NCBI RefSeq assembly: GCF_000381925.1
Contig: NZ_KB907307.1
Location: forward strand, 2,480,001-2,544,000
DNA length: 64,000 bases
Source: Nocardia sp. BMG111209
Lineage (GTDB): Bacteria > Actinomycetota > Actinomycetes > Mycobacteriales > Mycobacteriaceae
Reading direction: 5' to 3'
Of this stretch, positions 1-64,000 are shown piece after piece. A model generated the notes under the pieces. It saw only the letters and a list, made by a program, of their open reading frames with translations. It searched no databases and was not told the DNA's origin. Numbering within the stretch: the stretch's first letter is position 1; every line of letters begins with the position of its first letter. Both the position numbers and the translations under genes were made by a program.

Positions 1-1
1 C

Positions 2-1195
2 GTCCTGAACGATATCCCGATCTTCGATGCCGACAACCATATGTACGAGACCACGGATGCTCTGACGAAGTATCTGCCGGATCGGTACCGGGGCGCGATC
101 GACTACGTCGAACTACGCGGCAGGACCAAGATCATGCTCAAGGGGCGGGTCACGGAGTTCATTCCGAACCCGACTTTCGAGGTGGTCGCTCGTCCCGGCG
201 CGATGGAAGACTATCTGCGCCACGGCAATCCCGACGGGAAGAGTCGCCGTGAGATCTTCGGCGCGCCGATGCAGAGCATCCCGGCGTGGCGGGAGCCGAA
301 ATCGCGGCTCGAGTTGATGGACGAGCAGGGGTTGGATCGGACCCTGGTCTTCCCGACCCTGGCCAGCCTCGTGGAGGAGCGGCTGCGCGACGACCCGCGA
401 TTGGCCCATGCCGCGATCCACGCATTGAATCGGTGGATGCTGGAAACCTGGACCTTCGACTACCAGGACCGTATCTTCGCGACGCCGGTGATCACGCTGC
501 CGATCGTGGAGAAGGCCGTCGAGGAGTTGGAGTGGGTGGTGGCCAACGGCGCCAAGGCGGTGCTGATCCGACCTGCTCCGGTACCGGGCTTCGAGGGGTC
601 GAGGTCGTTCGGACTGCCCGAGTTCGACCCGTTCTGGGCGAAGGTGGTCGAACACGACATCGTCGTCGCCCTGCATGCCTCCGACAGCGGTTACGACCGA
701 TACATCAGCGACTGGCTGGGCAGCGATTACGAGTATCTGCCGTTCCAGCCGGAACCGTTCAGGCTCGTCTACGGCACCTCACGGCCGATCGAGGATGCGG
801 TTTCGGCCTTGATCTGCCACGGCGCGGTGTCGCGTTTCCCGCAACTGAAGATCGCCATCGTCGAAAACGGCAGTGACTGGGTCCTGCCGCTGCTGAATCG
901 GTTGGCCGGCATGTACAAGAAGATGAAGACCGAGCTGCCGGAGGATCCGGTCGCGGTGTTCAAGCGCAATTTCTTTCTGAACCCGTTCTGGGAGGACGAT
1001 CTGCCGGAGCTGGTGGATTTGATCGGGGCGGACAACTTGCTGTTCGGTTCTGATTATCCCCATGTGGAGGGGTTGGCCGAACCTCGCTCCTATGTGAAGA
1101 TGCTCGACGGCCTGGCCGCTGACGATGTCCGGAAGATCATGGGCGGCAACATGTCTCGTCTGCTGAAGACTCCCGAGACGCGCGTTCGACGCTGA
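2..1195 (+). CDS. Amidohydrolase_2 family metal-dependent hydrolase, 5' end outside window
   Basis: This is a TIM-barrel amidohydrolase of the family that includes ACMSD and pyrone-dicarboxylate lactonase. The frame is open to the first base of the window. Reading upstream of the ATG at 41 gives the family's N-terminal metal motif (IFDADNH, then MYE), so the true start lies to the left and the gene is cut by the window edge. Other metal-site candidates are VALHASD, LICHGA and the C-terminal GSDYPH. About 397 residues are visible. It is the first of three such enzymes in the cluster (others at 15642 and 19949) and is followed by a P450. Its role is probably hydrolytic or decarboxylating ring or C-C chemistry in the catabolic pathway; the substrate is unknown. 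Confidence 0.85.
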   Translation, partial: VLNDIPIFDADNHMYETTDALTKYLPDRYRGAIDYVELRGRTKIMLKGRVTEFIPNPTFEVVARPGAMEDYLRHGNPDGKSRREIFGAPMQSIPAWREPKSRLELMDEQGLDRTLVFPTLASLVEERLRDDPRLAHAAIHALNRWMLETWTFDYQDRIFATPVITLPIVEKAVEELEWVVANGAKAVLIRPAPVPGFEGSRSFGLPEFDPFWAKVVEHDIVVALHASDSGYDRYISDWLGSDYEYLPFQPEPFRLVYGTSRPIEDAVSALICHGAVSRFPQLKIAIVENGSDWVLPLLNRLAGMYKKMKTELPEDPVAVFKRNFFLNPFWEDDLPELVDLIGADNLLFGSDYPHVEGLAEPRSYVKMLDGLAADDVRKIMGGNMSRLLKTPETRVRR

Positions 1196-1273
1196 AGCCG
1201 GCCGACGATCGCCGTCGCTCGACGGCTCCGGGCTCCGGTCCGATATACCCGAAACAGTAGGAAAGGTCATGTC

Positions 1274-2629
1274 GTGAGTTCCGAGGATGTCGATGATGAG
1301 CGTAAGTCGGTGCGGTGGTTTCGTTTCGAGCGTCATGCGCCGGAGTATCGCCGGAATTTCGTGTCGATCACCCGGGAGATGCACCGTGAGTGCCCGATCG
1401 CGTGGTCGCAGACCTATGGTGGGCATTGGGTCGCGGCGGGTAATCGGGAGGTGTTCGAGCTGGCCCGTTCCCCGCTGATGTCCAATGATCGGGACGTGCA
1501 CGGCGAACGGCGCGGCTACGGGGGAATCTCGATTCCCACGCCGCCGGTGCATCCCAAGGCGCCGTCGATCCGGGGTGGTTTCCTGGAGATGGATCCGCCG
1601 GAGCAGAAGGCGTATCGGCAGGCGCTCAATCCTTATCTGTCGCCGGCGGCGATCGCGCGGTGGGTTCCGTTCATCGACGAGGTGACCCGTGCGTGCCTGG
1701 ACGAGCGGATCGAGCAGGGCCGTCTGGACTTCGTGGACGATCTCGCCAATATCGTGCCGGCGGTGTTCACCCTGGCGTTGATGGGCATCCCGCTGCGGAA
1801 GTGGTCGCTGTACTGCGAACCGGCCCACGCTTTCATCTACACGCCGCCAGACTCGCCCGATATGAAGCGGGTCCGGCGGGCGGCGATGCAGATGGGCGCC
1901 GACCTGTTCACCACCATGCTCGAGATCCGCGAGACCCCGCGGCCGGGGCTGATCGACGCGCTCAACAACCTCCGTATCGACGGGCAGCCCGCACCGGACC
2001 TCGATCTGGTGGGTGCGTTGAACCTGCTCATCGGCGGCGGTTTCGACACCACCACCGCGCTCACCGCACACACCTTGGAATGGTTGTCCGAGCATCCACA
2101 GGAACGGGCGAACCTCAGCCGGGATCGGGATATTCTGCTGGATTCGGCGACCGAGGAGTTCCTGCGTTATTTCACTCCCGCGCCGGGGGACGGCCGGACG
2201 ATCTCGGCGGACTGCACGATCGCGGGAGTCGATTTCGAAGAGGGAGAACGACTCTGGTTGTCGTGGGCGATGGCCAACCGCGATCCGGCGTCGTTCACCG
2301 ACCCGGACACCGTCGATCTCGGCCGGCGCGGTAACCGTCATTTCAGCTTCGGCCTGGGACTACACCGGTGTATCGGGTCGAACGTGGCCCGGATCGTGTT
2401 CAAGCGCATGCTGGTGGCGGTACTGGATCGGCTACCGGATTTCCGATGCGATCCCGCGGGCGCGGTGCACTACGACACCATCGGCGTCATCAACGGCATG
2501 AAACATTTGCCCGCCGCATTCACCCCCGGCCCGCGACTGGGCGCCGGACTCGACGAGACCCTGGACAAACTCCAGGCACTGACCGACGAACAACGACTCG
2601 CCGAACCGATCACCCGACCGGCCGACTGA
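1274..2629 (+). CDS. Cytochrome P450
   Basis: A soluble bacterial-type P450 of 451 aa that would hydroxylate a pathway intermediate using a ferredoxin and reductase not found in this window. The I-helix oxygen-binding motif (GGGFDTTTA) lies near residue 255, an ExxR-type helix (EEFLRY) near 295, and the haem-thiolate loop (FGLGLHRCIG) near 360 with its cysteine ligand. The GTG start at 1274 follows a GAAAGG ribosome site; the ATG five bases upstream runs straight into a stop. It sits 78 bases after the amidohydrolase and probably shares its transcript. Length is a little above the usual 400-420 aa, with an acidic C-terminal tail. Confidence 0.95.
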   Translation: MSSEDVDDERKSVRWFRFERHAPEYRRNFVSITREMHRECPIAWSQTYGGHWVAAGNREVFELARSPLMSNDRDVHGERRGYGGISIPTPPVHPKAPSIRGGFLEMDPPEQKAYRQALNPYLSPAAIARWVPFIDEVTRACLDERIEQGRLDFVDDLANIVPAVFTLALMGIPLRKWSLYCEPAHAFIYTPPDSPDMKRVRRAAMQMGADLFTTMLEIRETPRPGLIDALNNLRIDGQPAPDLDLVGALNLLIGGGFDTTTALTAHTLEWLSEHPQERANLSRDRDILLDSATEEFLRYFTPAPGDGRTISADCTIAGVDFEEGERLWLSWAMANRDPASFTDPDTVDLGRRGNRHFSFGLGLHRCIGSNVARIVFKRMLVAVLDRLPDFRCDPAGAVHYDTIGVINGMKHLPAAFTPGPRLGAGLDETLDKLQALTDEQRLAEPITRPAD

Positions 2630-3050
2630 GACCGGAGCTCGAGGTGGATCTACGAGTGGCGATCACCACCGGCACCGGCCCGGCGGCGCACCGCTCCTAC
2701 CACCCGGCGCGGTTGCCGTACGTGACCCTGAAATCGGGTATCGCGGCGTTCACGAAGGTGCGCTGCGAGCAAGAGTTCAACAGCCACAACGGAATTGCGG
2801 TGACGGAGATCGGGCACGGTCATGGTGAGCGGGCCCGGTTCCCGTGACGGCCGAAGATATTGCTGTAATCTCTCCCGTAAGTATTACAGTTGAGCTAACC
2901 TGACGGTGTCTTCCGCACGGTCCGCGGAGTCGGCGTTGTCTCACCTGCACCGGTTGGGACCGCGGACTTTCGATCCGCACGTGGCGACCGCCGGCGCTGC
3001 ACTGGTCGCCGGACGCGAAACTCTCTGGCTCGATTCAATTGGAGGGCCGT
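2630..3050. other. Intergenic region before MFS gene, holds one operator
   Basis: 421 bases without a convincing gene. The reading frames here lack homology I recognise. The region contains the palindromic site at 2874-2890 and, just left of it, an extra half-site (GCTGTA at 2862-2867). The promoter of the MFS gene at 3051 is probably here. Confidence 0.6.
2874..2890. promoter_or_regulatory. Operator site 1 (ACTGTA-N5-TACAGT family)
   Basis: CCCGTAAGTATTACAGT matches the 12 specified positions of the consensus at 10. It lies 160 bases upstream of the MFS transporter gene. Confidence 0.65.
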
Positions 3051-4670
3051 ATGGCCACAACCACTCCCGCGTCACCGTCGGAACGAACGGAATCGGTCGA
3101 CACCGGCAGGCTCGACAGCGTGTCGCGGACGCGTATTGCGATCGTGCTCGTGGCGATCGTGCTGCTCACGGAGACCACAGCACTGCAAACAGTGATGGTC
3201 GGTGCATCCCTGCAGAAGATGACGACGACGTTCTCGACGGTCGGTTCGGACATCAACTGGGCGCTCATCATCGCCGGCGTCGTCGGTGCGCCGGCGACGC
3301 CGTTGCTGGGCAAGCTCAGCGATATGTGGGGTAAGAAGCGGATCTACCTCGTCAGTAGCGGACTGTTCGTCCTCGGCAACGCGATCGATGCGCTCACCTC
3401 GAACTGGACATTCTTCCTCGTGGGCCGCGGCCTGCAGGCATTCTCCACGGCCACTCTGGTGCTGAGCTACGGACTCGTCCGGGACCTGCTCCCACGACGC
3501 CTGCTTCCTGCGGGACTAGGCATCATCGCCGGTGGCGTAGGGGTGTCGGGCCTGATCGGGCCGCTCATCGCCGGTGCGCTGGTCGATCATTTCCAGTGGC
3601 GGTCGTTGTTCTGGTTCCTGGTCATCTACACCGTTGTTGCCATGGCACTGTTCGCCACCGTCGTCCCCGAATCCAAGCTCCGGGTGAAGCAGCCGATTCA
3701 GCCCTTCGGCATCGTGGCGTTGTCGGCGGGAGTCTTCGGCATCCTGCTCTACCTGTCCAAGGGACAGGATTGGGGCTGGGGACGCGCTTCGACGCTGGCG
3801 TGGGTGATCGGCGGGCTGGTCCTGCTGGCACTGTTCTTCCTCATCGAGTCGCGATCGACCAAGCCGGTCATCGATACGAAACTGCTGCTCAACCCCAAGG
3901 TCGGCCTCACCATGGTGATGATGCTGTTCGCCACCGGAATGTTGATGGTCGTGGCCACCGCGCTGGGCTACATGAGCCAGACGCCGACTGCCGACCAGTT
4001 GCGAGGAATGGTTGCCCAGGGTGCGGTCGACAAGGCTCATCAGATGACCGGCCTGAACCTGCCGCTCTCGCTGGTGAAGGTGTCGCTCGATCCCACCTAT
4101 CATTACGGCAGCGGGTTCGGATTACTGTCGTTCGCAACACATCTGGGAATCTGGGCGGGTGTGGTCAGCCTGGTCTTCGGCCCGATCGGCGGGATTCTCG
4201 CGCACCGGATCGGTGCCCGCATCCCGGCGATCATCGCGTGCGTGGTCATGGTCGGCGTCGGAGTCGGCTTCGCCCTGGTCACGCCCCATTACAGCTGGCA
4301 GTTGTTCGGTGCGCTCAACGCGATCTTCGGGATCGGCTTCGGCCTGTTCTTCGCGTCCGCGTCCATCCTGATGGTCGATGCTCTCCCGGAGGACCAACAG
4401 GGAATAGGCTCGGGCATGCTGGGCGTGGCCATGGGCCTCGGCTCGGCGATCGGCGCCGCGGCGATGGCCGCATTCCAATCCGCCAATCCGGTACACGCCA
4501 CTATCAATGTCATGAATCAGTCTGTGTCCCAAGCTATTCCGCAGATATTCTCCGATCGAGCCTATGTGCTCACCTTCTGGGCGATGTCGGGGCTGGCTCT
4601 GGTGGCGCTCGTTGTCGCGCTCGTCATGCGACACGGGCGCACACCGACGACAGCCGGAATTGTGTCCTGA
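3051..4670 (+). CDS. MFS transporter, DHA2 (14-TM) drug/proton antiporter type
   Basis: An inner-membrane major facilitator of 539 aa with about 14 hydrophobic helices and the motif GKLSDMWGKKR after helix 2, typical of the DHA2 family. The start at ATG 3051 follows a GGAGGG ribosome site; the in-frame codon 12 bases upstream is less likely. A longer extracytoplasmic loop, around residues 310-350, separates helices in the second half. In a catabolic cluster it may export a toxic intermediate or import a substrate; direction cannot be read from sequence. It carries operator site 1 upstream and is followed 36 bases later by the DAP-dehydrogenase-like gene, so the two are likely co-transcribed. 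Confidence 0.9.
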   Translation: MATTTPASPSERTESVDTGRLDSVSRTRIAIVLVAIVLLTETTALQTVMVGASLQKMTTTFSTVGSDINWALIIAGVVGAPATPLLGKLSDMWGKKRIYLVSSGLFVLGNAIDALTSNWTFFLVGRGLQAFSTATLVLSYGLVRDLLPRRLLPAGLGIIAGGVGVSGLIGPLIAGALVDHFQWRSLFWFLVIYTVVAMALFATVVPESKLRVKQPIQPFGIVALSAGVFGILLYLSKGQDWGWGRASTLAWVIGGLVLLALFFLIESRSTKPVIDTKLLLNPKVGLTMVMMLFATGMLMVVATALGYMSQTPTADQLRGMVAQGAVDKAHQMTGLNLPLSLVKVSLDPTYHYGSGFGLLSFATHLGIWAGVVSLVFGPIGGILAHRIGARIPAIIACVVMVGVGVGFALVTPHYSWQLFGALNAIFGIGFGLFFASASILMVDALPEDQQGIGSGMLGVAMGLGSAIGAAAMAAFQSANPVHATINVMNQSVSQAIPQIFSDRAYVLTFWAMSGLALVALVVALVMRHGRTPTTAGIVS

Positions 4671-4706
4671 CCCAGCACTGGTCTGTATCCACAACGGAGT
4701 AGGGAA

Positions 4707-5783
4707 ATGACGAGAAAACTTCGTGTCGTCCAGTGGGCGACCGGCAACGTCGGCCGTCACGCGGTCGCCGCAGTGCACGAACATCCCGGCCTCGAACTCG
4801 TCGGCGCGCTGGTCTACAGCGACGCCAAAGCGGGCCGCGATGTCGGCGAGATCTGCGGCATCGGCGACATCGGCGTGATCGCCACGACCGACCGCGAGGA
4901 GATCCTGGCGCTCGAGGCGGACTGCGTGCTCTACACCCCGCAAGGGGAATGGGATCCGCCGGCCGCGCTCGACGACGTCTGCGCGCTGCTGGCGTCCGGC
5001 AAGAACGTCGTCTCGACCGCCGTCACCGCCTGGATCTATCCGCGCAGCGCCGGTGAAGACGTGGTGCAGCGGCTGCGGACCGCGTGCACCCACGGCCGCA
5101 GTTCGTTCCACGCCACCGGGATCCAACCCGGCTGGGCCGCAGAAGTACTACCGCTGGCGATGTCGGGCCTGTTCCGACGGATCGACTCGCTGCTGGTGCA
5201 GGAACTGATGGACTACACGACCTACGACGTCCCGTTCATGCTGTTCGACATCATGGGCTTCGGTAAACCGCCGGAGCAACGGGTACCGATGGACGATCCC
5301 GCGGTCGGCGCCTTGCCGTTCGCGGCACCGCTGATGCTGGTGGCCGACGGCTTGAATGCAACCATCGACGACTTCATCTGGGAGCGGCAGGTCGCCACCA
5401 CCGACCGGCCGATCGAGATCAAAGCCGGACGGATCGAAGCGGGGACGGTCTCCGCACAGCGATTCTCCTACACCGCGGTGATCGGCGGCCGCCGCGCGCT
5501 GACAGTCGAGCACATCACCCGGCTGGGCGCCGATCAGGCACCGCACTGGCCGAACGGGCGTGGCTGGAAGGTGACGGTCGACGGACTGCCGTCGATGGTG
5601 CTGGAAGCGCGAATCGCGGTCCGCGGTGAGGACGACACCGACCAGGGTTGCCTGGGTACCGCGATGCACGCGGTGCACGCCATTGCACCGGTCTGCGCCG
5701 CGGCCCCCGGGATTCGCACCTTCCTCGATCTGCCCACCATCGTCGGTCGCGGGGTGCTGTCCTCGCCGGGCACACCCGGGTGA
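4707..5783 (+). CDS. NAD(P)-dependent oxidoreductase, dihydrodipicolinate reductase / DAP dehydrogenase-like (copy 1)
   Basis: A 358-aa oxidoreductase with an N-terminal Rossmann fold ([10 protein letters not shown] near residues 8-17) and a C-terminal domain of the kind found in 2,4-diaminopentanoate dehydrogenase-like proteins. Such proteins are common in actinobacterial lipid and steroid clusters, but their substrates are mostly unknown. ATG 4707 follows GTAGGGA. A second gene of exactly the same length and about 87 percent identical by eye lies at 53955-55031, so this is a recent duplication within the window. It follows the MFS gene and precedes an SDR, consistent with an operon running to about 8.8 kb. 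Confidence 0.85.
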   Translation: MTRKLRVVQWATGNVGRHAVAAVHEHPGLELVGALVYSDAKAGRDVGEICGIGDIGVIATTDREEILALEADCVLYTPQGEWDPPAALDDVCALLASGKNVVSTAVTAWIYPRSAGEDVVQRLRTACTHGRSSFHATGIQPGWAAEVLPLAMSGLFRRIDSLLVQELMDYTTYDVPFMLFDIMGFGKPPEQRVPMDDPAVGALPFAAPLMLVADGLNATIDDFIWERQVATTDRPIEIKAGRIEAGTVSAQRFSYTAVIGGRRALTVEHITRLGADQAPHWPNGRGWKVTVDGLPSMVLEARIAVRGEDDTDQGCLGTAMHAVHAIAPVCAAAPGIRTFLDLPTIVGRGVLSSPGTPG

Positions 5784-5854
5784 CACCCGACAGTGCGGGC
5801 TACTGAAGCGCGCTCGGCCACAGCGCTGATTCCCGATCTCGAAAGGACGACAGA

Positions 5855-6583
5855 TTGTCACTGCTCACAGGCCGGGTCGCCGTGGTCACCGGCGGCGCTC
5901 AGGGTATCGGTTACGCCATCGCCGACACGTTCTCGAAGGCGGGCGCGCGGGTTGTCGTCGGGGATCTGGATCCAGCGGAGGCCGGTCGGCGCCTCGATCC
6001 ACGGTCGTGTCGGGCGGTCGCGTGCGACGTCACCTCCGCGGACGATGTCGCCACGCTCGTGCGGACGGCAGTCGACGAATTCGGCAGCCTCGACATCATG
6101 GTCAACAATGCCGGGATCACCCGCGACGCGTCCATGCGCACGATGCGGGAAGACGATTTCGACCGGGTCATCGCGGTTCATCTGAAAGGCACCTGGAACG
6201 GCACGCGCCTGGCCGCCGCCGCGATGCGAGAACAGCAGAGCGGCACCATCATCAACATGTCGTCGCTGTCCGGCAAGGTGGGGATGGCCGGACAGACGAA
6301 TTACTCTGCGGCGAAGGCCGGGATCATCGGTATGACGAAGGCCGCGGCGAAGGAGAGCGCCCGTTTCGGTGTACGGGTGAACGCCATCGCGCCGGGCCTG
6401 ATCCGATCACCTATGACAACCGCTATGCCACAACACGTGTGGGACCAGAAGCTGGCCGAGATCCCGCTCGGACGTGCCGGCGAACCGGAGGAGGTGGCGA
6501 ATGTGGCGTTGTTCCTGGCGTCCGATCTGTCCTCGTATCTCACCGGCACCGTTCTCGAGGTGACCGGAGGGCGGTTCATGTGA
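5855..6583 (+). CDS. SDR family oxidoreductase (FabG-like)
   Basis: A 242-aa classical short-chain dehydrogenase. It has the cofactor loop TGGAQGIG near residues 12-19, the NNAG motif, the catalytic YSAAK near 150, and a C-terminus typical of FabG-like proteins. It probably oxidises or reduces a hydroxyl/keto group of a CoA-bound or free intermediate. The start is TTG at 5855, seven bases after GAAAGGA; no better ATG or GTG with a ribosome site is in frame. It is followed after 46 bases by an acyl-CoA dehydrogenase. Confidence 0.9.
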
Positions 6584-6629
6584 ATGCGCCGAGCGTTCGG
6601 TCGTCATCGATTCCGCAAGGAGCAGCTTC

Positions 6630-7817
6630 GTGAAACTCGCTCGGACCCAGGGCCTCACCGATGTTCAGACCGAAATTCTCTCCACCGTACGCACTTTCGT
6701 GGACAAGGAGATCATCCCGCACGCTCAGGAACTCGAACGCGGCGATATCTATCCGCAGGCCATCGTCGACCGGATGGCCGAACTCGGCCTCTTCGGTCTC
6801 ACCATCCCCGAGGAGTACGGCGGACTGGGCGAGTCGTTGCTCACCTACGCCCTGTGCGTCGAGGAGCTGGCGCGGGGGTGGATGAGTGTATCCGGAGTCG
6901 TCAATACGCATTTCATCGTCGCCTATCTGCTGACCCGGCACGGCACACCCGAGCAGCGCCGCCGTTTCCTACCACGCATGGCCACCGGTGAGGTGCGCGG
7001 TGCATTCTCCATGTCCGAGCCCGACCTGGGCTCCGATGTCGCCGCGATCCGCACCACCGCGGTCCGCAACGGTGACGACTATGTGATCGATGGCCGAAAG
7101 ATGTGGCTCACCAACGGATCCACTGCCACGTTGGTCGCAGTATTGGTGCGCACGGACGAAGGCCGGGACAGGGCGCACGAGAACCTCACGACATTCCTCA
7201 TCGAGAAGCCGACCGGTACGGGCACCGTCGCACCGGGTCTCACCATCCCCGGCCGCCTGCACAAAATGGGCTACAAGGGCATCGACACCACCGAACTGCT
7301 CTTCGACGGCTACGTGGCGCGAGCTGACACCGTCCTCGGCGGCGGCGCCGGTCGCGGTTTTGCGCAGATGATGGACGGTGTCGAAGTCGGGCGCGTCAAC
7401 GTCGCCGCCCGTGCCTGCGGAATCGCACTGCGCGCCTTCGAACTGGGCGCCCGTTACGCCCAGCAACGCCGGACCTTCGGCAAGCCGATCTTCGAACATC
7501 AGGCGATCGGCTTCAGCCTGGCCGAGATGGCCACCAAGGTCGAGGCCGCACACCTCATGATGGTCAACGCGGCACGGCTGAAAGACTCCGGCCGGCGCAG
7601 TGACGTCGCGGCCGGAATGGCCAAGTACCTGGCCGGCGAGTACTGCAACGAGGTGACGCAGGCCAGCTTCCGGATCCACGGCGGCTACGGGTATTCGATC
7701 GAATACGAAATCGAACGACTCATGCGCGACGCTCCGTTCATGCTGATCGGCGAGGGCACCAGCGAGATCCAGAAGCGCATCATCGCCAAGGGTGTGCTCC
7801 GCGACTACCGAATCTGA
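6630..7817 (+). CDS. Acyl-CoA dehydrogenase
   Basis: A full-length (395 aa) FAD-dependent acyl-CoA dehydrogenase that introduces an alpha,beta double bond into an acyl-CoA. The central flavin-binding motifs (FSMSEPDLGSD near residue 130, MWLTNG near 158) and the C-terminal GEGTSEIQ region are intact. GTG 6630 follows AAGGAG. It is downstream of the SDR and upstream of a mycofactocin-type SDR, so these genes could perform successive oxidation steps. It is a single-subunit type, unlike the paired dehydrogenases at 17661-19914. Confidence 0.93.
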   Translation: MKLARTQGLTDVQTEILSTVRTFVDKEIIPHAQELERGDIYPQAIVDRMAELGLFGLTIPEEYGGLGESLLTYALCVEELARGWMSVSGVVNTHFIVAYLLTRHGTPEQRRRFLPRMATGEVRGAFSMSEPDLGSDVAAIRTTAVRNGDDYVIDGRKMWLTNGSTATLVAVLVRTDEGRDRAHENLTTFLIEKPTGTGTVAPGLTIPGRLHKMGYKGIDTTELLFDGYVARADTVLGGGAGRGFAQMMDGVEVGRVNVAARACGIALRAFELGARYAQQRRTFGKPIFEHQAIGFSLAEMATKVEAAHLMMVNAARLKDSGRRSDVAAGMAKYLAGEYCNEVTQASFRIHGGYGYSIEYEIERLMRDAPFMLIGEGTSEIQKRIIAKGVLRDYRI

Positions 7818-7910
7818 CACGGTCCACGGCCGGTCTTTCTCCATTGCGCGCCCCGGACTCCCGAGATTCGCCACGAAAAACAGCACCGACGAAACCCCGA
7901 TAGAGGAGCC

Positions 7911-8783
7911 ATGAGCAATCGTCTCGACGGCAAGGTCGCATTCATCACCGGCGCGGCCCGAGGGCAGGGCCGCGCACACGCGGTCCACATGGCCCAGGAG
8001 GGCGCCGACATCATCGCCATCGATATCTGCGAGCAGATCGAATCCAACAAGTATCCGCTCGCCGATCTCGAGGACCTGCACACGACCGCCGCCCTCGTCG
8101 AGAAGGAGGGGCGCGCGTGCGTCGCGATCAAAGCCGATGTCCGCGAACGTGATCAGCTGCGCAACGCCCTGGAGTCCGGCGTCTCGCAGCTCGGCCACCT
8201 CGACATCGTCGTCGCCAACGCCGGCATCCTGCCGATGGCGATGGGCAATCCGAAGGCGTCGGATTTCGTGGACGCCACGGACGTCGACCTGCTCGGCGTG
8301 ATGAACACTGTGGCAGTCGCCATCGGGCACATCAGCGACGGCGGCTCGATCATCGTGACGGGCTCCACGGCGGCGCTGATGCCCGGCACCACCACCAACT
8401 CCGTGATGGGCCCCGGCGGCGCCGGATACGCCTGGGCGAAGAAGACTCTCCTCGGCTACGTCGAGGAGATGTGTCTGCACTTGGCGCCGCGGATGATCCG
8501 CGTCAACGCGATCCACCCGACCAACTGCAACACGCACCTGCTGCACAACGACGGCCTGTACTCGGTGTTCCGACCGGACATGCGCAAGACCAAGCCGACC
8601 CGCGCCGACGTCGAGCCCGCCTTCGTACACTTCCAGGCGATGCCGATCCCGTACGTCGAACCCGACGACATCGCCAACCTCGGTGTCTTCCTGGCCAGCG
8701 ACGAATCGCGCTACATCACCGGTCAGCAGATCCGCGTCGACGCCGGGGCGCTGCTGAAGTTCCCCAACGGCCCGGTCGGCTAG
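7911..8783 (+). CDS. Mycofactocin-coupled SDR family oxidoreductase
   Basis: A 290-aa short-chain dehydrogenase with the cofactor loop TGAARGQG and the insertion after the second beta strand (around residues 38-65) that marks the mycofactocin-dependent, non-exchangeable-NAD subfamily. The catalytic site has YAWAKK near 174. Family members (carveol dehydrogenase type) oxidise secondary alcohols and pass electrons to mycofactocin; the mycofactocin biosynthesis genes are not in this window. ATG 7911 follows GAGGAG at a good distance. A second member is at 59513. The next gene converges on it. Confidence 0.9.
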   Translation: MSNRLDGKVAFITGAARGQGRAHAVHMAQEGADIIAIDICEQIESNKYPLADLEDLHTTAALVEKEGRACVAIKADVRERDQLRNALESGVSQLGHLDIVVANAGILPMAMGNPKASDFVDATDVDLLGVMNTVAVAIGHISDGGSIIVTGSTAALMPGTTTNSVMGPGGAGYAWAKKTLLGYVEEMCLHLAPRMIRVNAIHPTNCNTHLLHNDGLYSVFRPDMRKTKPTRADVEPAFVHFQAMPIPYVEPDDIANLGVFLASDESRYITGQQIRVDAGALLKFPNGPVG

Positions 8784-8896
8784 ACCGGCCGCAATGTCAC
8801 GGTCCGCCGACCCTGCTCACGGGTGTGCCCGGGCCTCGAGCAGGGCCGCGGTCGTGGTGCGGGTCGCCGGGCCGGGCGCGACGAGCTGTACCGCTT

Positions 8897-9910
8897 TCAC
8901 GCCGGCGCGTCGGCCTCGTCCCGGGCCGGGATGTCGTAGAACTGGAGCGCCCACTGCCGCAGGTCCAGGTATGGTTTGCGATCGATCGGCGACAACGGCG
9001 GGTGCTCGACGTACTCCTGGTACCGCCAGATGCTCAGGTCGTCCCAGACGGTGATCAGGAATTCGCGTTCGACCCGCTCGATCACCGCCGGCGGCGGGAC
9101 ATCCGACTCGTCGCCGGGCAGCCTCGGCCACCAGATCGAATAGAACAAATTGCAGACGCCGTCGTCGACCGGTGTCGCCGAGAAGATTAGCCGATGTTTC
9201 GAGGCGCCGTCGAACGCGCTGATCGATCCGCCGAGCCCGAACATGTGGCCGCGGATCCGCAGCGCCATGGCGTCGGGATCGTCGCTGCGGACGTCGGGCC
9301 AGCCGGTGTAGAACGTCCAGGACTCGCCTTCGGCGCGGTAGTCGAGCAATTGCGGGGTCACCGTCGCACGATGGACATAGCGGAAATGCGCGCTGTCGGG
9401 CCCGTTCTCCAGCACCACCTGGGGATGCACCGGCTCCTGCTCCGCCAGCCGGGAGAACTCCGGATAGGGCCGGTAATAGCCGGTCGGCGAGACACCCACC
9501 TCGGGGAACAGTTCGAAGATATCGGGCATCTGCCAGCGCGGCGGCTCACCGTGCGGCTGATGCCACAGGAAGACACAGCCGTGCTGTTCGATGACCGGGT
9601 ACACCCGCAGCCGCAGCCCGCGGTTGACCCGGTCCTCGCCGGGAATCTTGCGGTTGGTCCCGTCCGGGCCCCAGCGCCACCCATGGAACGGGCACTCCAC
9701 ACAGTCGCCGACGACCTTGCCACCGTGCCCGATATGGGCGCCGAGGTGCCGGCAGTGCCCGGTCAGCACGTGCATCTCACCGGATTCGTCGCGGTAGGCG
9801 ACCAGATCCTCGCCGAAGTACCGCAGCGGCCGCACCTCGCCCACCGGGAATTCCGGTGACCATCCGATCTGGAACCAGCCGGTGACCTTCCAGGTGAAGG
9901 GTACCTTCAC
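8897..9910 (-). CDS. Rieske [2Fe-2S] oxygenase, KshA-like
   Basis: The oxygenase component of a Rieske non-haem iron monooxygenase, similar in layout to 3-ketosteroid 9-alpha-hydroxylase KshA. The 337-aa protein has cluster ligands C53, H55, C73 and H76 and a mononuclear-iron motif of the type DSAHFRYVH. The start chosen is GTG 9910, preceded by GGAAGG; GTG 9919 is an alternative. No reductase (KshB-like) gene is in the window. It is divergent from the LLM gene at 10054, and an almost perfect operator lies between them at 9981-9997. Ring hydroxylation of a polycyclic substrate is the inferred role. Confidence 0.9.
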   Translation of the reverse strand: MKVPFTWKVTGWFQIGWSPEFPVGEVRPLRYFGEDLVAYRDESGEMHVLTGHCRHLGAHIGHGGKVVGDCVECPFHGWRWGPDGTNRKIPGEDRVNRGLRLRVYPVIEQHGCVFLWHQPHGEPPRWQMPDIFELFPEVGVSPTGYYRPYPEFSRLAEQEPVHPQVVLENGPDSAHFRYVHRATVTPQLLDYRAEGESWTFYTGWPDVRSDDPDAMALRIRGHMFGLGGSISAFDGASKHRLIFSATPVDDGVCNLFYSIWWPRLPGDESDVPPPAVIERVEREFLITVWDDLSIWRYQEYVEHPPLSPIDRKPYLDLRQWALQFYDIPARDEADAPA

Positions 9911-9980
9911 GAGCCACACCTTCCGCTCAGCTTTGCCAACAGCAGGTCCGCACTCCGCGGTGAATAATACAGTCTTGCAT

Positions 9981-9997
9981 ACTGCAAGCATTACAGT
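9981..9997. promoter_or_regulatory. Operator site 2 (ACTGTA-N5-TACAGT family)
   Basis: ACTGCAAGCATTACAGT matches 11 of 12 consensus positions. It lies between the divergent Rieske oxygenase and LLM oxidoreductase genes, where one bound repressor could control both. Confidence 0.75.
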
Positions 9998-10053
9998 AAT
10001 GATAGGCACAAACCGCCGGAGGTCAAGCTGACCGGACGAGGAGTTCTCCCACG

Positions 10054-11136
10054 ATGACGACTTCCGACACCCGCACACTGGACGAACTGGGTTATTACCT
10101 GCTCGCCGGCGCCGCCGGGCAAGGACCCGCCGCCCTGCCCGGTGAGGCCCGGCAAGGGGAGCAGCTCGGTTTCGGCACGGCGTTCATATCCGAACGCTGG
10201 AACGTGAAGGAGGCGTCGTCACTGGTCGGCGCCGCCTGCGCCGTGACCAGCCACATGCAGATCGCCACTGCCGCAACGAATCACAACACCCGCCATCCAC
10301 TCGTCACCGCCTCCTGGGCCACCACGATGCACCGACTGTCCGGCGCGCGGTTCACCCTGGGCATCGGCCGCGGCGTCGCCGCCATGTATCAGGCGTTCGG
10401 TATCCCGGCCGTCACCACCGCTCAGATGGAGGACTGGGCGAACGTCATGCGGCGGCTCTGGCACGGTGAGGTCATCCTCGGCCACGACGGGCCGCTCGGC
10501 AAATACCCTGTCCTGGCGCTGGATCCGGAATTCGACGAGGACATCCGGCTGGCCCTGGTGGCCTTCGGCCCCAACAGCCTCGCGCTCGGCGGCCGGGCCT
10601 TCGACGATGTCGTCCTGCACACCTACTTCACCCCGGAAACGTTGCAACGCAGTGTGCGGACGGTGAAGGAGGCCGCCGAGCGCGCCGGTCGTGATCCCGG
10701 CAGCGTTCGGGTCTGGTCGTGCCTGGCGACCGTCGGTGATCACCTGCCCGAGGACGTACGGTTGAAGAAGACGGTGGGGCGGCTGTCCACCTACCTGCAA
10801 GGCTACGGCGACCTGCTGGTCGAGACCAACGGCTGGGATCCCGCCGTACTGAAGCGTTTTCGCGAAGATCCGGTGGTCACGGCGGTGCCGGGCGCTATCG
10901 ACGGCAAGGCGACGACCGAACAACTCGAGCACATCGCCGGACTGTTCCCGGACGAGTGGTTCTCCGCCGCCGCCACCGGATCCGCGCGCGAGTGTGCCGA
11001 TCGCGTCCGCACCGAATTCGACCTCGGCGCCGACCGCGTCATCATGCACGGGGCGACACCGGCGGAACTGAGCCCGATCGTCGCCGCCTACCGCGAGGGG
11101 GACGCGCGCGCAGGCGCGCGGCCCTCGCGCCTGTGA
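10054..11136 (+). CDS. LLM class F420-dependent-type oxidoreductase
   Basis: A 360-aa luciferase-like monooxygenase-fold protein. Members in actinomycetes usually use F420 or FMN; the N-terminal layout (ELGYYLLAG, then FISERWNVKEA) and overall length resemble the F420-type subfamily. ATG 10054 follows GAGGAG. The gene is divergent from the Rieske oxygenase and shares its operator region. It may reduce or oxidise a ketone of the same substrate; the reaction is not predictable from sequence. A degraded acyl-CoA dehydrogenase follows directly. Confidence 0.88.
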   Translation: MTTSDTRTLDELGYYLLAGAAGQGPAALPGEARQGEQLGFGTAFISERWNVKEASSLVGAACAVTSHMQIATAATNHNTRHPLVTASWATTMHRLSGARFTLGIGRGVAAMYQAFGIPAVTTAQMEDWANVMRRLWHGEVILGHDGPLGKYPVLALDPEFDEDIRLALVAFGPNSLALGGRAFDDVVLHTYFTPETLQRSVRTVKEAAERAGRDPGSVRVWSCLATVGDHLPEDVRLKKTVGRLSTYLQGYGDLLVETNGWDPAVLKRFREDPVVTAVPGAIDGKATTEQLEHIAGLFPDEWFSAAATGSARECADRVRTEFDLGADRVIMHGATPAELSPIVAAYREGDARAGARPSRL

Positions 11137-11171
11137 CACATGACCGACGAATCGCTGCGGGAGAACCGATC

Positions 11172-11735
11172 ATGCTCGACACCGCCACCCCGGAGCAGCG
11201 CCTGCTGCTCGACTCCTCCACCGATTTCATCGATCGGCACTGCCCGCTCGCAGCTGTTCGCGACCGCCGGTACCGGGCCCCCGGCCCGACCGCGGAGTAC
11301 CGCCGCCGAGCTCGGCCGGCACGGTCGACCAGCGCGACAAGGTACTGCCGGCCCTGATCGGCGGGGAGCGGTCGGCCACGTGGGCCGCCGGGATCCCGCG
11401 GCTGCACGGCCCGCACGGCGAACTGCGCGCCTCCCCCGACGGCAGCGGAACATCCGGCGCGGCAACACTGTCCGGGACGACGACCTTCGTCACCGACGGC
11501 ACGACCGCCGACGGGATCCTGGCCACCGCGACGAGCGCCGACGGTCCCGTCCAGTACCTGCTGCCCGCCGCGGCACCGGGTATCACGGTGACGGCGCTCG
11601 AATCACTCGACATCTCCCGCTCGTTCAGCGAGATCTCGTTCGAGGCGGCGCCGGTCCGGTCGACCGACCTGGTCGGAACACCCTGGGGGACAGCCGATCT
11701 GGTCGACACGCAGATCAGGTCCTCCGCGACGCCGA
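11172..11735 (+). pseudogene. Degraded acyl-CoA dehydrogenase
   Basis: The start at ATG 11172 encodes a typical acyl-CoA dehydrogenase N-terminus (TPEQRLLLDSSTDFI) for about 35 codons. The homologous reading frame then changes, and a middle-domain segment (around 11340-11735, containing WAAGIPR, TTTFVTDG and FSEISFEAAP) continues in a different frame. The stretch between, with part of the first helical domain, and the whole C-terminal domain with the catalytic base are missing. It is a relic of a two-subunit-type dehydrogenase. Confidence 0.8.
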
Positions 11736-11736
11736 A

Positions 11737-12102
11737 CACTGGAACCATCGGATCGGCTGACAGGTCGACAGGCGCTTCGCATCCACATCACCGGCAATGG
11801 TGGTAGGCGGCCACAGCGAATTCACCGCGATTACCGTCACCACGCAATTCCGCGGACAATCCCGGTGTGGTCAGCGAAATACCACAATAAAGTCCGGTGT
11901 TATCCGGTCGGGACCGTCCCGGAATGTCATACCACAAAGGCGTGCGGCTGCCGACAGTAGTACCCGTGGTAAGCTTTACCGTGCCTATTTCAGCCGATCC
12001 GGTCCGCTACGCCCCGAGATCGCGGTCGATGCCGGACAGCGGCGCAGCGAAGGCAACCCGGGCGACCGGAACACCCGAGATGAACCGGAGGTATGAGCGG
12101 GC
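11737..12102. other. Intergenic region upstream of TetR regulator 1
   Basis: 366 bases without a gene. Near 11954-11982 it holds two elements: ACAGTA-N4-CCGTGGTAA (11954-11972), which also occurs upstream of the TetR paralogue at 20930-20948, and the perfect small palindrome GGTAAGCTTTACC (11968-11980). Read as 11966-11982 it is a weak (8/12) member of the island's operator family. Autoregulation is plausible. Confidence 0.5.
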
Positions 12103-12924
12103 ATGGCCAAGCAGGGAACCGCAGACAAGCGGCCGAGGCGCGAGCGTGGCTCGCTGAATCCGGACGACATCATCGACGGCGCCTTCGAACTGGCCGAAGA
12201 GGTCTCGATCGACGGCCTGAGCATGCCGCTGCTGGGAAAATACCTCGACGTGGGTGTCACCAGCATCTACTGGTACTTCCGCAAGAAGGACGATCTGCTC
12301 GATGCCATGACCGATCGGGCACTGCAGAAATACATATTTCAGATGCCATTGCTCGCAACCGGTGATTGGCGCGAAACCCTCGCCGAGCACGCGCGCACGA
12401 TGCGGCAGATATTCATCACGGATCCCATTCTGTGCGACCTCGTCCTGATTCGCGGGGTCATGAGTTCACAGGCGGGCCGTTCCGGGGCGGATATGACCGA
12501 GGCGGTGGTCAGCAGCCTGGTCCGCGCCGGGCTCGCCACCGACGACGCGTTCGACACCTATTCTGCCGTGCACCTCCTCGTCCGCGGTTCCGTTGTGCTG
12601 CAACGGCTGTACGACAAGAACAAGGAGCTGGACGGCAAGGCGAATGCCTACTACGAGAGGCTGATCATCGAGCCGGAGTCGACACCGCTGCTCGCGCGGG
12701 CGGCCGCCGAGGGACGCCGATCGGGCGTCCCGGACGACCACAACTTCGAATTCGGCCTGACCTGCATTCTCGACCATGCCGAGCGGGCGATCGCGGCCGG
12801 ATCCGCGACGCAACCGGCCGAACGACCCGCCACCAAACGGCTTGCGAAGAAGACCGCCATCGCCGAGGTCACCGAGCACGCTGCCAACGCGCGCCGTTCG
12901 CGGAAATCGACCACAAGCCGCTGA
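12103..12924 (+). CDS. TetR family transcriptional regulator 1
   Basis: A 273-aa one-component regulator. The N-terminal helix-turn-helix (GLSMPLLGKYLDVGVTSIYW, about residues 38-57) is canonical for TetR, followed by a ligand-binding domain with a TetR_C-like layout and a basic C-terminal tail. ATG 12103 follows GGAGG. It is a clear paralogue of the regulator at 21017: both start with a short basic leader of exactly 18 residues before GSL, share the HTH almost completely, and share an upstream motif. It is the best candidate, alone or with its paralogue, to bind the ACTGTA-N5-TACAGT sites in this island. Confidence 0.92.
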   Translation: MAKQGTADKRPRRERGSLNPDDIIDGAFELAEEVSIDGLSMPLLGKYLDVGVTSIYWYFRKKDDLLDAMTDRALQKYIFQMPLLATGDWRETLAEHARTMRQIFITDPILCDLVLIRGVMSSQAGRSGADMTEAVVSSLVRAGLATDDAFDTYSAVHLLVRGSVVLQRLYDKNKELDGKANAYYERLIIEPESTPLLARAAAEGRRSGVPDDHNFEFGLTCILDHAERAIAAGSATQPAERPATKRLAKKTAIAEVTEHAANARRSRKSTTSR

Positions 12925-13070
12925 ACCTACCGCCGCGGGTGGCGAATCCGGACCACAGCTGGAATGGGTTGGTCAGCACCGCTTTTTCGTCCACGATGGG
13001 GACGAGCCCGGTGTGACCACGGCGAACTCATCGTGATCCCACCGGGCCCGATGACAACACGCGTCCGGCA

Positions 13071-13100
13071 TCTGCCGCGGCCGCGCCGTCGCGGCAGATC
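13071..13100. terminator. Bidirectional hairpin terminator
   Basis: ATCTGCCGCG (13071-13080) pairs perfectly with CGCGGCAGAT (13091-13100) around a 10-base loop, between the converging TetR gene (ends 12924) and SDR gene (ends 13118). Confidence 0.65.
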
Positions 13101-13117
13101 CGGAAGCGGGTTGCGGA

Positions 13118-13888
13118 CTACTTGGGCTGGAATCGCTGGGCGCCGTCTATCCGGACGACCTCGCCGTTGATGTAGGTATTCGCCAGCAGATGCTCGGCCA
13201 GGTTCGCGTACTCGTCCGGAGTGCCCAACCGCTTGGGGAACGGCACGGTCGCAGCGAATTTCGACAGCCCCTCCTCACCGATGAGTTCCATCAGCGGGGT
13301 GCGCATGGTGCCCGGGGCGATACTGTTGACTCGAATCTTGACCGCGGCCAGGTCCCGGGCGCCGGTCAGGGTCAGCGAGATGACTCCGCCCTTCGCGGCC
13401 GAATACGCCGACTGCCCCATCTGGCCCTCGTATCCGGCGATGGAACTCGTCATGACGATCGCGCCGCGCTCACCATCGGCTTTCGGCTCGAGCGTCGCGA
13501 TCTTCGCCGCTGCCAGCCGCAGCACGTTGTACGTGCCGGTCAGATACAGGGCGATCGTGTCGGCGAAGCCCTTCAGGGGAGCCGGGCTGCCGTCCCGGCC
13601 GACCACCTTGTCCCGCACGCCGAAACCACCGTGCGCGATCACCGAGTACCGCAGGGTCCCCAGCGTGTCGGCCGCCGCCAGCGCCTCTTCGACCGCATCC
13701 TCGCTCAACACGTCCGTGCGCACATAGATGGCGCGCTCGCCCAGCTCCGCGGCGAGCGCGCTCGCCTTGTCGTCGGCGAGATCGGCGATGACGACGCCCG
13801 CCCCCGCGGCGTGCAGGTGGCGGACCGTCGCCGCACCCAGGCCGCCGGCGCCGCCGGTGACCAGAACAACTTCACCCTCGAACGACAC
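13118..13888 (-). CDS. SDR family NAD(P)-dependent oxidoreductase (3-hydroxyacyl-CoA dehydrogenase type II-like)
   Basis: A 256-aa short-chain dehydrogenase with TGGAGGLG near residues 11-18, catalytic YSAAK near 164 and an SPAPLKGF-type insertion resembling 17-beta-HSD10 / 3-hydroxyacyl-CoA dehydrogenase proteins. It would oxidise a 3-hydroxyacyl-CoA to the ketoacyl-CoA that the neighbouring thiolase cleaves. GTG 13888 follows GAGGAG. Upstream, at 14064-14080, is the only perfect copy of the island operator. Confidence 0.88.
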   Translation of the reverse strand: MSFEGEVVLVTGGAGGLGAATVRHLHAAGAGVVIADLADDKASALAAELGERAIYVRTDVLSEDAVEEALAAADTLGTLRYSVIAHGGFGVRDKVVGRDGSPAPLKGFADTIALYLTGTYNVLRLAAAKIATLEPKADGERGAIVMTSSIAGYEGQMGQSAYSAAKGGVISLTLTGARDLAAVKIRVNSIAPGTMRTPLMELIGEEGLSKFAATVPFPKRLGTPDEYANLAEHLLANTYINGEVVRIDGAQRFQPK

Positions 13889-14063
13889 TGTTTCTCCTCG
13901 ATATGCGAATAATTATGTCCGACAGGCGATGTCGGCGTTCGGCCCGGTGAACACCGGTGCGACTACAGGTTTCAGGCCCCGACCCAGTTCGGGGTGCGTT
14001 TCTGAGCGAAGGCGATCGCCCCTCCCGTTCGTCAAGCCTCGCCGGCAATCTGCACACGATATT

Positions 14064-14080
14064 ACTGTAATACTTACAGT
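14064..14080. promoter_or_regulatory. Operator site 3, perfect palindrome
   Basis: ACTGTAATACTTACAGT matches all 12 consensus positions. The symmetry extends to 14061-14083, with arms of 10 bases around a 3-base centre. It lies upstream of the SDR gene and just downstream of the thiolase stop. Confidence 0.8.
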
Positions 14081-14108
14081 AATAGAAGTTCATTCTTCCG
14101 TCCCGGTT

Positions 14109-15284
14109 TCACACCTCGACGACGATCGCTCCACCCTGACCGCCACCGGCACACATCGCCGCGACACCGATTCCGCCACCGCGCCTTCGCAATTCGTACA
14201 GCAAGGTGGTGACCATCCGGGCACCGGAGGCCGCAATCGGATGGCCCAGACTGCACCCGCTGCCGGAGAAGTTCACCAGATCCTCGTCCAAGCCGTACTC
14301 CCTGGTCGCAGCGATGGGCACCGAGGCGAACGCCTCGTTGATCTCCCACAGCGTGACGTCCGACGGGGACAGCCCCGCCCGGCCGAGCACCTTACCGATC
14401 ACCCGGACCGCGCCGAGACCGGTATCACGGGGCGGGACAGCGGCATTCGCGACGGCACGGATCGTGCCGAGCACCGTCAGATGCTCCGCGGCGGCGAAGG
14501 CGTCGTCCACGACCACCACAGCTGCCGCGGCATCGTTGGTGCCGCTGCTGTTCCCGGCGGTGATGGAGAATCCCTCGATCTCGGGATGCAGCACCTTCAG
14601 CCCGGCCAGCTGCTCCAACGTGGTCCCCCGGCGCGGATGCTCGTCCACCGCGAAATCGGTGACCGAACCGTCGGCCCGCGCCACCTTCAGCGGCAAGATC
14701 TCCTCGAGGAACTTCCCGGCGTCGATGGCCGCGACGGCGCGCTGATGCGACCGCAAGGCCCAGGCGTCCATCTCCTCCCGCGAAATGCCCACGGCCCGAG
14801 CCGTATTCCAGCCGACGGTGATCGACATGTCCTTCGTCGGCGCGTCGGGCGTCTCGGGATGGCTCGGCGGAATCCACTGATCCACGAAGGTGAGCTCCGG
14901 CCCCGGGACGCGCATCTTCATCAGCGGGGTCATGGACAGCGACTGCACGCCGCCGGCGACCAGCACCCGCTCCCAGCCGGCGGCCACGTACGCCGCCGCG
15001 TCGGCGATCGCGGTGAGGCTCCCGGCGCAGTGCCGATTCACGGCCTGCCCGGGAACCTCGGCATAGCCACTGGCGACTGCGGCATGGCGAGCGAGATCAC
15101 CACCGCCGTAATGCGATTCGGCGAGAATGATGTCGTCGATCACGGTGGGATCGACGCCCGCCCGGCGCACCACCTCCGGTACGACGGCGGCCGCGAGCGT
15201 CTCCGGCGGGACATTCACCAACGATCCCTTGAACGAACGGCCGATGGCGGTGCGGACGGCGCCGACGATGACAGGTCTTGGCAT
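14109..15284 (-). CDS. Thiolase family protein (acetyl-CoA acetyltransferase)
   Basis: A 391-aa thiolase that releases acetyl-CoA or propionyl-CoA from a 3-ketoacyl-CoA. The acyl-accepting cysteine (NRHCAGS, Cys86), the GHPIAASGAR histidine motif and the C-terminal CAGGGQGG cysteine are all present. ATG 15284 follows AGAGG. It is transcribed toward the SDR and has operator site 4 upstream, consistent with one beta-oxidation module. Confidence 0.93.
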   Translation of the reverse strand: MPRPVIVGAVRTAIGRSFKGSLVNVPPETLAAAVVPEVVRRAGVDPTVIDDIILAESHYGGGDLARHAAVASGYAEVPGQAVNRHCAGSLTAIADAAAYVAAGWERVLVAGGVQSLSMTPLMKMRVPGPELTFVDQWIPPSHPETPDAPTKDMSITVGWNTARAVGISREEMDAWALRSHQRAVAAIDAGKFLEEILPLKVARADGSVTDFAVDEHPRRGTTLEQLAGLKVLHPEIEGFSITAGNSSGTNDAAAAVVVVDDAFAAAEHLTVLGTIRAVANAAVPPRDTGLGAVRVIGKVLGRAGLSPSDVTLWEINEAFASVPIAATREYGLDEDLVNFSGSGCSLGHPIAASGARMVTTLLYELRRRGGGIGVAAMCAGGGQGGAIVVEV

Positions 15285-15349
15285 GGTCTCAACCTCTGTG
15301 GTGTCCGGCTGCCACACAGGGCAGCGTTCGGGAACTGCCGAAATTACTT

Positions 15350-15366
15350 ACCGTATAACATACAGT
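15350..15366. promoter_or_regulatory. Operator site 4
   Basis: ACCGTATAACATACAGT matches 11 of 12 consensus positions and lies 66 bases upstream of the thiolase start. Confidence 0.75.
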
Positions 15367-15422
15367 ACAATAATCGGTAGAATCCTGGGTCACATACGGT
15401 CACCGCCGACCAGGCACGTTCA

Positions 15423-15527
15423 GCCGTCGCAAGGTGCTCGGGGCGGGCCCCGCTTGTTGAGGATGACCTCCAGCGGGAAGTTCGAGGGACAGATGGCGGC
15501 GACCACGCCGACGGGCTCCTTCGGTGC
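15423..15527 (-). pseudogene. Fragment of an aldehyde dehydrogenase
   Basis: About 35 codons read EPVGVVAAICPSNFPLEVIL-NK, the conserved substrate/NAD entry segment of aldehyde dehydrogenases, then run into unrelated sequence and a stop. No start, catalytic cysteine or C-terminus is present. It sits between two operator sites and is probably a deletion relic. Confidence 0.65.
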
Positions 15528-15545
15528 ACCATGATGGTGTGATCA

Positions 15546-15562
15546 ACTGTAAATATTACCGT
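15546..15562. promoter_or_regulatory. Operator site 5
   Basis: ACTGTAAATATTACCGT matches 11 of 12 consensus positions, 80 bases upstream of the amidohydrolase gene at 15642. Confidence 0.75.
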
Positions 15563-15604
15563 ATAGTACTCAGCACGGTCGGGTCACCCAAAGCCGTCAG
15601 TTTG

Positions 15605-15621
15605 ACCGTTGTGTCTACAGT
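15605..15621. promoter_or_regulatory. Operator site 6
   Basis: ACCGTTGTGTCTACAGT matches 10 of 12 consensus positions and lies 20 bases upstream of the GTG start at 15642, so binding would block transcription initiation or elongation. Confidence 0.7.
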
Positions 15622-15641
15622 AAGTCCAAGAGGAGGTTGCC

Positions 15642-16937
15642 GTGGACAAGAACGACATGATCCTGATCAGCGTCGACGACCACATCATCGAACCGCCGGA
15701 CATGTTCGCGAACCACCTGCCGCGGAAGTACATCGCGGACGCGCCGCGGCTGATCCACACCGACGACGGCGCCGACGTGTGGAAGTTCCGCGACGTGACG
15801 GTGCCGAACGTCGCGCTCAACGCCGTCGCCGGGCGGCCGAAGGAGGAGTACGGCCTCGAGCCCGACGGGCTCGACGAGATCCGGCCGGGCTGTTTCGACG
15901 TCCACGAACGGATCAAGGACATGAACGCCGGCGGCGTGCTGGCCTCGATGAACTTCCCTTCGTTCCCCGGCTTCGCCGCCCGGCTGTTCGCCACCGACGA
16001 TCCGGACTTCTCGCTGGCGCTGGTGCGGGCCTACAACGACTGGCACATCGATGAATGGTGCGGTGCGTACCCCGGCCGGTTCATCCCGATGGCGCTGCCG
16101 GTGAGCTGGGACGCCGACGCCTGCGCCGGCGAGGTGCGCCGCTGCGCTGCCAAGGGCGTGCACTCGCTGACGTTCAGCGAGAATCCAGCGGCGCTGGGCT
16201 ATCCCAGCTTCCACGACGAGTACTGGAATCCGTTGTGGCGGGCCCTGGTCGAGACCGACACGGTGCTCAGCATCCACATCGGCTCGTCGGGGCGACTGTC
16301 GATCCCGGCGGTCGACTCACCGCCGGACGTGATGATCACCCTGCAACCACTGAATATCGTGCAGGCCGCCGCGGATCTGCTGTGGTCCCGGCCGATCAAG
16401 GACTACCCCGATCTGAAGATCGCGCTGTCCGAAGGCGGCACCGGCTGGATCCCCTACTTCCTGGAACGGGTCGACCGCACTTTCGAGATGCATTCCGCAT
16501 GGACCGCACAGGATTTCGGCGGCAAGCTACCGTCGGACGTGTTCCGCGACCATTTCGTCACCTGCTTCATCAGCGATCCGGTCGGGATCAAACTGCGCCA
16601 CCAGATCGGCATCGACAACATCACCTGGGAGATGGACTACCCACACAGCGACTCGATGTGGCCGGACGCTCCCGAGGTCCTCGAGCGGGTGCTCGCGGCC
16701 GAGAACGTCCCCGACGACGAGATCGACAAGATGACCCACCGGAACGCGATGCGGTGGTACTCCTTCGATCCGTTCACACACATTCCGCGAGAGCAGGCAA
16801 CGGTCGGCGCGCTGCGGGCCGCCGCCGCGGGCCACGACGTCAGCATCCGTGCCCGCAGCCATCGGACCACCGACTCGGCGCACAAGCTCGAGGCCTTCCA
16901 GTCCCAGATCAGGGCGGCCACCGCGCATTCCCGTTGA
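15642..16937 (+). CDS. Amidohydrolase_2 family metal-dependent hydrolase
   Basis: A 431-aa TIM-barrel amidohydrolase with the N-terminal metal motif SVDDHIIEP, a lysine/histidine core (VLSIHIGSSG, EGGTGWIPYF) and MDYPHSDSMWP near the C-terminus, as in actinobacterial ACMSD-like hydrolases. GTG 15642 follows AGGAGG. Two operator sites sit immediately upstream, making this one of the most strongly marked promoters of the island. It converges on the crotonase gene at 17004 with a terminator between. The reaction is unknown; hydrolytic ring opening or decarboxylation is possible. Confidence 0.9.
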   Translation: MDKNDMILISVDDHIIEPPDMFANHLPRKYIADAPRLIHTDDGADVWKFRDVTVPNVALNAVAGRPKEEYGLEPDGLDEIRPGCFDVHERIKDMNAGGVLASMNFPSFPGFAARLFATDDPDFSLALVRAYNDWHIDEWCGAYPGRFIPMALPVSWDADACAGEVRRCAAKGVHSLTFSENPAALGYPSFHDEYWNPLWRALVETDTVLSIHIGSSGRLSIPAVDSPPDVMITLQPLNIVQAAADLLWSRPIKDYPDLKIALSEGGTGWIPYFLERVDRTFEMHSAWTAQDFGGKLPSDVFRDHFVTCFISDPVGIKLRHQIGIDNITWEMDYPHSDSMWPDAPEVLERVLAAENVPDDEIDKMTHRNAMRWYSFDPFTHIPREQATVGALRAAAAGHDVSIRARSHRTTDSAHKLEAFQSQIRAATAHSR

Positions 16938-16960
16938 CAGGCAACCCATCCCGATCCCCA

Positions 16961-16995
16961 CCGGGTTTGTCGTACCGACCGTACGACAAGCCCGG
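16961..16995. terminator. Bidirectional hairpin terminator
   Basis: A 15-base stem (16961-16975 with 16981-16995, one G-T pair) around a 5-base loop separates the converging amidohydrolase and crotonase genes. Confidence 0.8.
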
Positions 16996-17003
16996 AAGAG
17001 CAC

Positions 17004-17630
17004 CTACCCGGACACCTGCTTCTTCATCCCGTCGAGGGCGATGAGCACCGGCACACCGCATTCGGAGATCGCGTGCGCGTGTCCGAGCTGATGGATGTCG
17101 AAGACCGCCCGCACCGCGGCCGTGAACCCCTGGATGTCGAGGGTCTGGTTGACCGCTCGCTTGGCCATCCGCAGAGCGAAGGGATGTTTGGCGGCGATCT
17201 CTACCGCCAGCTGCCGGGTGGCCGATTCGAGATCGTCGCGGGGCACGACCCGGTTCACCATGCCGACCCGGTGGGCCTCCTCGGCATCGATCGGACGGCC
17301 GGTGAACAGGATCTCCTTCGCCAACCGCGCGCCGAGTTCCCAAGTGTGACCGTGGTATTCGACCCCGCCGATACCCATCGAGACCAGCCACTTCTGTTCG
17401 GGGTCACGGGTGTTCCACGTCCTCGGGTCGATATCGTGACCGGAGGAGAAATGTTTCCCGTTGCCGCGCAACACGATCACCCGAACCTCCGGATCGCGTT
17501 CGGCGCGCGTCCACGCCGCGTCCAGATCGTCCAGCATCGGCATGTTCTGGGCGTTGGCGAGTTCCGGGCGGTTCAGGGTGATCGTCGCGACGGCGTCTTC
17601 GACGTCGTACAGCACGAGATCAGCGCTCAT
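17004..17630 (-). CDS. Enoyl-CoA hydratase/isomerase family protein with internal deletion
   Basis: A crotonase-fold protein of only 208 aa against about 260-270 for the family. The N-terminal half (NRPELANAQN, GNGKHFSSGHD) joins directly at codon WLVS / MGIGGVEYHG near 17379-17390. The segment that normally carries the second oxyanion-hole glycines and the catalytic region (about 50-60 residues) is absent, without a frameshift. The rest, including MAKRAVNQTLDIQGF, is well conserved. The protein is probably inactive, although the frame is intact. It is 30 bases downstream of an acyl-CoA dehydrogenase gene in the same direction. Confidence 0.8.
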   Translation of the reverse strand: MSADLVLYDVEDAVATITLNRPELANAQNMPMLDDLDAAWTRAERDPEVRVIVLRGNGKHFSSGHDIDPRTWNTRDPEQKWLVSMGIGGVEYHGHTWELGARLAKEILFTGRPIDAEEAHRVGMVNRVVPRDDLESATRQLAVEIAAKHPFALRMAKRAVNQTLDIQGFTAAVRAVFDIHQLGHAHAISECGVPVLIALDGMKKQVSG

Positions 17631-17660
17631 GGTGGTACCTGTCCTTCCGTGGGCCGGGTC

Positions 17661-18842
17661 TCAGCTCGCCGCGGCCTTGGGCGGGGAGTAATTCGGTTTG
17701 CCGAGTCCGAGGACGTGCTGCGCGATCATGTTCCGGAACACCTCGAGCGTGCCGCCGTAGATCCCGCACAGCGGCGCCCAGCGGTAGAGGTATTCGGCGT
17801 CGCCGTCATCGATCGCGCCGGCGGTGTCGGCCGGCAGCAGCGAGGTGGGGCCGAGGATGTCCATCAGATCCGGCGCGATGTCGCGCATCGTCTGCGCGAT
17901 CGCGACGCGGCCGAAGATGCTCGGCGTGCTCTGCGCCGCCTCCGCGCGGGCGAGGCTACGGCCCAGCCGCACCGCCACCGACGCGTCGTCGATGGGCCGC
18001 TGCCCGTCCGCTCCCGCCTCGGACAGGATCGCGGCGGCCTTATCGATCGTGGTCAGCATGTGCCAGCCCTGATGCCCCAGGATGGACACATCGGCCAAGC
18101 CGTCGGTCTCGGCGGCGACATTGCCGTGTTCCTCGTCCAGCGGACCGCGCAACACATTCCAGCCGTCGTTCACGTCGCCGAGCCGGTACCTGTCCGAGAT
18201 CCGGACGTCGCTGTAATAGACGATATTCGTGCGGTCGCCGTCCACCGTGCGGATGCCCTGGATCTCGATCCCCGGGGTGTCGAGCGGAACCAGGAACATG
18301 GTGAGGCTCTTGTGTTTCCGCGCAGTGGGGTCGGTGTTGGTGATGAGGAAGACGTACCGGCAGTTGTGTGCGCCGGTGGTGAACATCTTGGAGCCGTTGA
18401 TCACCCAGTGATCGCCGTCCCGGACCGCACGGGTCTTGCACGTGGCAACGTCGGATCCGCCTTCGGGCTCGGTGTATCCCAGGCACAGCCGGACCCGGCC
18501 GTCGCGCACCCCGGGCAACACCTCCGCCTGTAACGCCGGCGTTCCGTATCGGCGCACCGAGGCCGCGACAATCTGCGTGGTACCCCAGGTCACCCAGGGC
18601 ACGTGCACCCGACGGCGCTCGAGCGCCCACAGCCGCCGCTGGACCCTCGTCAGGGTGTCATCGAATTCGGCGGCCAGCCAACCGTCGGCCCCCAGAGCCA
18701 GATGGACACCCTCGTCGAAATTGTCACCGGTCTCGCGGTCGCGGCGGCGTACCTCCGCCGTGACGTGCTCGGCCAGGAAGGCGCGAGCACGCGCGAGGAA
18801 TGCCGAATCCGCTTCGGACAGCGGCACTGTCGAGAAATCCAC
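17661..18842 (-). CDS. Acyl-CoA dehydrogenase, catalytic subunit of a likely two-subunit enzyme
   Basis: A 393-aa acyl-CoA dehydrogenase with a complete flavin-binding core (LGYTEPEGGSD, MFTTGAHN) and C-terminal GGTLEVFRNMIA. It is preceded 13 bases upstream by a second, shorter dehydrogenase gene. Adjacent pairs like this are typical of the heteromeric enzymes that act on steroid and other polycyclic acyl-CoAs (for example the FadE26-FadE27 type in mycobacteria). GTG 18842 follows GGAGA. The distinct loop sizes and pairing suggest a bulky substrate. Confidence 0.9.
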   Translation of the reverse strand: MDFSTVPLSEADSAFLARARAFLAEHVTAEVRRRDRETGDNFDEGVHLALGADGWLAAEFDDTLTRVQRRLWALERRRVHVPWVTWGTTQIVAASVRRYGTPALQAEVLPGVRDGRVRLCLGYTEPEGGSDVATCKTRAVRDGDHWVINGSKMFTTGAHNCRYVFLITNTDPTARKHKSLTMFLVPLDTPGIEIQGIRTVDGDRTNIVYYSDVRISDRYRLGDVNDGWNVLRGPLDEEHGNVAAETDGLADVSILGHQGWHMLTTIDKAAAILSEAGADGQRPIDDASVAVRLGRSLARAEAAQSTPSIFGRVAIAQTMRDIAPDLMDILGPTSLLPADTAGAIDDGDAEYLYRWAPLCGIYGGTLEVFRNMIAQHVLGLGKPNYSPPKAAAS

Positions 18843-18855
18843 GATGTTCTCCGAT

Positions 18856-19914
18856 CTAGACCAGGGCCGGGCGCGACGAGCCCGAGACTTTGTCGGCGAG
18901 CAGGATTGCGGCCCGCCGGGCGCTGGCGGCCGGGTCGCCGCCGGCCAGCGGCCAGCCGCGGGCCCGGACCAGGTAGCCCGACGCCGCGGACTCCGCCGCC
19001 ACGCCCAGACCACCCTGGATGTGTACCGCCATCGTGGCGGCTTTCGCGGCTTCCTCGGCCATGAACACGAAGGCCGCCGAGGCGAGTTCGTCACGGACGC
19101 CCGGCTCGTTGCCCAGGAACCAGGCCGCGCGCCGGGACAACGCACGACCGGACTGCACGGTGATGGCCATATTCGCCAGCGGATGCGAAATGCCTTGCAG
19201 CGTCGATATCGGGACGCCCAGGGTGTAGCGAGTGGTGGCGAATTCGGCGGCGATCCGGGTGGTCTCGTCGACCAAGCCGACCAGCGCCGCCGCCGTCAGC
19301 AACCGCCATTCGTCGAGTGCGGTGGCATAGTGCGCCGCGGCCTCGGCACCGGAGGCGACGACCTGCGATCCCGCCGCCGGGTCGATCCACGCCAGCGGCA
19401 ACCGACCCAGATTGGCGACCGCGTCCGGCCGGCGGTCCGGGGTCAGCCGCACGATATCCGTGCCGCGCCGGGCGATGACCTCGTCAGCGGCGGCAGCGGC
19501 GGGGATCAACCGGGGCCCGGCCGAGATGTCCAGCCGCGCATCGAAAGTGGCGATGCGCTGTCCCGACACCAGATCCGCCGCATCGGTCGGCGCACCGAGT
19601 CGCGCCAGCAGCCTGGTCGCGCAGACGTGCTCGATCCACGGCACCGGGGCGAGGGTGCGGCCGATCTCCTCCGCGACCAGCACCAGGTCCACCAGAGTGG
19701 CCCCGTCGCCGCCGACCTCCGCCGGCAGCGCCATCGTGGTCGCGCCGGTGGCGCACAACTGTTCCCAGAGGTTCCGGTCGAAGCCGGTCGGTTCCGCGGC
19801 CCGGACGACATCGATCGGCGACCGAGTGGCGAAGAATTTCGCGTAGACCGCCTGTAATTCGGTCTGATCCGCCGACAGGCTGTAGTCCAGCCGCCGCAAT
19901 TCGTAGCGGTCCAT
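18856..19914 (-). CDS. Acyl-CoA dehydrogenase, smaller partner subunit
   Basis: A 352-aa dehydrogenase-fold protein lacking the usual C-terminal catalytic-base motif; its sequence is divergent in the middle domain (AAAAADEVIARRG) and ends with VHIQGGLGVAAE. This fits the partner subunit of a heteromeric acyl-CoA dehydrogenase with the gene at 17661. ATG 19914 follows AAGGAG. It lies 34 bases downstream of the amidohydrolase gene at 19949, forming one leftward operon of four or five genes ending at 17004. Confidence 0.88.
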   Translation of the reverse strand: MDRYELRRLDYSLSADQTELQAVYAKFFATRSPIDVVRAAEPTGFDRNLWEQLCATGATTMALPAEVGGDGATLVDLVLVAEEIGRTLAPVPWIEHVCATRLLARLGAPTDAADLVSGQRIATFDARLDISAGPRLIPAAAAADEVIARRGTDIVRLTPDRRPDAVANLGRLPLAWIDPAAGSQVVASGAEAAAHYATALDEWRLLTAAALVGLVDETTRIAAEFATTRYTLGVPISTLQGISHPLANMAITVQSGRALSRRAAWFLGNEPGVRDELASAAFVFMAEEAAKAATMAVHIQGGLGVAAESAASGYLVRARGWPLAGGDPAASARRAAILLADKVSGSSRPALV

Positions 19915-19948
19915 GCCGTTCTCCTTTTTCCGGCCGAGCGATGACACG

Positions 19949-20788
19949 TCACACATCGGCGGGTCGTTCGCCGAAGAAGAATTCCTTCGCGTTGTTGTAC
20001 AGATAGTTGTCGAGTACCGCGTCCGGCAGGTCGAGAGCCAGCGCTTCCGGAATCACCCGGCGCTGCGACAGCACCGGCCAATCGGAGGCGAAGATGATCT
20101 GCTCCCGGCCGCGGGTACGCAGGTAGTGCAACAGGCTCTCGGGCAGCCGCTTCGGCGACCACGCCGAGGTCATCAGCCGCAGATTCCGGTATTTGATCAG
20201 TAACCGGATGGCCACGTCCCACCAGGGGTCGGCGCCGTGGATCATGCAGAGCTTCAGTTCGGGGAATCGCACGCAGACCCGGTCGAGGTGAATCGGATTC
20301 TGCACCTCGCCGGGCAACGGCGGGCCCGGTATGCCGGTGTTGAGGCACAGCGGCAGGCCCAGTTCGGCGCATTTGGTGTAGAGCGGATAGTAGACCGCGT
20401 CACTCGGCGGATAAATCCCGTCACCCCAGAAGCTGGGTCCCACCACCGCGTACGAGACCGGTAGATCGTGCACCACCGCGGTCAGTTCCCGCAGCGCGGC
20501 CATGGGCCGCAGCAGATTCATTCCGCCGATGGTCAGCGAGAAGCGGTCCGGCCGAGCCTCCGCGAACTTCCTGGCGGTCACCGAGGGCTTCGCGACGGAA
20601 TCCATCAGGATCGCTCGCTCCACACCCTGTTCGTCCATCTCGTCCAGGAGCCGATCGAGTTCGACCGGCGCGTACATCGAAGGCGGGCCCTTGAAATAGT
20701 CCTCACGGACCGCCTGCATCCATTTCGGTTGCTGCGGTGTCTCGCCGAAATGAACATTGACGAGACAGTCGATCACCCGGTGATTCAT
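19949..20788 (-). CDS. Amidohydrolase_2 family protein
   Basis: A 279-aa amidohydrolase, shorter than the two others in the island. The N-terminal motif is changed to IDCLVNVHFG. A later MIHGADPWWD and the C-terminal IIFASDWPVLSQ are present, so a metal site is likely but may be non-standard. It is the first gene of the leftward operon with the paired acyl-CoA dehydrogenases. Its promoter region (20789-21016) is shared with the divergent TetR gene and has one clear and one weak operator. Confidence 0.85.
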   Translation of the reverse strand: MNHRVIDCLVNVHFGETPQQPKWMQAVREDYFKGPPSMYAPVELDRLLDEMDEQGVERAILMDSVAKPSVTARKFAEARPDRFSLTIGGMNLLRPMAALRELTAVVHDLPVSYAVVGPSFWGDGIYPPSDAVYYPLYTKCAELGLPLCLNTGIPGPPLPGEVQNPIHLDRVCVRFPELKLCMIHGADPWWDVAIRLLIKYRNLRLMTSAWSPKRLPESLLHYLRTRGREQIIFASDWPVLSQRRVIPEALALDLPDAVLDNYLYNNAKEFFFGERPADV

Positions 20789-20851
20789 GATTCTCCGATC
20801 GCGGCAACCGCGTCTCCCGGCCGCATGCCGACAAGCACCACAGATACACTT

Positions 20852-20868
20852 ACTGTATACCTATCTAT
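20852..20868. promoter_or_regulatory. Weak operator-like site
   Basis: Starts with a perfect ACTGTA half-site, but the second half (ATCTAT) is poor; 8 of 12 positions match. It lies 64 bases upstream of the amidohydrolase start at 20788. Confidence 0.35.
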
Positions 20869-20917
20869 AACACCGCACGCAAGCGCAAATCCGGCATCCA
20901 CCTCGGACCGAGCCCAT

Positions 20918-20934
20918 ACCGCACGTCATACAGT
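20918..20934. promoter_or_regulatory. Operator site 7, upstream of TetR regulator 2
   Basis: ACCGCACGTCATACAGT matches 10 of 12 consensus positions. It overlaps the motif ACAGTA-N4-CCGTGGTAA (20930-20948) that is also found upstream of TetR regulator 1 at 11954-11972. Confidence 0.6.
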
Positions 20935-21016
20935 AAGCACCGTGGTAACGTACGTCGGAACTCGCATTCGAGCGGCGGCGGGCTCGGACGACTGCGGAGG
21001 GGAGATGACCCCGGCG

Positions 21017-21820
21017 ATGGCCAGACGACGAACCACCACCGGGCGCCGGCGGCGCGTACGCGGCTCCCTCGACCCGAAGGAGATCATCGAGGGCGCGTTC
21101 GACCTCGCCGACAAGGTCTCGCTCGACGGACTGAGCATGCCGATGCTGGGCCGGCATCTCGGCATCGGCGTCACCAGCATCTACTGGTACTTCCACAAGA
21201 AGGACGATCTGCTGGATGCGATGGCCGCCCGCGCACTGCACCGATACGTTCTGGAGACGACGCTGGAGGACAGCGGCGATTGGCGGGAGACGCTGCGCGG
21301 GCATGCCTGCCGGTTGCGGCGCACATTCCTGGCGAATCCGGTGCTGGTCGATCTGCTCCTGATCCGGTCCGCGCGCAGCCCACATCTGGTCAAGGTCGGT
21401 GCGCACATCACCGAACAGGTCGTCGCGACACTTGTCGGCCTCGGGCTCTCGCTCGACGAGGCCTGCGACACGTTCTCGGCCGTGCAGTTGCACGTCCGAG
21501 GCTCAGTGGTGTTGCGGCGGCTACACGACACGAACCGGGCAGTCGACGAATCATCCGGTGGCAGTGACTATTACGACCGCAGCGCCATCGATCCGATGGT
21601 CACTCCCCTCCTCGCCGCAGCGCCGGCCGGCGGGCACAACGGCGACGCGCCCGACGATCGGAATTTCGAGCTCGGCTTGGACTACATCCTCGACTATGCC
21701 GGCAACGTGATTGCCGACCGTCGAGCTTCGAATCGGAGCTGTGCCGCACCTCTGCCCGGCAACGTGGAGATCCGCCCGGGCCGTACAGCGGCGCAACCCG
21801 ATCCGATCACGCCACGCTGA
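21017..21820 (+). CDS. TetR family transcriptional regulator 2
   Basis: A 267-aa TetR regulator paralogous to the one at 12103: the HTH (GLSMPMLGRHLGIGVTSIYW) and the following helices are nearly the same. ATG 21017 is chosen because it gives exactly the same N-terminal length as the paralogue; ATG 21005, closer to GGAGGGG, is the alternative. It is divergent from the amidohydrolase operon and carries operator site 7 upstream. The two paralogues could bind the same sites with different ligands. Confidence 0.92.
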   Translation: MARRRTTTGRRRRVRGSLDPKEIIEGAFDLADKVSLDGLSMPMLGRHLGIGVTSIYWYFHKKDDLLDAMAARALHRYVLETTLEDSGDWRETLRGHACRLRRTFLANPVLVDLLLIRSARSPHLVKVGAHITEQVVATLVGLGLSLDEACDTFSAVQLHVRGSVVLRRLHDTNRAVDESSGGSDYYDRSAIDPMVTPLLAAAPAGGHNGDAPDDRNFELGLDYILDYAGNVIADRRASNRSCAAPLPGNVEIRPGRTAAQPDPITPR

Positions 21821-21836
21821 ACTGATCCGGATCGTT

Positions 21837-21872
21837 CGGCCGCCCCTGGATCCACGGACCCGAGGGCGGCCG
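21837..21872. terminator. Hairpin terminator between converging genes
   Basis: CGGCCGCCC (21837-21845) pairs perfectly with GGGCGGCCG (21864-21872), followed on the plus strand by TTCCTTCATT. Confidence 0.75.
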
Positions 21873-21877
21873 TTCCT

Positions 21878-22777
21878 TCATTCCGGTCCGGGCTCCGCGA
21901 CGTGGAAATGCTCGTCGCGCAGGCGGAATGCCTCCTTCACACCATGTTCGGCCCGCGTCTTCACGAAATTGAACTCCCCTGGGGCGAATTGCAGATTCGT
22001 CCCGAAGGCATGGAACAGATAACTGGCGACCTCCTCACCCTGATACGCCTGGCTCTGCTCGACGAGACGGAACGCCTCCTTCGCGATGACCACACCATCG
22101 GCGGGCATCTTCGCCGCCTTCTCCGCCCAATACCGGGCCCGCGCGGTCACCGCGGCGGCCTCGCACGTCTCGGTGAAGATCCCCGACCCCTCCACGCTGC
22201 CCGCCTCGATGATGTCGCCGGTGAGCAGCAGACGGCGGGCCAGTACCGGGCCGAGCCGATGGAAGAACATGTGCAGGCTGCCCAACGCGGGACCGAGAAA
22301 TCGAGTGGCGGGCATACCGATTCGGGTGTCCCGCGCGATCACCGAGATGTCGGTCATCAGAGCCATCTCGAAGCCGCCGCCGAGCGCGTAGCCACTGATC
22401 TCACCAACGGTCACCTTCGGGAAGCCCAACAGGTTGTGATAGAAGTCGAATGTCTTGCGGTCCACCGCCAATCGGCGGCGCTGACTCGGCCGCGACCGGG
22501 CCGCGCGGGTGTCGCCGTTCCCGTTCTTCTCGCCGTACCAACCGTAAGCATTGTTCATGTCCGCGCCGGTGCTGAACACTCCCCCGGTGCCGCGCAGCAG
22601 GACGACCGTGATGTCGTCGTCCTCGGCGACGATATCCAGCAGCCGCGCCATCTCGTCGCGCATCGGCGCATCGTAGGAATTGCGCTGGGCCGGATTGTCG
22701 AACGTGATGGTGGCTATTCTGTGATCGGGATCGAGCCCGAACAGCACTCGGCCGTCGGCAGCGTTCGATTGACTCAT
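21878..22777 (-). CDS. Enoyl-CoA hydratase/isomerase family protein
   Basis: A 299-aa crotonase. The first oxyanion-hole motif (GGVFSTGADMN) and second (ISGYALGGGFEMALMTD) are present. A charged insertion (around residues 80-105) sits between them. ATG 22777 follows GAGAGGA; the longer open frame upstream is not supported. It is divergent from the rightward crotonase and CoA-ligase operon, and two overlapping operators lie in between. Confidence 0.88.
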   Translation of the reverse strand: MSQSNAADGRVLFGLDPDHRIATITFDNPAQRNSYDAPMRDEMARLLDIVAEDDDITVVLLRGTGGVFSTGADMNNAYGWYGEKNGNGDTRAARSRPSQRRRLAVDRKTFDFYHNLLGFPKVTVGEISGYALGGGFEMALMTDISVIARDTRIGMPATRFLGPALGSLHMFFHRLGPVLARRLLLTGDIIEAGSVEGSGIFTETCEAAAVTARARYWAEKAAKMPADGVVIAKEAFRLVEQSQAYQGEEVASYLFHAFGTNLQFAPGEFNFVKTRAEHGVKEAFRLRDEHFHVAEPGPE

Positions 22778-22963
22778 CGGTGAATTTCCTCTCGGGTACC
22801 GGCGGCAGCGCCGGGATCGGGCAGGGTTCGGGATCGCGGCGGTCATTCGCCGCCCGCCGTGCGCCGTACCGCGCACCGGTCAGCCGATCCGGTGACAGCG
22901 CCGCTGTCTCGTGCACCGTACGAACCCACTTTCCGGCTATCGGTGGAATTGCTACAAAGCCTA

Positions 22964-22980
22964 ACGGTATTGTCTACTGT
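22964..22980. promoter_or_regulatory. Operator site 8a
   Basis: ACGGTATTGTCTACTGT matches 10 of 12 consensus positions; it overlaps site 8b. It lies in the 395-base divergent region between the crotonase genes ending at 22777 and starting at 23173. Confidence 0.65.
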
Positions 22981-22992
22981 ATGAGTAACAGT
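22976..22992. promoter_or_regulatory. Operator site 8b
   Basis: ACTGTATGAGTAACAGT matches 11 of 12 positions. Overlap by five bases with site 8a suggests cooperative or alternative binding of two dimers. Confidence 0.7.
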
Positions 22993-23172
22993 GATGGTGG
23001 GGAAGCCGCGGCCGGCACGGCACGAGGCCAGGCCGGGCCCGACGGCGCCGTCACCGCCGACTGGGGACTCATCCACGCGAGCGCCCCGGCGAGTGAACTG
23101 GATCGGGTCGCCGCCCAGCTGCCGGCGCGGGTGTCCGCGGCACCGTCTCGTGCCAGGCGAAGGGAATTACGA

Positions 23173-23976
23173 ATGTCGTTCGACACCATCGGCTACGAGG
23201 TCGACAGGCATACCGCGACGATCACGCTGAACCGGCCCGAGGCGCTGAACGCGTTGAGCCCGCACATGATCGGCGAACTCCGGGCCGCCTACCACGAGGC
23301 CGAACACGACGACCGGGTCTGGCTGCTGATCGTCACCGGCACCGGCCGCGCGTTCTGCACCGGCGCCGACGTGAAGGCCATCCCCGGTGACGGCAAGGTC
23401 GTCTACGAACAGTCCTATCTGTCCACCTATGAGCAGTGGGAGGCGCCGCAGGAGGGAACCCCGCCGTTCCGCACCATGGCCAAGCCGGTGCTCACCGCCG
23501 TCAACGGGTTGTGCTGCGGCGCCGGACTGGACTGGGTCACCACCGGCGACATCGTGATCGCCTCGGATCGGGCGACCTTCTTCGATCCACACGTCAGCAT
23601 CGGCCTGGTCGCGGCACGCGAGATGGTGCGGCTGGCCCGGGTGCTGCCGCGCACCGTCGCGCTGCGGATGGCGCTGACCGGCAAGCACGAGCGGATGTCC
23701 GCCCAGCGCGCCTACGACCTGGGCATGGTCACCGAGGTGGTCGAGCACGACCGGCTGCTGGAGCGAGCCCACGAGATCGCCGCGATCGTGAATTCCAATG
23801 CCCCGCTCGCCGTCCGGGGTACCCGGCTGGCGATCCTGAAGGGCCTCGATCTGCCGTTGCACGAAGCCGAACTGCTGGCCGAATCGTTCCGGGAACGGGT
23901 CACCCGGACCGAGGACGCCCTGGAGGGCCCGCTGGCGTTCGTCGAGAAGCGCGCACCGAAATGGCAGTGCCGATGA
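23173..23976 (+). CDS. Enoyl-CoA hydratase/isomerase family protein
   Basis: A 267-aa crotonase: first oxyanion motif AFCTGADVKA, second region VNGLCCGAGLDW, then DPHVSIGLVAAREM. The usual catalytic glutamates are not obvious, so the reaction may not be simple hydration. ATG 23173 follows AAGGGA. An ATG at 22981 is also in frame but falls inside the operator and would add 64 atypical residues, so it is not used. It overlaps the next gene by four bases (ATGA), starting a five-gene operon to 29470. Confidence 0.88.
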   Translation: MSFDTIGYEVDRHTATITLNRPEALNALSPHMIGELRAAYHEAEHDDRVWLLIVTGTGRAFCTGADVKAIPGDGKVVYEQSYLSTYEQWEAPQEGTPPFRTMAKPVLTAVNGLCCGAGLDWVTTGDIVIASDRATFFDPHVSIGLVAAREMVRLARVLPRTVALRMALTGKHERMSAQRAYDLGMVTEVVEHDRLLERAHEIAAIVNSNAPLAVRGTRLAILKGLDLPLHEAELLAESFRERVTRTEDALEGPLAFVEKRAPKWQCR

Positions 23977-24779
23977 CCGTGACGCCGATGACCTTCGAGA
24001 CGATCCTGCTCGAGACCGATCCGGCCGACCACGTCGCCACCGTCACCCTGAACCGGCCCGAACGACTCAACGCCTTCAACCGCACCATGTGCGAGGAGAT
24101 GGCCGAGGCCTGGCGCCTGGTGAAGGCGGACGACACGGTGCACGCGATCGTCCTGCGCGCCGCCGGGGACCGCGCGTTCAGCGCCGGCCTGGACATCAAG
24201 TCCGCCTACGGGCAGCCCGAAAGCGTCTGGCACCACGAGGATCCCGGCGAACTGCTCAGCCCGAAGTGGCAGAAGATGTGGAAGCCGGTGATCTGCGCCG
24301 TCCAGGGCATGTGCACGGCCGGCGCGTTCTACTTCGTCAACGAATCCGACGTCGTGATCTGCGCCGAGGACGCCACCTTCTTCGACTCGCACGTCTCCGC
24401 CGGTCTGGTGTCGGCGCTGGAACCGGTCGGCCTCATGCGTCGGGTCGGGCTCGGCGACACCCTGCGCATCGCACTGCTCGGCAACGACGAACGGGTGAGC
24501 GCCGCCACCGCGCTGCGCATCGGCCTGGTCACCGAAGTCGTTCCCGCCGAACACCTCTGGAAACGAGCCCATGAGATCGCCGTGCTGGTCGCCGCGAAAC
24601 CACCGGCCGCCACCCAGGGCACCGTCAAGGCGATCTGGGAGTCCCTGGACAAGCCGTATCGGGCCGCCATGGAACAGAACCTCATCTACACCCGCCTCGG
24701 AAATCCGCTCGGCACCGCCCAACTGGCGGCCGCCGACCCGGACCACCGCCGCCGGCCCACCGCACCGAGGATTCGCTGA
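23973..24779 (+). CDS. Enoyl-CoA hydratase/isomerase family protein
   Basis: A 268-aa crotonase related to the preceding one (AFSAGLDIKSAYG, VQGMCTAGAFYF, DSHVSAGLVSA). The start at 23973 overlaps the previous stop as ATGA; ATG 23961 is an in-frame alternative. The pair probably forms a hetero-oligomer or acts on successive intermediates. The stop overlaps the start of the CoA-ligase-like gene. Confidence 0.88.
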   Translation: MTVTPMTFETILLETDPADHVATVTLNRPERLNAFNRTMCEEMAEAWRLVKADDTVHAIVLRAAGDRAFSAGLDIKSAYGQPESVWHHEDPGELLSPKWQKMWKPVICAVQGMCTAGAFYFVNESDVVICAEDATFFDSHVSAGLVSALEPVGLMRRVGLGDTLRIALLGNDERVSAATALRIGLVTEVVPAEHLWKRAHEIAVLVAAKPPAATQGTVKAIWESLDKPYRAAMEQNLIYTRLGNPLGTAQLAAADPDHRRRPTAPRIR

Positions 24780-26305
24780 TGCCGGAACACACTCCCGGGA
24801 CCGGCACCCTGACCGCGGAACATCCCCTCGCACAGCGCATCGCGACCGTCCTCGCGCTGGCCCCGGACGCCGGGGCCGTCGAATTCGACGGCCGCTGGCA
24901 CACCTGGGGGCAATTGGGCGCCGCCGCGCACCGGATCGCCGCGCTGACCGCCGAAGCCGGACGGCCATCGATCGGTGTCCTGCTGCGCAACCGGCCCGAA
25001 CACGTCGCCGCGCTGCTCGGCGTCCTGCTCGCCGGCGGCTGCGTGGTCACGATCAACCCGTCCCGCGGCGCCGACCGCATCCGGGCCGATATCGAGGACC
25101 TGGCACTGCCGATACTCCTCGGAAGCCCCGAGGATCTGGCCGAATACGCGGTACCCCGGCCCGGGACCACCACCGTGCCGATCACCGTGATCGACGCGTC
25201 GATGGCGCCGGCCGTGGCACCGCCGGTGTCGGATGCGCCGGAACGGCCGGGGGTCGCGGTGCGGATGCTGACCAGCGGGACCACCGGCGCGCCGAAGCGC
25301 ATCGACCTCACCTACGACATGCTGGCCCGCAGCGTCATCGGCGCCGAGCCCGAGCACGCACCCGCGCCGGCGGCGCCGCGACGGGGAGTCGCGATCGTCA
25401 ATTCGCCGCTGGTCCACATCAGTGGGGTGTTCCGGGTACTCCAATGCGTCGGTGAGGCAAGGCCGTTCGCCCTGCTTCCCCGATTCGAACTCACCACCTG
25501 GGCCGACGCCGTGCGGCGGCACCGGCCGGCCGCGGTCTCGCTGGTACCCACCGCGTTGCGGATGGTCCTGCAGTCCGAACTGACCCGCGACGATCTCGCG
25601 GGCGTACGGGTTGTGACGTCGGGTACCGCGCCGCTGGCTCCGGAGGACGCGGACGCCTTCTACGAAAAGTTCGGCATTCCGGTGCTGACCTCTTATGCCG
25701 CAACCGAATTCGGCGGCGGGGTAGCGGGATGGACGCTGCCCGACCACGAGCGCTACCGGGCCACCAAGCGGGGCAGCGTGGGCCGGGCCAGCCTCGGCGC
25801 GCGGCTACGGGTCGTCGACGACGACGGGAATCCGGTGGGTACAGATACCGCGGGCCTGCTCGAGGTGATTCCCGGGCAACTCGGGCCCTCGGGAACCTGG
25901 ATGCGCACCACCGATATCGCGCGCATCGACGCCGACGGCTTCCTCTGGATCCTCGGCCGCGCCGATCAGGCGATCATCCGCGGCGGGTTCAAGGTGCTCC
26001 CCGACGACGTCCGCACGGCCCTGGAGAGCCACCCCGCGGTCCGCGGCGCCACGGTCGTCGGCCTTCCCGATCCCCGGCTCGGCGCCACCCCGGCGGCGCT
26101 GGTGGAGTTGCGGACCGGGGCCGTCGCCGATGCTGCCGAATTGCGGGAGTACCTCGGAAATCGGCTGGCCCGCTACGAGATTCCCACGCTGCTCGAGATC
26201 GTCGAGACGATCCCCCGAACCCCTTCCGGCAAGGCGGATCTCACCGCGGTCCGCGAACACCTCACCCGCACCGGATCTGCGGCAGGAGCCGATCATGACC
26301 GTTGA
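24779..26305 (+). CDS. Class I adenylate-forming enzyme (acyl-CoA ligase-like)
   Basis: A 508-aa AMP-binding protein that would activate a carboxylic acid to its CoA thioester. The ATP motif is MLTSGTTGAPK near residue 165, with an adenylation-domain core and a C-terminal PSGKADL catalytic lysine. The TGATG junction with the preceding crotonase and the 11-base overlap with the next gene show translational coupling. It is the most divergent of the three tandem ligases. Confidence 0.88.
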   Translation: MPEHTPGTGTLTAEHPLAQRIATVLALAPDAGAVEFDGRWHTWGQLGAAAHRIAALTAEAGRPSIGVLLRNRPEHVAALLGVLLAGGCVVTINPSRGADRIRADIEDLALPILLGSPEDLAEYAVPRPGTTTVPITVIDASMAPAVAPPVSDAPERPGVAVRMLTSGTTGAPKRIDLTYDMLARSVIGAEPEHAPAPAAPRRGVAIVNSPLVHISGVFRVLQCVGEARPFALLPRFELTTWADAVRRHRPAAVSLVPTALRMVLQSELTRDDLAGVRVVTSGTAPLAPEDADAFYEKFGIPVLTSYAATEFGGGVAGWTLPDHERYRATKRGSVGRASLGARLRVVDDDGNPVGTDTAGLLEVIPGQLGPSGTWMRTTDIARIDADGFLWILGRADQAIIRGGFKVLPDDVRTALESHPAVRGATVVGLPDPRLGATPAALVELRTGAVADAAELREYLGNRLARYEIPTLLEIVETIPRTPSGKADLTAVREHLTRTGSAAGADHDR

Positions 26306-27872
26306 GCCGACCGTCGCCGCCGTTCTGCGCGACCGCGCCCGTGCCCGGCCCGATCATCCGTTGTTGATCTGTGACAGCGGACGTCTGGACTATGCTGAGG
26401 CGCAGCGCCGCTCGGCCCTGGTGGCCCGCGGCCTGATCGCGCTCGGCGCGGGTAAGGGCACGCACGTCGGGATCCTGTTCCCGAACGATCCGGCCTTCGT
26501 CGTCGCCGCGCTGGCGGTCACGCGGATCGGTGCGGTGGTCGTGCCGTTCTCCACCTTTGCCACCGCCGGTGAACTGCGGCAGCAACTCGTCGACGCGGAC
26601 ATCCGGATCCTGCTGGCGGCAACGGGATACCGGTCGCACGACTATGCGCAGCGCCTCGGCGAGATCGTGCCGGCACAGCTGTGGGCCGACGGCCGGATGC
26701 TGCTGTCCGACAGCACACCCCAATTGCGGCATATCGTGATCGATTCCGGCACAGACGATTTCGGTCTGCCTTCCGAAGATGTGCCCGCGGCGCTGCTGAC
26801 GGCGACCGAGGACGACGTCACCGGTTCGGATCCGCTGGCGATCATCTACACCTCCGGTTCCACCAGCACCCCCAAGGGGGTCGTGCACACCCATGCGGCA
26901 CAACTGGGCCACCAGCGCAATCTGAACGCGATCCGCGGGCTGTCCGCCGACGACCGGCTGTTCTGCAATTCGCCGTTCTTCTGGATCGGCGGTTTCGGGT
27001 TCGCGCTGCTGGCGACGCTGCTGGCCGGTAGCACCCTGATCTGTTCCAACGCCGTCGACGACGAGGTCACCCTCGATCTGCTGGAGGCGGAAAAGCCCAC
27101 GATCACCAACGGATTCGCGGCCGGGGTCGCGCATCTGGCCCGGCATCCGAGCTTCGCCGGCCGGAACCTGTCCTCGATGCGCCGCGGCAACCTCTACCCG
27201 ATCATGCCCGCCGACTGCCGGCCCGCCGATCCGGAGTTGCGCCACAACATGCTCGGCATGACGGAGACCGGCAGCGTGGTGCTGCTCAGCGCCGACGAGA
27301 CCGATCAGCCCGAGCACCGCCGCGGGTCGTTCGGCAGACCCGCGCCGGGTTTCGAGCTGAAACTCGTCGATCCGGAAACCGGTGCGCCGGTGGCGAACGG
27401 CGACAGCGGCGAATTATGTTTTCGCGGAACACATCTCATGCAGGGCTACTACAAGCGCAGCCGGGAGGACTGCTTCGATGCCGACGGCTGGTTCCACACC
27501 GGCGATCTGGCCCGGGTGGACACCGAGGGGTTCGTGTACTTCCTGGGCCGGCTCGGCTCGATGATCAAGACCGCCGGGGCGAACGTATCGCCCGCGGAGG
27601 TGGCGAAGGCGATCGCCACGGTGACCGGCGGCGCGGTCGCGCACGTGATCGGCCTGCCCGATCCCGAACGCGGACAGGTGGTCGCCGCGGCCGTGGTGGT
27701 ACCCGATCCACACGCCTTCGATGCCGAGGAGCTGCGACGGCGCCTGCGCACCGAGTTGTCGGCCTACAAGGTGCCGCGCAAACTCGTGGGCCTCACCGCC
27801 GCGCAGGTTCCGCTGATGTCCAGCGGCAAGGTCGACATCCGGCAACTGGGTAAGGTCTTCGATCAGCAATGA
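26295..27872 (+). CDS. Acyl-CoA ligase (FadD-like)
   Basis: A 525-aa adenylate-forming ligase: IIYTSGSTSTPKG ATP motif, NSPFFWIGGFG, YFLGRLGSMIKTAGANVSPAE hinge region and SSGKVDI catalytic lysine. The start at 26295 overlaps the previous gene by 11 bases. It is a tandem paralogue of the next gene. Membership of this operon suggests it activates the same class of acid carried in by the Mce system. Confidence 0.9.
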   Translation: MTVEPTVAAVLRDRARARPDHPLLICDSGRLDYAEAQRRSALVARGLIALGAGKGTHVGILFPNDPAFVVAALAVTRIGAVVVPFSTFATAGELRQQLVDADIRILLAATGYRSHDYAQRLGEIVPAQLWADGRMLLSDSTPQLRHIVIDSGTDDFGLPSEDVPAALLTATEDDVTGSDPLAIIYTSGSTSTPKGVVHTHAAQLGHQRNLNAIRGLSADDRLFCNSPFFWIGGFGFALLATLLAGSTLICSNAVDDEVTLDLLEAEKPTITNGFAAGVAHLARHPSFAGRNLSSMRRGNLYPIMPADCRPADPELRHNMLGMTETGSVVLLSADETDQPEHRRGSFGRPAPGFELKLVDPETGAPVANGDSGELCFRGTHLMQGYYKRSREDCFDADGWFHTGDLARVDTEGFVYFLGRLGSMIKTAGANVSPAEVAKAIATVTGGAVAHVIGLPDPERGQVVAAAVVVPDPHAFDAEELRRRLRTELSAYKVPRKLVGLTAAQVPLMSSGKVDIRQLGKVFDQQ

Positions 27873-29470
27873 CTGTGCGCGACATCATGACCCACGACAC
27901 GACGACCACGGTCGACACGCTGGTGCGGGCCCGCTCCGCCGGGGAGTCCGGCCGAGCGCTGGTGATCGACCCCGCCGACCGGCTGGACTACGCCGAACTA
28001 CACGACGTCACACTGCGTCTGGCCGCGAACGCCGTCGAGGCGGGTATCGGCAAGGGCACCCGGGTGGCGCTGATCCTGCCCAACGGCGCCGACTGGGTGC
28101 GGATCGCGATCGCGCTGACCCGGATCGGCGCGGTCCTGGTCCCGCTCAGCACCCTGCTGCAACCCCCGGAGCTCGTCGCGCAATTGCGCACGGCCACAGT
28201 GCAATATCTGATCACGGTCGAGGAGTTCCGCGGCCATCGCTACCCGGAGGAACTGCGCGCGGCGCTGGACCTGCCGGATCTCGGTGCGGCGCTACCGGAT
28301 CCCGCGCTGCCCGCGCTGCGCCGGGTGCTGTCCGTCGAAGCGGTGACCGGTCCCGAGCCCGGGGCGGCGGCCCGCGCGGTGGCCGAGGCGCTGACCGCCA
28401 CCGTCACCACCGCGGACCCCCTGGTCGTCATGTTCACCTCCGGCAGCCGGGGCCTGCCCAAAGGTGTCATCCACTCGCACGGGAGCGCCTCGGCGGCAGT
28501 GGGTTCCGGACTCGACGCGCGCCGCATCGACCGCGACACCCGGCTCTATCTGCCGATGCCGTTCTTCTGGGTCGGCGGATTCGGCGGCGGCGTCCTGTCC
28601 GCGCTGCTCGCCGGCGCGACGCTGGTCACCGAACCCGCACCCGCGCCGGACAGTACGCTGGCGCTGCTGCAGCGGGAGCGGGTCACGTTGTTCCGGGGCT
28701 GGCCCGATCAGGCCGAAACCCTGGCCCGCAGTTCGGAATCCGCCGGGGCCGACCTGTCCGCGCTGCGGCCGGGCAGTCTCGACGCGCTGCTGCCCCCCGC
28801 GCACCGGTCCCGGCCGGGCCGCCGGGCCAACCTGTTCGGCATGACCGAATCGTTCGGCCCCTACTGCGGCTACCGCGCCGACACCGACATGCCGGAATTC
28901 GCTTGGGGCAGTTGCGGACAGCCGTTCGCCGGGATGCAGGTCCGGATCGTCGACCCCGATACCGGGATCACGGTCCCGGACGGCACGGTCGGCATCGTTC
29001 AGCTGCGCGGACCGCATATGTTGCGCGGGATGTGCCGCCGCGGCCGGGAGGAGATCTTCACGGCCGACGGCTATTACGCCACCGGCGATCTCGGCCACCT
29101 GGAACGCGGATTCCTCTTCCATCACGGCCGTTCCGACGACATGTTCAAAGTCAGTGGCGCCACGGTCTATCCGAGCGAAGTGGAGCAGGCACTGCGGTCG
29201 ATCGCCGGCGTCACCGGCGCATTCGTCACCAATGTGCCCGGCGTGCACGGCGACCGCACCGCCGCCGCGGTCGTCTGCGACACCGGCAGGTACACCGCCG
29301 GGGACCTGCGGGCCGCCGCCCGAAAACTGCTGAGCTCGTTCAAGGTTCCGACACTGTGGCTGCTGCTCGACTCCGACGCCACCGTCCCACGGGGATCCAC
29401 GGGCAAGGTGGACCTGGCAGGGCTGCGGCGACTGCTGGCGGATCGGGCCGATTCCGGGACGACCGCGTAG
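27869..29470 (+). CDS. Acyl-CoA ligase (FadD-like)
   Basis: A 533-aa ligase paralogous to the preceding one (shared PFFWVGGFGGG region; MFTSGSRGLPKG ATP motif; STGKVDL catalytic lysine). It starts by ATGA overlap at 27869 and ends the operon; a hairpin terminator follows at 29508-29532. Confidence 0.9.
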   Translation: MTVRDIMTHDTTTTVDTLVRARSAGESGRALVIDPADRLDYAELHDVTLRLAANAVEAGIGKGTRVALILPNGADWVRIAIALTRIGAVLVPLSTLLQPPELVAQLRTATVQYLITVEEFRGHRYPEELRAALDLPDLGAALPDPALPALRRVLSVEAVTGPEPGAAARAVAEALTATVTTADPLVVMFTSGSRGLPKGVIHSHGSASAAVGSGLDARRIDRDTRLYLPMPFFWVGGFGGGVLSALLAGATLVTEPAPAPDSTLALLQRERVTLFRGWPDQAETLARSSESAGADLSALRPGSLDALLPPAHRSRPGRRANLFGMTESFGPYCGYRADTDMPEFAWGSCGQPFAGMQVRIVDPDTGITVPDGTVGIVQLRGPHMLRGMCRRGREEIFTADGYYATGDLGHLERGFLFHHGRSDDMFKVSGATVYPSEVEQALRSIAGVTGAFVTNVPGVHGDRTAAAVVCDTGRYTAGDLRAAARKLLSSFKVPTLWLLLDSDATVPRGSTGKVDLAGLRRLLADRADSGTTA

Positions 29471-29507
29471 CAGCACCGGACCGCCTGCCCGGCAGGGATA
29501 TTCGGCT

Positions 29508-29532
29508 ACCCGGGACGGACGACGTCCCGGGT
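29508..29532. terminator. Bidirectional hairpin terminator
   Basis: ACCCGGGACG (29508-29517) pairs perfectly with CGTCCCGGGT (29523-29532) between two converging ligase genes. Confidence 0.8.
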
Positions 29533-29540
29533 GGCATCCG

Positions 29541-31214
29541 TCAGCCGGCGATCGCCTGTTCCCGGGCCCACCGGTAGTCGGCCTTGCCCGCCGGGCTGCG
29601 CAGGATCTCGGGCCGGAACACGATCGCCTTGGGCAGCTTGTAGCGGGCCAGGCTCCCGGCGGCATGGTCGACGAGTTGATCCGCGGTGACAGTCGCGCCG
29701 TCGAGCAGGGCGACGACGGCCACGACCTCCTGCCCCCAGCGTTCGCTCGGCCGGGCGGCCACAACCACGTCCGCCACCGCCGGATGTGACGAGAGCGCCA
29801 CCTCGACCTCCTCGGCAAAGACCTTCTCACCACCGGAGTTGATGGTGGCCGAGTCCCGGCCGAGCAGTTCCACCGCACCGCCCGGCAGCACCCGGGCCCG
29901 GTCGCCCGGCAGCGCGTAGCGGACGCCGTCGATCACCGGGAACGTCGCGGCGGTCTTGACGGCGTCGCCCTTGTACCCCAGCGGCGCGTAGCCGCGCTGC
30001 GCGAGCCAGCCGATGTCCGCATGCCCCGGCGACAGCACCGCCGACAGATCCTCGGCCAATACGCGGGTGTCCGGGCCGGGGGTGAACGTCCCCGTCGACA
30101 CCAGTCCCGCGACCGAGATATGTGTCATCTGCGCGCCGGTCTCCGAGGAGCCGACCCCGTCGATGACGACCAGTCCCGGGATTGCGTCGAGGAAGCGCTG
30201 TTTGATCGCGGGGCTCAGCACCGCGCCGCCGTTCGCGAGCGCCACCAGCGAATCGGTCTCGGCCACACCGGCTTCGATTGCCGCGAGCACCGGCCGCGCG
30301 ACCGCGTCACCGACCACCATCACCACCGCGACCCGCTCACGAGCGATCGTGCGCAGGATCTCCGTGCCATCGACATGCTCCACGGTCGGAGCGAAGACGA
30401 TGGTCTGCCCCGTCGTCAGCGCCGTCAGCACCGCCCACTGCGCGGCGCCGTGGATCAGCGGCGGCAGCACCATGATCGAGATACCGGGATTGGCGAGCGC
30501 GCGACCGGCGATCTCGTCGTAGGAGCCGACCACCACCCCGGTGTTGTTGTCGCGCGCGCCGCAGGCCGCCACGAACAGATCGTGTTGCCGCCACAGCACA
30601 CCCTTCGGCATCCCGGTTGTTCCACCGGTGTAGAGCACGTACAGATCGTCCGGGCTGGGCCGAACCGGCAGATCCACCGGTTCGGTTGCGGTGACGACAC
30701 TTTCGTAGTCCACGGCGCCGGGCAGCAGGTCGTTACCCGACGCGTCCGCGATCTGGATGAGCACCCGGATGCCGGGCAGATCCGGCAGCACCTTCGCCAC
30801 CCGCGGCGCGAAGGCCGCATGGTAGATCAGCGCGGTGGCGCCGGCATCGTCGAGCAGGTACCGCAATTCGTTCTCGACATATCGGTAGTTGACGTTGAAC
30901 GGGGCGACCCGGGCCCGGAAGGCACCCAGCAGGGCCTCGACGAATTCCGGGCCGTTGTAGGCGTAGAAACCGAGGAGGTCCTGGCCCACCTCGTGCCCGC
31001 CGAGGTCCGCGCGCTCGGTCCGGCAGCCCAGCCCGCGCGCATGCAGATAGGCCGCCAGCCGCCGGGACCGCTGCGCGATCTCCGCATAGCCGACGCGGCG
31101 ATCACCCTGGATCACCAGTGTCCGGTCGCCGACCACCGCTGCGACCGCATCGGCCGCCGCCGTGATGGTGAATTGTGATGTCGCGGAATCGACATCCACT
31201 GCAGTGTGAGACAC
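29541..31214 (-). CDS. Acyl-CoA ligase (FadD-like)
   Basis: A 557-aa AMP-dependent ligase: LYTGGTTGMPKGVLW ATP motif, GSSETGAQMTH, GDRARVLPGG, SINSGGEKVF-type hinge and SPAGKADY catalytic lysine. It resembles the steroid and long-chain acid ligases (FadD17/FadD19 style) more than the three ligases upstream. GTG 31214 follows GAGGAGG; a TTG start at 31244 overlapping the upstream ALDH stop is less likely. It forms a leftward operon with the aldehyde dehydrogenase. Confidence 0.9.
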   Translation of the reverse strand: MSHTAVDVDSATSQFTITAAADAVAAVVGDRTLVIQGDRRVGYAEIAQRSRRLAAYLHARGLGCRTERADLGGHEVGQDLLGFYAYNGPEFVEALLGAFRARVAPFNVNYRYVENELRYLLDDAGATALIYHAAFAPRVAKVLPDLPGIRVLIQIADASGNDLLPGAVDYESVVTATEPVDLPVRPSPDDLYVLYTGGTTGMPKGVLWRQHDLFVAACGARDNNTGVVVGSYDEIAGRALANPGISIMVLPPLIHGAAQWAVLTALTTGQTIVFAPTVEHVDGTEILRTIARERVAVVMVVGDAVARPVLAAIEAGVAETDSLVALANGGAVLSPAIKQRFLDAIPGLVVIDGVGSSETGAQMTHISVAGLVSTGTFTPGPDTRVLAEDLSAVLSPGHADIGWLAQRGYAPLGYKGDAVKTAATFPVIDGVRYALPGDRARVLPGGAVELLGRDSATINSGGEKVFAEEVEVALSSHPAVADVVVAARPSERWGQEVVAVVALLDGATVTADQLVDHAAGSLARYKLPKAIVFRPEILRSPAGKADYRWAREQAIAG

Positions 31215-31240
31215 CCTGCCTCCTCGCTCGAACCGATGAA

Positions 31241-32782
31241 TCAACGAATGACGCGGGAACCACGCATCCGGCGCGCGGACTTCCGGCGGGCGCCGCGCAT
31301 CGAGAAATCGATGAGCATGCGAGTCAACCGTGAGAACGGCGGTGCGGCGGCAGTCGTGATCGCGAACGGCAGATCGGTGCCGACGACCGTCCGCTGGTGA
31401 CTGAAGGTGTCGAAGCCCGTCCTGCCGTGGTAGGCGCCCATCCCGCTGTGGCCGACCCCGCCGAACGGCGCGTCGACGGGCACCATGTGGACTGCGAACT
31501 CGTTGCGCGCCACCCCGCCGCTGCGGGTGCGCCGCACGAATGCGCGGAAATCGGAGTTGTCCGGACCGTGCCAGTAGGCGACCAACGGCGCAGGCTGTCC
31601 GTCGAGCTGCTCGACGATCTCGTCGACCGTGTCGTACGGCAGCACTGTGAGCACCGGCCCGAAGACCTCCTCGGTGCGAATGTCCATCTCCGCGGTGACA
31701 TCTCGCACGATGGTCGGAGCGATTTTGCGCGACACCGGATCCGGGAGCGTCTCACCCGCCGGAGCAATGGAGTCGATCCGCGCGCCACGCGAGCGCGCGT
31801 CCTCGATGAGGCCGACCACCCGCTCGTAGTTGGCGGTATCGACGCTGGCGGTGTAGTCGTCGTTGCCGATGATCGCCGGAAACATCTCGCGCAGTGTGGA
31901 ACTCGCGGCCTCGACGAACCGGTCGACGCCGTTGCGCGGGACGAAGACGTAGTCGGGACAGACACAGACCTGACCGCCGTTGACCATGCGCCCCCGGGCA
32001 ATTCGCGCCGCTGCCCGCTCGATGTCGGCAGCCGGTGCGACCACGACCGGATTCTTCCCGCCGAGTTCGAGCGTCACCGGCACCAGATTCGCCGACGCCG
32101 CGCGATACACCAACTCCCCCACCCGCGTCGAGCCGGTGAAGAACAGATGATCGAAAGGCAGCCGCGCGAACGCCGCGGCGGTGTCCGGTCCCCCGACGAC
32201 CACGGCGAGTTCGGCCGGGTCGAAGTAGCGCGCCGCCAGCTCACGGGTGAGTTCCGCTGTGTGCGCGGTGATCTCGGACATCTTGATCATGACCCGATTA
32301 CCGGCGGCGAAGGCGGTGGCGGCGGGCAGGACCACCAGGTTGAGCGGAAAGTTCCAGGGTCCGATGATGCCGACGACGCCGAGCGGAGTGGGCTGCACCT
32401 CCGCGGGCAGCCCGGCCAGGCCGGCGAGGCGGCCCTGGCGGCGCGGGCGCATCCAGCGGGGCAGGTGCTTGCGCGTGTGCTCGATCGCCGAGAGCACCCC
32501 GACGATCTCGGTGAACATCGTGCCGGTCCGGGACCGGGTGCCGAAATCGCGCACCAGAGCCTCGACGTAGTCGTCGGCGTTGTCCAGCACCATCGCGACG
32601 AGCCGGTCGATCCGGTCCCGGCGCACCTCCGCACTCGGCGGGCCCTCCCGCCGGAAGGCGGCGCGCTGGAGTTCCAGCAGTTCCGGCAGCCGCGCGGAAT
32701 CGGTGAATGCCCGCGGTTCGCCGGGTACGGATGCGCGGACACCCTCCGGGGTCTCACGGCCCTCCGAGACATCGATGGGCAT
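31241..32782 (-). CDS. Aldehyde dehydrogenase (coniferyl aldehyde dehydrogenase type)
   Basis: A 513-aa NAD(P)-dependent aldehyde dehydrogenase. The fold motifs PWNFPLNLVVLP, the general-base region LELGGKNP and the catalytic cysteine in GGQVCVCPDY are intact; the C-terminus is basic, as in membrane-associated homologues. It would convert an aldehyde made by the alcohol dehydrogenases into the acid used by the ligase next door. A truncated beta-hydroxyacid dehydrogenase gene lies just upstream, with an operator beyond it. Confidence 0.92.
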   Translation of the reverse strand: MPIDVSEGRETPEGVRASVPGEPRAFTDSARLPELLELQRAAFRREGPPSAEVRRDRIDRLVAMVLDNADDYVEALVRDFGTRSRTGTMFTEIVGVLSAIEHTRKHLPRWMRPRRQGRLAGLAGLPAEVQPTPLGVVGIIGPWNFPLNLVVLPAATAFAAGNRVMIKMSEITAHTAELTRELAARYFDPAELAVVVGGPDTAAAFARLPFDHLFFTGSTRVGELVYRAASANLVPVTLELGGKNPVVVAPAADIERAAARIARGRMVNGGQVCVCPDYVFVPRNGVDRFVEAASSTLREMFPAIIGNDDYTASVDTANYERVVGLIEDARSRGARIDSIAPAGETLPDPVSRKIAPTIVRDVTAEMDIRTEEVFGPVLTVLPYDTVDEIVEQLDGQPAPLVAYWHGPDNSDFRAFVRRTRSGGVARNEFAVHMVPVDAPFGGVGHSGMGAYHGRTGFDTFSHQRTVVGTDLPFAITTAAAPPFSRLTRMLIDFSMRGARRKSARRMRGSRVIR

Positions 32783-32809
32783 GACACAAATCCTTTCGGA
32801 CGGAACAGT

Positions 32810-33004
32810 TCAGGTGAGGTCGAGCGGACCTCTGGCGATGGCGAGCTCAGCGGGCGAGTCGACCAGTGCAGCACCCTGTTCACGCAGTCGTTGCCGCACG
32901 TCGGGGCGGCGGGCGTAGACGGTGACCGCGAAACCCGCGCCCAGCAACCTGTGCACCATCGGCTCGCCCATCTGCCCGGCACCCACGAAACCGACTGCCT
33001 GCAC
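32810..33004 (-). pseudogene. Truncated beta-hydroxyacid dehydrogenase (3-hydroxyisobutyrate dehydrogenase-like)
   Basis: A GTG start at 33004 with GAGGGAG upstream encodes the NAD-binding N-terminus (VGFVGAGQMGEPMVHRLL, then DVRQRLREQGA), but the frame stops after 64 residues, against about 290 for the family. Only the first Rossmann unit remains. It precedes the aldehyde dehydrogenase, so the deletion has probably placed that gene under this promoter. Confidence 0.75.
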
Positions 33005-33065
33005 CACTTCGAAAACTCCCTCGTCGGACCGCGGGTACCGCCGCACATGCACGACAGTTATGCAT

Positions 33066-33082
33066 CCGGTAAGCCATACAGT
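33066..33082. promoter_or_regulatory. Operator site 9
   Basis: CCGGTAAGCCATACAGT matches 10 of 12 consensus positions, 62 bases upstream of the truncated gene start at 33004 and of the ALDH-ligase operon. Confidence 0.6.
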
Positions 33083-33164
33083 ATCATCGATAATCGCCTT
33101 TTCGCCAGGGCGGTCCGTCCCGGGATGCGACGACACTTGTCGATATCCGCGGGTCCCGTGCGAA

Positions 33165-33812
33165 CTATCGCTTCGGCAGCATGTTCTGGGGGCCACCGAC
33201 ATCGGTGATCTTCCAGTCGTTGTTGCGGTCGAGGGTGAGCGCGTAGGTGACGGTGCTCTGGGCGCCGGCGGGTGTCTGCGCGTTGGTCGAGGTGACGGTG
33301 AGATAGGCGTTGACGTGATAGATGCCGCCGGATTCGGAGAGCACCGCGGCGGACAGCGGCGTCGCGGTGGATGTCCATTGCAACGGCAGCAGGACCTGGT
33401 CGAGTTGCGGTGCGGTGGTGTCGAATTTGGCGGCCAGCTGTGCGGTGGTGCCGGCCTCGAGCCGGGTGAGCCAGGACTTGGTGTCGTGGAAGTCGATGGT
33501 GGACGCGCCGACCGCGTAGTTCAGCGCCACCTCTTCGGCATGTTTGTCCGCCGCCGCCGCGGCGGCGGCATCGTCGATGTCGGATCGGGCCGACCGGTAG
33601 AGATATCCGAACACGACCGTGGCGACGAGGAGAACGGCGATCACCGCCGTCACCACCAACTGGGCGGGTGTGACCTGCCAGGACTTCCCACCTGCCCGGG
33701 GCGGAGCGGCGGTCCGCGTGTCGGCCGAATTCGGTTCGGGCGCAGCCTGGTCGGTCGCGGCCTGGTCGGTCGCGGTCGGGTTCGCCGCGGTCTGTTCGGT
33801 GGTCGAGGCCAT
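33165..33812 (-). CDS. Mce-associated membrane protein
   Basis: A 215-aa protein with a long Ala/Pro/Gln-rich cytoplasmic N-terminus, one membrane helix (about residues 61-83) and a soluble extracytoplasmic domain of the Mas type, which is thought to stabilise Mce complexes. ATG 33812 follows GGAG. It is the last gene of the leftward mce operon, 44 bases after mceF. Confidence 0.88.
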   Translation of the reverse strand: MASTTEQTAANPTATDQAATDQAAPEPNSADTRTAAPPRAGGKSWQVTPAQLVVTAVIAVLLVATVVFGYLYRSARSDIDDAAAAAAADKHAEEVALNYAVGASTIDFHDTKSWLTRLEAGTTAQLAAKFDTTAPQLDQVLLPLQWTSTATPLSAAVLSESGGIYHVNAYLTVTSTNAQTPAGAQSTVTYALTLDRNNDWKITDVGGPQNMLPKR

Positions 33813-33856
33813 GGTGATTCTCCTTCGGGCAGACCGCACGAGCACGGCCCGCGCGG

Positions 33857-34813
33857 CTATTTCGTCGCGATCCGGATGTGCACGGTGCCGTCGGGGTCGA
33901 CGCCGTGGAGCGCTTGATCGATCAGGGCGCCGATATCCAGGCGGGGAGCCTGATTCGCCGCGTCGGCGACCACCGGCGCCAGAGCCGGTGCCAGCGGCGC
34001 GATCCCGGGACCGATCTCGGCGAGCAGGGCGGTCAGCCGGACCAGGAATGGAACAGTGCCGTCACCGGTGAAATACGCTGCGGCCGGGCGCGCTTCGACA
34101 GCTGGGGCGGTGACGTTGACGATATTGCTCAGTGCCTCACCGAAATTGCCGAACTGCGGACCTGCGGTGGCCAACGACGGTCCCAGCCAGTCGATATCGC
34201 CGCCGAGGGACTGGATATCGGCCAGCAGCCTGCGGACGGCGTCGGTACGGCTGAGCAGCGTGGCGGCCAGCAGTGTGGTGGGGCGTTGCAGGGTCTGCAC
34301 CGCCGGCCCGGTACCCGACAGCGCCGCCTCGAAGGTACCGACCAGATGGGCGACCACCTCGGGATGAACCTGGTTCAGTAGTTCGACCATGCGGGTCGAG
34401 AGGGCGGTGATCGTCAACGGCTCCTGCACCCGCTGCGTCGGAATCGCCTGCCCGTCGCGGATGTAGGGGCCGGCCGCGCTGTCCGGCGCGAACTCGATGT
34501 AGGGCTCCCCCAGCGCCGACAGTTGCTCGATCCGCACGGCGCCGGCCAGCGGGATACGGTAGCGGTCGTCGATCCGCAGCCGGACCTGCACCCCTGACGC
34601 CTGTTTGCGCACCTCCTCCGCACGGCCGACCTGGATGCCGTCGAGTAGGACCGGTGCATTGGGCCCGAGCCCTCCGGAGTCGGGCAGATCCAGTTGCGCG
34701 CTGATGAAGGAGCGGCGCGGATCCAGATGCAGCACACCGACACACATGTAACCGATGCCCAGGATCAGGATGACGGCGATCGCCACCAGCGATGAGGTGC
34801 CACGAGCGGTCAA
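33857..34813 (-). CDS. mceF: MCE family protein MceF
   Basis: A 318-aa substrate-binding protein of the Mce transporter: N-terminal membrane anchor (about residues 7-27), then the Mce domain (VLLDGIQVGRAEEV) and a helical tail. The sixth position in the locus defines it as MceF. The start is TTG 34813 and overlaps the mceE stop (TTGA); an unusual codon, but no other start fits. It forms part of the hetero-hexameric channel that carries lipids across the envelope. Confidence 0.85.
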   Translation of the reverse strand: MTARGTSSLVAIAVILILGIGYMCVGVLHLDPRRSFISAQLDLPDSGGLGPNAPVLLDGIQVGRAEEVRKQASGVQVRLRIDDRYRIPLAGAVRIEQLSALGEPYIEFAPDSAAGPYIRDGQAIPTQRVQEPLTITALSTRMVELLNQVHPEVVAHLVGTFEAALSGTGPAVQTLQRPTTLLAATLLSRTDAVRRLLADIQSLGGDIDWLGPSLATAGPQFGNFGEALSNIVNVTAPAVEARPAAAYFTGDGTVPFLVRLTALLAEIGPGIAPLAPALAPVVADAANQAPRLDIGALIDQALHGVDPDGTVHIRIATK

Positions 34814-35901
34814 CGAACTGCTCCGATCATGCGCAATGTGTCGATGATGCGGCCCGTCTGCTGCTCGGGTGTCAGCGCCGGACCGGGCGCCGGATTCACC
34901 GTGACACCGGTCATGTCGATCTTCGGGCCCTGCCGGGCGAACGGAATGATCGTGTCGTCGAGCAGATCGACCAGTTTCTTCAGGTTCGACGGCGAATCCG
35001 TGTCGAGCGGATGGTCACCGAACAGCATCGGCACGATCGCACGGGCCGTGTCGTCGAGAGCTTGCAGCGCCGGCGCCACCCACGCGAAACCCGGTGCCAG
35101 CGGGCCGAGCGCGGTGAGCACGAAGACGACGCCGGACGTGGCATTGACGGAGTCGGTAGTATGCTGCACGCCCTGGGGGGTCAGCAACCGATCCAGTTCG
35201 GCGATGTTCCCGAGCACTCCGTCGTCGATCGTGGCCTGTAGCCCGCCGACCACCGCGTGAATCGAATCGGTGTGGGCGGCAAGGTCGTCGATGTCGGCGC
35301 CGAGGGTGGCCGAGATCCGCGCGGTATCGTCCGGCTGGACCGGGAACACCGAATTCGCCTGGCGCACCACCTGCTGGATATCGTTGATCGAGCCGCTGCC
35401 GACGAAGGTGGCCAGCCGGGTGAGGATGTCTTCGATCGGTGGTGACTGACTCGTCTTCGACAGCGGGATCGTGTCGTCCGGCCGCAGTTGCGGACCCGAG
35501 ACGTCGGCCGGTGAGGTCAGGGCGATGTGGACGTCGCCGAGCGGGGTCGCCTGCTCCAGTTCGGCGGTGGTGTTCGCCGGCAGGTGCGCGGTCCGGCTGA
35601 TGTCGACGTCGGCCATCACATATCCGGGACGCGCGGGTCGGTCCGCCTCGGCCGCGACGGGACCGATCAGAGTCACGCGGGTCAGGCGGCCCACCTGGAT
35701 ACCGTCGGCGAACACCTTGGCGCCCTGCGGGAGATTGAGCACGTCGGCGAACTCGATACGCAGGTGATATGTCGGGCCGCCGACTCCGGTTCCGGGCATC
35801 GGGAGGTCGTCGGGCCGGAACACGCAGCCCGCGGAGCCCGTAACGATCACGGCGGCAACCACTGTCGCGCAGGCCGAACGCCGGAGCATGCGTGTCCTCA
35901 T
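34810..35901 (-). CDS. mceE: MCE family lipoprotein MceE
   Basis: A 363-aa Mce-domain protein with an N-terminal signal ending in a lipobox-like GSAGC near residue 24, the hallmark of the MceE (LprK-type) subunit. The Mce domain (YHLRIEFADVLNLPQGAKVF) follows. ATG 35901 overlaps the mceD stop. The lipid anchor would hold the tunnel of Mce subunits in the membrane. Confidence 0.88.
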   Translation of the reverse strand: MRTRMLRRSACATVVAAVIVTGSAGCVFRPDDLPMPGTGVGGPTYHLRIEFADVLNLPQGAKVFADGIQVGRLTRVTLIGPVAAEADRPARPGYVMADVDISRTAHLPANTTAELEQATPLGDVHIALTSPADVSGPQLRPDDTIPLSKTSQSPPIEDILTRLATFVGSGSINDIQQVVRQANSVFPVQPDDTARISATLGADIDDLAAHTDSIHAVVGGLQATIDDGVLGNIAELDRLLTPQGVQHTTDSVNATSGVVFVLTALGPLAPGFAWVAPALQALDDTARAIVPMLFGDHPLDTDSPSNLKKLVDLLDDTIIPFARQGPKIDMTGVTVNPAPGPALTPEQQTGRIIDTLRMIGAVR

Positions 35902-37004
35902 TTCGCACTCACCGCCGCGAGCAGTGCGGATACCGCGGGGATGGTGACCGCCCCGGCCTCCGATACCTGACACCCGTGCGCGGTGAGCACCTGGACGGCG
36001 GCACAGACGCGAGCCGTATCCTCCTGCGGTAGAGCAAGTTTCGGTGGGGCGTACCCGATTGTGAATTTCCCGGTGCCCGGATCCGGCATTGCCGCGAAGC
36101 TTGTGACGACGGCGGGGGTCATCCGGAGAATGTCCGGTAGCGTGCCGACTCCATCGGCGATCTGTTGCGGTGACTGCCGGACAGACTCCAGCGACCGCAG
36201 TGCGGGAGAACCCGACATCACGATGAAGTCGTTGAACTGGGGAAGCGTATTGCGCAGTGCATCGAGCAGTACCAGGATCGGCGGCATGGCCAGGTTGTTC
36301 ATATCGGCGAATGCCTGAGTCAGCCCGGTGGCCGTCGCCCGGATATTCGGCCAGAGGGTATGCGCGCGCTGCGCGAGTGCGGACAGGTTGTCGAGCAGTT
36401 CGCCGATATGCCCGATGGCGGCGTCGGGTGCGGCCAGCGCTCGGCCGAGCTCACGGATGACCGTGTTCAGCTGGTCGCCCATCCCGGTGGTGGCGTTGTC
36501 GAGCGCGGCGAGACCGTTGCCGATGGAATCCCGCCTCGCGGGATCGGTGCCCGGCCCGAGCGCGTCGGCGAGTTTGCTCAGCGCGTCGAAGGTCTGGGTG
36601 AGGCTCTTCGGGGTCACGGTTCTGGTGATGCACTGTCCGGGATTCCAGCGCGGCCCACCGATGGGTTCGTCACCGACGAGCGCCAGATTGCGGTCGGCGA
36701 TGAGAGTGTCGCTGATGGTGACGGCCCCCACATCGGTGGGCAGCGGACGATCCGCCGGGACGGTGAACCGGACCCGCGCGACGGGCCCGGCGGCCGAGAT
36801 ATCGGTGACCCGGCCGACCGCGACGCCCATGATCGTGACGGCACTGCCCCGGTACAGGCCGACACTGTCCGGCATGTCGGCGCAGTAGCCACGCATCTCC
36901 GGATGCGGCCGCGACAGCACCAGGCCCAGCGCGGCGGCCGCGACGAGGACCACGATCACCACGGCCGACAGCACCGCACGTGAACCGAGAATCTTGGCGA
37001 ACAT
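35898..37004 (-). CDS. mceD: MCE family protein MceD
   Basis: A 368-aa Mce protein: membrane anchor at residues 8-30, Mce domain (YRGSAVTIMGVAVGRVTDI) and a helical C-terminal half. ATG 37004 overlaps the mceC stop (TGATG). Cysteines in the N-terminal part (CADMP, GQCITR) fit the family. Confidence 0.88.
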   Translation of the reverse strand: MFAKILGSRAVLSAVVIVVLVAAAALGLVLSRPHPEMRGYCADMPDSVGLYRGSAVTIMGVAVGRVTDISAAGPVARVRFTVPADRPLPTDVGAVTISDTLIADRNLALVGDEPIGGPRWNPGQCITRTVTPKSLTQTFDALSKLADALGPGTDPARRDSIGNGLAALDNATTGMGDQLNTVIRELGRALAAPDAAIGHIGELLDNLSALAQRAHTLWPNIRATATGLTQAFADMNNLAMPPILVLLDALRNTLPQFNDFIVMSGSPALRSLESVRQSPQQIADGVGTLPDILRMTPAVVTSFAAMPDPGTGKFTIGYAPPKLALPQEDTARVCAAVQVLTAHGCQVSEAGAVTIPAVSALLAAVSAK

Positions 37005-38038
37005 CAGCAGGAACCTCCGGGTATCGGCACACAGAGGTTCGGCGCCTGGATCGTCGTCGCCGACCGGTCGACAGTGACACCGTTCGCGGATATGAAGGGC
37101 AGCAACCGTTGCTCCAGGATTCGGATCGAGTCCAGCATCGTTCCCAGGCGACCGGCCAGATCCTGCAGATCGGGAATCGTGCCCGCGAGTCCCTGAGCGC
37201 GGTCCCGTAGCGAGGCGTCCCAGGCACGGCCCAGCGGCGCGAAGTCGTGCAGAACCGTGGCCAGATCCCACAGGGACCGCTCCAGCTGTACCTTGTCGGT
37301 TTCCACGATGTTCTCGAGCGTGCCGAGCTTCGTGATCAACCGGCCCAGCACCTGCGAGTTCGCTTGCAGCGCCGACAGATATTCGTCGGAGAACGCCAGC
37401 GTGCGGGAGACGTCGGCATTCTGCTTGTTCAGGATGTCGACGATCCCGTCCGCCGCATGCACGGCCGAACGCAGTGCGTCCGGGCTCTGCTGGGCAGCAC
37501 CGGCCAGTGCCCCGAGGCTCCGGCGGAGCCCGGCCGCGTCGATCTGCTGGATCGGCTGCACCGCATCGCGGAACGCCTGGGCCAGGTTGTACGGCAGGAC
37601 GACCCGCGGTAGCGGAATCACCGTGGCTCCCAGCGGGTTCGTCCCGGCCGGTTCCGCCGCGAGGTAATACCCGCCCACCACGGTCAGCATGCGAATCGCG
37701 AGCGAGGTCTCGTCACCGAGGAAAACGCTGTTGTCGACGGTGAAACGCATCCGGACCCGATCGCGCAGCAACGTCAGCGACGTCACCTTGCCCACCGGGA
37801 TGCCCGCGATGCGGACGTCGTCGCCGGTCCGGATGCTGCCGGCCTGTGCCAGGTCCGCCGAGTACTCTCGCCTGCCGCTGTTCCCGGCGAGGTAGACGAC
37901 CCCGATCATGATGACCAGCAACACCGTCGCGCCGATTCCGGCGATACCCCACCGGAGATCGGACGAGTGCGTATCGGCGGTGCCGGCCACCGGGCCGCGG
38001 GACATCCGGCTGCGCAGCCGGGCGATTACCGATGGCAT
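37004..38038 (-). CDS. mceC: MCE family protein MceC
   Basis: A 344-aa Mce protein with an anchor helix (about residues 33-53), Mce domain (IRTGDDVRIAGIPVGKVTSL), coiled-coil-type helical part and the C-terminal CVPIPGGSC seen in MceC proteins. ATG 38038 overlaps the mceB reading frame by 13 bases. Confidence 0.9.
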   Translation of the reverse strand: MPSVIARLRSRMSRGPVAGTADTHSSDLRWGIAGIGATVLLVIMIGVVYLAGNSGRREYSADLAQAGSIRTGDDVRIAGIPVGKVTSLTLLRDRVRMRFTVDNSVFLGDETSLAIRMLTVVGGYYLAAEPAGTNPLGATVIPLPRVVLPYNLAQAFRDAVQPIQQIDAAGLRRSLGALAGAAQQSPDALRSAVHAADGIVDILNKQNADVSRTLAFSDEYLSALQANSQVLGRLITKLGTLENIVETDKVQLERSLWDLATVLHDFAPLGRAWDASLRDRAQGLAGTIPDLQDLAGRLGTMLDSIRILEQRLLPFISANGVTVDRSATTIQAPNLCVPIPGGSC

Positions 38039-39029
38039 ACCGTGATCCTCTGTCCGTCGAGCAGTATTCGGAGCGGGTCCGGTGCGGCGGCGACTCCGTG
38101 GGTACAGGTCATTGCGGCGTCCGGACCGGTCGGGGGCAACGCCGCGGTGATCGACTGGATCAGCCCCGGCAGCCGTGCGAACACCTCCTGGGCCTCGTGC
38201 GGATCGGGCAGCGCGCGCTGCAGCGCCGCGTCCAGATCCTTGTTGGGTTCACCGGTGAGACCCAGCACGGTCAGCAGATTCCGCACCGGCTGCAGTACCG
38301 GCGGGATCCCCACCGCAAAATCGACCAGGCCCGGTACCTTGTCGGTGATGGCGGTGAACAGCTGGGTCAGATTGGTCAGCAGCGCGATCGCGTCGCCCGA
38401 TTTGCCACCCATGTGCTGCGACACCTCGGACAGGTTCGCGATCAGGGTGGACAGCACCGCCTGCCGGTCCGAGGCGTACCGGCTGAGGGTCTCGATCGAC
38501 GACAGCGCCGGACCGAGCCCGGTTCCGTCACCCTGGATCACCGCCAGCAGGTTGGCGGCGAACCGGTTGATATCGCCGGGTGACAGTTCGGCCAGCACCG
38601 GCTGCAGCCCTTTGAACAGGGTCGTGATGTCGAAGGCCGGGACGTCTGCGCGGTCGGGTACCCGACGCTCGGATCATGGCGGCGGTCCGGCCGTTCGGCC
38701 TGCTCGATCTCCAGATAGCGGGATCCGGTCAGGTTCTGGTACTTCACCGCCAGTGTGCTGTTGTCGAACAACGGGTGCGTGCGCATGACGGTGAATCGCA
38801 CCCGCGCCAGCGGGCCCGCCAGCCCGAGCGAGTCGACCTTGCCGACCTGGACACCGTACAGGCGCACCTCGTCACCGACCCGCAGCCCGTTCGCATCGGT
38901 GAACATCGCGGTGTACGAGTCGGTGGCCCCGGCGACCGGCCGTTCGATCACCTGGAGGACGCCGATCAGCGCCAGCGCCATCACCACCACGGTGATCGAC
39001 ACCCGGATCGCGAGGGCACGGACCGACAT
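38026..39029 (-). pseudogene. mceB: MCE family protein MceB, frameshifted
   Basis: The N-terminal half (ATG 39029, anchor helix, Mce domain with DEVRLYGVQVGKVDSL and YLEIEQ) is normal, but homology moves into the next frame near 38660. There the original frame would run on as GYPTAQTS, while the true continuation (VPDRADVPAFDITTLFKGLQ) is one base out. The shift lies at a run of three Gs on the minus strand (plus 38661-38663); a fourth G would restore the whole gene. Either a one-base loss disabled the locus or it is a sequencing error in a homopolymer. Confidence 0.8.
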
Positions 39030-40078
39030 CAGTGGCCTCCCGGGGCGAGCAGCGCCGACAGCGGCGCGGCGACTGCGGGCATCGTTCCCAGGTCGACCTC
39101 GACATCGGTGTTCAGCACGGGTCCGTCGGGTGAGTCGTGGAACGACGCACGCAGCCGGTCGAGCAGCTCCGACAATTGCGGCCCGGAACCACCGGCGCCG
39201 AGTGACGCGGTCAGCGAATCGAGCAGCTGCGTGACGATCGGCACGAACCCGCCGGCGTACTGCTGCCCCGTGCCGCTGAGATGGATCACCGCAGGCAGCA
39301 ATTGGTACTGGATACCGTGGAAGTAGTCGTTGTAGTGCGTGAGATGCTCTGGGGCGGAGAAATATTCGTTCGTGTACGCCGCGTAGATCACCCGCAGACC
39401 GCCGTCGAGCATCGGCGGCAGTCCGGCCAGCACCGATCCGTACCGAGCGAACAGTACCGACGGCGGCAGTTGCTGGGTCTCGGTGAACGCCCGCGCGGTG
39501 GTCCCGATCGCCTGGAACAACGGTGTGAACGCGGTGAAATCGCGGGAGGCGTCACCGAGCAGCGCCGAGAGTCGGGGCGTGAGCACCTCGCCGGTGAGAC
39601 TGCCCGTCGATTGCAGCAGCGTCGACAGTGTGGCATCCGCGACCCGGCCGGCCGCGCTGCCGGTCAGATCCACCGTCGAGCCGTCATCGAGGATGTTCCC
39701 GCCGCTACCCGGGTGCAGCTGTAAAGCACTGATCCCGAACAGGTTTCCCGGAGCGTAGTCGACGCTCATGCCGTCGGTCAGGCCGAAAAGCTGAGAATGC
39801 TGGAGGCTCAGGGTGATTCGCTGCCGACCCAGCCCCATTGAGCTCAGCGCGGTCACCGAACCGACGCGCACACCGTCGAAACGGACATCGGTGCCTGTGC
39901 CGATCCCTTCACCCACGTGCTCTGTCAGCAGCGCGACGCGAATCTCGCCGGTCGGCCGGTCGGCCGGCACAATGCGCCACACCACGGCGACGAGTACGAC
40001 GAGCAGAACAGCTCCCGTACCGAGCATCCGGGCGTGACGCTGCCCGATCCCGGTTCCCGGCATGGTGTAGACAGGCAT
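39029..40078 (-). CDS. mceA: MCE family protein MceA
   Basis: A 349-aa Mce protein: N-terminal anchor (about residues 20-40), Mce domain (EGIGTGTDVRFDGVRVGSVT) and helical tail. It is the first gene of the leftward locus and its stop overlaps the mceB start (TGATG). ATG 40078 has no obvious ribosome site; ATG 40063 is an alternative. It is unusual in that the yrbE genes are divergent rather than upstream on the same strand. Confidence 0.88.
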   Translation of the reverse strand: MPVYTMPGTGIGQRHARMLGTGAVLLVVLVAVVWRIVPADRPTGEIRVALLTEHVGEGIGTGTDVRFDGVRVGSVTALSSMGLGRQRITLSLQHSQLFGLTDGMSVDYAPGNLFGISALQLHPGSGGNILDDGSTVDLTGSAAGRVADATLSTLLQSTGSLTGEVLTPRLSALLGDASRDFTAFTPLFQAIGTTARAFTETQQLPPSVLFARYGSVLAGLPPMLDGGLRVIYAAYTNEYFSAPEHLTHYNDYFHGIQYQLLPAVIHLSGTGQQYAGGFVPIVTQLLDSLTASLGAGGSGPQLSELLDRLRASFHDSPDGPVLNTDVEVDLGTMPAVAAPLSALLAPGGH

Positions 40079-40435
40079 GCGTCAGCAGCCCGCACGGGCC
40101 GAGGGCGAGTCCGGTCGAACCCCACCGTCGAGTCTGTTCGGGGACCCGGTCCGGGCTGCCGGGCAAGGACGCGGGGTCGCCCCCGGGTAACGGATCGGCG
40201 CTGAATCCATGTATGCCCCTGTACATCCCGAATCGATCAGGTCAATGCGACGGCGAGCGAGTACTCGGTGCTCGCGCACCGACCGCAGCCACTATAGTAT
40301 CCTATATAGTAAGCACAACCGCATGGCTCACAGAAATGCTCTCAGCGCCCGGGTGCGCCGCATCGTGGCTACGGGGCTCCTTCGAGAACGGGTCCGCCCG
40401 CCGACCCGGGTGACAGTCGCGAACAAGGAGGTTCC
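40079..40435. other. Divergent promoter region of the mce and yrbE genes
   Basis: 357 bases with no gene. It holds the AT-rich inverted repeat at 40291-40310 and the strong AAGGAGG ribosome site for yrbEA. Both the mce and yrbE transcripts probably start here. Confidence 0.6.
40294..40310. promoter_or_regulatory. Operator site 10 (divergent mce/yrbE region)
   Basis: ATAGTATCCTATATAGT matches 9 of 12 consensus positions. It is nested in a larger inverted repeat (ACTATA at 40291-40296 with TATAGT at 40305-40310). Confidence 0.5.
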
Positions 40436-41290
40436 GTGTCGGTCTCCCCGGCCTTGTCGCCGCCGGAGAAGGCGCCTCGCAACCGAGACATTCTGCGTGG
40501 CAACTTCTCGGCCACAGTGCTGTCGAGCGTGGCGACCTTGGGTCGCGCACTCCGGATGGGCGCGACCGCGGCCCGGATCGGAGTGACCGATGCGGTGCGG
40601 TGGCGGTTCCAGATTCACGAAACGCTCACGCAGGCATGGTTTCTGATCAAGGTGACAGCATTTCCCAGCCTGTTGATGGCGATCCCGTTCGGCGTGATCG
40701 TCTCCGCTCAGGTCGGCAACATCGTCTCCCAGTTGGGCGCGGATTCCATGATCGGCGCTGCCGGTGGGCTGGGGGTGATCAAACAGGGCGCTCCGATGGC
40801 GACCGCGCTCATGCTCGGCGGGGCCGGCGCAGCGGCGATCGCCGCGGACCTGGGCGCGCGCACCATCCGCGAGGAGGTCGACGCGCTGCGCGTGATGGGA
40901 ATCGATCCGGTACAACGCCTGGTCGTCCCCCGGATCACCGCGATGATGATCGTGGCGCCGCTGCTGAACATCCTGATCGTGGTCGTCGGCATCTCGGCCG
41001 GCTTCCTGGTATCCGTTGTCGCGTTGAATGTCACTCCTGGTAGTTACTGGGATTCGTTCGGGGCGTTCACTCAGACCGTCGACATCTGGGTGTCACTGGC
41101 GAAGGCGACCCTGTTCGGATTCGTCGTGGTCGTCATCGCCTGCCAGCGCGGCCTCGAGGCCCGCGGCGGCCCTCGCGGTGTCGCGGACGGGGTGAACGCG
41201 GCGGTCGTCCTGTCCATCGCCGTCGTCACGGTGCTGAACACGGTCGTCACTCAGGTGGTCACGATGTTCTTCCCGATTCGGATGGCATGA
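40436..41290 (+). CDS. yrbEA: YrbE family Mce permease subunit A
   Basis: A 284-aa MlaE-type permease with about five or six membrane helices and the family EExDALRVMGIDP cytoplasmic loop (near residue 143) that contacts the ATPase. GTG 40436 follows AAGGAGGT. It overlaps the next gene as ATGA. The ATPase (MceG/Mkl) is not in this window, as usual for these loci. Confidence 0.92.
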   Translation: MSVSPALSPPEKAPRNRDILRGNFSATVLSSVATLGRALRMGATAARIGVTDAVRWRFQIHETLTQAWFLIKVTAFPSLLMAIPFGVIVSAQVGNIVSQLGADSMIGAAGGLGVIKQGAPMATALMLGGAGAAAIAADLGARTIREEVDALRVMGIDPVQRLVVPRITAMMIVAPLLNILIVVVGISAGFLVSVVALNVTPGSYWDSFGAFTQTVDIWVSLAKATLFGFVVVVIACQRGLEARGGPRGVADGVNAAVVLSIAVVTVLNTVVTQVVTMFFPIRMA

Positions 41291-42153
41291 TGGCCGCCAC
41301 GAGTTACCGACCCCCGGGTCTGCGCCGGCCGGCTCGCTTGTTCGGCCGGTGGAGTCTGTGGCAGCCGATCGAATCCATCGGGTTCGTGCTCGGATTCGTC
41401 TGGCAGGTCGTCACGTCGGTGCCTTATACCCTGGTGCACTACCGCCGCCAGACCGTATCGATCATCAGCGATATGACCTGGGGACGTGGCTCGGTCATCG
41501 TCGGCGGCGGCGTCGTGCCGCTGATGCTGCTCATGGGCGCGGCCATGGGCGCCTCCATCGGCATCGAGGCCTACAGCGCGCTGAACCTGCTGTCCCTCGG
41601 CCAGCTCAGCGGTCTGCTGTCCGCCTTCGGCGTCACCCGCGAACTCGCACCCATTGCGGCAGGAGTCGGTTTCGCCGCACAAGCCGGCTGCCGCATGACC
41701 GCCGAAATCGGGTCCATGCGGATCTCGGAGGAGATCGACGCCCTCGAATCACTGGGGATACGGTCGGTGCCGTTCGTTGTCACCACCCGCGTCATCGCCG
41801 GAATCGTGACCGTCGCACCCGCCTTCGTGGTCGCACTGATCCTCAGCTATGTCTCCTGTGAACTGGTCGTCACCACGGTCCACCAAACGCCCTCGGGAAC
41901 CTACGATCACTACTTCGATCAATTCGTCCTCGGCAGAGATATCATCGCCGCCACGGTCAAGGTGACGGTCTTCGCCGTCGGTATCGTCCTCATCCACTGC
42001 TACCAGGGATTTTTCGTCACGGGCGGACCCGAGGGCGTGGGCACCGGCTCGGGGCGCGCAGTCCGCGCCAGCCTCGTCACCATCATCGTCCTCGACATGG
42101 TGAGCACTATCGTCCTCTGGGGTTTCCGATCACCGATCACGTTCACCGGTTGA
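41287..42153 (+). CDS. yrbEB: YrbE family Mce permease subunit B
   Basis: A 288-aa MlaE-type permease paired with the preceding one; the ATPase-contact loop is EEIDALESLGI near residue 150. Start at ATG 41287 or the adjacent ATG 41290, coupled to the previous stop. Its stop codon overlaps the convergent MerR gene by 24 bases, which leaves no room for downstream mce genes. Confidence 0.92.
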   Translation: MMAATSYRPPGLRRPARLFGRWSLWQPIESIGFVLGFVWQVVTSVPYTLVHYRRQTVSIISDMTWGRGSVIVGGGVVPLMLLMGAAMGASIGIEAYSALNLLSLGQLSGLLSAFGVTRELAPIAAGVGFAAQAGCRMTAEIGSMRISEEIDALESLGIRSVPFVVTTRVIAGIVTVAPAFVVALILSYVSCELVVTTVHQTPSGTYDHYFDQFVLGRDIIAATVKVTVFAVGIVLIHCYQGFFVTGGPEGVGTGSGRAVRASLVTIIVLDMVSTIVLWGFRSPITFTG

Positions 42154-42882
42154 CGCTGTTCCCGCTCCGTACCCGAGCCTTTCTCCGAACTCGATGATTT
42201 CCGCCAGCAGAGTTCCTACGCGCAGCAGAGCGAGCGCGCGTTGGGCGATGACCTCCAGCCGTGTGTCGAGCGCGGCGATCGAGTCGCTCACTTCGTTGAG
42301 GTCACGGACCGCGGTGATCGTCGTCCGGACCTCCGGGATGCGGTAACCACCGGCGCGGAGGGCTACGGTGATGCGTGCCTCCCGGATGGCGGTGAGGGTG
42401 TAGCGCCGTGCTGTTCCCCCGCGCGTGGCAACCCGCTCGGGCGCCACAAGGCCGACCTTCTCCCAGTAGCGGAGCGTGGACGCCCGGACTCCGAGGGCGT
42501 GGGACAGCTCCGTGATGGTCATCGAGTCCGCTTCGACAGGCTTCGCCTCGGTGGTTGCCTCGGCTCGAATCGACTCCAGCGCACAGCGTGCTGCGAGTGC
42601 CTGCTGCCGCTCGCCGTTGAGCTCGGCATGGAACCCGCAGATCAGCGCCGCCGCCTCGTCGCGCGGCAGGAGGCGAATCTCGCGCATTGCCCGTCGCGCC
42701 GCGACCGGCCCCACGGCCTGAGCGAGGTGGCGGTACGCGCGAAGGGCGTGGACGTGCGCTGTCGAGAACCGCCGGTACCCGTTGCGGGACCGGGCCGCAG
42801 CGGGGATCACGCCCAGAGCCTCGAGATCACGCACCTGTTGGGCGGAGTAATTCGCCGCTGCCGCAACGGCCGCGGTGTTCAT
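42130..42882 (-). CDS. MerR family regulator with two HTH domains
   Basis: A 250-aa protein with one MerR-type winged helix at residues 1-70 (YSAQQVRDLEALGVIP, NGYRRFS) and a second from about 121 (MTITELSHALGVRASTLRYW, then YTLTAIREARI), joined by a helical linker and followed by a short coiled coil. Single MerR proteins have one HTH per chain, so this monomer could bind a double site. ATG 42882 is chosen. It is divergent from the DUF6194 gene, 68 bases away. Confidence 0.85.
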   Translation of the reverse strand: MNTAAVAAAANYSAQQVRDLEALGVIPAAARSRNGYRRFSTAHVHALRAYRHLAQAVGPVAARRAMREIRLLPRDEAAALICGFHAELNGERQQALAARCALESIRAEATTEAKPVEADSMTITELSHALGVRASTLRYWEKVGLVAPERVATRGGTARRYTLTAIREARITVALRAGGYRIPEVRTTITAVRDLNEVSDSIAALDTRLEVIAQRALALLRVGTLLAEIIEFGERLGYGAGTASTGERDR

Positions 42883-42950
42883 GCGTGGCCGTTTTCGTTC
42901 ACTCGGGTCAACCAAACCCTCCACAAGCACTTCAACGACACACTCGAACC

Positions 42951-43523
42951 ATGAGTATGGACCAACTTCTCGAAACGATCCGAGCGTTCGACGGGGTACT
43001 CGAACTTGCCCCCGGCCGGGGCAGCGCCTTCCCGGAAATCGCTTGGGGCGATCACTTCTTCTACTACGCGCCCGACGGCCGAGTGCCACAGCGCGAGCAG
43101 CCCTACGCCACGATCGTTACGAAGAACTACCCCGACGATGCTTCATGCGACCTCGACCATCCCGATCGATGGCGACTGAACATCCACGTCGGCACGAACG
43201 CATTCGTCGAACTCACAGCTGAGGACCCCCGAGCCGAGCCGACACCCCGCGACTACGCCGCCACCGATGTAGTCCTTCCGCACCCGGTCTATCGCAGGCC
43301 AGGCTGGGTGTCGATCATCAACCCGGGCACGAACACACACATGCTGGCAACCCGCCTCCTTCGTCAAGCACACGAGGACGCCGAGCGCCGAGCAACTCGA
43401 GCCCGACGGCCTCGTGCGGCCGGCCCGTCACCGGATGCCCCGCCGGATGCCCTCCCGAAGCACCTCAACGACTCGAATCCGACAGTTACGGGAATCGGAG
43501 GTCTTCCCGATTCCCGCCGATGA
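42951..43523 (+). CDS. DUF6194 family protein
   Basis: A 190-aa small soluble protein. The N-terminal 140 residues match the actinobacterial DUF6194 family (FPEIAWGDHFFYYAPDG, YATIVTKNYPDD, WRLNIHVG). The last 40 residues are low-complexity, basic and Pro/Ala-rich. ATG 42951 is the family start. Function is unknown; the divergent MerR gene may regulate it. Confidence 0.85.
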   Translation: MSMDQLLETIRAFDGVLELAPGRGSAFPEIAWGDHFFYYAPDGRVPQREQPYATIVTKNYPDDASCDLDHPDRWRLNIHVGTNAFVELTAEDPRAEPTPRDYAATDVVLPHPVYRRPGWVSIINPGTNTHMLATRLLRQAHEDAERRATRARRPRAAGPSPDAPPDALPKHLNDSNPTVTGIGGLPDSRR

Positions 43524-43643
43524 CCGGATTCACCGATCAGCGATGTCGCGATTCGGAGCCGACCCTTTCGACCTGCGGTGCTGTGCGTTGCCGCACGGAC
43601 GTGGCGACTTGGTTTGTCTCAGTGAGCCTTTCATTTCCTGTCG

Positions 43644-44366
43644 CTAGCCGCGCCGGTCCCAAGCCTGCGGGCTTCGGTAGTGGTTGCGATGCCCCGCTTG
43701 GAGCACCGCGCACAGCTTGTCGAATTGCTCCACGTCGTTCGGAAGACGTGCCAGTAAGCGCAGAGCCGATTCCGGCTCGATGTCTCCGTAGACGTCGTGG
43801 TAGCTGCTGAGCAGCCCTTGGAACACGGCGCCCCGCAGCTCGGGCACCTCGACCACTGCCCGGTAGACGGGTTCCTTCATCATCCAGGGCACCGGCCCCG
43901 AGATCTCGAGCACCCGCCGGGCCCGCCGAAGCAGCGCCTCGTCCCCGCTCCGCAGTCTCCCGGCATCGTTCCCGAGCACCTGGGCGAACGCCGTCTCGAC
44001 CGTGGCGTGGTTCTCGAACCAGTCGACCCACAACGAATAGGTGATCGTCTCGGCGGCCGCCGGCGCCTCGAGCCGCGACCGATACTCCCGCCAGAGCACC
44101 TCGTGGACGCGGGGGTCGTCGGTGTCGGCCATCAGGAAGCGGATCTCGCACGTGACCCAATATTCGCCGAGCAGGTCCAGCAGCCCGAAGCCCAACCGCA
44201 CCCGGCCGGACTCATCGAGGTCCGGATCCGCCAGAGCCACCGAGGCCCACTGGTGAGCCACGTCGTTGGCCGACAGAAGTTCACCTTCGGCGAGCCAGGC
44301 TCCATCGCCGGCCCGGGTGACACCCTCTGCGGCAAGCCAGCGCCGCGCCTCTTCCTTGGCGATCAT
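43644..44366 (-). CDS. Conserved hypothetical protein
   Basis: A 240-aa soluble, acidic helical protein starting MIAKEEARRWLAAEG. I recognise no domain. Codon use matches neighbouring genes, so it is probably expressed. No membrane segment or signal peptide is visible. Confidence 0.7.
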   Translation of the reverse strand: MIAKEEARRWLAAEGVTRAGDGAWLAEGELLSANDVAHQWASVALADPDLDESGRVRLGFGLLDLLGEYWVTCEIRFLMADTDDPRVHEVLWREYRSRLEAPAAAETITYSLWVDWFENHATVETAFAQVLGNDAGRLRSGDEALLRRARRVLEISGPVPWMMKEPVYRAVVEVPELRGAVFQGLLSSYHDVYGDIEPESALRLLARLPNDVEQFDKLCAVLQAGHRNHYRSPQAWDRRG

Positions 44367-44542
44367 TCAGGAAGTTCTACCGGAATCTCCCCGCGACCAT
44401 GGAATGACGGTCTGCCTACGGGTGCGGCGGTGGTTCTGCGATCAACCGTCTTGTGGGGCGCAGACTTTCGTGGAGCAGGTTGAGGGGGTCCACTCTGCTG
44501 CGGCTGCTCCGAACGTTGCCGGATCCCAAAACCGCCCGCATC

Positions 44543-45091
44543 CTATTCGCGGTTGCCGCGCTGGCGGTTTCGATAGTTGCGAACCTTCGCGATGCTCCCG
44601 CAGGCGCGGCCGTCCGGCGTCTCGGCATACATCGAACACCAGGTACGGCTGTGATTTCGGCTGTGATCGTAGAAGACGTTGCGGCAGTCGGGGCAGGACT
44701 TCAGGCGAGCCCACCGATGATCGGCGAGCGCCACCGCGACCTTTGCCAGCAATGCGGCAGCGGTGCCCGCGTCACGGGCGAGGTAGCGGATCGGCTCGGC
44801 ATCGTCACCGACGGCCACGACGACGGGGTGGCTCGCGAACCATGAGACGAGTTCGGCGGGTGCCGGATTCCCGAGTGCGGCTCGCAGATCGGTTCGCAGA
44901 TCGAGTAGTTCGCCGATCTCGTTCGGCTGTGGCGGCGGGATGTCGGGGAATCCGCTTCGCCACCGTTGCGGGTCGGATATCAGCTCGGGCAGGTCGTCGG
45001 TCGCGGTCCTGGTCTCGTGCGGTACGCGCCAGGTGTTCAGGAAGGTGCGGACCTGTTCGAGGCGTCCAGGTGCGGTACTCGACCCAGTCAT
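44543..45091 (-). CDS. CGNR zinc finger / ABATE domain protein
   Basis: A 182-aa predicted regulator. Its C-terminal domain has the cysteine pairs CPDC, WCSM and a CG motif within the order seen in CGNR zinc fingers (VFYDHSRNHSRTWCSM). The N-terminal half fits the ABATE stress-regulator domain. ATG 45091 is chosen; ATG 45103 is an alternative. It is divergent from an MFS transporter and probably regulates it. Confidence 0.85.
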   Translation of the reverse strand: MTGSSTAPGRLEQVRTFLNTWRVPHETRTATDDLPELISDPQRWRSGFPDIPPPQPNEIGELLDLRTDLRAALGNPAPAELVSWFASHPVVVAVGDDAEPIRYLARDAGTAAALLAKVAVALADHRWARLKSCPDCRNVFYDHSRNHSRTWCSMYAETPDGRACGSIAKVRNYRNRQRGNRE

Positions 45092-45103
45092 GATTACCAG
45101 CAT

Positions 45104-45146
45104 AGCTGTTGACCGGTATACGCATTGGTGCTTACCGTCTAATACC
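45104..45146. promoter_or_regulatory. Divergent promoter between CGNR regulator and MFS gene
   Basis: A 43-base gap. CGGTAT (45114-45119) and ATACCG (45142-45147) form an inverted repeat spanning it, a candidate autoregulatory site for the CGNR protein. Confidence 0.4.
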
Positions 45147-46337
45147 GTGACTGGTAACAGCTCGAGGGAAGTGCACACTCCGGACCCGGATCTCGCCGCA
45201 CTCCGGGTCCGCGGCCGAATCGCGATTTCCGCCTTCTTCGCCCTCGGCGGCTTCGTCTTCGCCGGATGGGCGGTACGGATCCCCGCCATGGCAACCCGGA
45301 TCGATGCGGCTCCGGGAGTGCTCGGATCGGCGCTGCTGGGTTTGTCCGCCGCCACCTTGATCGCCATGTTGGCGGCAGGCCCCCTGTGCCGACGGTTCGG
45401 CAGCGCACGAGTCGCGATCGTGACCGGATCCGTACTGCCCGTGAGTGTCGTCGTACCGACGCTCGCCCGCTCGGCGACGGAGCTCGGCCTGGGGCTGATC
45501 GTTTTCGGCTCGGCGTTCGGCGCGAACGACATCGCCGTCAACAGTGCCGCGGTCGACCTGGCCGCCATGTTCGAACGACCGATCATGTCCCGCCTGCATG
45601 CGGCCAACAGCCTCGGTAGCCTCGCCGGTGCGGGCGTCGGCGGGCTGGTCGGCGCAACGCTGTCCCCCACCCGGCACCTGGCGCTGCTGGCACCGGCGGG
45701 CATCGTCGCAGCACTGGTGGCCGGCCGTGCCCTGATCTCGAGCCCGATTCCGCACATCCACGAATCGCACGACGAGGCACCCCGCAGCCGAACCCTCATC
45801 ATCACAACGATTTTCGGCGTGATCGCGCTGTGCTCCGCCTTCACTCAAGGTGGCGCGGACAACTGGATGCCCATGCATCTGAGTCGTGACCTCGGTGCGA
45901 GTAGCGGACTCGCTGCCTGCGGTTATGCGGTCATGCAGGGCGCGATCGCGGTCGGCCGCCTGAGCGGGGCCGCGCTCGTCGTCCGGCTGGGCCCCACGCG
46001 GGTCCTCGTGTGGAGCGGCGCGACGGCTTGCGCCGGAACGGTTCTCGCCGCGCTCACACCGTGGGTCTGGCTTGCGCTGCCCGGACTGTGTCTGCTGGGT
46101 CTGGGCTTGGCCAATACCTACCCGCTGGCCATGAGCATTGCGGGCAGGTACGGCGGGCCGAACGGTATATCGGTGGCAACGATTCTGGGCTACTGCGGTC
46201 TGCTGCTCGCCCCGCCCGCCATCGGCATCTTCGCCGACATCACCGGACTGTCGCGAGCATTGTTGATGACCACCGGTGTCATCTCGGTAGCGACGTTGCT
46301 CGCGTATACGGTGCACCGGAGGGGCATTCGGCGCTGA
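45147..46337 (+). CDS. MFS transporter
   Basis: A 396-aa 12-helix major facilitator resembling the sugar/drug transporters adjacent to CGNR regulators. GTG 45147 is chosen because the upstream in-frame part would overlap the divergent gene. Helices such as ALRVRGRIAISAFFALGGFV and IFGVIALCSAFTQGG are clear. Substrate unknown. Confidence 0.85.
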   Translation: MTGNSSREVHTPDPDLAALRVRGRIAISAFFALGGFVFAGWAVRIPAMATRIDAAPGVLGSALLGLSAATLIAMLAAGPLCRRFGSARVAIVTGSVLPVSVVVPTLARSATELGLGLIVFGSAFGANDIAVNSAAVDLAAMFERPIMSRLHAANSLGSLAGAGVGGLVGATLSPTRHLALLAPAGIVAALVAGRALISSPIPHIHESHDEAPRSRTLIITTIFGVIALCSAFTQGGADNWMPMHLSRDLGASSGLAACGYAVMQGAIAVGRLSGAALVVRLGPTRVLVWSGATACAGTVLAALTPWVWLALPGLCLLGLGLANTYPLAMSIAGRYGGPNGISVATILGYCGLLLAPPAIGIFADITGLSRALLMTTGVISVATLLAYTVHRRGIRR

Positions 46338-46528
46338 CCAGAACGTTCACCATCGCAAGTTCACGATTCGAATATCGGCCGACCTCCCCCAATCGAGAGT
46401 GGATGTGGCCGGGCGATTGCCGCTCGGTGAGGATCCGATGAGGAACACCGGAACCCGGTCGTCATACACGCGACAGGGCAGCACGCTGTAGTCGAAGCAC
46501 AACATCGACAGCGGAGAAACGGACCGAG

Positions 46529-48166
46529 ATGCCACTCAGCAGACGAGGATTCCTGGCCGGCGGCGCCGCGTTCGGCGCGGCCGCCACAGCCACCGCCGGG
46601 GCCGCCCCGGCCCGCGCCGACACCGATCCGGCACGGCCCAACATCCTGGTGATCCTCGTCGACGAGATGCGGGCCCCGATGTGGTTCCCGGCACCGGACA
46701 TCCTCGACACGATCCTGCCCAATCTGGCCCGGATCCGGCAGCGCGCGGTGTCGTTCGAGGGTCATTACACCGCGGCGAACGATTGCACCCCGTCGCGCGG
46801 CGCGCTGGTCACCGGACTGTACTCGCATCAGACCGGATGCCTGATCACCTCACAGTCGACACTGTCGCCGCAATTCCCCACCTGGGGGTCGATGCTGCGA
46901 CTGCACGGATACGAGACGACCTGGTGGGGCAAGTGGCATCTCGGTCCGCAGTCGGATTCCACACCGGGTGGACTCGAGCCGTACGGCTTTGCCGGCGGCA
47001 CATATCCGTCGCCGAACGGAGCGCCGAATCAGGGCCTGCATTCCGATTCGCAGATCGCCGATCAGTTCATCGGCTGGCTCGACGGCGGCTCCGGCCGGGG
47101 TCCGTGGTGCAGCACCGTCTCGCTGGTCAATCCGCACGATATCCAGTGGTGGCCACGATTCACCCGAACCCTGCAGTCCCACAACACCATTCCCCGCTGG
47201 ATCACCGATCTGCCCGGGAACTACGAGACTCCCGAGCAACTCGCCGCCAAACCGCGGCTGCAGTCCGCATTGATCGAGGTGTCCGCGGCGGCGTTCGGGG
47301 TCGCGGAGTATCACACCCCCGACGCCGCCGATCGGTGGATCGAGATGCGGAACCTGTACCTCTGGCTGCAACAGCAGGTCGACATCCAGATCGGCCGGGT
47401 GCTCGACGCGCTGGCGGCGCATCCGGACGTCGCGGCGAACACCGTGGTGGTGTTCACCGCCGACCACGGGGACTACGCCGGGTCGCACGGCCTGCACGGC
47501 AAGGGCGGCGCCGCCTACGAGGAGGCGATCCGGGTGCCGCTGTACATCGCCGATCCGCGCGGCGATCTCACCCCCGGCGGCCGGGCCGGCACCCGCACGC
47601 AGCTCACCTGCAGTGTGGACCTCGCGCCGCTGCTGCTGACCATCGCCACCGGTGGTAACGACTGGCGGGCCGACCCCGGCTACGAACATCTCGCGGACCG
47701 TTGCGATCTCACCGCGCTCTGCCGCGATCCCGCGGCACCCGGCCGACCCTACGTACTGCACGCCACCGACGAGATCACCCTGGAGGAGGCGGCCGTGCTG
47801 TTCAACGGCGACGCTCCCGGACATGTCGCGGTCGTGCGGACCGCCGACGCAAAGTACGCGTCCTACACCCACTGGCGCGACGGCACGACGGATATCGACT
47901 CCGCGGCCGACGCGGAATTCGAACTGTACGACTACACCAGCGACGACGGCGCTCTGGAACTGCGGAACCGGGCGGGCGGCGACAGCCCCCTGCGCAGGAC
48001 CATGGCCGATCTGCTCGACCATGCCCTGCGCGACGAACTGAACAAGCCGCTGCCACCGTATCTGGCACCCGCGCGCGACGAGGGTCTCGCCGACTACCGG
48101 AACCAGACCCAGCGGCTGCTGGCCATCGGGGAATCCGTCACGCACACCCTGAGCGGCGGCCGCTGA
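46529..48166 (+). CDS. Tat-exported sulfatase
   Basis: A 545-aa alkaline-phosphatase-superfamily sulfatase. The N-terminus is a twin-arginine signal (SRRGFLAGG, residues 4-12, then a hydrophobic and Ala-rich stretch ending ARA). The formylglycine motif CTPSR has Cys86, and VILVDEMRAP and TADHGDYAGSHG carry metal ligands. It would cleave sulfate esters outside the cytoplasm after conversion of Cys86 by a maturase not seen here. It is 190 bases from the preceding gene and separately transcribed. Confidence 0.93.
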   Translation: MPLSRRGFLAGGAAFGAAATATAGAAPARADTDPARPNILVILVDEMRAPMWFPAPDILDTILPNLARIRQRAVSFEGHYTAANDCTPSRGALVTGLYSHQTGCLITSQSTLSPQFPTWGSMLRLHGYETTWWGKWHLGPQSDSTPGGLEPYGFAGGTYPSPNGAPNQGLHSDSQIADQFIGWLDGGSGRGPWCSTVSLVNPHDIQWWPRFTRTLQSHNTIPRWITDLPGNYETPEQLAAKPRLQSALIEVSAAAFGVAEYHTPDAADRWIEMRNLYLWLQQQVDIQIGRVLDALAAHPDVAANTVVVFTADHGDYAGSHGLHGKGGAAYEEAIRVPLYIADPRGDLTPGGRAGTRTQLTCSVDLAPLLLTIATGGNDWRADPGYEHLADRCDLTALCRDPAAPGRPYVLHATDEITLEEAAVLFNGDAPGHVAVVRTADAKYASYTHWRDGTTDIDSAADAEFELYDYTSDDGALELRNRAGGDSPLRRTMADLLDHALRDELNKPLPPYLAPARDEGLADYRNQTQRLLAIGESVTHTLSGGR

Positions 48167-48478
48167 GCCGACGGGGTCGCGGCGACATTCGTTCTTGCAC
48201 AAGACTATCGGCGCTGTGAGCAACCGCCCGCAGGGCCGATCCGCGGTTCGCAGGCGACCGGACGGATGAGTCCGGCCGCACAATGCACATGTCCTACAGC
48301 TCAGAACCCCGCACCCGCCCCGCCCCCGATTCACGATCACACGCTGTCCACGTCGGCGATCAGCGTGCCATCAGGCCACTGATCGCCGGACCTTCGCCGG
48401 ACCTTGCCCGGACCCGGCCGCGTGGCCAGCGCGACGATCCACCCCGACAACCGAACCGATAGAGCAAGTGCCCGATGA
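48167..48478. other. Intergenic region after sulfatase
   Basis: 312 bases with no supported gene. Its right half may contain further decayed integrase sequence leading into 48479. Confidence 0.5.
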
Positions 48479-48690
48479 CGGCTCCGCAACCCCTCGAGGT
48501 CACCGATGCTCGCCCGCGTCCCATCCACAGTCGCCGCCTGGCACCCCCACGACCCCGCAGTGACGGTGCGCATCTACAACGAGCACAGCCCGAGAACCTG
48601 CGCGCCGCAGGATCGGCCCTGTTCGACCCACCCGGGATTGATAGCGAAAACGCTTGGCACACTGTTGGGTTTCGGACACGAAAAAAGCAG
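48479..48690 (+). pseudogene. Decayed tyrosine recombinase (integrase) C-terminus
   Basis: Translation reads RLRNPSRSPMLARV, then TVAAWHPHDPAVTVRIYNE, then after a frameshift near 48580 AQPENLRAAGSALFDP. This is the end of a phage/ICE integrase (the usual VAAWLGHxDPAVTLRxYAH region with the catalytic histidine). A stop precedes the segment and the tyrosine region is broken. It lies beside a tRNA operon, the usual integration site for such elements. Confidence 0.65.
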
Positions 48691-48722
48691 ATCAGCAACC
48701 CTTGAAACAGGGGCTGACCTGC
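48681..48722 (-). terminator. Rho-independent terminator of the tRNA operon
   Basis: On the minus strand GCAGGTCAGC pairs with GCTGATCTGC (one G-T pair), with an inner CCC/GGG extension, followed by six Ts (48681-48686 on the plus strand are As). It is 12 bases past the tRNA-Val gene. Confidence 0.85.
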
Positions 48723-48734
48723 TGTTCTTCGTCG

Positions 48735-48806
48735 TGCGCGATACTGGGATTGAACCAGTGACCTCTTCCGTGTCAGGGAAGCGCTCTCCCGCTGAGCTAA
48801 TCGCGC
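48735..48806 (-). tRNA. tRNA-Val (GAC)
   Basis: A full cloverleaf of 72 nt: acceptor GCGCGAT/ATCGCGC, anticodon arm CTTCCCTGACACGGAAG with anticodon GAC, T-arm GGTTCAATCC. The 3' CCA is not encoded. Confidence 0.95.
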
Positions 48807-48824
48807 GTGGTTCGCCTTTTTTAG

Positions 48825-48895
48825 AGGCGGCGACGGGAATCGAACCCGTGTGCACGGCTTTGCAGGCCGTTGCCTCACCACTCGGCCACACCGCC
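48825..48895 (-). tRNA. tRNA-Cys (GCA)
   Basis: A 71-nt cloverleaf: acceptor GGCGGTG/CGCCGCC, anticodon GCA in CGGCCTGCAAAGCCG, T-loop TTCGATT. CCA is not encoded. Confidence 0.95.
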
Positions 48896-48918
48896 AACCA
48901 GGGCCGGGTTGGCCTTCG

Positions 48919-48991
48919 AGCGGATGACGGGATTCGAACCCGCGACCCTCACCTTGGCAAGGTGATGCGCTACCAACTGCGCTACATCCGC
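48919..48991 (-). tRNA. tRNA-Gly (GCC)
   Basis: A 73-nt cloverleaf: acceptor GCGGATG/CATCCGC, anticodon GCC in CACCTTGCCAAGGTG, T-arm GGGTTCGAATCCC. First gene of the leftward tRNA operon. Confidence 0.95.
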
Positions 48992-49290
48992 ACATCGCGC
49001 TTCCCGCGACCCGGCTTCCGGCGGCTCTTTCGTGCCATCCGGCTGCGAGAGAGAACATTAGCCCACCCCACATGCAAGCAACAAATCGGCTGGTGAGAGG
49101 GGGTAAATCCGAATTACAAGCCTGTCGTTCAGCAGCTCGGAACCCCTCCCCGACCCCACCGACCCGTCCACCCCCCTTACGACACACGAACCACCAGGTC
49201 GAGACGCGATTTGGTACGACAGGGGTAGAGCGTGTTAATGTTCCATCTCGTTCGGAGCGGCAACCAAAGCCCACCTCAGAACACCCGCAC

Positions 49291-49362
49291 GGTCTCATAG
49301 CTCAGCGGGAGAGCGCTCGCCTCACACGCGAGAGGTCGCTGGTTCGATCCCAGCTGGGACCA
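49291..49362 (+). tRNA. tRNA-Val (CAC)
   Basis: A 72-nt cloverleaf: acceptor GGTCTCA/TGGGACC (T-G at one pair), anticodon CAC in CTCGCCTCACACGCGAG, T-arm GGTTCGATCC. It is divergent from the other three tRNA genes and close to an isoacceptor of the same amino acid. Confidence 0.95.
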
Positions 49363-50346
49363 CAGAATAGGTCCAGGTCTGCACGCTTTCCGATGCTAGG
49401 GTCCGTGGGCCGTGCAGAATACGCAGACACTGCGAATTGAATTAGGGCACGCGATCCCCGCTCGGCCTGGTGACCTGGTCCATATTGTGGATTCGTCTTC
49501 TCTTCCAGCTACGCGACCCGGCTCCCCGGTCGGTAGGTGCTTGTTGACTACCAGCGGCGGTTTGGCAGGTCGGTGACATCCGCCGACGAGCGGCTGATAA
49601 TTCGTTGTGTGAGCGCGGATTTCATCAGCCCGGCCGTTGCCGTGGTCGGCGTTGTGGGCACTCTCAGCGCGACTGTCGCCGACGCAAGCGACGGCCCTTC
49701 GGAGCTCCTGCTTGATCCCGGCGACCCTCATCGACGATCAGAGCGACAGCTCGCTCCCGGAACTGCGGTGAATACATCGTCAGCACGGGCGAAGATCCTT
49801 CCATCAAACGGACAGGGATCTCACAACGCCGCTGGTCGAGTGAATCCCGCTGCGCCCGAACGGCGTCCGCCCATGCCACTGGGCGGCCGTTTGCGGCGCG
49901 TCTCGACGATTCTGTCGGGTCCGGGAAATTGCGAGGTCGGCCATCACCGCACCGCTGCGTCATGGAACCGTCCATAACGCACCGGCCCTGATCCGGTGCC
50001 GCGACTGCTGTCGTCCGAGCCGAACGCTCAGGGCGACAGCTGTTTTCGCGGTAGGGAAACGCCGCACGCCGAATCTCGGTCGACGCGAGCAGTTCGGCGG
50101 CAGAAACGCTCTGGGCGGCACCGCCGGGCGAGAACCATTCAGCGGCAACAACTGTCGAACAAGATCACCGAGCAGTATCGACCGTCGTCACGATGAATGC
50201 TACGAAAACAGTAGCCGCCCAACGAGACACGAGGGCATGCGACCTCTGCCGGTCTGCCGCCGGATCCGGTAGCCTTCAGGCCTGCGTCGGCGGCAGATCC
50301 TCCTGTCGAATGAACGCGGGCGAATGCCGTGCCTGAGGGGGTCTTG
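49363..50346. other. Gene-poor region after tRNA-Val with mobile-element debris
   Basis: About 980 bases without an intact gene. It contains an IS3-type transposase relic (49735-49777, minus strand) and a perfect 7-bp hairpin (GCACCGG near 49980). It probably represents the remains of an integrated element between the tRNA and the gene at 50347. Confidence 0.5.
49735..49777 (-). pseudogene. IS3-family transposase OrfA fragment
   Basis: ATG 49777 on the minus strand begins MYSPQFRERAVALIVDEG, the typical N-terminus of IS3-family OrfA, and after about 18 codons loses all similarity. No OrfB or terminal repeat is visible. Confidence 0.5.
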
Positions 50347-53136
50347 GTGAATTCTTCGGTGGCGTTGATCGGTGAGGGGAAATCGCGCCGACTGCCGATT
50401 TTTCCCGGAGTCGACAAAGTGGTGGAGCTCGTCGACAAGTTGTGTCGGCGGCCGAGATTCGGTGATGATCCATCCGACAGCACGCTGGGCTGGCGTGGCC
50501 GGCGGGCTCAGCGCGGGCTGCCGATGATATGCCTGGTCCGGCCGGCACAACACGCCGAACTGTTGGGCGGCCTGGCCTGGCGGCTGACCGAGGCGAACCC
50601 CCGCCGGGTTCCGCACTGCCAGTTGCGACTGCACGGAGACGTTTCCGCTGTGGGTGAGGTGCAGCTGATCCGGGAGATTCTCGCCCATGCCGCGCAGGCG
50701 CTGGGCAGCAGCCGTAACGCGACCGGCGGGCGCATCCGGTTCCGTCGGTTCGGGCTGCTGGACTGGCTGATGAGTCTGGAACTGGACGAACCGGACGGCG
50801 CGCGGCGCAGCACCCGGCTGCGGGCCGGATTGCGCGAGCGGGACATCACCCAACGCTTCGACGACGCCATCACGAGTGTCGACCAGGCCGTCCCGGTCTC
50901 CGGCTGGCTGCAGTGGGCGAAGCGGCTGATCCGGCTGATCCCGCCACTGCTGTTCCTGCTCCGGGTGACCGGCCGGGCTCCGCTGATCGGCCGGCAGTAC
51001 CGGTGGTTCCTGCGGCAGCCGCACCTCACGCCGGAGGTGCCCGGTGGTTTTCTCGGGTTCGCCGAGCGGCTCACCGGCGACCCGGATGGGTGGCGGCAGG
51101 AGAACGCCGTTCAGATGACCCGCCTGCTGACCAACGCGTTCCTGGAAGACCTGCGGCAGGCATGGCGGATGCCCTGGCGACTCGGCGGACCGCGGCGCAC
51201 GACCTACACGGTCCTGTTGCTGGAAGACCTCACCGCCGACAATGCGGGTGCCGCCCTCCTGCGAGTCATCAACGACGTGCGCAACGAGGTCGGGCTGTTC
51301 GATCCGCTGTTGGTGATCGCCGCCGGTGAGCACACACCGCCGGACAGCGAGCATCGCTCGATCCCGTCGGCGGAACACGCCTCCGAGGCCTACAAGGCCT
51401 GGCTGAAGTCGTTGCCGGAAGCTCGCAGAGCCCGTACCGACACGGCGTGGTACCTGCCCATCAGGACACCCGACGTGGCCGAGGGCGACGACGGCAAGGG
51501 CGGCCGCGACGATCACACCCGGCATTTGGTCGCCGGGCTGGATCGATACAAGGTCGACGGCCCACCATGGTGGGGCCGGCGAATCGTGCCGATCGGCATG
51601 GCGGTCGTGCTGCTGGCCGGGCTCACGACCGGTTACGCGACATGGAGTGAGCGGCACTGCGGGGGCGGTTGGCGGCCACCGGCGGCCGGCTCGACGTTGA
51701 CCTGGACCGATGGCCAGTGCATCGGGGTCACCGACGGCCACTACACGTTCGATCCGGCGCTCGCGGACGTCACTCGGACAATCCTGGACCAGAACCGACA
51801 GGCCCAGCGAGTGCACAGAGCGAACCCGAACCGGCCGTACATCACGCTGGCCGACCTGCAGGCGTTGACCACACTGCCCAGCGGCACCGACGGTCTCGCC
51901 GCCGAACGCGAGTCACTGGAGGGCGTGGCGGTCGCACAGGCCCGACCATTGCACGACCCCTCGCTGCCGCTGATCCGCGTGCTGATCGGCAACGGTGGCA
52001 CGAATATGTCCCGCGGGACCACGGTGGCCGCGCAGCTACGCTCCCTGCCGGAAACCGACGCCCCGCTGATCGGTGTGATCGGTCTCGATCACAGCACGCA
52101 GGGCGTCGGCGACACGGTCCGCGCACTGGCCACCGATGGCCTGCCCACGATCGGCGCCAGCCTGTCCGAGGACCAGCTCAGCGATTCCAACCCGCTGTAC
52201 TACCAGGTATCTCCGCAGAACCGGCGCGAAGCCGCGGTCGCCGCGGCGTTCGCCACCACGTTGCGCGCCGCGGGCACCATCAATGACGAGGTCGACGTGT
52301 TCACCCCCGATGACCCGAACGACACCTACGCGCAGAATCTCACCGCCGACGTGCTGACCAGTTTCCGAAACAGCGGTTTCCGGCCCTCGACAACGCAATT
52401 CGCGCCCAGTACCACCGCGCCGGCGGCGATCAGACCCGGAATCCTGTATCCGACCCAGAACGGCAAGAACACCTGCGGATTTCCCGGGCTGATCTACTAT
52501 GCCGGCGACGGCCTTCCGGATTTCAACGCCTTCCTCGACGGCATCAAACACTGCCCGTCACCGCCGGCGGTGCTCGCCGACGACGACGTGACCAGGTTCG
52601 TAGCGGACACCGCGGCCCGGGAACAGAACAAGTCGGTGCCGTTCTGGTACACCTCGTTCGCCACGGCACCGACGTCTCAACCACAGGGCCCGGCCAGCGA
52701 CTTCTACAACGCCCGCGATATCGGCCTCTACGCACTGTTCCCGCACGACAAGGGCGACGACGAGGACCCCTCCCTGGACGGGCACGCGGCGCTGACCTAC
52801 GACGCGGCGCAGGTACTGATCACCGCCGTCCAACATCTGTGGTTGGGCAACGTGGCCATCCCCATCACCCCGGGAGGTGTGTGGCGGCAAATCAGCAGCA
52901 TTCGCAGTACCTCGGCGCAGACCGCCTCGCACCCGAACCCGAACAACAACACCGTGCAAGGCGTCACCGGCCTGATCGATTTCAGCGCGACCGGCAGCAG
53001 CCTGCACTACCCGGCCAATAAGCAGGTGACCATCCTGCGGGTGCAGCAGGGAGAGGTGAAGGACCCTCCAGCGTTCTTCTGTGGCCTGCCGGACGACGCC
53101 CGACAGGGCCGGGGCTGCCCTCTCGACCAGGGTTAG
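50347..53136 (+). CDS. Membrane-anchored fusion: cytosolic NTPase-like domain plus type I periplasmic-binding (ABC substrate-binding) domain
   Basis: A 929-aa protein. Residues 1-400 are a cytosolic domain starting around a P-loop-position strand (LPMICLVRPAQHAELLGG) whose Walker A glycine/lysine pattern is missing. One membrane helix follows (about residues 410-432). Residues 440-929 are an extracytoplasmic branched-chain-amino-acid-binding-protein-like domain (PLIGVIGLDHSTQGVGDTV, SNPLYYQVSPQNRREA). GTG 50347 follows GAGGGG at six bases; GTG 50329 is an in-frame alternative. No ABC permease or ATPase is nearby, so it is more likely a sensor or receptor than a transporter subunit. Its ligand and output are unknown. 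Confidence 0.8.
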   Translation: MNSSVALIGEGKSRRLPIFPGVDKVVELVDKLCRRPRFGDDPSDSTLGWRGRRAQRGLPMICLVRPAQHAELLGGLAWRLTEANPRRVPHCQLRLHGDVSAVGEVQLIREILAHAAQALGSSRNATGGRIRFRRFGLLDWLMSLELDEPDGARRSTRLRAGLRERDITQRFDDAITSVDQAVPVSGWLQWAKRLIRLIPPLLFLLRVTGRAPLIGRQYRWFLRQPHLTPEVPGGFLGFAERLTGDPDGWRQENAVQMTRLLTNAFLEDLRQAWRMPWRLGGPRRTTYTVLLLEDLTADNAGAALLRVINDVRNEVGLFDPLLVIAAGEHTPPDSEHRSIPSAEHASEAYKAWLKSLPEARRARTDTAWYLPIRTPDVAEGDDGKGGRDDHTRHLVAGLDRYKVDGPPWWGRRIVPIGMAVVLLAGLTTGYATWSERHCGGGWRPPAAGSTLTWTDGQCIGVTDGHYTFDPALADVTRTILDQNRQAQRVHRANPNRPYITLADLQALTTLPSGTDGLAAERESLEGVAVAQARPLHDPSLPLIRVLIGNGGTNMSRGTTVAAQLRSLPETDAPLIGVIGLDHSTQGVGDTVRALATDGLPTIGASLSEDQLSDSNPLYYQVSPQNRREAAVAAAFATTLRAAGTINDEVDVFTPDDPNDTYAQNLTADVLTSFRNSGFRPSTTQFAPSTTAPAAIRPGILYPTQNGKNTCGFPGLIYYAGDGLPDFNAFLDGIKHCPSPPAVLADDDVTRFVADTAAREQNKSVPFWYTSFATAPTSQPQGPASDFYNARDIGLYALFPHDKGDDEDPSLDGHAALTYDAAQVLITAVQHLWLGNVAIPITPGGVWRQISSIRSTSAQTASHPNPNNNTVQGVTGLIDFSATGSSLHYPANKQVTILRVQQGEVKDPPAFFCGLPDDARQGRGCPLDQG

Positions 53137-53251
53137 CTCGGACCGGCCTCGCGGAACGCCTTCACCGGGACCAGGAGTCCGACTCTGCCTCTGCGGCCTC
53201 GTCTGTAAGGAGCTGTGACGGAGCGCTGAGCCGGCGCAGGCGCGTCGGGTC

Positions 53252-53851
53252 TCACCGAGACCGCACACTGTCCAATGTCCGCTCCACATAATCCGCGAGC
53301 ACACCGTCGCGACTGGCCCAGTCGTTCATCGTCGTGAGCAGGGCGTACAGGCCCAGCAGGAAGAACACCGCGCTGTTCATCGGATTCACCTGGCTGCCGA
53401 CCTCGCCGCGGTCCTGTGCGGCGGCGATCTCGCGGGCGATCAGGACGATGACGGCGTGATTCTCGCTGTCGTCGACCGGTGGCCGGGTCTGGGAGAAGTG
53501 CAGGGCCAGCAGGTCTCGGAACAGGTCCTTCCCGAGGCGGCGCTCCAGGCCCAGCACCAGCCGTACCGTCTCCGTCAGCAGCGCACCCAGGTCCCGGTTG
53601 TTGCCGGCGAAACGGTTGAGCAGGCCCGCGATTCGATCCTCTTCGCGGTTCTCCACCTCGAACAGCACATGTTCCTTGGTGGGAAAGTGGAAGTAGAAGG
53701 TGCCGTGGGCGACTCCGGCGGCAGCGACGATCGCGCTCACGTCCGCGGCGGCCATACCGGCGCGCTTGAACTCGGCCATCGCGGCACCGAGCAGGCGTTC
53801 GCGGGTCTGCATGCGTTTGACCTCACGCACCGACAGACCGTCCGCCACCAT
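53252..53851 (-). CDS. TetR family transcriptional regulator
   Basis: A 199-aa TetR regulator: HTH at about residues 28-47 (DVSAIVAAAGVAHGTFYFHF), ligand domain of mostly helices. ATG 53851 has GGGGAAGG upstream; GTG 53905 would add 18 residues without a ribosome site. It lies downstream of the NorQ/NorD-like operon in the same direction, 103 bases after the oxidoreductase, and is the natural candidate to bind the TGACTCAAGTCA boxes at 59203 and 59368. Confidence 0.88.
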   Translation of the reverse strand: MVADGLSVREVKRMQTRERLLGAAMAEFKRAGMAAADVSAIVAAAGVAHGTFYFHFPTKEHVLFEVENREEDRIAGLLNRFAGNNRDLGALLTETVRLVLGLERRLGKDLFRDLLALHFSQTRPPVDDSENHAVIVLIAREIAAAQDRGEVGSQVNPMNSAVFFLLGLYALLTTMNDWASRDGVLADYVERTLDSVRSR

Positions 53852-53954
53852 CGCCGCCTTCCCCTCTCCGGGCAGACCTCGCCTGGTCCCCAGCTCGTGG
53901 TTCACACCGTATCGCCCGGACGCCGGGAGGATGACCGCCGGGGCCCGGCAGGTG

Positions 53955-55031
53955 TCACAACGGTCCGCCCGGCAGTGACAGCACTCCGCGGCCCGCGATG
54001 GTGGGCAGGTCGAGGAAGGTGCGAATCCCCGGCGCGGCGGCGCACACCGGTGCGATGGCGTGCACGGCGTGCATGGCGGTGCCCAGGCAGCCCTGGTCGG
54101 TGTCGTCCTCGCCGTGGACGGCGATGCGGGATTCGAGGACCATCGACGGCAGTCCTTCCACCGCCACCTTCCAGCCGCGCCCGGTCGGCCAGTGCGGCGC
54201 CTGGTCGGCGCCCAGCCGGGTGATGTGTTCGATCGTCAGGGCGCGGCGGCCACCGATGACTGCGGTGTAGGAGAAGCGTTGCGCCGCAACGGTACCGGCT
54301 TCGATACGGCCGGCCGGGATGTCGATCGGCGTATCGGTGGTGACGACCTCCCGCTGCCAGATGTAGTCATCGATCGTGGCGCCGAGTCCGTCCGCGAGCA
54401 GCATCAGGGGTGCCGCGAACGACAGGCTGCCGACCGCCGGTTCGTCCATCGGTACCCGTTCGCCGGGTTTCTTGCCGAAGCCCATGATGTCGAACAGCAC
54501 GAAGGGGACGTTGTAGGTGGTGTAGTCCATCAACTCCTGGACCAGCAACGAGTCGATCCGGCGGAACAGGCCCGACATCGTCAGCGGCAGCACCTCCGCG
54601 GCCCAGCCCGGCTGGATACCGGTGGCGTGGAACGAACTTCGACCGGCCGCGCAGGCGGTCTCCAACCGGCGGACCACGTCCTCCCCGGCGCTGCGCGGAT
54701 AGATCCAGGCGGTGACGGCAGTGGAGACGACGTTCTTGCCGGACGCCAGCAGCGCGCACACATCGTCGAGCGCGGCCGGCGGATCCCATTCCCCTTGCGG
54801 GTTGTACAGCACGCAATCCGCTTCCAGGGCAAGGATTTCGGCGCGGTCGCTCGTGGCGATCACACCGATGTCACCGATGCCGCAGATCTCGCCGACATCG
54901 CGGCCCGCTTTGGCGTCGCTGTAGACCAGCGCGCCGACGAGTTCGAGGCCGGGGTGTTCGTGGACCGCGGCGACGGCGTGGCGGCCGACATTTCCGGTGG
55001 CCCACTGGATGATTCGCAGCGGTCGCGTCAC
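53955..55031 (-). CDS. NAD(P)-dependent oxidoreductase, DAP dehydrogenase-like (copy 2)
   Basis: A 358-aa protein, the same length as and nearly identical to the gene at 4707-5783 ([20 protein letters not shown] and long blocks thereafter unchanged). GTG 55031 overlaps the stop of the upstream membrane protein gene (GTGA), so it is translationally coupled. It is the only soluble redox enzyme of the operon, and probably reduces or oxidises the product of the membrane component. Confidence 0.85.
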
Positions 55032-55441
55032 TTCGGTGCTCCGTGCTGCGCGGCTTCGCGCGCGTTGTGGATGCGGACCAGTTCGCGGAACCCCAGCCGA
55101 TGGTAGGCGGGCGTCGGCTGCACGCCCCATTGATCCTTCGCCTTGTCCTTGGCCTGCGCGCCCTCGGGTGGTCCGAACATCGGGTAGGGGACCTTGCATT
55201 CCTGGGTGTCGTCGGAATACTGGACCTTACGCAGTTCGCTGCAGATCTGGCTGAGGCTCAGGGTCGGGTAGCCGTAGTAGACCGCCATGAACGGCAGCGT
55301 GAACGCGCCCTCGACGACCAGGGCGACCAGGCAGACGAGCGTCACGCGCTGGATCCATTTGTGCATGTTCGCGTAGTAGGGCGTGGTCCCGGCCGGGAGG
55401 TCCTGGGCCGCAGGGTCTTTCGTGGCAGGTGAGGTGGTCAC
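55028..55441 (-). CDS. Unknown single-pass membrane protein, operon with NorQ/NorD-like pair
   Basis: A 137-aa protein: polar N-terminus, one membrane helix at about residues 31-54 ([20 protein letters not shown]), then a Tyr-rich segment ([14 protein letters not shown]) and a soluble C-terminus with a Cys pair ([20 protein letters not shown]) that could form a disulfide outside the membrane. GTG 55441 is preceded by GGGAG. The helix segment [17 protein letters not shown] resembles the last helix region of AveC-like membrane proteins as I recall them; weak. It follows the 242-aa membrane protein by 16 bases, so the two may be halves of one complex. Confidence 0.8.
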
Positions 55442-55457
55442 GGCAGTGCGCTCCCGT

Positions 55458-56186
55458 TCAGTCGGTGAAGATTTCGCGGTTGACCGTGTGCAGGTACGGG
55501 ATCGCGAGGAAGGGGCTGATGTAGAAGATGTCGTAGAGCCACCAGCCGACGACCGGGAAGATCGTGCCGTGGTAGCGGACATCGGCGTACATGGTCATGT
55601 TGAACACGTAGGCGCACCAGATCACCACACCCATCCAGCAGGTGATGATCATCCATTGCTGACCCCAGCGTTTCATCTGGAGGAAGCCGATCGCGGCGGC
55701 GACCCGCATCGAGAACACGGTGAGGATCAGTCCGTACACATACGATTTCTCGCCGGGCCCGGCGGCTCCGCCGACCCACAGTTCGTTGTAGTGCCAGAAG
55801 TAGCCGCCGTCGAACATGTTTCCCCAGCCGACCAGCAGCACCCGGCTGAGCAGCGTGTGGTTGGCGATCATGTCCATCGCCCAGCCGAGGCTGTTGAGGC
55901 AGCCGTCGATGAGCACCAGATAACCGAGCAGGGTGACGATCATCGGCCGCACCGACAGCCCGTCGCGCAGGGCACGGCGCTGTAACAGGACGCCGCGCAG
56001 GAAGATCGGCAGCCCGATGATGCCCGGCGCCCACATGCCCATCAGAGCGGCGCCGGCGATCATCCACTTGTCGGCACGGCGTTGCGCACGCCGCGACAGG
56101 TCCTCGTGCTCGTCCAGGCCCGACGAGGGTCGAGCGGGGACGGCCGGCTGTTTTCCGGTGCGGCGGTGGACGAGTGGGAGATTCAC
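55458..56186 (-). CDS. Unknown polytopic membrane protein (about six helices), operon with NorQ/NorD-like pair
   Basis: A 242-aa integral membrane protein with about six helices (for example [55 protein letters not shown]). Conserved-looking polar groups in the membrane-side loops, such as [15 protein letters not shown] and ADVRYHGT, are possible metal or haem ligands. It lacks the histidine pattern of NorB/heme-copper oxidases and known CuMMO motifs. GTG 56186 overlaps the stop of the 42-aa gene (GTGA); GTG 56195 is an alternative. It is the best candidate for the enzyme activated by the NorQ/NorD-like pair. Confidence 0.8.
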
Positions 56187-56311
56187 AGGTCCCACCAGCC
56201 CCGGGCGAAGGACATGTACAGCTGAATGCCGAACATCGCCAGCAGAAAGCCGTAGATGACCAGTTGCAGGACGATGAGGGCCCTCTTCCTGCCCTGTTCC
56301 TGTCGATCCAT
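56183..56311 (-). CDS. 42-aa membrane peptide
   Basis: A short protein (MDRQEQGRKRALIVL, hydrophobic helix to about residue 34, then ARGWWDL). It has a ribosome site (GAAAGGA) 7 bases upstream of ATG 56311, starts 20 bases after the ATPase stop, and couples to the next gene by GTGA overlap. Small single-helix subunits are common in membrane enzyme complexes; this one is probably a structural partner of the 242-aa protein. Confidence 0.8.
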   Translation of the reverse strand: MDRQEQGRKRALIVLQLVIYGFLLAMFGIQLYMSFARGWWDL

Positions 56312-56331
56312 GTCGAATTCCTTTCTCGCGC

Positions 56332-57159
56332 TCAGGATGTGGCTGCCACGTCCGCGGGCAGCAGACTGGCGGCGGCGATTTCGCGCAGACCGTCGGTGAT
56401 CGCCCCGTCGGAACTCAACGGAGCCAGGATGCACGCTTCGGCGGCCTCCAATTCGCTTGCACCGCAGGCGATCAGCTGCGCCGCCGTCACGAGCACCCGG
56501 GTGGAGGGCGGCTCGAAGTGGAAGGCCCGGTCGGCGGAACGGATCGCGGTGGCGCACCCGACCAGTCGGCGGGCCGTCGGCAGCGCGACACCGGTCTCCG
56601 CCACGACCACCGCGGCCTCCGCATCGGGCGGCAGGTAGGTCATCGGGATCGTGACGAACCGTTGCCGGAACGAGGGTTTCAGTTCCTTCAGCGAGCTGCG
56701 ATAGGCCGGGTTGTAGGAGCACACCAGCATGAAAGTGTCCGGGGCCGTGACGGTTTCGGCGGCGCGATCCAGGAACAGAGTGCGGCGATGGTCGGTCAGC
56801 GAGTGCAACACCGCCAGCGAATCGTGGCGGGCCTCGACCACCTCGTCGAGATAGCAGATCGCACCGGCCTTCACCGCACGGGTCAGCGGGCCGTCGGTCC
56901 AGACCACATCACCGCCGGTCACCAGGAACCGGCCGACGAGATCGGAACTGGTCAGATCGTCGTGACAGCTGACGGTGACCAGGGGCCGTTGCAGCACTGC
57001 GGCCATATGCTCGACGAACCGCGTCTTCCCGCACCCGGTGGGGCCGGTGAGCATGACCGGCACACCCCGGCCGAAAGCCCGCTCGAACAACCGCTTTTCG
57101 TTGCCACTGGCGTGGTAGCCGGTGCTGGGCATGATTCCCCTGTCGTGCTCGGTGGTCAT
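56332..57159 (-). CDS. MoxR/NorQ/CbbQ-type AAA+ ATPase
   Basis: A 275-aa AAA+ protein of the MoxR clade: Walker A GPTGCGKT (residues 39-46), Walker B ICYLDEV (about 101-107), sensor CSYNPAY, arginine-finger region KPSFRQRFV and C-terminal lid. NorQ-type ATPases work with a VWA partner to insert metal or remodel a target enzyme. ATG 57159 overlaps the VWA stop (ATGA), so the pair is made together. Confidence 0.9.
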   Translation of the reverse strand: MTTEHDRGIMPSTGYHASGNEKRLFERAFGRGVPVMLTGPTGCGKTRFVEHMAAVLQRPLVTVSCHDDLTSSDLVGRFLVTGGDVVWTDGPLTRAVKAGAICYLDEVVEARHDSLAVLHSLTDHRRTLFLDRAAETVTAPDTFMLVCSYNPAYRSSLKELKPSFRQRFVTIPMTYLPPDAEAAVVVAETGVALPTARRLVGCATAIRSADRAFHFEPPSTRVLVTAAQLIACGASELEAAEACILAPLSSDGAITDGLREIAAASLLPADVAATS

Positions 57160-58679
57160 GCGGCGACCAGTTCGCGGTGGACGTGGGCGAGCACCCGCGG
57201 CAGCTCCTCCACACGCCGGATGCGTTGGGACCGAAGGGGTCCGAACACCTCCGGCAGTGGATCGACGCGGGCCGGGCCGACGCCGATGTAGTAGATCGAG
57301 ACGCCCGCGTCGGCGGCCTCCTCGACGGCGTGCGCGGTATCGGCCCAGGCGTAACGGCCCTCGTAACCCTCGTCGGAGATCAGCCCGTCGCCGATGACCA
57401 GCAGCAACCGCCGCTGCGACGGCTGGTCCAGCAACCGGGCCGTCAGGTGACGCAGTGGCGCGCCGAGCCGGGTGTATCCCCCGGTGACCAGTCCCTGTGC
57501 GCTCGGCGGGACGAACCGCCGGTCGGTGAAATCCTTCAGGCAGCGGACCTCGACCCGGTGCCGGGTGTTGCCGGTGAACACGAAGATGCCGTGCCGTTCC
57601 CGCGCTCGTGTCATGGCGCTCGACAAGGCGTCCGCGCACGCCAGCTCGAGGCGGAAGATGGCCCCGCCGTGCACCCCCAACGACGAACTGCCGTCCAGCA
57701 GAACGGCCGTCGTGACATCACGGCCCGCGGGCATCAGGTCGCGGAACACCCGCGGCTGGGCCGCCGCACCGGTCATCACATCGATGTAGTGACCGACATA
57801 CCGGTCGACGTCGAGGTCGGAACCGTCCTCGAGCCGGCCGGTCATCGCGCGGTGGGTGTGCTGCTCGAACCAGCGGCGCAGCTCGGCCGCGACCGCGGTG
57901 CGCTCGGGGATGTAACCGGTGTGCGCGCGCTCCACGACGGCGACATGGTCACGCAGGAAACGGTCGGTCCACGCGTTCCACTCCGGGTAGGGGATGCCGG
58001 GCCGATGCTCCGGCGTGACATCGAAGTCGTTGTCGTGCGGTCGATTCGGCGGCGGCAGGTTCGGATTGCGGACCCCGCCGTCCCCGCCGACCGGGACCGA
58101 GTAGGGCCGCGGCCGATGCCGCGACCGGGTGGTCCACGGCATGCGGCCGTAGGCGCGGCGCAACCTCTCGACCGCACCCACCGGCGTCGTGTAGGCCGGT
58201 GGCAGCGTGCCGAGCAGCGGGTGCAGCGGTAGCGGCCGACCGGTACCGGCCAGGGCGATCGCCCGGTCGAGCATTGCCGGGGCATCCGCATCGGCGGCCG
58301 CGGGTTCCAGATCCGGTAGCGCCCTGCGGAATTCGCCGAGCAGGCCGGGCCATCGCGACGCGATCCAGCCCAGTGCGACACCGGCTTCGACATACACCAG
58401 GGCCCGCAGCTCGCGATCCGAGAGCGCACCGAGCCGGTAGCCGGCGAGCCGCTCCTTCGAGGGTGAACATTGCAGCGCCACAGCGCATGTCACCATCCTG
58501 CGGGTCCAGTCCGGCGGATAGGGAACGTGGACGACGGTCAGCGTCGCATCGAGACCGAACCGCCGCCGCTGCCCCGTGACCAATCGTGCTCCCGCACGCC
58601 GCGTGTCGCCGAGCGCGACCGCGGTGACGGCGCAGCTGCGCTCGAAGGCCATCGCGTCCGCGGTTGCGAGTTCAGTCAT
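57156..58679 (-). CDS. NorD-like VWA-domain protein
   Basis: A 507-aa protein whose C-terminal VWA domain has a complete MIDAS (DGSSS near residue 328, Thr in GGYTRLG, Asp in VIGDGLISD) and the NorD-typical YEGRY-x-D-T loop. The N-terminal 320 residues are helical and family-typical. It normally couples the NorQ ATPase to its target, as in nitric oxide reductase activation. ATG 58679. No NorB or NorC gene is in the window, so the target here is probably one of the downstream membrane proteins. Confidence 0.88.
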   Translation of the reverse strand: MTELATADAMAFERSCAVTAVALGDTRRAGARLVTGQRRRFGLDATLTVVHVPYPPDWTRRMVTCAVALQCSPSKERLAGYRLGALSDRELRALVYVEAGVALGWIASRWPGLLGEFRRALPDLEPAAADADAPAMLDRAIALAGTGRPLPLHPLLGTLPPAYTTPVGAVERLRRAYGRMPWTTRSRHRPRPYSVPVGGDGGVRNPNLPPPNRPHDNDFDVTPEHRPGIPYPEWNAWTDRFLRDHVAVVERAHTGYIPERTAVAAELRRWFEQHTHRAMTGRLEDGSDLDVDRYVGHYIDVMTGAAAQPRVFRDLMPAGRDVTTAVLLDGSSSLGVHGGAIFRLELACADALSSAMTRARERHGIFVFTGNTRHRVEVRCLKDFTDRRFVPPSAQGLVTGGYTRLGAPLRHLTARLLDQPSQRRLLLVIGDGLISDEGYEGRYAWADTAHAVEEAADAGVSIYYIGVGPARVDPLPEVFGPLRSQRIRRVEELPRVLAHVHRELVAA

Positions 58680-58721
58680 GCCGGGACACCGCCGGACGCG
58701 CCGTCACCGCAACCGCCGAGC

Positions 58722-58826
58722 TCAGAAGGTCCCCAGCCTGCTGAACATCCAGTACCAGAACGCGATGATCAGGACCGTCCCGCCGTACGCGGCCAGATAA
58801 CGAACGCCTTCCCAGAGCCATAACAT
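58722..58826 (-). CDS. 34-aa membrane peptide, first gene of the operon
   Basis: A 34-aa peptide rich in aromatic residues (MLWLWEGVRYLAAYGG, then TVLIIAFWYWMF), with one predicted helix. GAGGAGG seven bases upstream of ATG 58826 is one of the strongest ribosome sites in the window. It lies 42 bases ahead of the NorD-like gene. Probably a small subunit of the membrane complex. Confidence 0.75.
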   Translation of the reverse strand: MLWLWEGVRYLAAYGGTVLIIAFWYWMFSRLGTF

Positions 58827-59186
58827 GGCCGGACCTCCTCGGTGATGTGTTGCGATGGGATACGGATACGGCGACGAACCGCGGCGCGACCGCCGCGTTC
58901 CCACCGGGTTGCGGAGTGCGTAATCGACTGTTGCGCCGAGTATTTCGCGGATGCCGGGCAGCCACCCGTATCGCGGCTCGAATATTGCCGACGCCCCGCG
59001 AATCCAGCGGAACACTGTGCCCGACAGAGGAATAACCCTCACGAGCATCGCCGAGCACCTCCGCGATGGTGATGTGATTGCCCGACCGGCAGACCCCGCA
59101 TACCGCTGCATGCGCGTTGCACGCTCGCGCCCACACACCGGGCACTGCGGCGAGGGAGGTCGTCGTACGGGCTCTCATGGTCTGCA

Positions 59187-59216
59187 TTTGTAGAACAGAT
59201 CACTGACTCAAGTCAA
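59187..59216 (-). promoter_or_regulatory. Leftward promoter with operator over the -35 box
   Basis: On the minus strand TTGACT (59211-59216) could be the -35, and TACAAA (59187-59192) the -10 with an 18-base spacer. The box TGACTCAAGTCA covers the -35, as expected for a repressor site. It would serve the 34-aa to oxidoreductase operon. Confidence 0.5.
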
Positions 59217-59367
59217 TGCTTGACGTAGATGACGCCACCCCTCACGATCACATGAACTGCTCTGCAACACCTTCGAGCGGAGATCCTTCCGCACCGCAGA
59301 CCCACGCAGGAGCATCGAGTCAGCAACTCCGAGGCCGGCCGGTCGGCCCTACAGCGACATACATCGA

Positions 59368-59396
59368 CTGACTCAAGTCAGCAACTGTGATAGCTT
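59368..59396 (+). promoter_or_regulatory. Rightward promoter with operator over the -35 box
   Basis: The palindrome CTGACTCAAGTCAG (59368-59381) overlaps a -35 (CTGACT) that is 17 bases from TAGCTT (59391-59396). It would serve the SDR at 59513. The core 12 bases are identical to the leftward site. Confidence 0.5.
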
Positions 59397-59512
59397 CAGC
59401 GAACACTCTCCGGCAGCGCGCAAGTCCACTGCGGCAACGCGACCGCGGCGCTCACCGGATCGACACGGCCGCTCGCGACATGCCTCGATCGGCCACCCAA
59501 CAGGAGATCACC

Positions 59513-60334
59513 ATGACCGACCGGCTCGCCGGCAAAGTGGCGTTCATTACCGGCGCGGCCCGCGGTCAAGGCCGCGCACACGCCCTCCGGATGGCCGGGG
59601 AGGGCGCCGACATCCTCGCCGTGGACCTCGCCGCTCCCCTGCCACCGGCGGTGCCCTACGACTCCGCCACCCCCGACGACCTCGACGAGACAGCGAAACT
59701 GGTCGAGGCGACAGGCAGGCGTATCCGCACTGCCGTAGCGGACATTCGCGATCCCGACGCCCTGCGCACGGCCGTCGACGACACGGTCGCCGACTGGGGA
59801 CGACTCGACATCATCGTCGCCAACGCGGGTATCTGCATCCCGGAAACCTGGGATGCCATCACCCCAGGGTCATTCCGCGACGTCATGGACATCAACGTCA
59901 CGGGAACCTGGAACACCGTCGTCGCGGGCGCTCAGCACATCATCGACGCCGGCCGCGGCGGCTCGATCATCCTGATCAGCTCCGCCGCGGGAATGAAGAT
60001 GCAGCCGTTCATGGTTCACTACACCGCGAGCAAGCACGCGATCACCGGCATGGCACGCGCGCTGGCCGCCGAACTCGGCAGACACAACATCCGGGTCAAC
60101 AGCGTCCACCCCGGACCTGTCAACACCCCGATGGGCACCACCGACATGGCCGCCGCGATAGCGCACGCGATAGCGACCTATCCGCAACTGGCGAACATGA
60201 ACACACCCTTCCTGTCCGGATGGGTGTCCGAGCCCGAAGACGTCGCCGACGCGGTCTGCTGGCTGGCCTCCGACGAATCACGCTACGTCACCGCCGCACA
60301 GATCCCCGTCGACCAGGGCATCACCCAATACTGA
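59513..60334 (+). CDS. Mycofactocin-coupled SDR family oxidoreductase
   Basis: A 273-aa short-chain dehydrogenase with TGAARGQG near residues 13-20 and the mycofactocin-type insertion (about residues 38-55); catalytic YTASK near 163. ATG 59513 follows AGGAGA. It is divergent from the NorQ/NorD-like operon and shares its operator box, so the two are likely co-regulated, and the SDR may act on the same substrate. Confidence 0.9.
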   Translation: MTDRLAGKVAFITGAARGQGRAHALRMAGEGADILAVDLAAPLPPAVPYDSATPDDLDETAKLVEATGRRIRTAVADIRDPDALRTAVDDTVADWGRLDIIVANAGICIPETWDAITPGSFRDVMDINVTGTWNTVVAGAQHIIDAGRGGSIILISSAAGMKMQPFMVHYTASKHAITGMARALAAELGRHNIRVNSVHPGPVNTPMGTTDMAAAIAHAIATYPQLANMNTPFLSGWVSEPEDVADAVCWLASDESRYVTAAQIPVDQGITQY

Positions 60335-60373
60335 CCGGTCACCAGCCTGCCCCGACATCGACTTCGACATTTT

Positions 60374-60403
60374 CATACCAACGGAATATAGTCCGATGGT
60401 ATG
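60374..60403. promoter_or_regulatory. Large imperfect palindrome, candidate operator
   Basis: Outer arms CATACCA (60374-60380) and TGGTATG (60397-60403) and inner arms CGGA (60382-60385) and TCCG (60392-60395) are nested around ATATAG. It sits upstream of the interrupted MFS gene and likely binds a TetR-type protein controlling it. Confidence 0.6.
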
Positions 60404-60497
60404 TTTTGTTGAGGCGGGTCCTCGACGAAGGGCCCACCACAGGCACCCGTGCCGACAAATCAGCGCGTCACCTGCGGCGATGAAGGAGGTTCAGATT

Positions 60498-60650
60498 GTG
60501 GACGATCACCCCTCGTCGACCACATCGGAGCTCGTGGACGCACCACTGACCGGTGGCCCTCCCCCCGAGGAACAGGTGAGCACCACCTACATCTGGTTGC
60601 TGATCTTCGCGCTGTTCGGCAGTTTCGCGGCGGTCTGGTTCTATCCGTGA
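60498..60650 (+). pseudogene. N-terminal fragment of an MFS transporter, cut by IS21
   Basis: GTG 60498, with AGGAGG upstream, encodes 50 residues: a polar leader, then a first membrane helix (TTYIWLLIFALFGSF). The frame ends in a TGA that is supplied by the left end of the IS element. The fragment at 63757 carries the next recognisable MFS segment, so this is one gene split by insertion. Read as a separate small membrane protein it would have no partner. Confidence 0.65.
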
Positions 60651-60727
60651 ATTACGACACCGTTGATCGGTGAATCTCGACACCACTCTCGGCGTGGAAG
60701 GTGTTGGTATCCGCGAATTTTGACACC
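60648..60727 (+). repeat. Left terminal repeats of IS21 element
   Basis: Three copies of a 14-base motif: TGAATTACGACACC (60648), TGAATCTCGACACC (60671) and CGAATTTTGACACC (60714). IS21 elements carry such multiple repeats as transposase-binding sites. Confidence 0.75.
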
Positions 60728-60793
60728 ACCGGACGGGTTGCGGTGGCAAGATCCTCCTGCTATCAATCTGCATCGGCCCGTAGGAGTGGATCT

Positions 60794-62434
60794 GTGCCGC
60801 CGAACCAATCCAAGGCGCAGTTGTACGCGGCGATCCGCCGGGACTCGAGAGCGGGCATGTCGGGCCGGGATCTACAGGCCAAGTACAACGTCGGCTACCG
60901 CACGGTCAACGCTGCTCTGACGTCTGCGTTCCCGGAGGCGCGCAAGGAGTATCCGGCGCGGGCGTCGAAGCTGGACCCGTTCAAGCCGTTGATCGATGAG
61001 ATGCTGCGGGCGGATCTGGACGCGCCGCGCAAGCAGCGGCACACGATCACGCGGATCTATGCGCGGCTGATCGACGAGCACGGTATGGAAGATGTGTCGT
61101 ATCAGCGGGTCCGCGACTATGTCGAGGAGCGTAAGCCGCAGATCAGGGTCGAGGCCGGCCGGGAACCGCCGCAGGTGTTCATCCCGCAGACCCACCGCCC
61201 CGGTGAGGAAGCCGAGGTCGATTTCGGTGAGGTGACCGTCGAGCTGCGCGGCGAGCCGATCGTGCTCTACCTGTTCTCGCTGCGGATGTCGTACTCGGGC
61301 CGGTCGGTGCAGCGGGTGTTCGCCTCGGGCGGGCAGGAAGCGTTCCTGGAGGGGCACGTGCACGCGTTCACGGTGCTGGGCGGGGTGCCCCACGGGAAGA
61401 TCCGCTACGACAATTTGAAGGCCGCGGTCGCGAAGGTGCTCGGGTTGAGCAGGGCCAGAACCGAATCGCAGCGCTGGACCACCTTCCGCAGCCATTACGG
61501 CATCGACGACCCGTTCTACTGCATCCCGGGCATCGAGGGCGCGCACGAGAAGGGTGGTGTCGAGGGCCAGATCGGGTACTACCGGCGCAACCACTTCGTC
61601 CCCGTCCCGAAGGTCGAGTCCCTCGAGGAACTCAACACGCTGGTCGGGCAATGGGATAGCCAGGATCTGCGGCGGCGGATCGGTGCGCGGGCGCGCACGA
61701 TCGGGGAGCATTTCGCGCTGGAGGCACCGACGCTGAAACGGCTGCCCGAGGAGGAATTCGAGACCGGGTCCTGGCTGTCCACGCGGGTGGACAGGTATTC
61801 GATGGTGGCGGCGCGGACCAACAAATACAGTGTCCCGATCCGGTTCATCGGCCGCCCGGTCCGGATCCTGTTACACGCCTCCTGGCTGGTCGTCTACGAC
61901 GGCCGCACCGAGATCGCCCGCCACGAACGCCTGATCGGCAAGGCGCTGACCCGTGTCGAACTCGATCACTACCTCGAAGCGCTGGTCCGTAAGCCCGGCG
62001 CGATGGCCGGCGCCACCGCCCTCGAGCAAGCCCGCCAGAGCGGGAAGTTCACCAAGAGCCACGACGCGTGGTGGGCGGCGGTCCGCAAAGCCCACGGCGA
62101 GCGTGACGGCACCCGCGCGATCATCGAAGTGCTTCTGCTGCACCGCAGCATGCCCCACGACCAGGTCGTCGCCGGGCTGGACGCCGCGCTGCGCGCGGGA
62201 GCGCTGACCGCGGACGCGGTCGCGCTCGAGGCCCGCAAGGCCGCCGAAGCCTCTCCACGGCTGGCCAGCGTGGTCGACCTCGACGAACCCGGCCCGGATC
62301 CGGATCCGGTTCCCTCGCTGACCGCCCGCCGGCTGGCGCAACTGCCACCGGACACCCGGCCCCTGCCGTCGGTCGCCATCTACGACCAGCTGCTCCGCAT
62401 CACCAAACCGAGAACCGCAGAAGGGAATTCCTGA
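60794..62434 (+). CDS. istA: IS21 family transposase IstA
   Basis: A 546-aa DDE transposase: N-terminal HTH (SGRDLQAKYNVGYRTVNAAL), catalytic residues in AEVDFGE (about residue 142), RYDNLK (about 206) and GAHEKGGVEGQIGY (about 253), then the C-terminal beta region. GTG 60794 follows GGAG. It overlaps istB (TGATG). All catalytic residues are present, so the element may be active. Confidence 0.95.
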   Translation: MPPNQSKAQLYAAIRRDSRAGMSGRDLQAKYNVGYRTVNAALTSAFPEARKEYPARASKLDPFKPLIDEMLRADLDAPRKQRHTITRIYARLIDEHGMEDVSYQRVRDYVEERKPQIRVEAGREPPQVFIPQTHRPGEEAEVDFGEVTVELRGEPIVLYLFSLRMSYSGRSVQRVFASGGQEAFLEGHVHAFTVLGGVPHGKIRYDNLKAAVAKVLGLSRARTESQRWTTFRSHYGIDDPFYCIPGIEGAHEKGGVEGQIGYYRRNHFVPVPKVESLEELNTLVGQWDSQDLRRRIGARARTIGEHFALEAPTLKRLPEEEFETGSWLSTRVDRYSMVAARTNKYSVPIRFIGRPVRILLHASWLVVYDGRTEIARHERLIGKALTRVELDHYLEALVRKPGAMAGATALEQARQSGKFTKSHDAWWAAVRKAHGERDGTRAIIEVLLLHRSMPHDQVVAGLDAALRAGALTADAVALEARKAAEASPRLASVVDLDEPGPDPDPVPSLTARRLAQLPPDTRPLPSVAIYDQLLRITKPRTAEGNS

Positions 62435-63303
62435 TGATCAGCCCGCTCCCGCGCCGTCACGGCATGACCGATCAGGCCGCCGACGCCGCCGTCGACCAGG
62501 CATGCCGGATACTGCGGCTGCCGTCGATCCGCTCCCAGTTCAACGACATCGTCGAAACCGCGACCCGTGACCAGATGACCTACCGGGCATTCCTGGCCGA
62601 GTTGCTGCTGGCCGAATGCGACGACCGGGGCCGCCGCCGCTCCGAACGCCGCATCCGCGCAGCCGGGTTCCCGCGCGATAAATCGTTGCGGGCGTTCGAC
62701 TTCGACGCCAACCCGAACATCGACCCCGCGGTGATCAACACCCTCGCCAACTGCGACTGGGTGCGCAAGGGCACCCCGCTTTGCCTGATCGGCGACTCCG
62801 GCACCGGCAAGAGCCATCTGCTGATCGCGCTGGGCACCGAAGCCGCGATGCGCGGCTACCGCGTGAAATACATCCTGGCAACGAAACTGGTGAACGAGCT
62901 GGTCGAAGCTGCGGACGAGAAGGTGCTGGCCAAGACGATCGCCCGCTACGGGCGAGTCGATCTGCTCTGCATCGATGAACTGGGATATATGGAGCTCGAC
63001 AAGCGTGGCGCCGAGCTGTTGTTCCAGGTCTTGACCGAGCGCGAAGAAAAGAATTCTGTCGCGATCGCCTCGAACGAGGCGTTCTCCGGCTGGTCGAACA
63101 CGTTTCCCGAACCGCGGCTCTGCGCCGCGATCGTCGACCGCCTCACCTTCGGCGGGCAGATCATCGAAACCGGCACCGACAGTTACCGTCTCACCCGCAC
63201 GGCCCTCGGCAGCGCCGCCGGACCCGCCACTGCGGCAGCGCCCCCGCCGCAGCAACCCGTATTCACCGACGCGCAGCAACAGGCCCTGGAAATAGTGCCC
63301 TGA
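62434..63303 (+). CDS. istB: IS21 family helper ATPase IstB
   Basis: A 289-aa AAA+ ATPase that delivers target DNA to IstA: Walker A GDSGTGKS (about residues 120-127), Walker B LLCIDELGYME, sensor IASNEAF. Start ATG 62434 coupled to istA. The C-terminus has a short Ala/Pro tail. Confidence 0.95.
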   Translation: MISPLPRRHGMTDQAADAAVDQACRILRLPSIRSQFNDIVETATRDQMTYRAFLAELLLAECDDRGRRRSERRIRAAGFPRDKSLRAFDFDANPNIDPAVINTLANCDWVRKGTPLCLIGDSGTGKSHLLIALGTEAAMRGYRVKYILATKLVNELVEAADEKVLAKTIARYGRVDLLCIDELGYMELDKRGAELLFQVLTEREEKNSVAIASNEAFSGWSNTFPEPRLCAAIVDRLTFGGQIIETGTDSYRLTRTALGSAAGPATAAAPPPQQPVFTDAQQQALEIVP

Positions 63304-63376
63304 CCAGCGGGCTATCCACGAATTACGACACCACCCCGGCACCCGAACCCGCCGGCACCGGAAAGCACGACAACCC

Positions 63377-63640
63377 GTGACCACACACGACACCCATGCC
63401 CACCCCGGCCCCTTCTTTTCCGGTCTCACCGTCGACGACGCGATCGAACTCGCCGAAATGCTGACGTTCATCGACGACTGGCTAACCGGCAGCGATCCGG
63501 CTATCGCGCGGTCCTTCCACGCGTTCGTCGGCACGGACGGCTACACACTCACCGACCTGCAGGCCGACCTGAACCGGTTCGCCACCCTGTTCAACGGCCA
63601 TCAGATCCCGGCCCACGACCCCCACACCGAACCTTTCTGA
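63377..63640 (+). CDS. Small hypothetical passenger protein of the IS21 element
   Basis: An 87-aa acidic protein (FFSGLTVDDAIELAEMLTFIDDWL) between istB and the right end. No known domain. Codon use is similar to istB. An internal copy of the terminal motif (CGAATTACGACACC at 63319) precedes it, so it may be an added cassette rather than part of the original element. Confidence 0.65.
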   Translation: MTTHDTHAHPGPFFSGLTVDDAIELAEMLTFIDDWLTGSDPAIARSFHAFVGTDGYTLTDLQADLNRFATLFNGHQIPAHDPHTEPF

Positions 63641-63673
63641 CACGCCCGGCGAACCTGACACGCCGACCGGGGT

Positions 63674-63755
63674 GACGTCAAAATTCACGGATAAACCCAC
63701 CCCGGATCGGCCCCAACTGACGCCAGAATTCACGGATAAGTGGTGTCAGAATTCG
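63674..63755 (-). repeat. Right terminal repeats of IS21 element
   Basis: Three inverted copies of the terminal motif, read from right to left: CGAATTCTGACACC (63742-63755), TGAATTCTGGCGTC (63719-63732) and TGAATTTTGACGTC (63674-63687). Confidence 0.75.
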
Positions 63756-63756
63756 T

Positions 63757-64000
63757 ACTTACGGCCAGATGGCGATATCGCCGAATATCGTGCTGCTCGC
63801 GGTGTCGTGGATGGTCGCGCAGCTCGGGTGGAGCGCTGCGGCGAATTCGCTGTTGCTCAGCCAGGCGGACCGGCTCCCCGAGCACCAGCGCGGGAAGGTT
63901 GCCGGCCTGAGCGGTGTCGTCCAGATGGTCGCGGCGGTCGCCGGCACGGCGATCGCGTCGGGATTCATCGGCAACACCCTGCTGGTCTTCGTGGTTCCCG
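63757..64000 (+). pseudogene. Central part of the MFS transporter interrupted by IS21
   Basis: The open frame from just inside the IS end reads TYGQMAISPNIVLLAVSWMV, then PEHQRGKVAGLSGVVQMVAA, the central part of an MFS transporter, and continues past the window edge. The segment with helices 2 and 3 that should separate it from the 60498 fragment (about 60 residues) is absent, so the insertion removed sequence. Confidence 0.75.

Follow-up and report, generated by a model that had tools for sequence, protein, structure and literature searches.

A dedicated lineage of the chaperone pair NorQ/NorD is tied to the putative P242 membrane complex, and this association is well supported. It was found in Nocardia sp. 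BMG111209 in a window, i.e. the whole stretch of DNA analysed here (64,000 nucleotides). The membrane complex encoded beside NorQ/NorD is probably an enzyme that is switched on by the pair. A more specific proposal, which we consider evenly poised, is that the P242 complex is a membrane redox enzyme with four subunits which acts in lipid catabolism, most likely as a hydroxylase, and owes its maturation to the dedicated NorQD lineage. To our knowledge, NorQ/NorD and CbbQ/CbbO are chaperone pairs with one client each. New are a separate NorQ/NorD lineage tied to a membrane complex and another lineage tied to AveC-type proteins. No paper on the P242 module was found in the open-licence literature among the matches listed. 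The operon comprises the following genes:

58722..58826, minus strand: pep34, single-TM micro-peptide (34 aa) ending with GTF, GAGGAGG upstream of the ORF
57156..58679, minus strand: VWA, NorD-like protein (507 aa), VWA domain C-terminal, MIDAS D-G-S-S-S
56332..57159, minus strand: AAA+, NorQ-like MoxR ATPase (275 aa), gene overlaps the VWA gene by 4 bp
56183..56311, minus strand: pep42, single-TM micro-peptide (42 aa), one hydrophobic helix
55458..56186, minus strand: P242, polytopic membrane protein (242 aa) with about six TM helices, putative catalytic subunit
55028..55441, minus strand: P137, single-TM subunit (137 aa), C-terminal extramembrane part with two cysteines
53955..55031, minus strand: ORD, DapB_N/DAP_DH_C oxidoreductase (358 aa; Pfam), accessory

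All six core genes from pep34 to P137 and ORD were confirmed at these positions. The core genes are tightly packed, and the intergenic distances from pep34 to ORD are +42, -4, +20, -4, +16 and -4 bases. The initial annotation had described the AAA+ and VWA genes as complete and coupled; they overlap by 4 bp. The two micro-peptides and the one-helix protein that it listed are pep34, pep42 and P137. Relatives of P242 are encoded on 318 contig stretches; the best 80 of these were inspected for the entire module, so that this sample leans to close relatives. The gene-neighbourhood search suggested earlier revealed clear co-conservation: The complete six-gene set is present in 79 of these best 80 of 318 loci, and the remaining locus is truncated by a contig end. 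A module kept whole to this extent is not due to chance. P137 and pep42 were found in 80/80 and pep34 in 79/80 of the best 80 loci. In a phylum sample of 396 genomes, NorQ/NorD adjoin P242 in all nine P242-bearing genomes. Hosts of the module are Mycobacterium, Mycolicibacterium, Nocardia, Aldersonia and one genome from another family of the phylum. A second P242 gene occurs in 75 of the best 80 of 318 loci and is absent from Nocardia sp. BMG111209 itself. On a M. branderi plasmid, a P242 relative is encoded without NorQ/D within the 24.7 kb read. The original picture of a NorQ/NorD pair lacking its known client and co-conserved with unfamiliar membrane proteins stands, and the soluble oxidoreductase drops out as a part of the complex (see below).

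By their sequences, the AAA+ and VWA proteins are true NorQ/NorD relatives. In a Pfam scan that took in part of the window's genes, AAA_5 (127.3 bits, 5.7e-37) and CbbQ_C (72.6 bits, 3.1e-20) exceeded the cut-off in the AAA+ protein. It is matched by NorQ from the PDB (9qh4) at E 2e-75 and, more weakly, by CbbQ-type PDB chains at 1e-64 to 1e-66. Walker A (GPTGCGKT) and Walker B (YLDEVVE) patterns are found in 79/80 and 77/80 relatives, respectively, among the best 80 of 318. A figure legend in PMC13036017 prints a GRXLL/I motif for NorQD contacts. In our reading, this motif sits at the H2i region; the window protein has GRFLV, most relatives have GRFMV, and GR.L[LVI] occurs in 2 of the best 80 of 318. 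The VWA protein is matched by NorD from the PDB (9qhd_G) at E 1e-31 solely over residues 220-507, and it is about 130 aa shorter than NorD proteins of 638-646 aa. Its MIDAS comprises DGSSS, YTRLG and GDG; a DxSxS-type MIDAS and YTRLGA are present in 79/79 VWA relatives taken. The string DG[SD]DLD, which we read as the probable NorD finger region, is found in the window protein and in 51/79 relatives, is aligned in 9qhd NorD and is absent from Azospirillum NorD.

The Azospirillum operon is annotated with cytochrome c, cbb3-type oxidase subunit I, CbbQ/NirQ/NorQ/GpvN and VWA, and we take it to be norCBQD. Its NorQ-type protein is 53.9% identical to the AAA+ protein. The P242 operon resembles norCBQD of cNOR in having a NorQ-type AAA+, a NorD-type VWA protein with MIDAS and a membrane client encoded beside the pair. 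It differs in the client, which is P242/P137 and not NorB/NorC (no Pfam match, no significant BLAST match to Azospirillum NorB), in the length of NorD, in gene order, in the micro-peptides and in TetR with its palindrome. According to an excerpt of PMC13036017, nor clusters also have the small membrane proteins norE and norF. With CbbQ/CbbO, the operon shares the MoxR/VWA pair and the alignment of the AAA+ protein to CbbQ-type chains; however, the pair is encoded here with membrane proteins as partners, and the NorQ alignment is the stronger one. RuBisCO, the client of CbbQO, is a soluble enzyme whose activation involves no metal insertion; GvpN acts on gas vesicles, which are not an enzyme. 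Therefore, the chaperone alone implies neither metal nor catalysis. RavA-ViaA is a MoxR/VWA pair, too. RavA belongs to a MoxR subfamily other than NorQ, and we know of no client gene beside the RavA-ViaA pair. An excerpt of PMC10585395 links this pair to a membrane respiratory enzyme.

The absence of a NorB substrate from the operon, claimed previously, was borne out: No NorB-like gene was found in it, and the two PF00115 matches of the genome (E about 1e-161) are both located on contig C2, whereas its three NorQ-type genes are all on contig C1. P242 was rejected as a NorB/haem-copper oxidase, as it does not match PF00115 and the best BLAST hit, between P242 relatives and the NorB of locus L197, has E 0.16. 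It was also rejected as AlkB or CuMMO since no Pfam match to such families was obtained; these membrane oxygenases carry His-rich metal motifs. No Pfam/NCBIfam match over the curated cut-off was found for P242, P137, pep34 or pep42. Sub-threshold matches were p47_phox_C (E 0.088) and a bacteriocin immunity model (E 0.17) for P242 and DUF3149 (E 0.033) for pep34. In the relative from another family, W-x-W and GTF of pep34 are preserved. By eye, the TM core of P137 resembles in an alignment a 44-aa peptide (L086) and a section of an 82-aa protein (L090).

The six-helix topology suggested for P242 was recovered by AF2, albeit in a weak model (mean pLDDT 65.8): Helices span residues 24-49, 55-74, 82-107, 144-169, 175-204 and 209-235, and the middle stretch 116-143 has a pLDDT below 50. 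Thus, the structure prediction recommended at the outset yielded the helices without a fold match. Foldseek returned nothing at E up to 0.001 for two such models (pLDDT 62.7 and 65.8) against PDB or for one against BFVD, and the single match of the P242 profile to PDB sequences (E 0.92) was rejected. Over the 14 most diverse rows, D94, N98, D105, D126, N134, E146, K147, R161 and K172 are invariant. Among them, D94, N98 and R161 fall inside predicted TM helices, D94 and N98 in helix 3. No His is invariant in these 14 rows, although H110 nearly is, and no recognised metal motif was found in P242. An acid-only site may be envisaged. Since H27, H110, H132 and H233 do not vary among 122 close rows, in contrast to the 14 diverse ones, a His site of the main branch is also conceivable.

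How closely the chaperone follows its client is apparent from related genomes. In 81 family-level genomes, 22 strong NorQ-type matches were found, nine beside P242 and 13 beside an AveC_like gene (PF17198), a link that the initial annotation had missed. They were selected from 24 CbbQ_C matches and all have E < 1e-18; the weak ones in G315 and G297 were left aside. In a NorQ tree from which identical rows had been removed beforehand, a 100/100 branch separates the P242-linked NorQs from the AveC-linked and the NorB-linked ones. Because they split off at this branch, the chaperone lineage follows the client. A NorQ-type gene of G121 that is flanked by ferredoxins and was labelled 'other' falls into the AveC set. 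Of 30 CbbQ_C matches outside the family, 13 were read: One in G121 is located beside P242, one in G055 beside AveC and one in G121 between two ferredoxins, and for ten no client could be named. A broken match in G150 was left aside.

AveC_like genes adjoin NorQ/NorD in 13 of 26 family-level matches, and the other 13 are without NorQ. On plasmids of M. branderi and Paraburkholderia, no NorQ/NorD was seen among the annotated genes around AveC_like; the M. branderi copy adjoins a P450. The literature search on AveC with MoxR found unrelated papers only. P242 and AveC_like are both polytopic, are both encoded beside NorQ/NorD and both have invariant acids and D-x3-N in the third predicted TM helix. 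Hence, P242 might be a remote AveC_like fold that NorQD activates, i.e. a non-redox lyase, hydratase or cyclase like AveC of Streptomyces avermitilis. According to an excerpt of PMC13303154, AveC is bifunctional and catalyses spiroketalisation and dehydration. We consider this reading unlikely. P242 does not match PF17198 at E up to 1 and, in contrast to AveC_like, has three single-TM partners and a separate NorQ group. HHalign with standard gaps gave probabilities of 4.1-7.1%. Very loose gaps raised this to 54.5%, but with the motif in a different register; two runs put D-x3-N in register and two others differ. The AveC alignment behind the invariant acids had 17 rows; L115 is not beside NorQ, and both G121 AveC proteins were left out. 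The P242-AveC score was reached or exceeded by 2 of 60 block shuffles, by 28/100 and 6/100 segment permutations and by 106 of 150 controls in global mode, whereas reversed controls scored below it. With scores not clear of controls and shifting registers, homology is not claimed from the profile comparison. Moreover, AveC_like clusters in two distant genomes both contain a ferredoxin-reductase-like gene and one of them a ferredoxin, which hints at redox chemistry for the AveC client type and speaks against a non-redox fold.

The operon shares a control region with a divergently transcribed dehydrogenase gene, which, like the palindrome there, had escaped the initial annotation:

53252..53905, minus strand: TetR-family regulator (TetR_N match)
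59204..59215, no strand: operator-like palindrome TGACTTGAGTCA, first copy (pattern match)
59369..59380, no strand: operator-like palindrome TGACTTGAGTCA, second copy (pattern match)
59507..60334, plus strand: mycofactocin-coupled SDR (TIGR03971, 343 bits, cut-off 300), divergent from the operon across both palindromes

The palindrome has two matches in the window, a number reached in 0/100 shuffles. TGACTNNAGTCA occurs twice between the operon and the mycofactocin-type dehydrogenase gene. In 79 of the best 80 of 318 loci, it precedes TetR, P242 or pep34; a TetR family of similar kind is encoded in 72 of them. Across the own genome, four palindrome sites, two of them at the operon, compare with three in the backwards control, so that no wider regulon is claimed. 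A gene for the mycofactocin rSAM enzyme is also present in the genome (TIGR03962, 656 bits against a cut-off of 265).

ORD overlaps P137 by four bases. It was rejected as a core member, as its ortholog lies directly downstream in just 2 of the best 80 of 318 loci; 31 of these have a less similar ORD-type gene and 47 none. A second copy in the window (4707-5783) is 89% identical. The overlap and the soluble client of CbbQO would fit a NorQ/NorD pair that serves a soluble neighbour, ORD or SDR, with the membrane genes as an unrelated passenger. This is very improbable and already disfavoured by the counts, as P242, P137 and pep42 are kept in 80/80 of the same best 80 loci and P242 occurs in another family, too. 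In a narrow motif scan of the best 80 of 318 P242 loci, no ferredoxin reductase was detected nearby. One ferredoxin was convincing (L072), and two-iron-type motif matches occurred at L059, L060, L071 and L081. A ferredoxin motif match in the window was judged by eye to be due to chance.

For maturation by the dedicated NorQD lineage, the following mechanism is favoured. P242, P137, pep34 and pep42 would assemble into an integral-membrane enzyme complex. A NorQ hexamer with the VWA finger of NorD held in its pore would dock on the cytoplasmic face of this complex, and ATP-driven strain exerted by NorQ could open a buried site for metal uptake. This site would mainly consist of conserved Asp, Asn and Glu side chains, namely D94 and N98 (both in helix 3), D105, D126, N134 and E146. 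The mature complex may oxidise, and most likely hydroxylate, a lipophilic catabolic substrate and hand the alcohol to the mycofactocin-coupled SDR. A TetR regulator acting via TGACTNNAGTCA might switch the unit on. In favour of this proposal are the six-gene module with NorQ/NorD beside P242, the alignment of AAA+ and VWA to solved NorQ/NorD, the separate NorQ branch, the ferredoxin-reductase-like genes in two AveC_like clusters, the invariant D94, N98 and R161 in predicted TM helices and the palindromes shared with the SDR. A P450, another MFT-coupled SDR, an acyl-CoA dehydrogenase, a thiolase and mce-type genes are also encoded in the window and speak for it, too. Against it stand the lack of a family or fold match and of a recognised metal motif in P242, the negative scan for ferredoxin reductases in the best 80 of 318 loci, the M. 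branderi P242 relative without NorQ/D in the 24.7 kb read and the AveC_like genes without NorQ.

Small TM subunits, the lack of a recognised cofactor motif and mce-type transport genes at other places in the window would also suit a lipid transporter, channel or sensor whose assembly or gating is aided by NorQD. GvpN, to which the AAA+ protein has a sub-threshold NCBIfam match (75 bits), also acts on a non-enzyme. Such a function of P242/P137 is nevertheless quite doubtful: The best described clients are enzymes, RuBisCO in the case of CbbQO. The same applies to cNOR in an excerpt of PMC13036017. Furthermore, the operon has a control region in common with a dehydrogenase, and invariant D94, N98 and R161 are located within predicted TM helices. 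If a redox enzyme is matured by NorQD, it would extend the lipid catabolism of actinobacteria by a membrane enzyme class and offer a small model client for studies of NorQD action. A prediction that can be tested is that P242-type membrane proteins need metal or remodelling; NorQD-linked AveC-type proteins may need it, too. Only tentatively, P242 and NorQD-linked AveC_like could be regarded as two branches of one unrecognised class of membrane-embedded oxidoreductases whose intramembrane metal site would be rich in acids and amides and be put in place by NorQ/NorD-type chaperones. Together with mycofactocin dehydrogenases, both might serve Mycobacteriaceae to functionalise lipophilic carbon sources; the multi-subunit branch with micro-peptide subunits would be that of P242.

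The operon is read from ORFs as follows:

58826 to 53955, minus strand: seven genes in the order pep34, VWA, AAA+, pep42, P242, P137, ORD

P242 and P137 are membrane proteins of 242 and 137 aa, pep34 and pep42 single-TM micro-peptides, and ORD is an oxidoreductase. From pep34 to ORD, the intergenic spacings are +42, -4, +20, -4, +16 and -4 bases, and a TetR gene follows 49 bases past ORD. The AAA+ protein carries AAA_5 and CbbQ_C domains. Among solved structures, NorQ proteins align best (9qh4, E 2e-75), with CbbQ-type chains behind (1e-66, 1e-64). The VWA protein aligns with NorD over residues 220-507 (E 1e-31) and has a MIDAS signature. The NorQ/NorD-like pair proposed in the initial annotation is thereby confirmed; judged by these alignments, it is a real NorQ/NorD-type chaperone pair of an already known kind. 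The N-terminal part of the VWA protein falls short of NorD's in length and gives no alignment. All 79 VWA relatives taken contain DxSxS-type and YTRLGA strings. DG[SD]DLD, found in 51 of the 79 and absent from Azospirillum NorD, is taken by us as the putative finger region. The Azospirillum operon, reached via the window AAA+ protein (53.9% identity), is annotated as cytochrome c, cbb3-type oxidase subunit I, CbbQ/NirQ/NorQ and VWA, and we read it as norCBQD.

The membrane proteins had been called unfamiliar, and this holds: searches of Pfam and NCBIfam with P242, P137, pep34 and pep42 gave no match over cut-off. Two AlphaFold2 models of P242, built from 65 and 122 sequences, reached a mean pLDDT of only 62.7 and 65.8, and fold searches with these weak models yielded no match at E up to 0.001. 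The better model (65.8) places helices at 24-49, 55-74, 82-107, 144-169, 175-204 and 209-235; P137, pep42 and pep34 have one hydrophobic helix apiece. Across 14 diverse P242 rows (identity down to 32%), the polar residues S31, D39, R80, T85, D94, N98, D105, D126, Y133, N134, E146, K147, R161, K172, Y193, R204 and Y222 are invariant. No His is invariant in these rows, His110 being nearly so; across 122 close rows, H27, H110, H132 and H233 are invariant.

The source genome (9.14 Mb, five contigs) encodes a single P242 and three NorQ-type genes in total. The closest named P242 relatives are from Nocardia (N. aurantia, 90%; Nocardia sp. alder85J, 93% over residues 24-242). Scanning GTDB genome contigs for P242 relatives yielded 318 stretches, of which the best 80 were retained. 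In 79 of these best 80 of 318 loci, the six genes from pep34 to P137 are complete; the only exception, L039, starts within the VWA gene. A second P242 gene occurs in 75 of the best 80 of 318, upstream of pep34 and frequently behind a TetR gene; it is lacking in four Nocardia loci and the window, and L039 is cut. Evenly drawn samples of the phylum contained 6 P242-bearing genomes among 296, and a search with alignment A2 gave 9 among 396, counting the source genome. NorQ and NorD adjoin P242 in all nine. The expected co-occurrence in other gene neighbourhoods was thus borne out. One of the nine, G121, belongs to a different family; it encodes P242 (37-39%), AAA+ (55%), a peptide similar to pep34, another of 44 aa like the P137 core, and a protein of 86 aa with a pep42-like helix. 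An exception is the P242 of a M. branderi plasmid (32%; L090, 11747-12708): it is adjoined by an 82-aa pep34-P137-like protein, and NorQ/NorD were not found within the 24.7 kb read. ORD, described earlier as an operon member, is indeed the last of seven closely spaced genes in the window, but an ortholog lies directly downstream in just 2 of the best 80 of 318 loci; 31 have an ORD-type gene of lower similarity and 47 have none. It was therefore rejected as a core member and is outside the conserved core.

Beside each of the other two NorQ-type genes of the source genome are a VWA gene and a gene for a membrane protein of the AveC_like family (PF17198):

C1:2423500-2427200 (L098) and C1:2728700-2733900 (L099), source genome: NorQ/NorD pairs beside AveC_like

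In the L099-type cluster, a substrate-binding-type protein lies between AAA+ and AveC, likewise in L022, L149/L162, L152, L154, L160 and L161. Among 81 family genomes, 12 contain PF17198 matches (26 in total) and 12 contain CbbQ_C matches (24 in total). Two of the 24 CbbQ_C matches are weak; of the 22 with E < 1e-18, 13 adjoin AveC_like and 9 adjoin P242. AveC proteins often occur without a pair, since 13 of the 26 genes, two of them in the source genome, lack an adjoining CbbQ_C match and no pair is among the annotated genes near AveC_like on M. branderi and Paraburkholderia plasmids. Both unit types lie within 20 kb in three loci (L003, L022, L023). The AveC cluster of the sampled genome G055 has the gene order ferredoxin, ferredoxin reductase (Pyr_redox_2, Reductase_C), AveC, VWA, hydrolase, AAA+. 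In G121, AveC and VWA follow a ferredoxin-reductase-like gene; AAA+ was not found beside them. These redox genes are circumstantial evidence that AveC proteins of such clusters may use electrons. Distant phylum members contain:

L175 6399-13024, L179 5488-9592, L173 6191-7493: AveC_like clusters with ferredoxin/ferredoxin-reductase genes and a NorQ gene flanked by ferredoxin motifs

In 17 AveC_like proteins (16 adjoining NorQ), Q136, D137, P138, E178, D229 and E233 are invariant, N141 is present in 16, and no His is invariant. P242 has no AveC_like match in Pfam. With standard gaps, HHalign of P242 against AveC gave a probability of 4.1-7.1%, against 54.5% when gaps were very loose; controls scored as high in 2/60, 28/100 and 6/100 cases and, in global mode, in 106/150, and reversed controls scored lower. 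The D-x3-N motifs were in register in two runs and out of register in two others, and the D-x3-N that both have in TM3 serves only as a lead.

In a midpoint-rooted tree of 42 NorQ-type proteins, P242-linked NorQs, including the distant G121 protein, fall on one side of a 100/100 branch. AveC-linked NorQs form a separate group (95/91), which also takes in a row labelled 'other' and is distinct from Azospirillum NorQ and actinobacterial NorQs without recognised client. Thus, chaperone lineage follows client type; exact positions in the tree are unsure because of the long branch of G121 and the midpoint rooting. A pairing of NorQ/NorD with a P242-type membrane complex or AveC proteins was not found among the papers that full-text searches of the open PMC library listed. 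As the pair is of known kind and its pairing not found there, we regard this as a variant of the MoxR/VWA system of chaperone and client, in which the client family, the P242 complex, is uncharacterised.

Two copies of the operator-like palindrome TGACTTGAGTCA occur in the window, and both lie in the interval separating pep34 from a divergent SDR gene (0/100 shuffles with two). Its pattern form TGACTNNAGTCA occurs 135 times in the best 80 of 318 loci (1.57 Mb) against 0.2 expected from mononucleotide shuffling, which reflects conservation and not 80 independent events, the loci being related. Of the 135 sites, 133, spread over 79/80 loci, lie at most 450 bases upstream of P242 (69), TetR (55) or pep34 (9). 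The SDR exceeds the mycofactocin (MFT)-coupled cut-off (TIGR03971, 343 vs 300 bits), and the source genome encodes the mycofactocin radical-SAM enzyme. An SDR family with a representative likewise over the TIGR03971 cut-off (338 bits) lies at most 10 kb away in 27 of the best 80 of 318 loci, and P450 families lie downstream in 40, 18 and 17 of the 80.

For cNOR, PMC13036017 describes a NorQ pore occupied by the NorD finger and a proposed opening of the client for iron through rotation driven by ATP. For the steps beyond chaperone identity we propose, on the anatomy of cNOR maturation, that the pair would open P242 for metal uptake. Candidate residues in helix 3 are D94 and N98, separated by one turn, followed by D105. 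The P242 complex might be a hydroxylase passing an alcohol to the MFT-coupled SDR, which would fit because operon and SDR have a common control region.

Elsewhere, the window encodes P450, another MFT-coupled SDR (7911-8783), acyl-CoA dehydrogenase, thiolase, amidohydrolases and MlaE/MlaD (mce-type) proteins:

4707-5783, plus strand: ORD copy, 89% identical, in a second cluster with P450 (1274-2629), acyl-CoA dehydrogenase and MFT-coupled SDR
33857-42153: mce-type lipid-uptake genes; MlaD domain (33857-34813) and MlaE permease (40436-41290) by Pfam, intervening genes by eye
50329-53136, plus strand: 935-aa ORF with hydrophobic segment, C-terminal part like a substrate-binding protein by eye
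60480-60650, plus strand: small single-TM ORF (56 aa, 0 Pfam families) between SDR and IS-like genes
60701-63303, plus strand: adjoining ORFs of 577 and 289 aa just past the divergent SDR

The 577-aa and 289-aa ORFs presumably resemble an IS21-type istA/istB pair. The second cluster also contains an MFS-type transporter, called by eye only.
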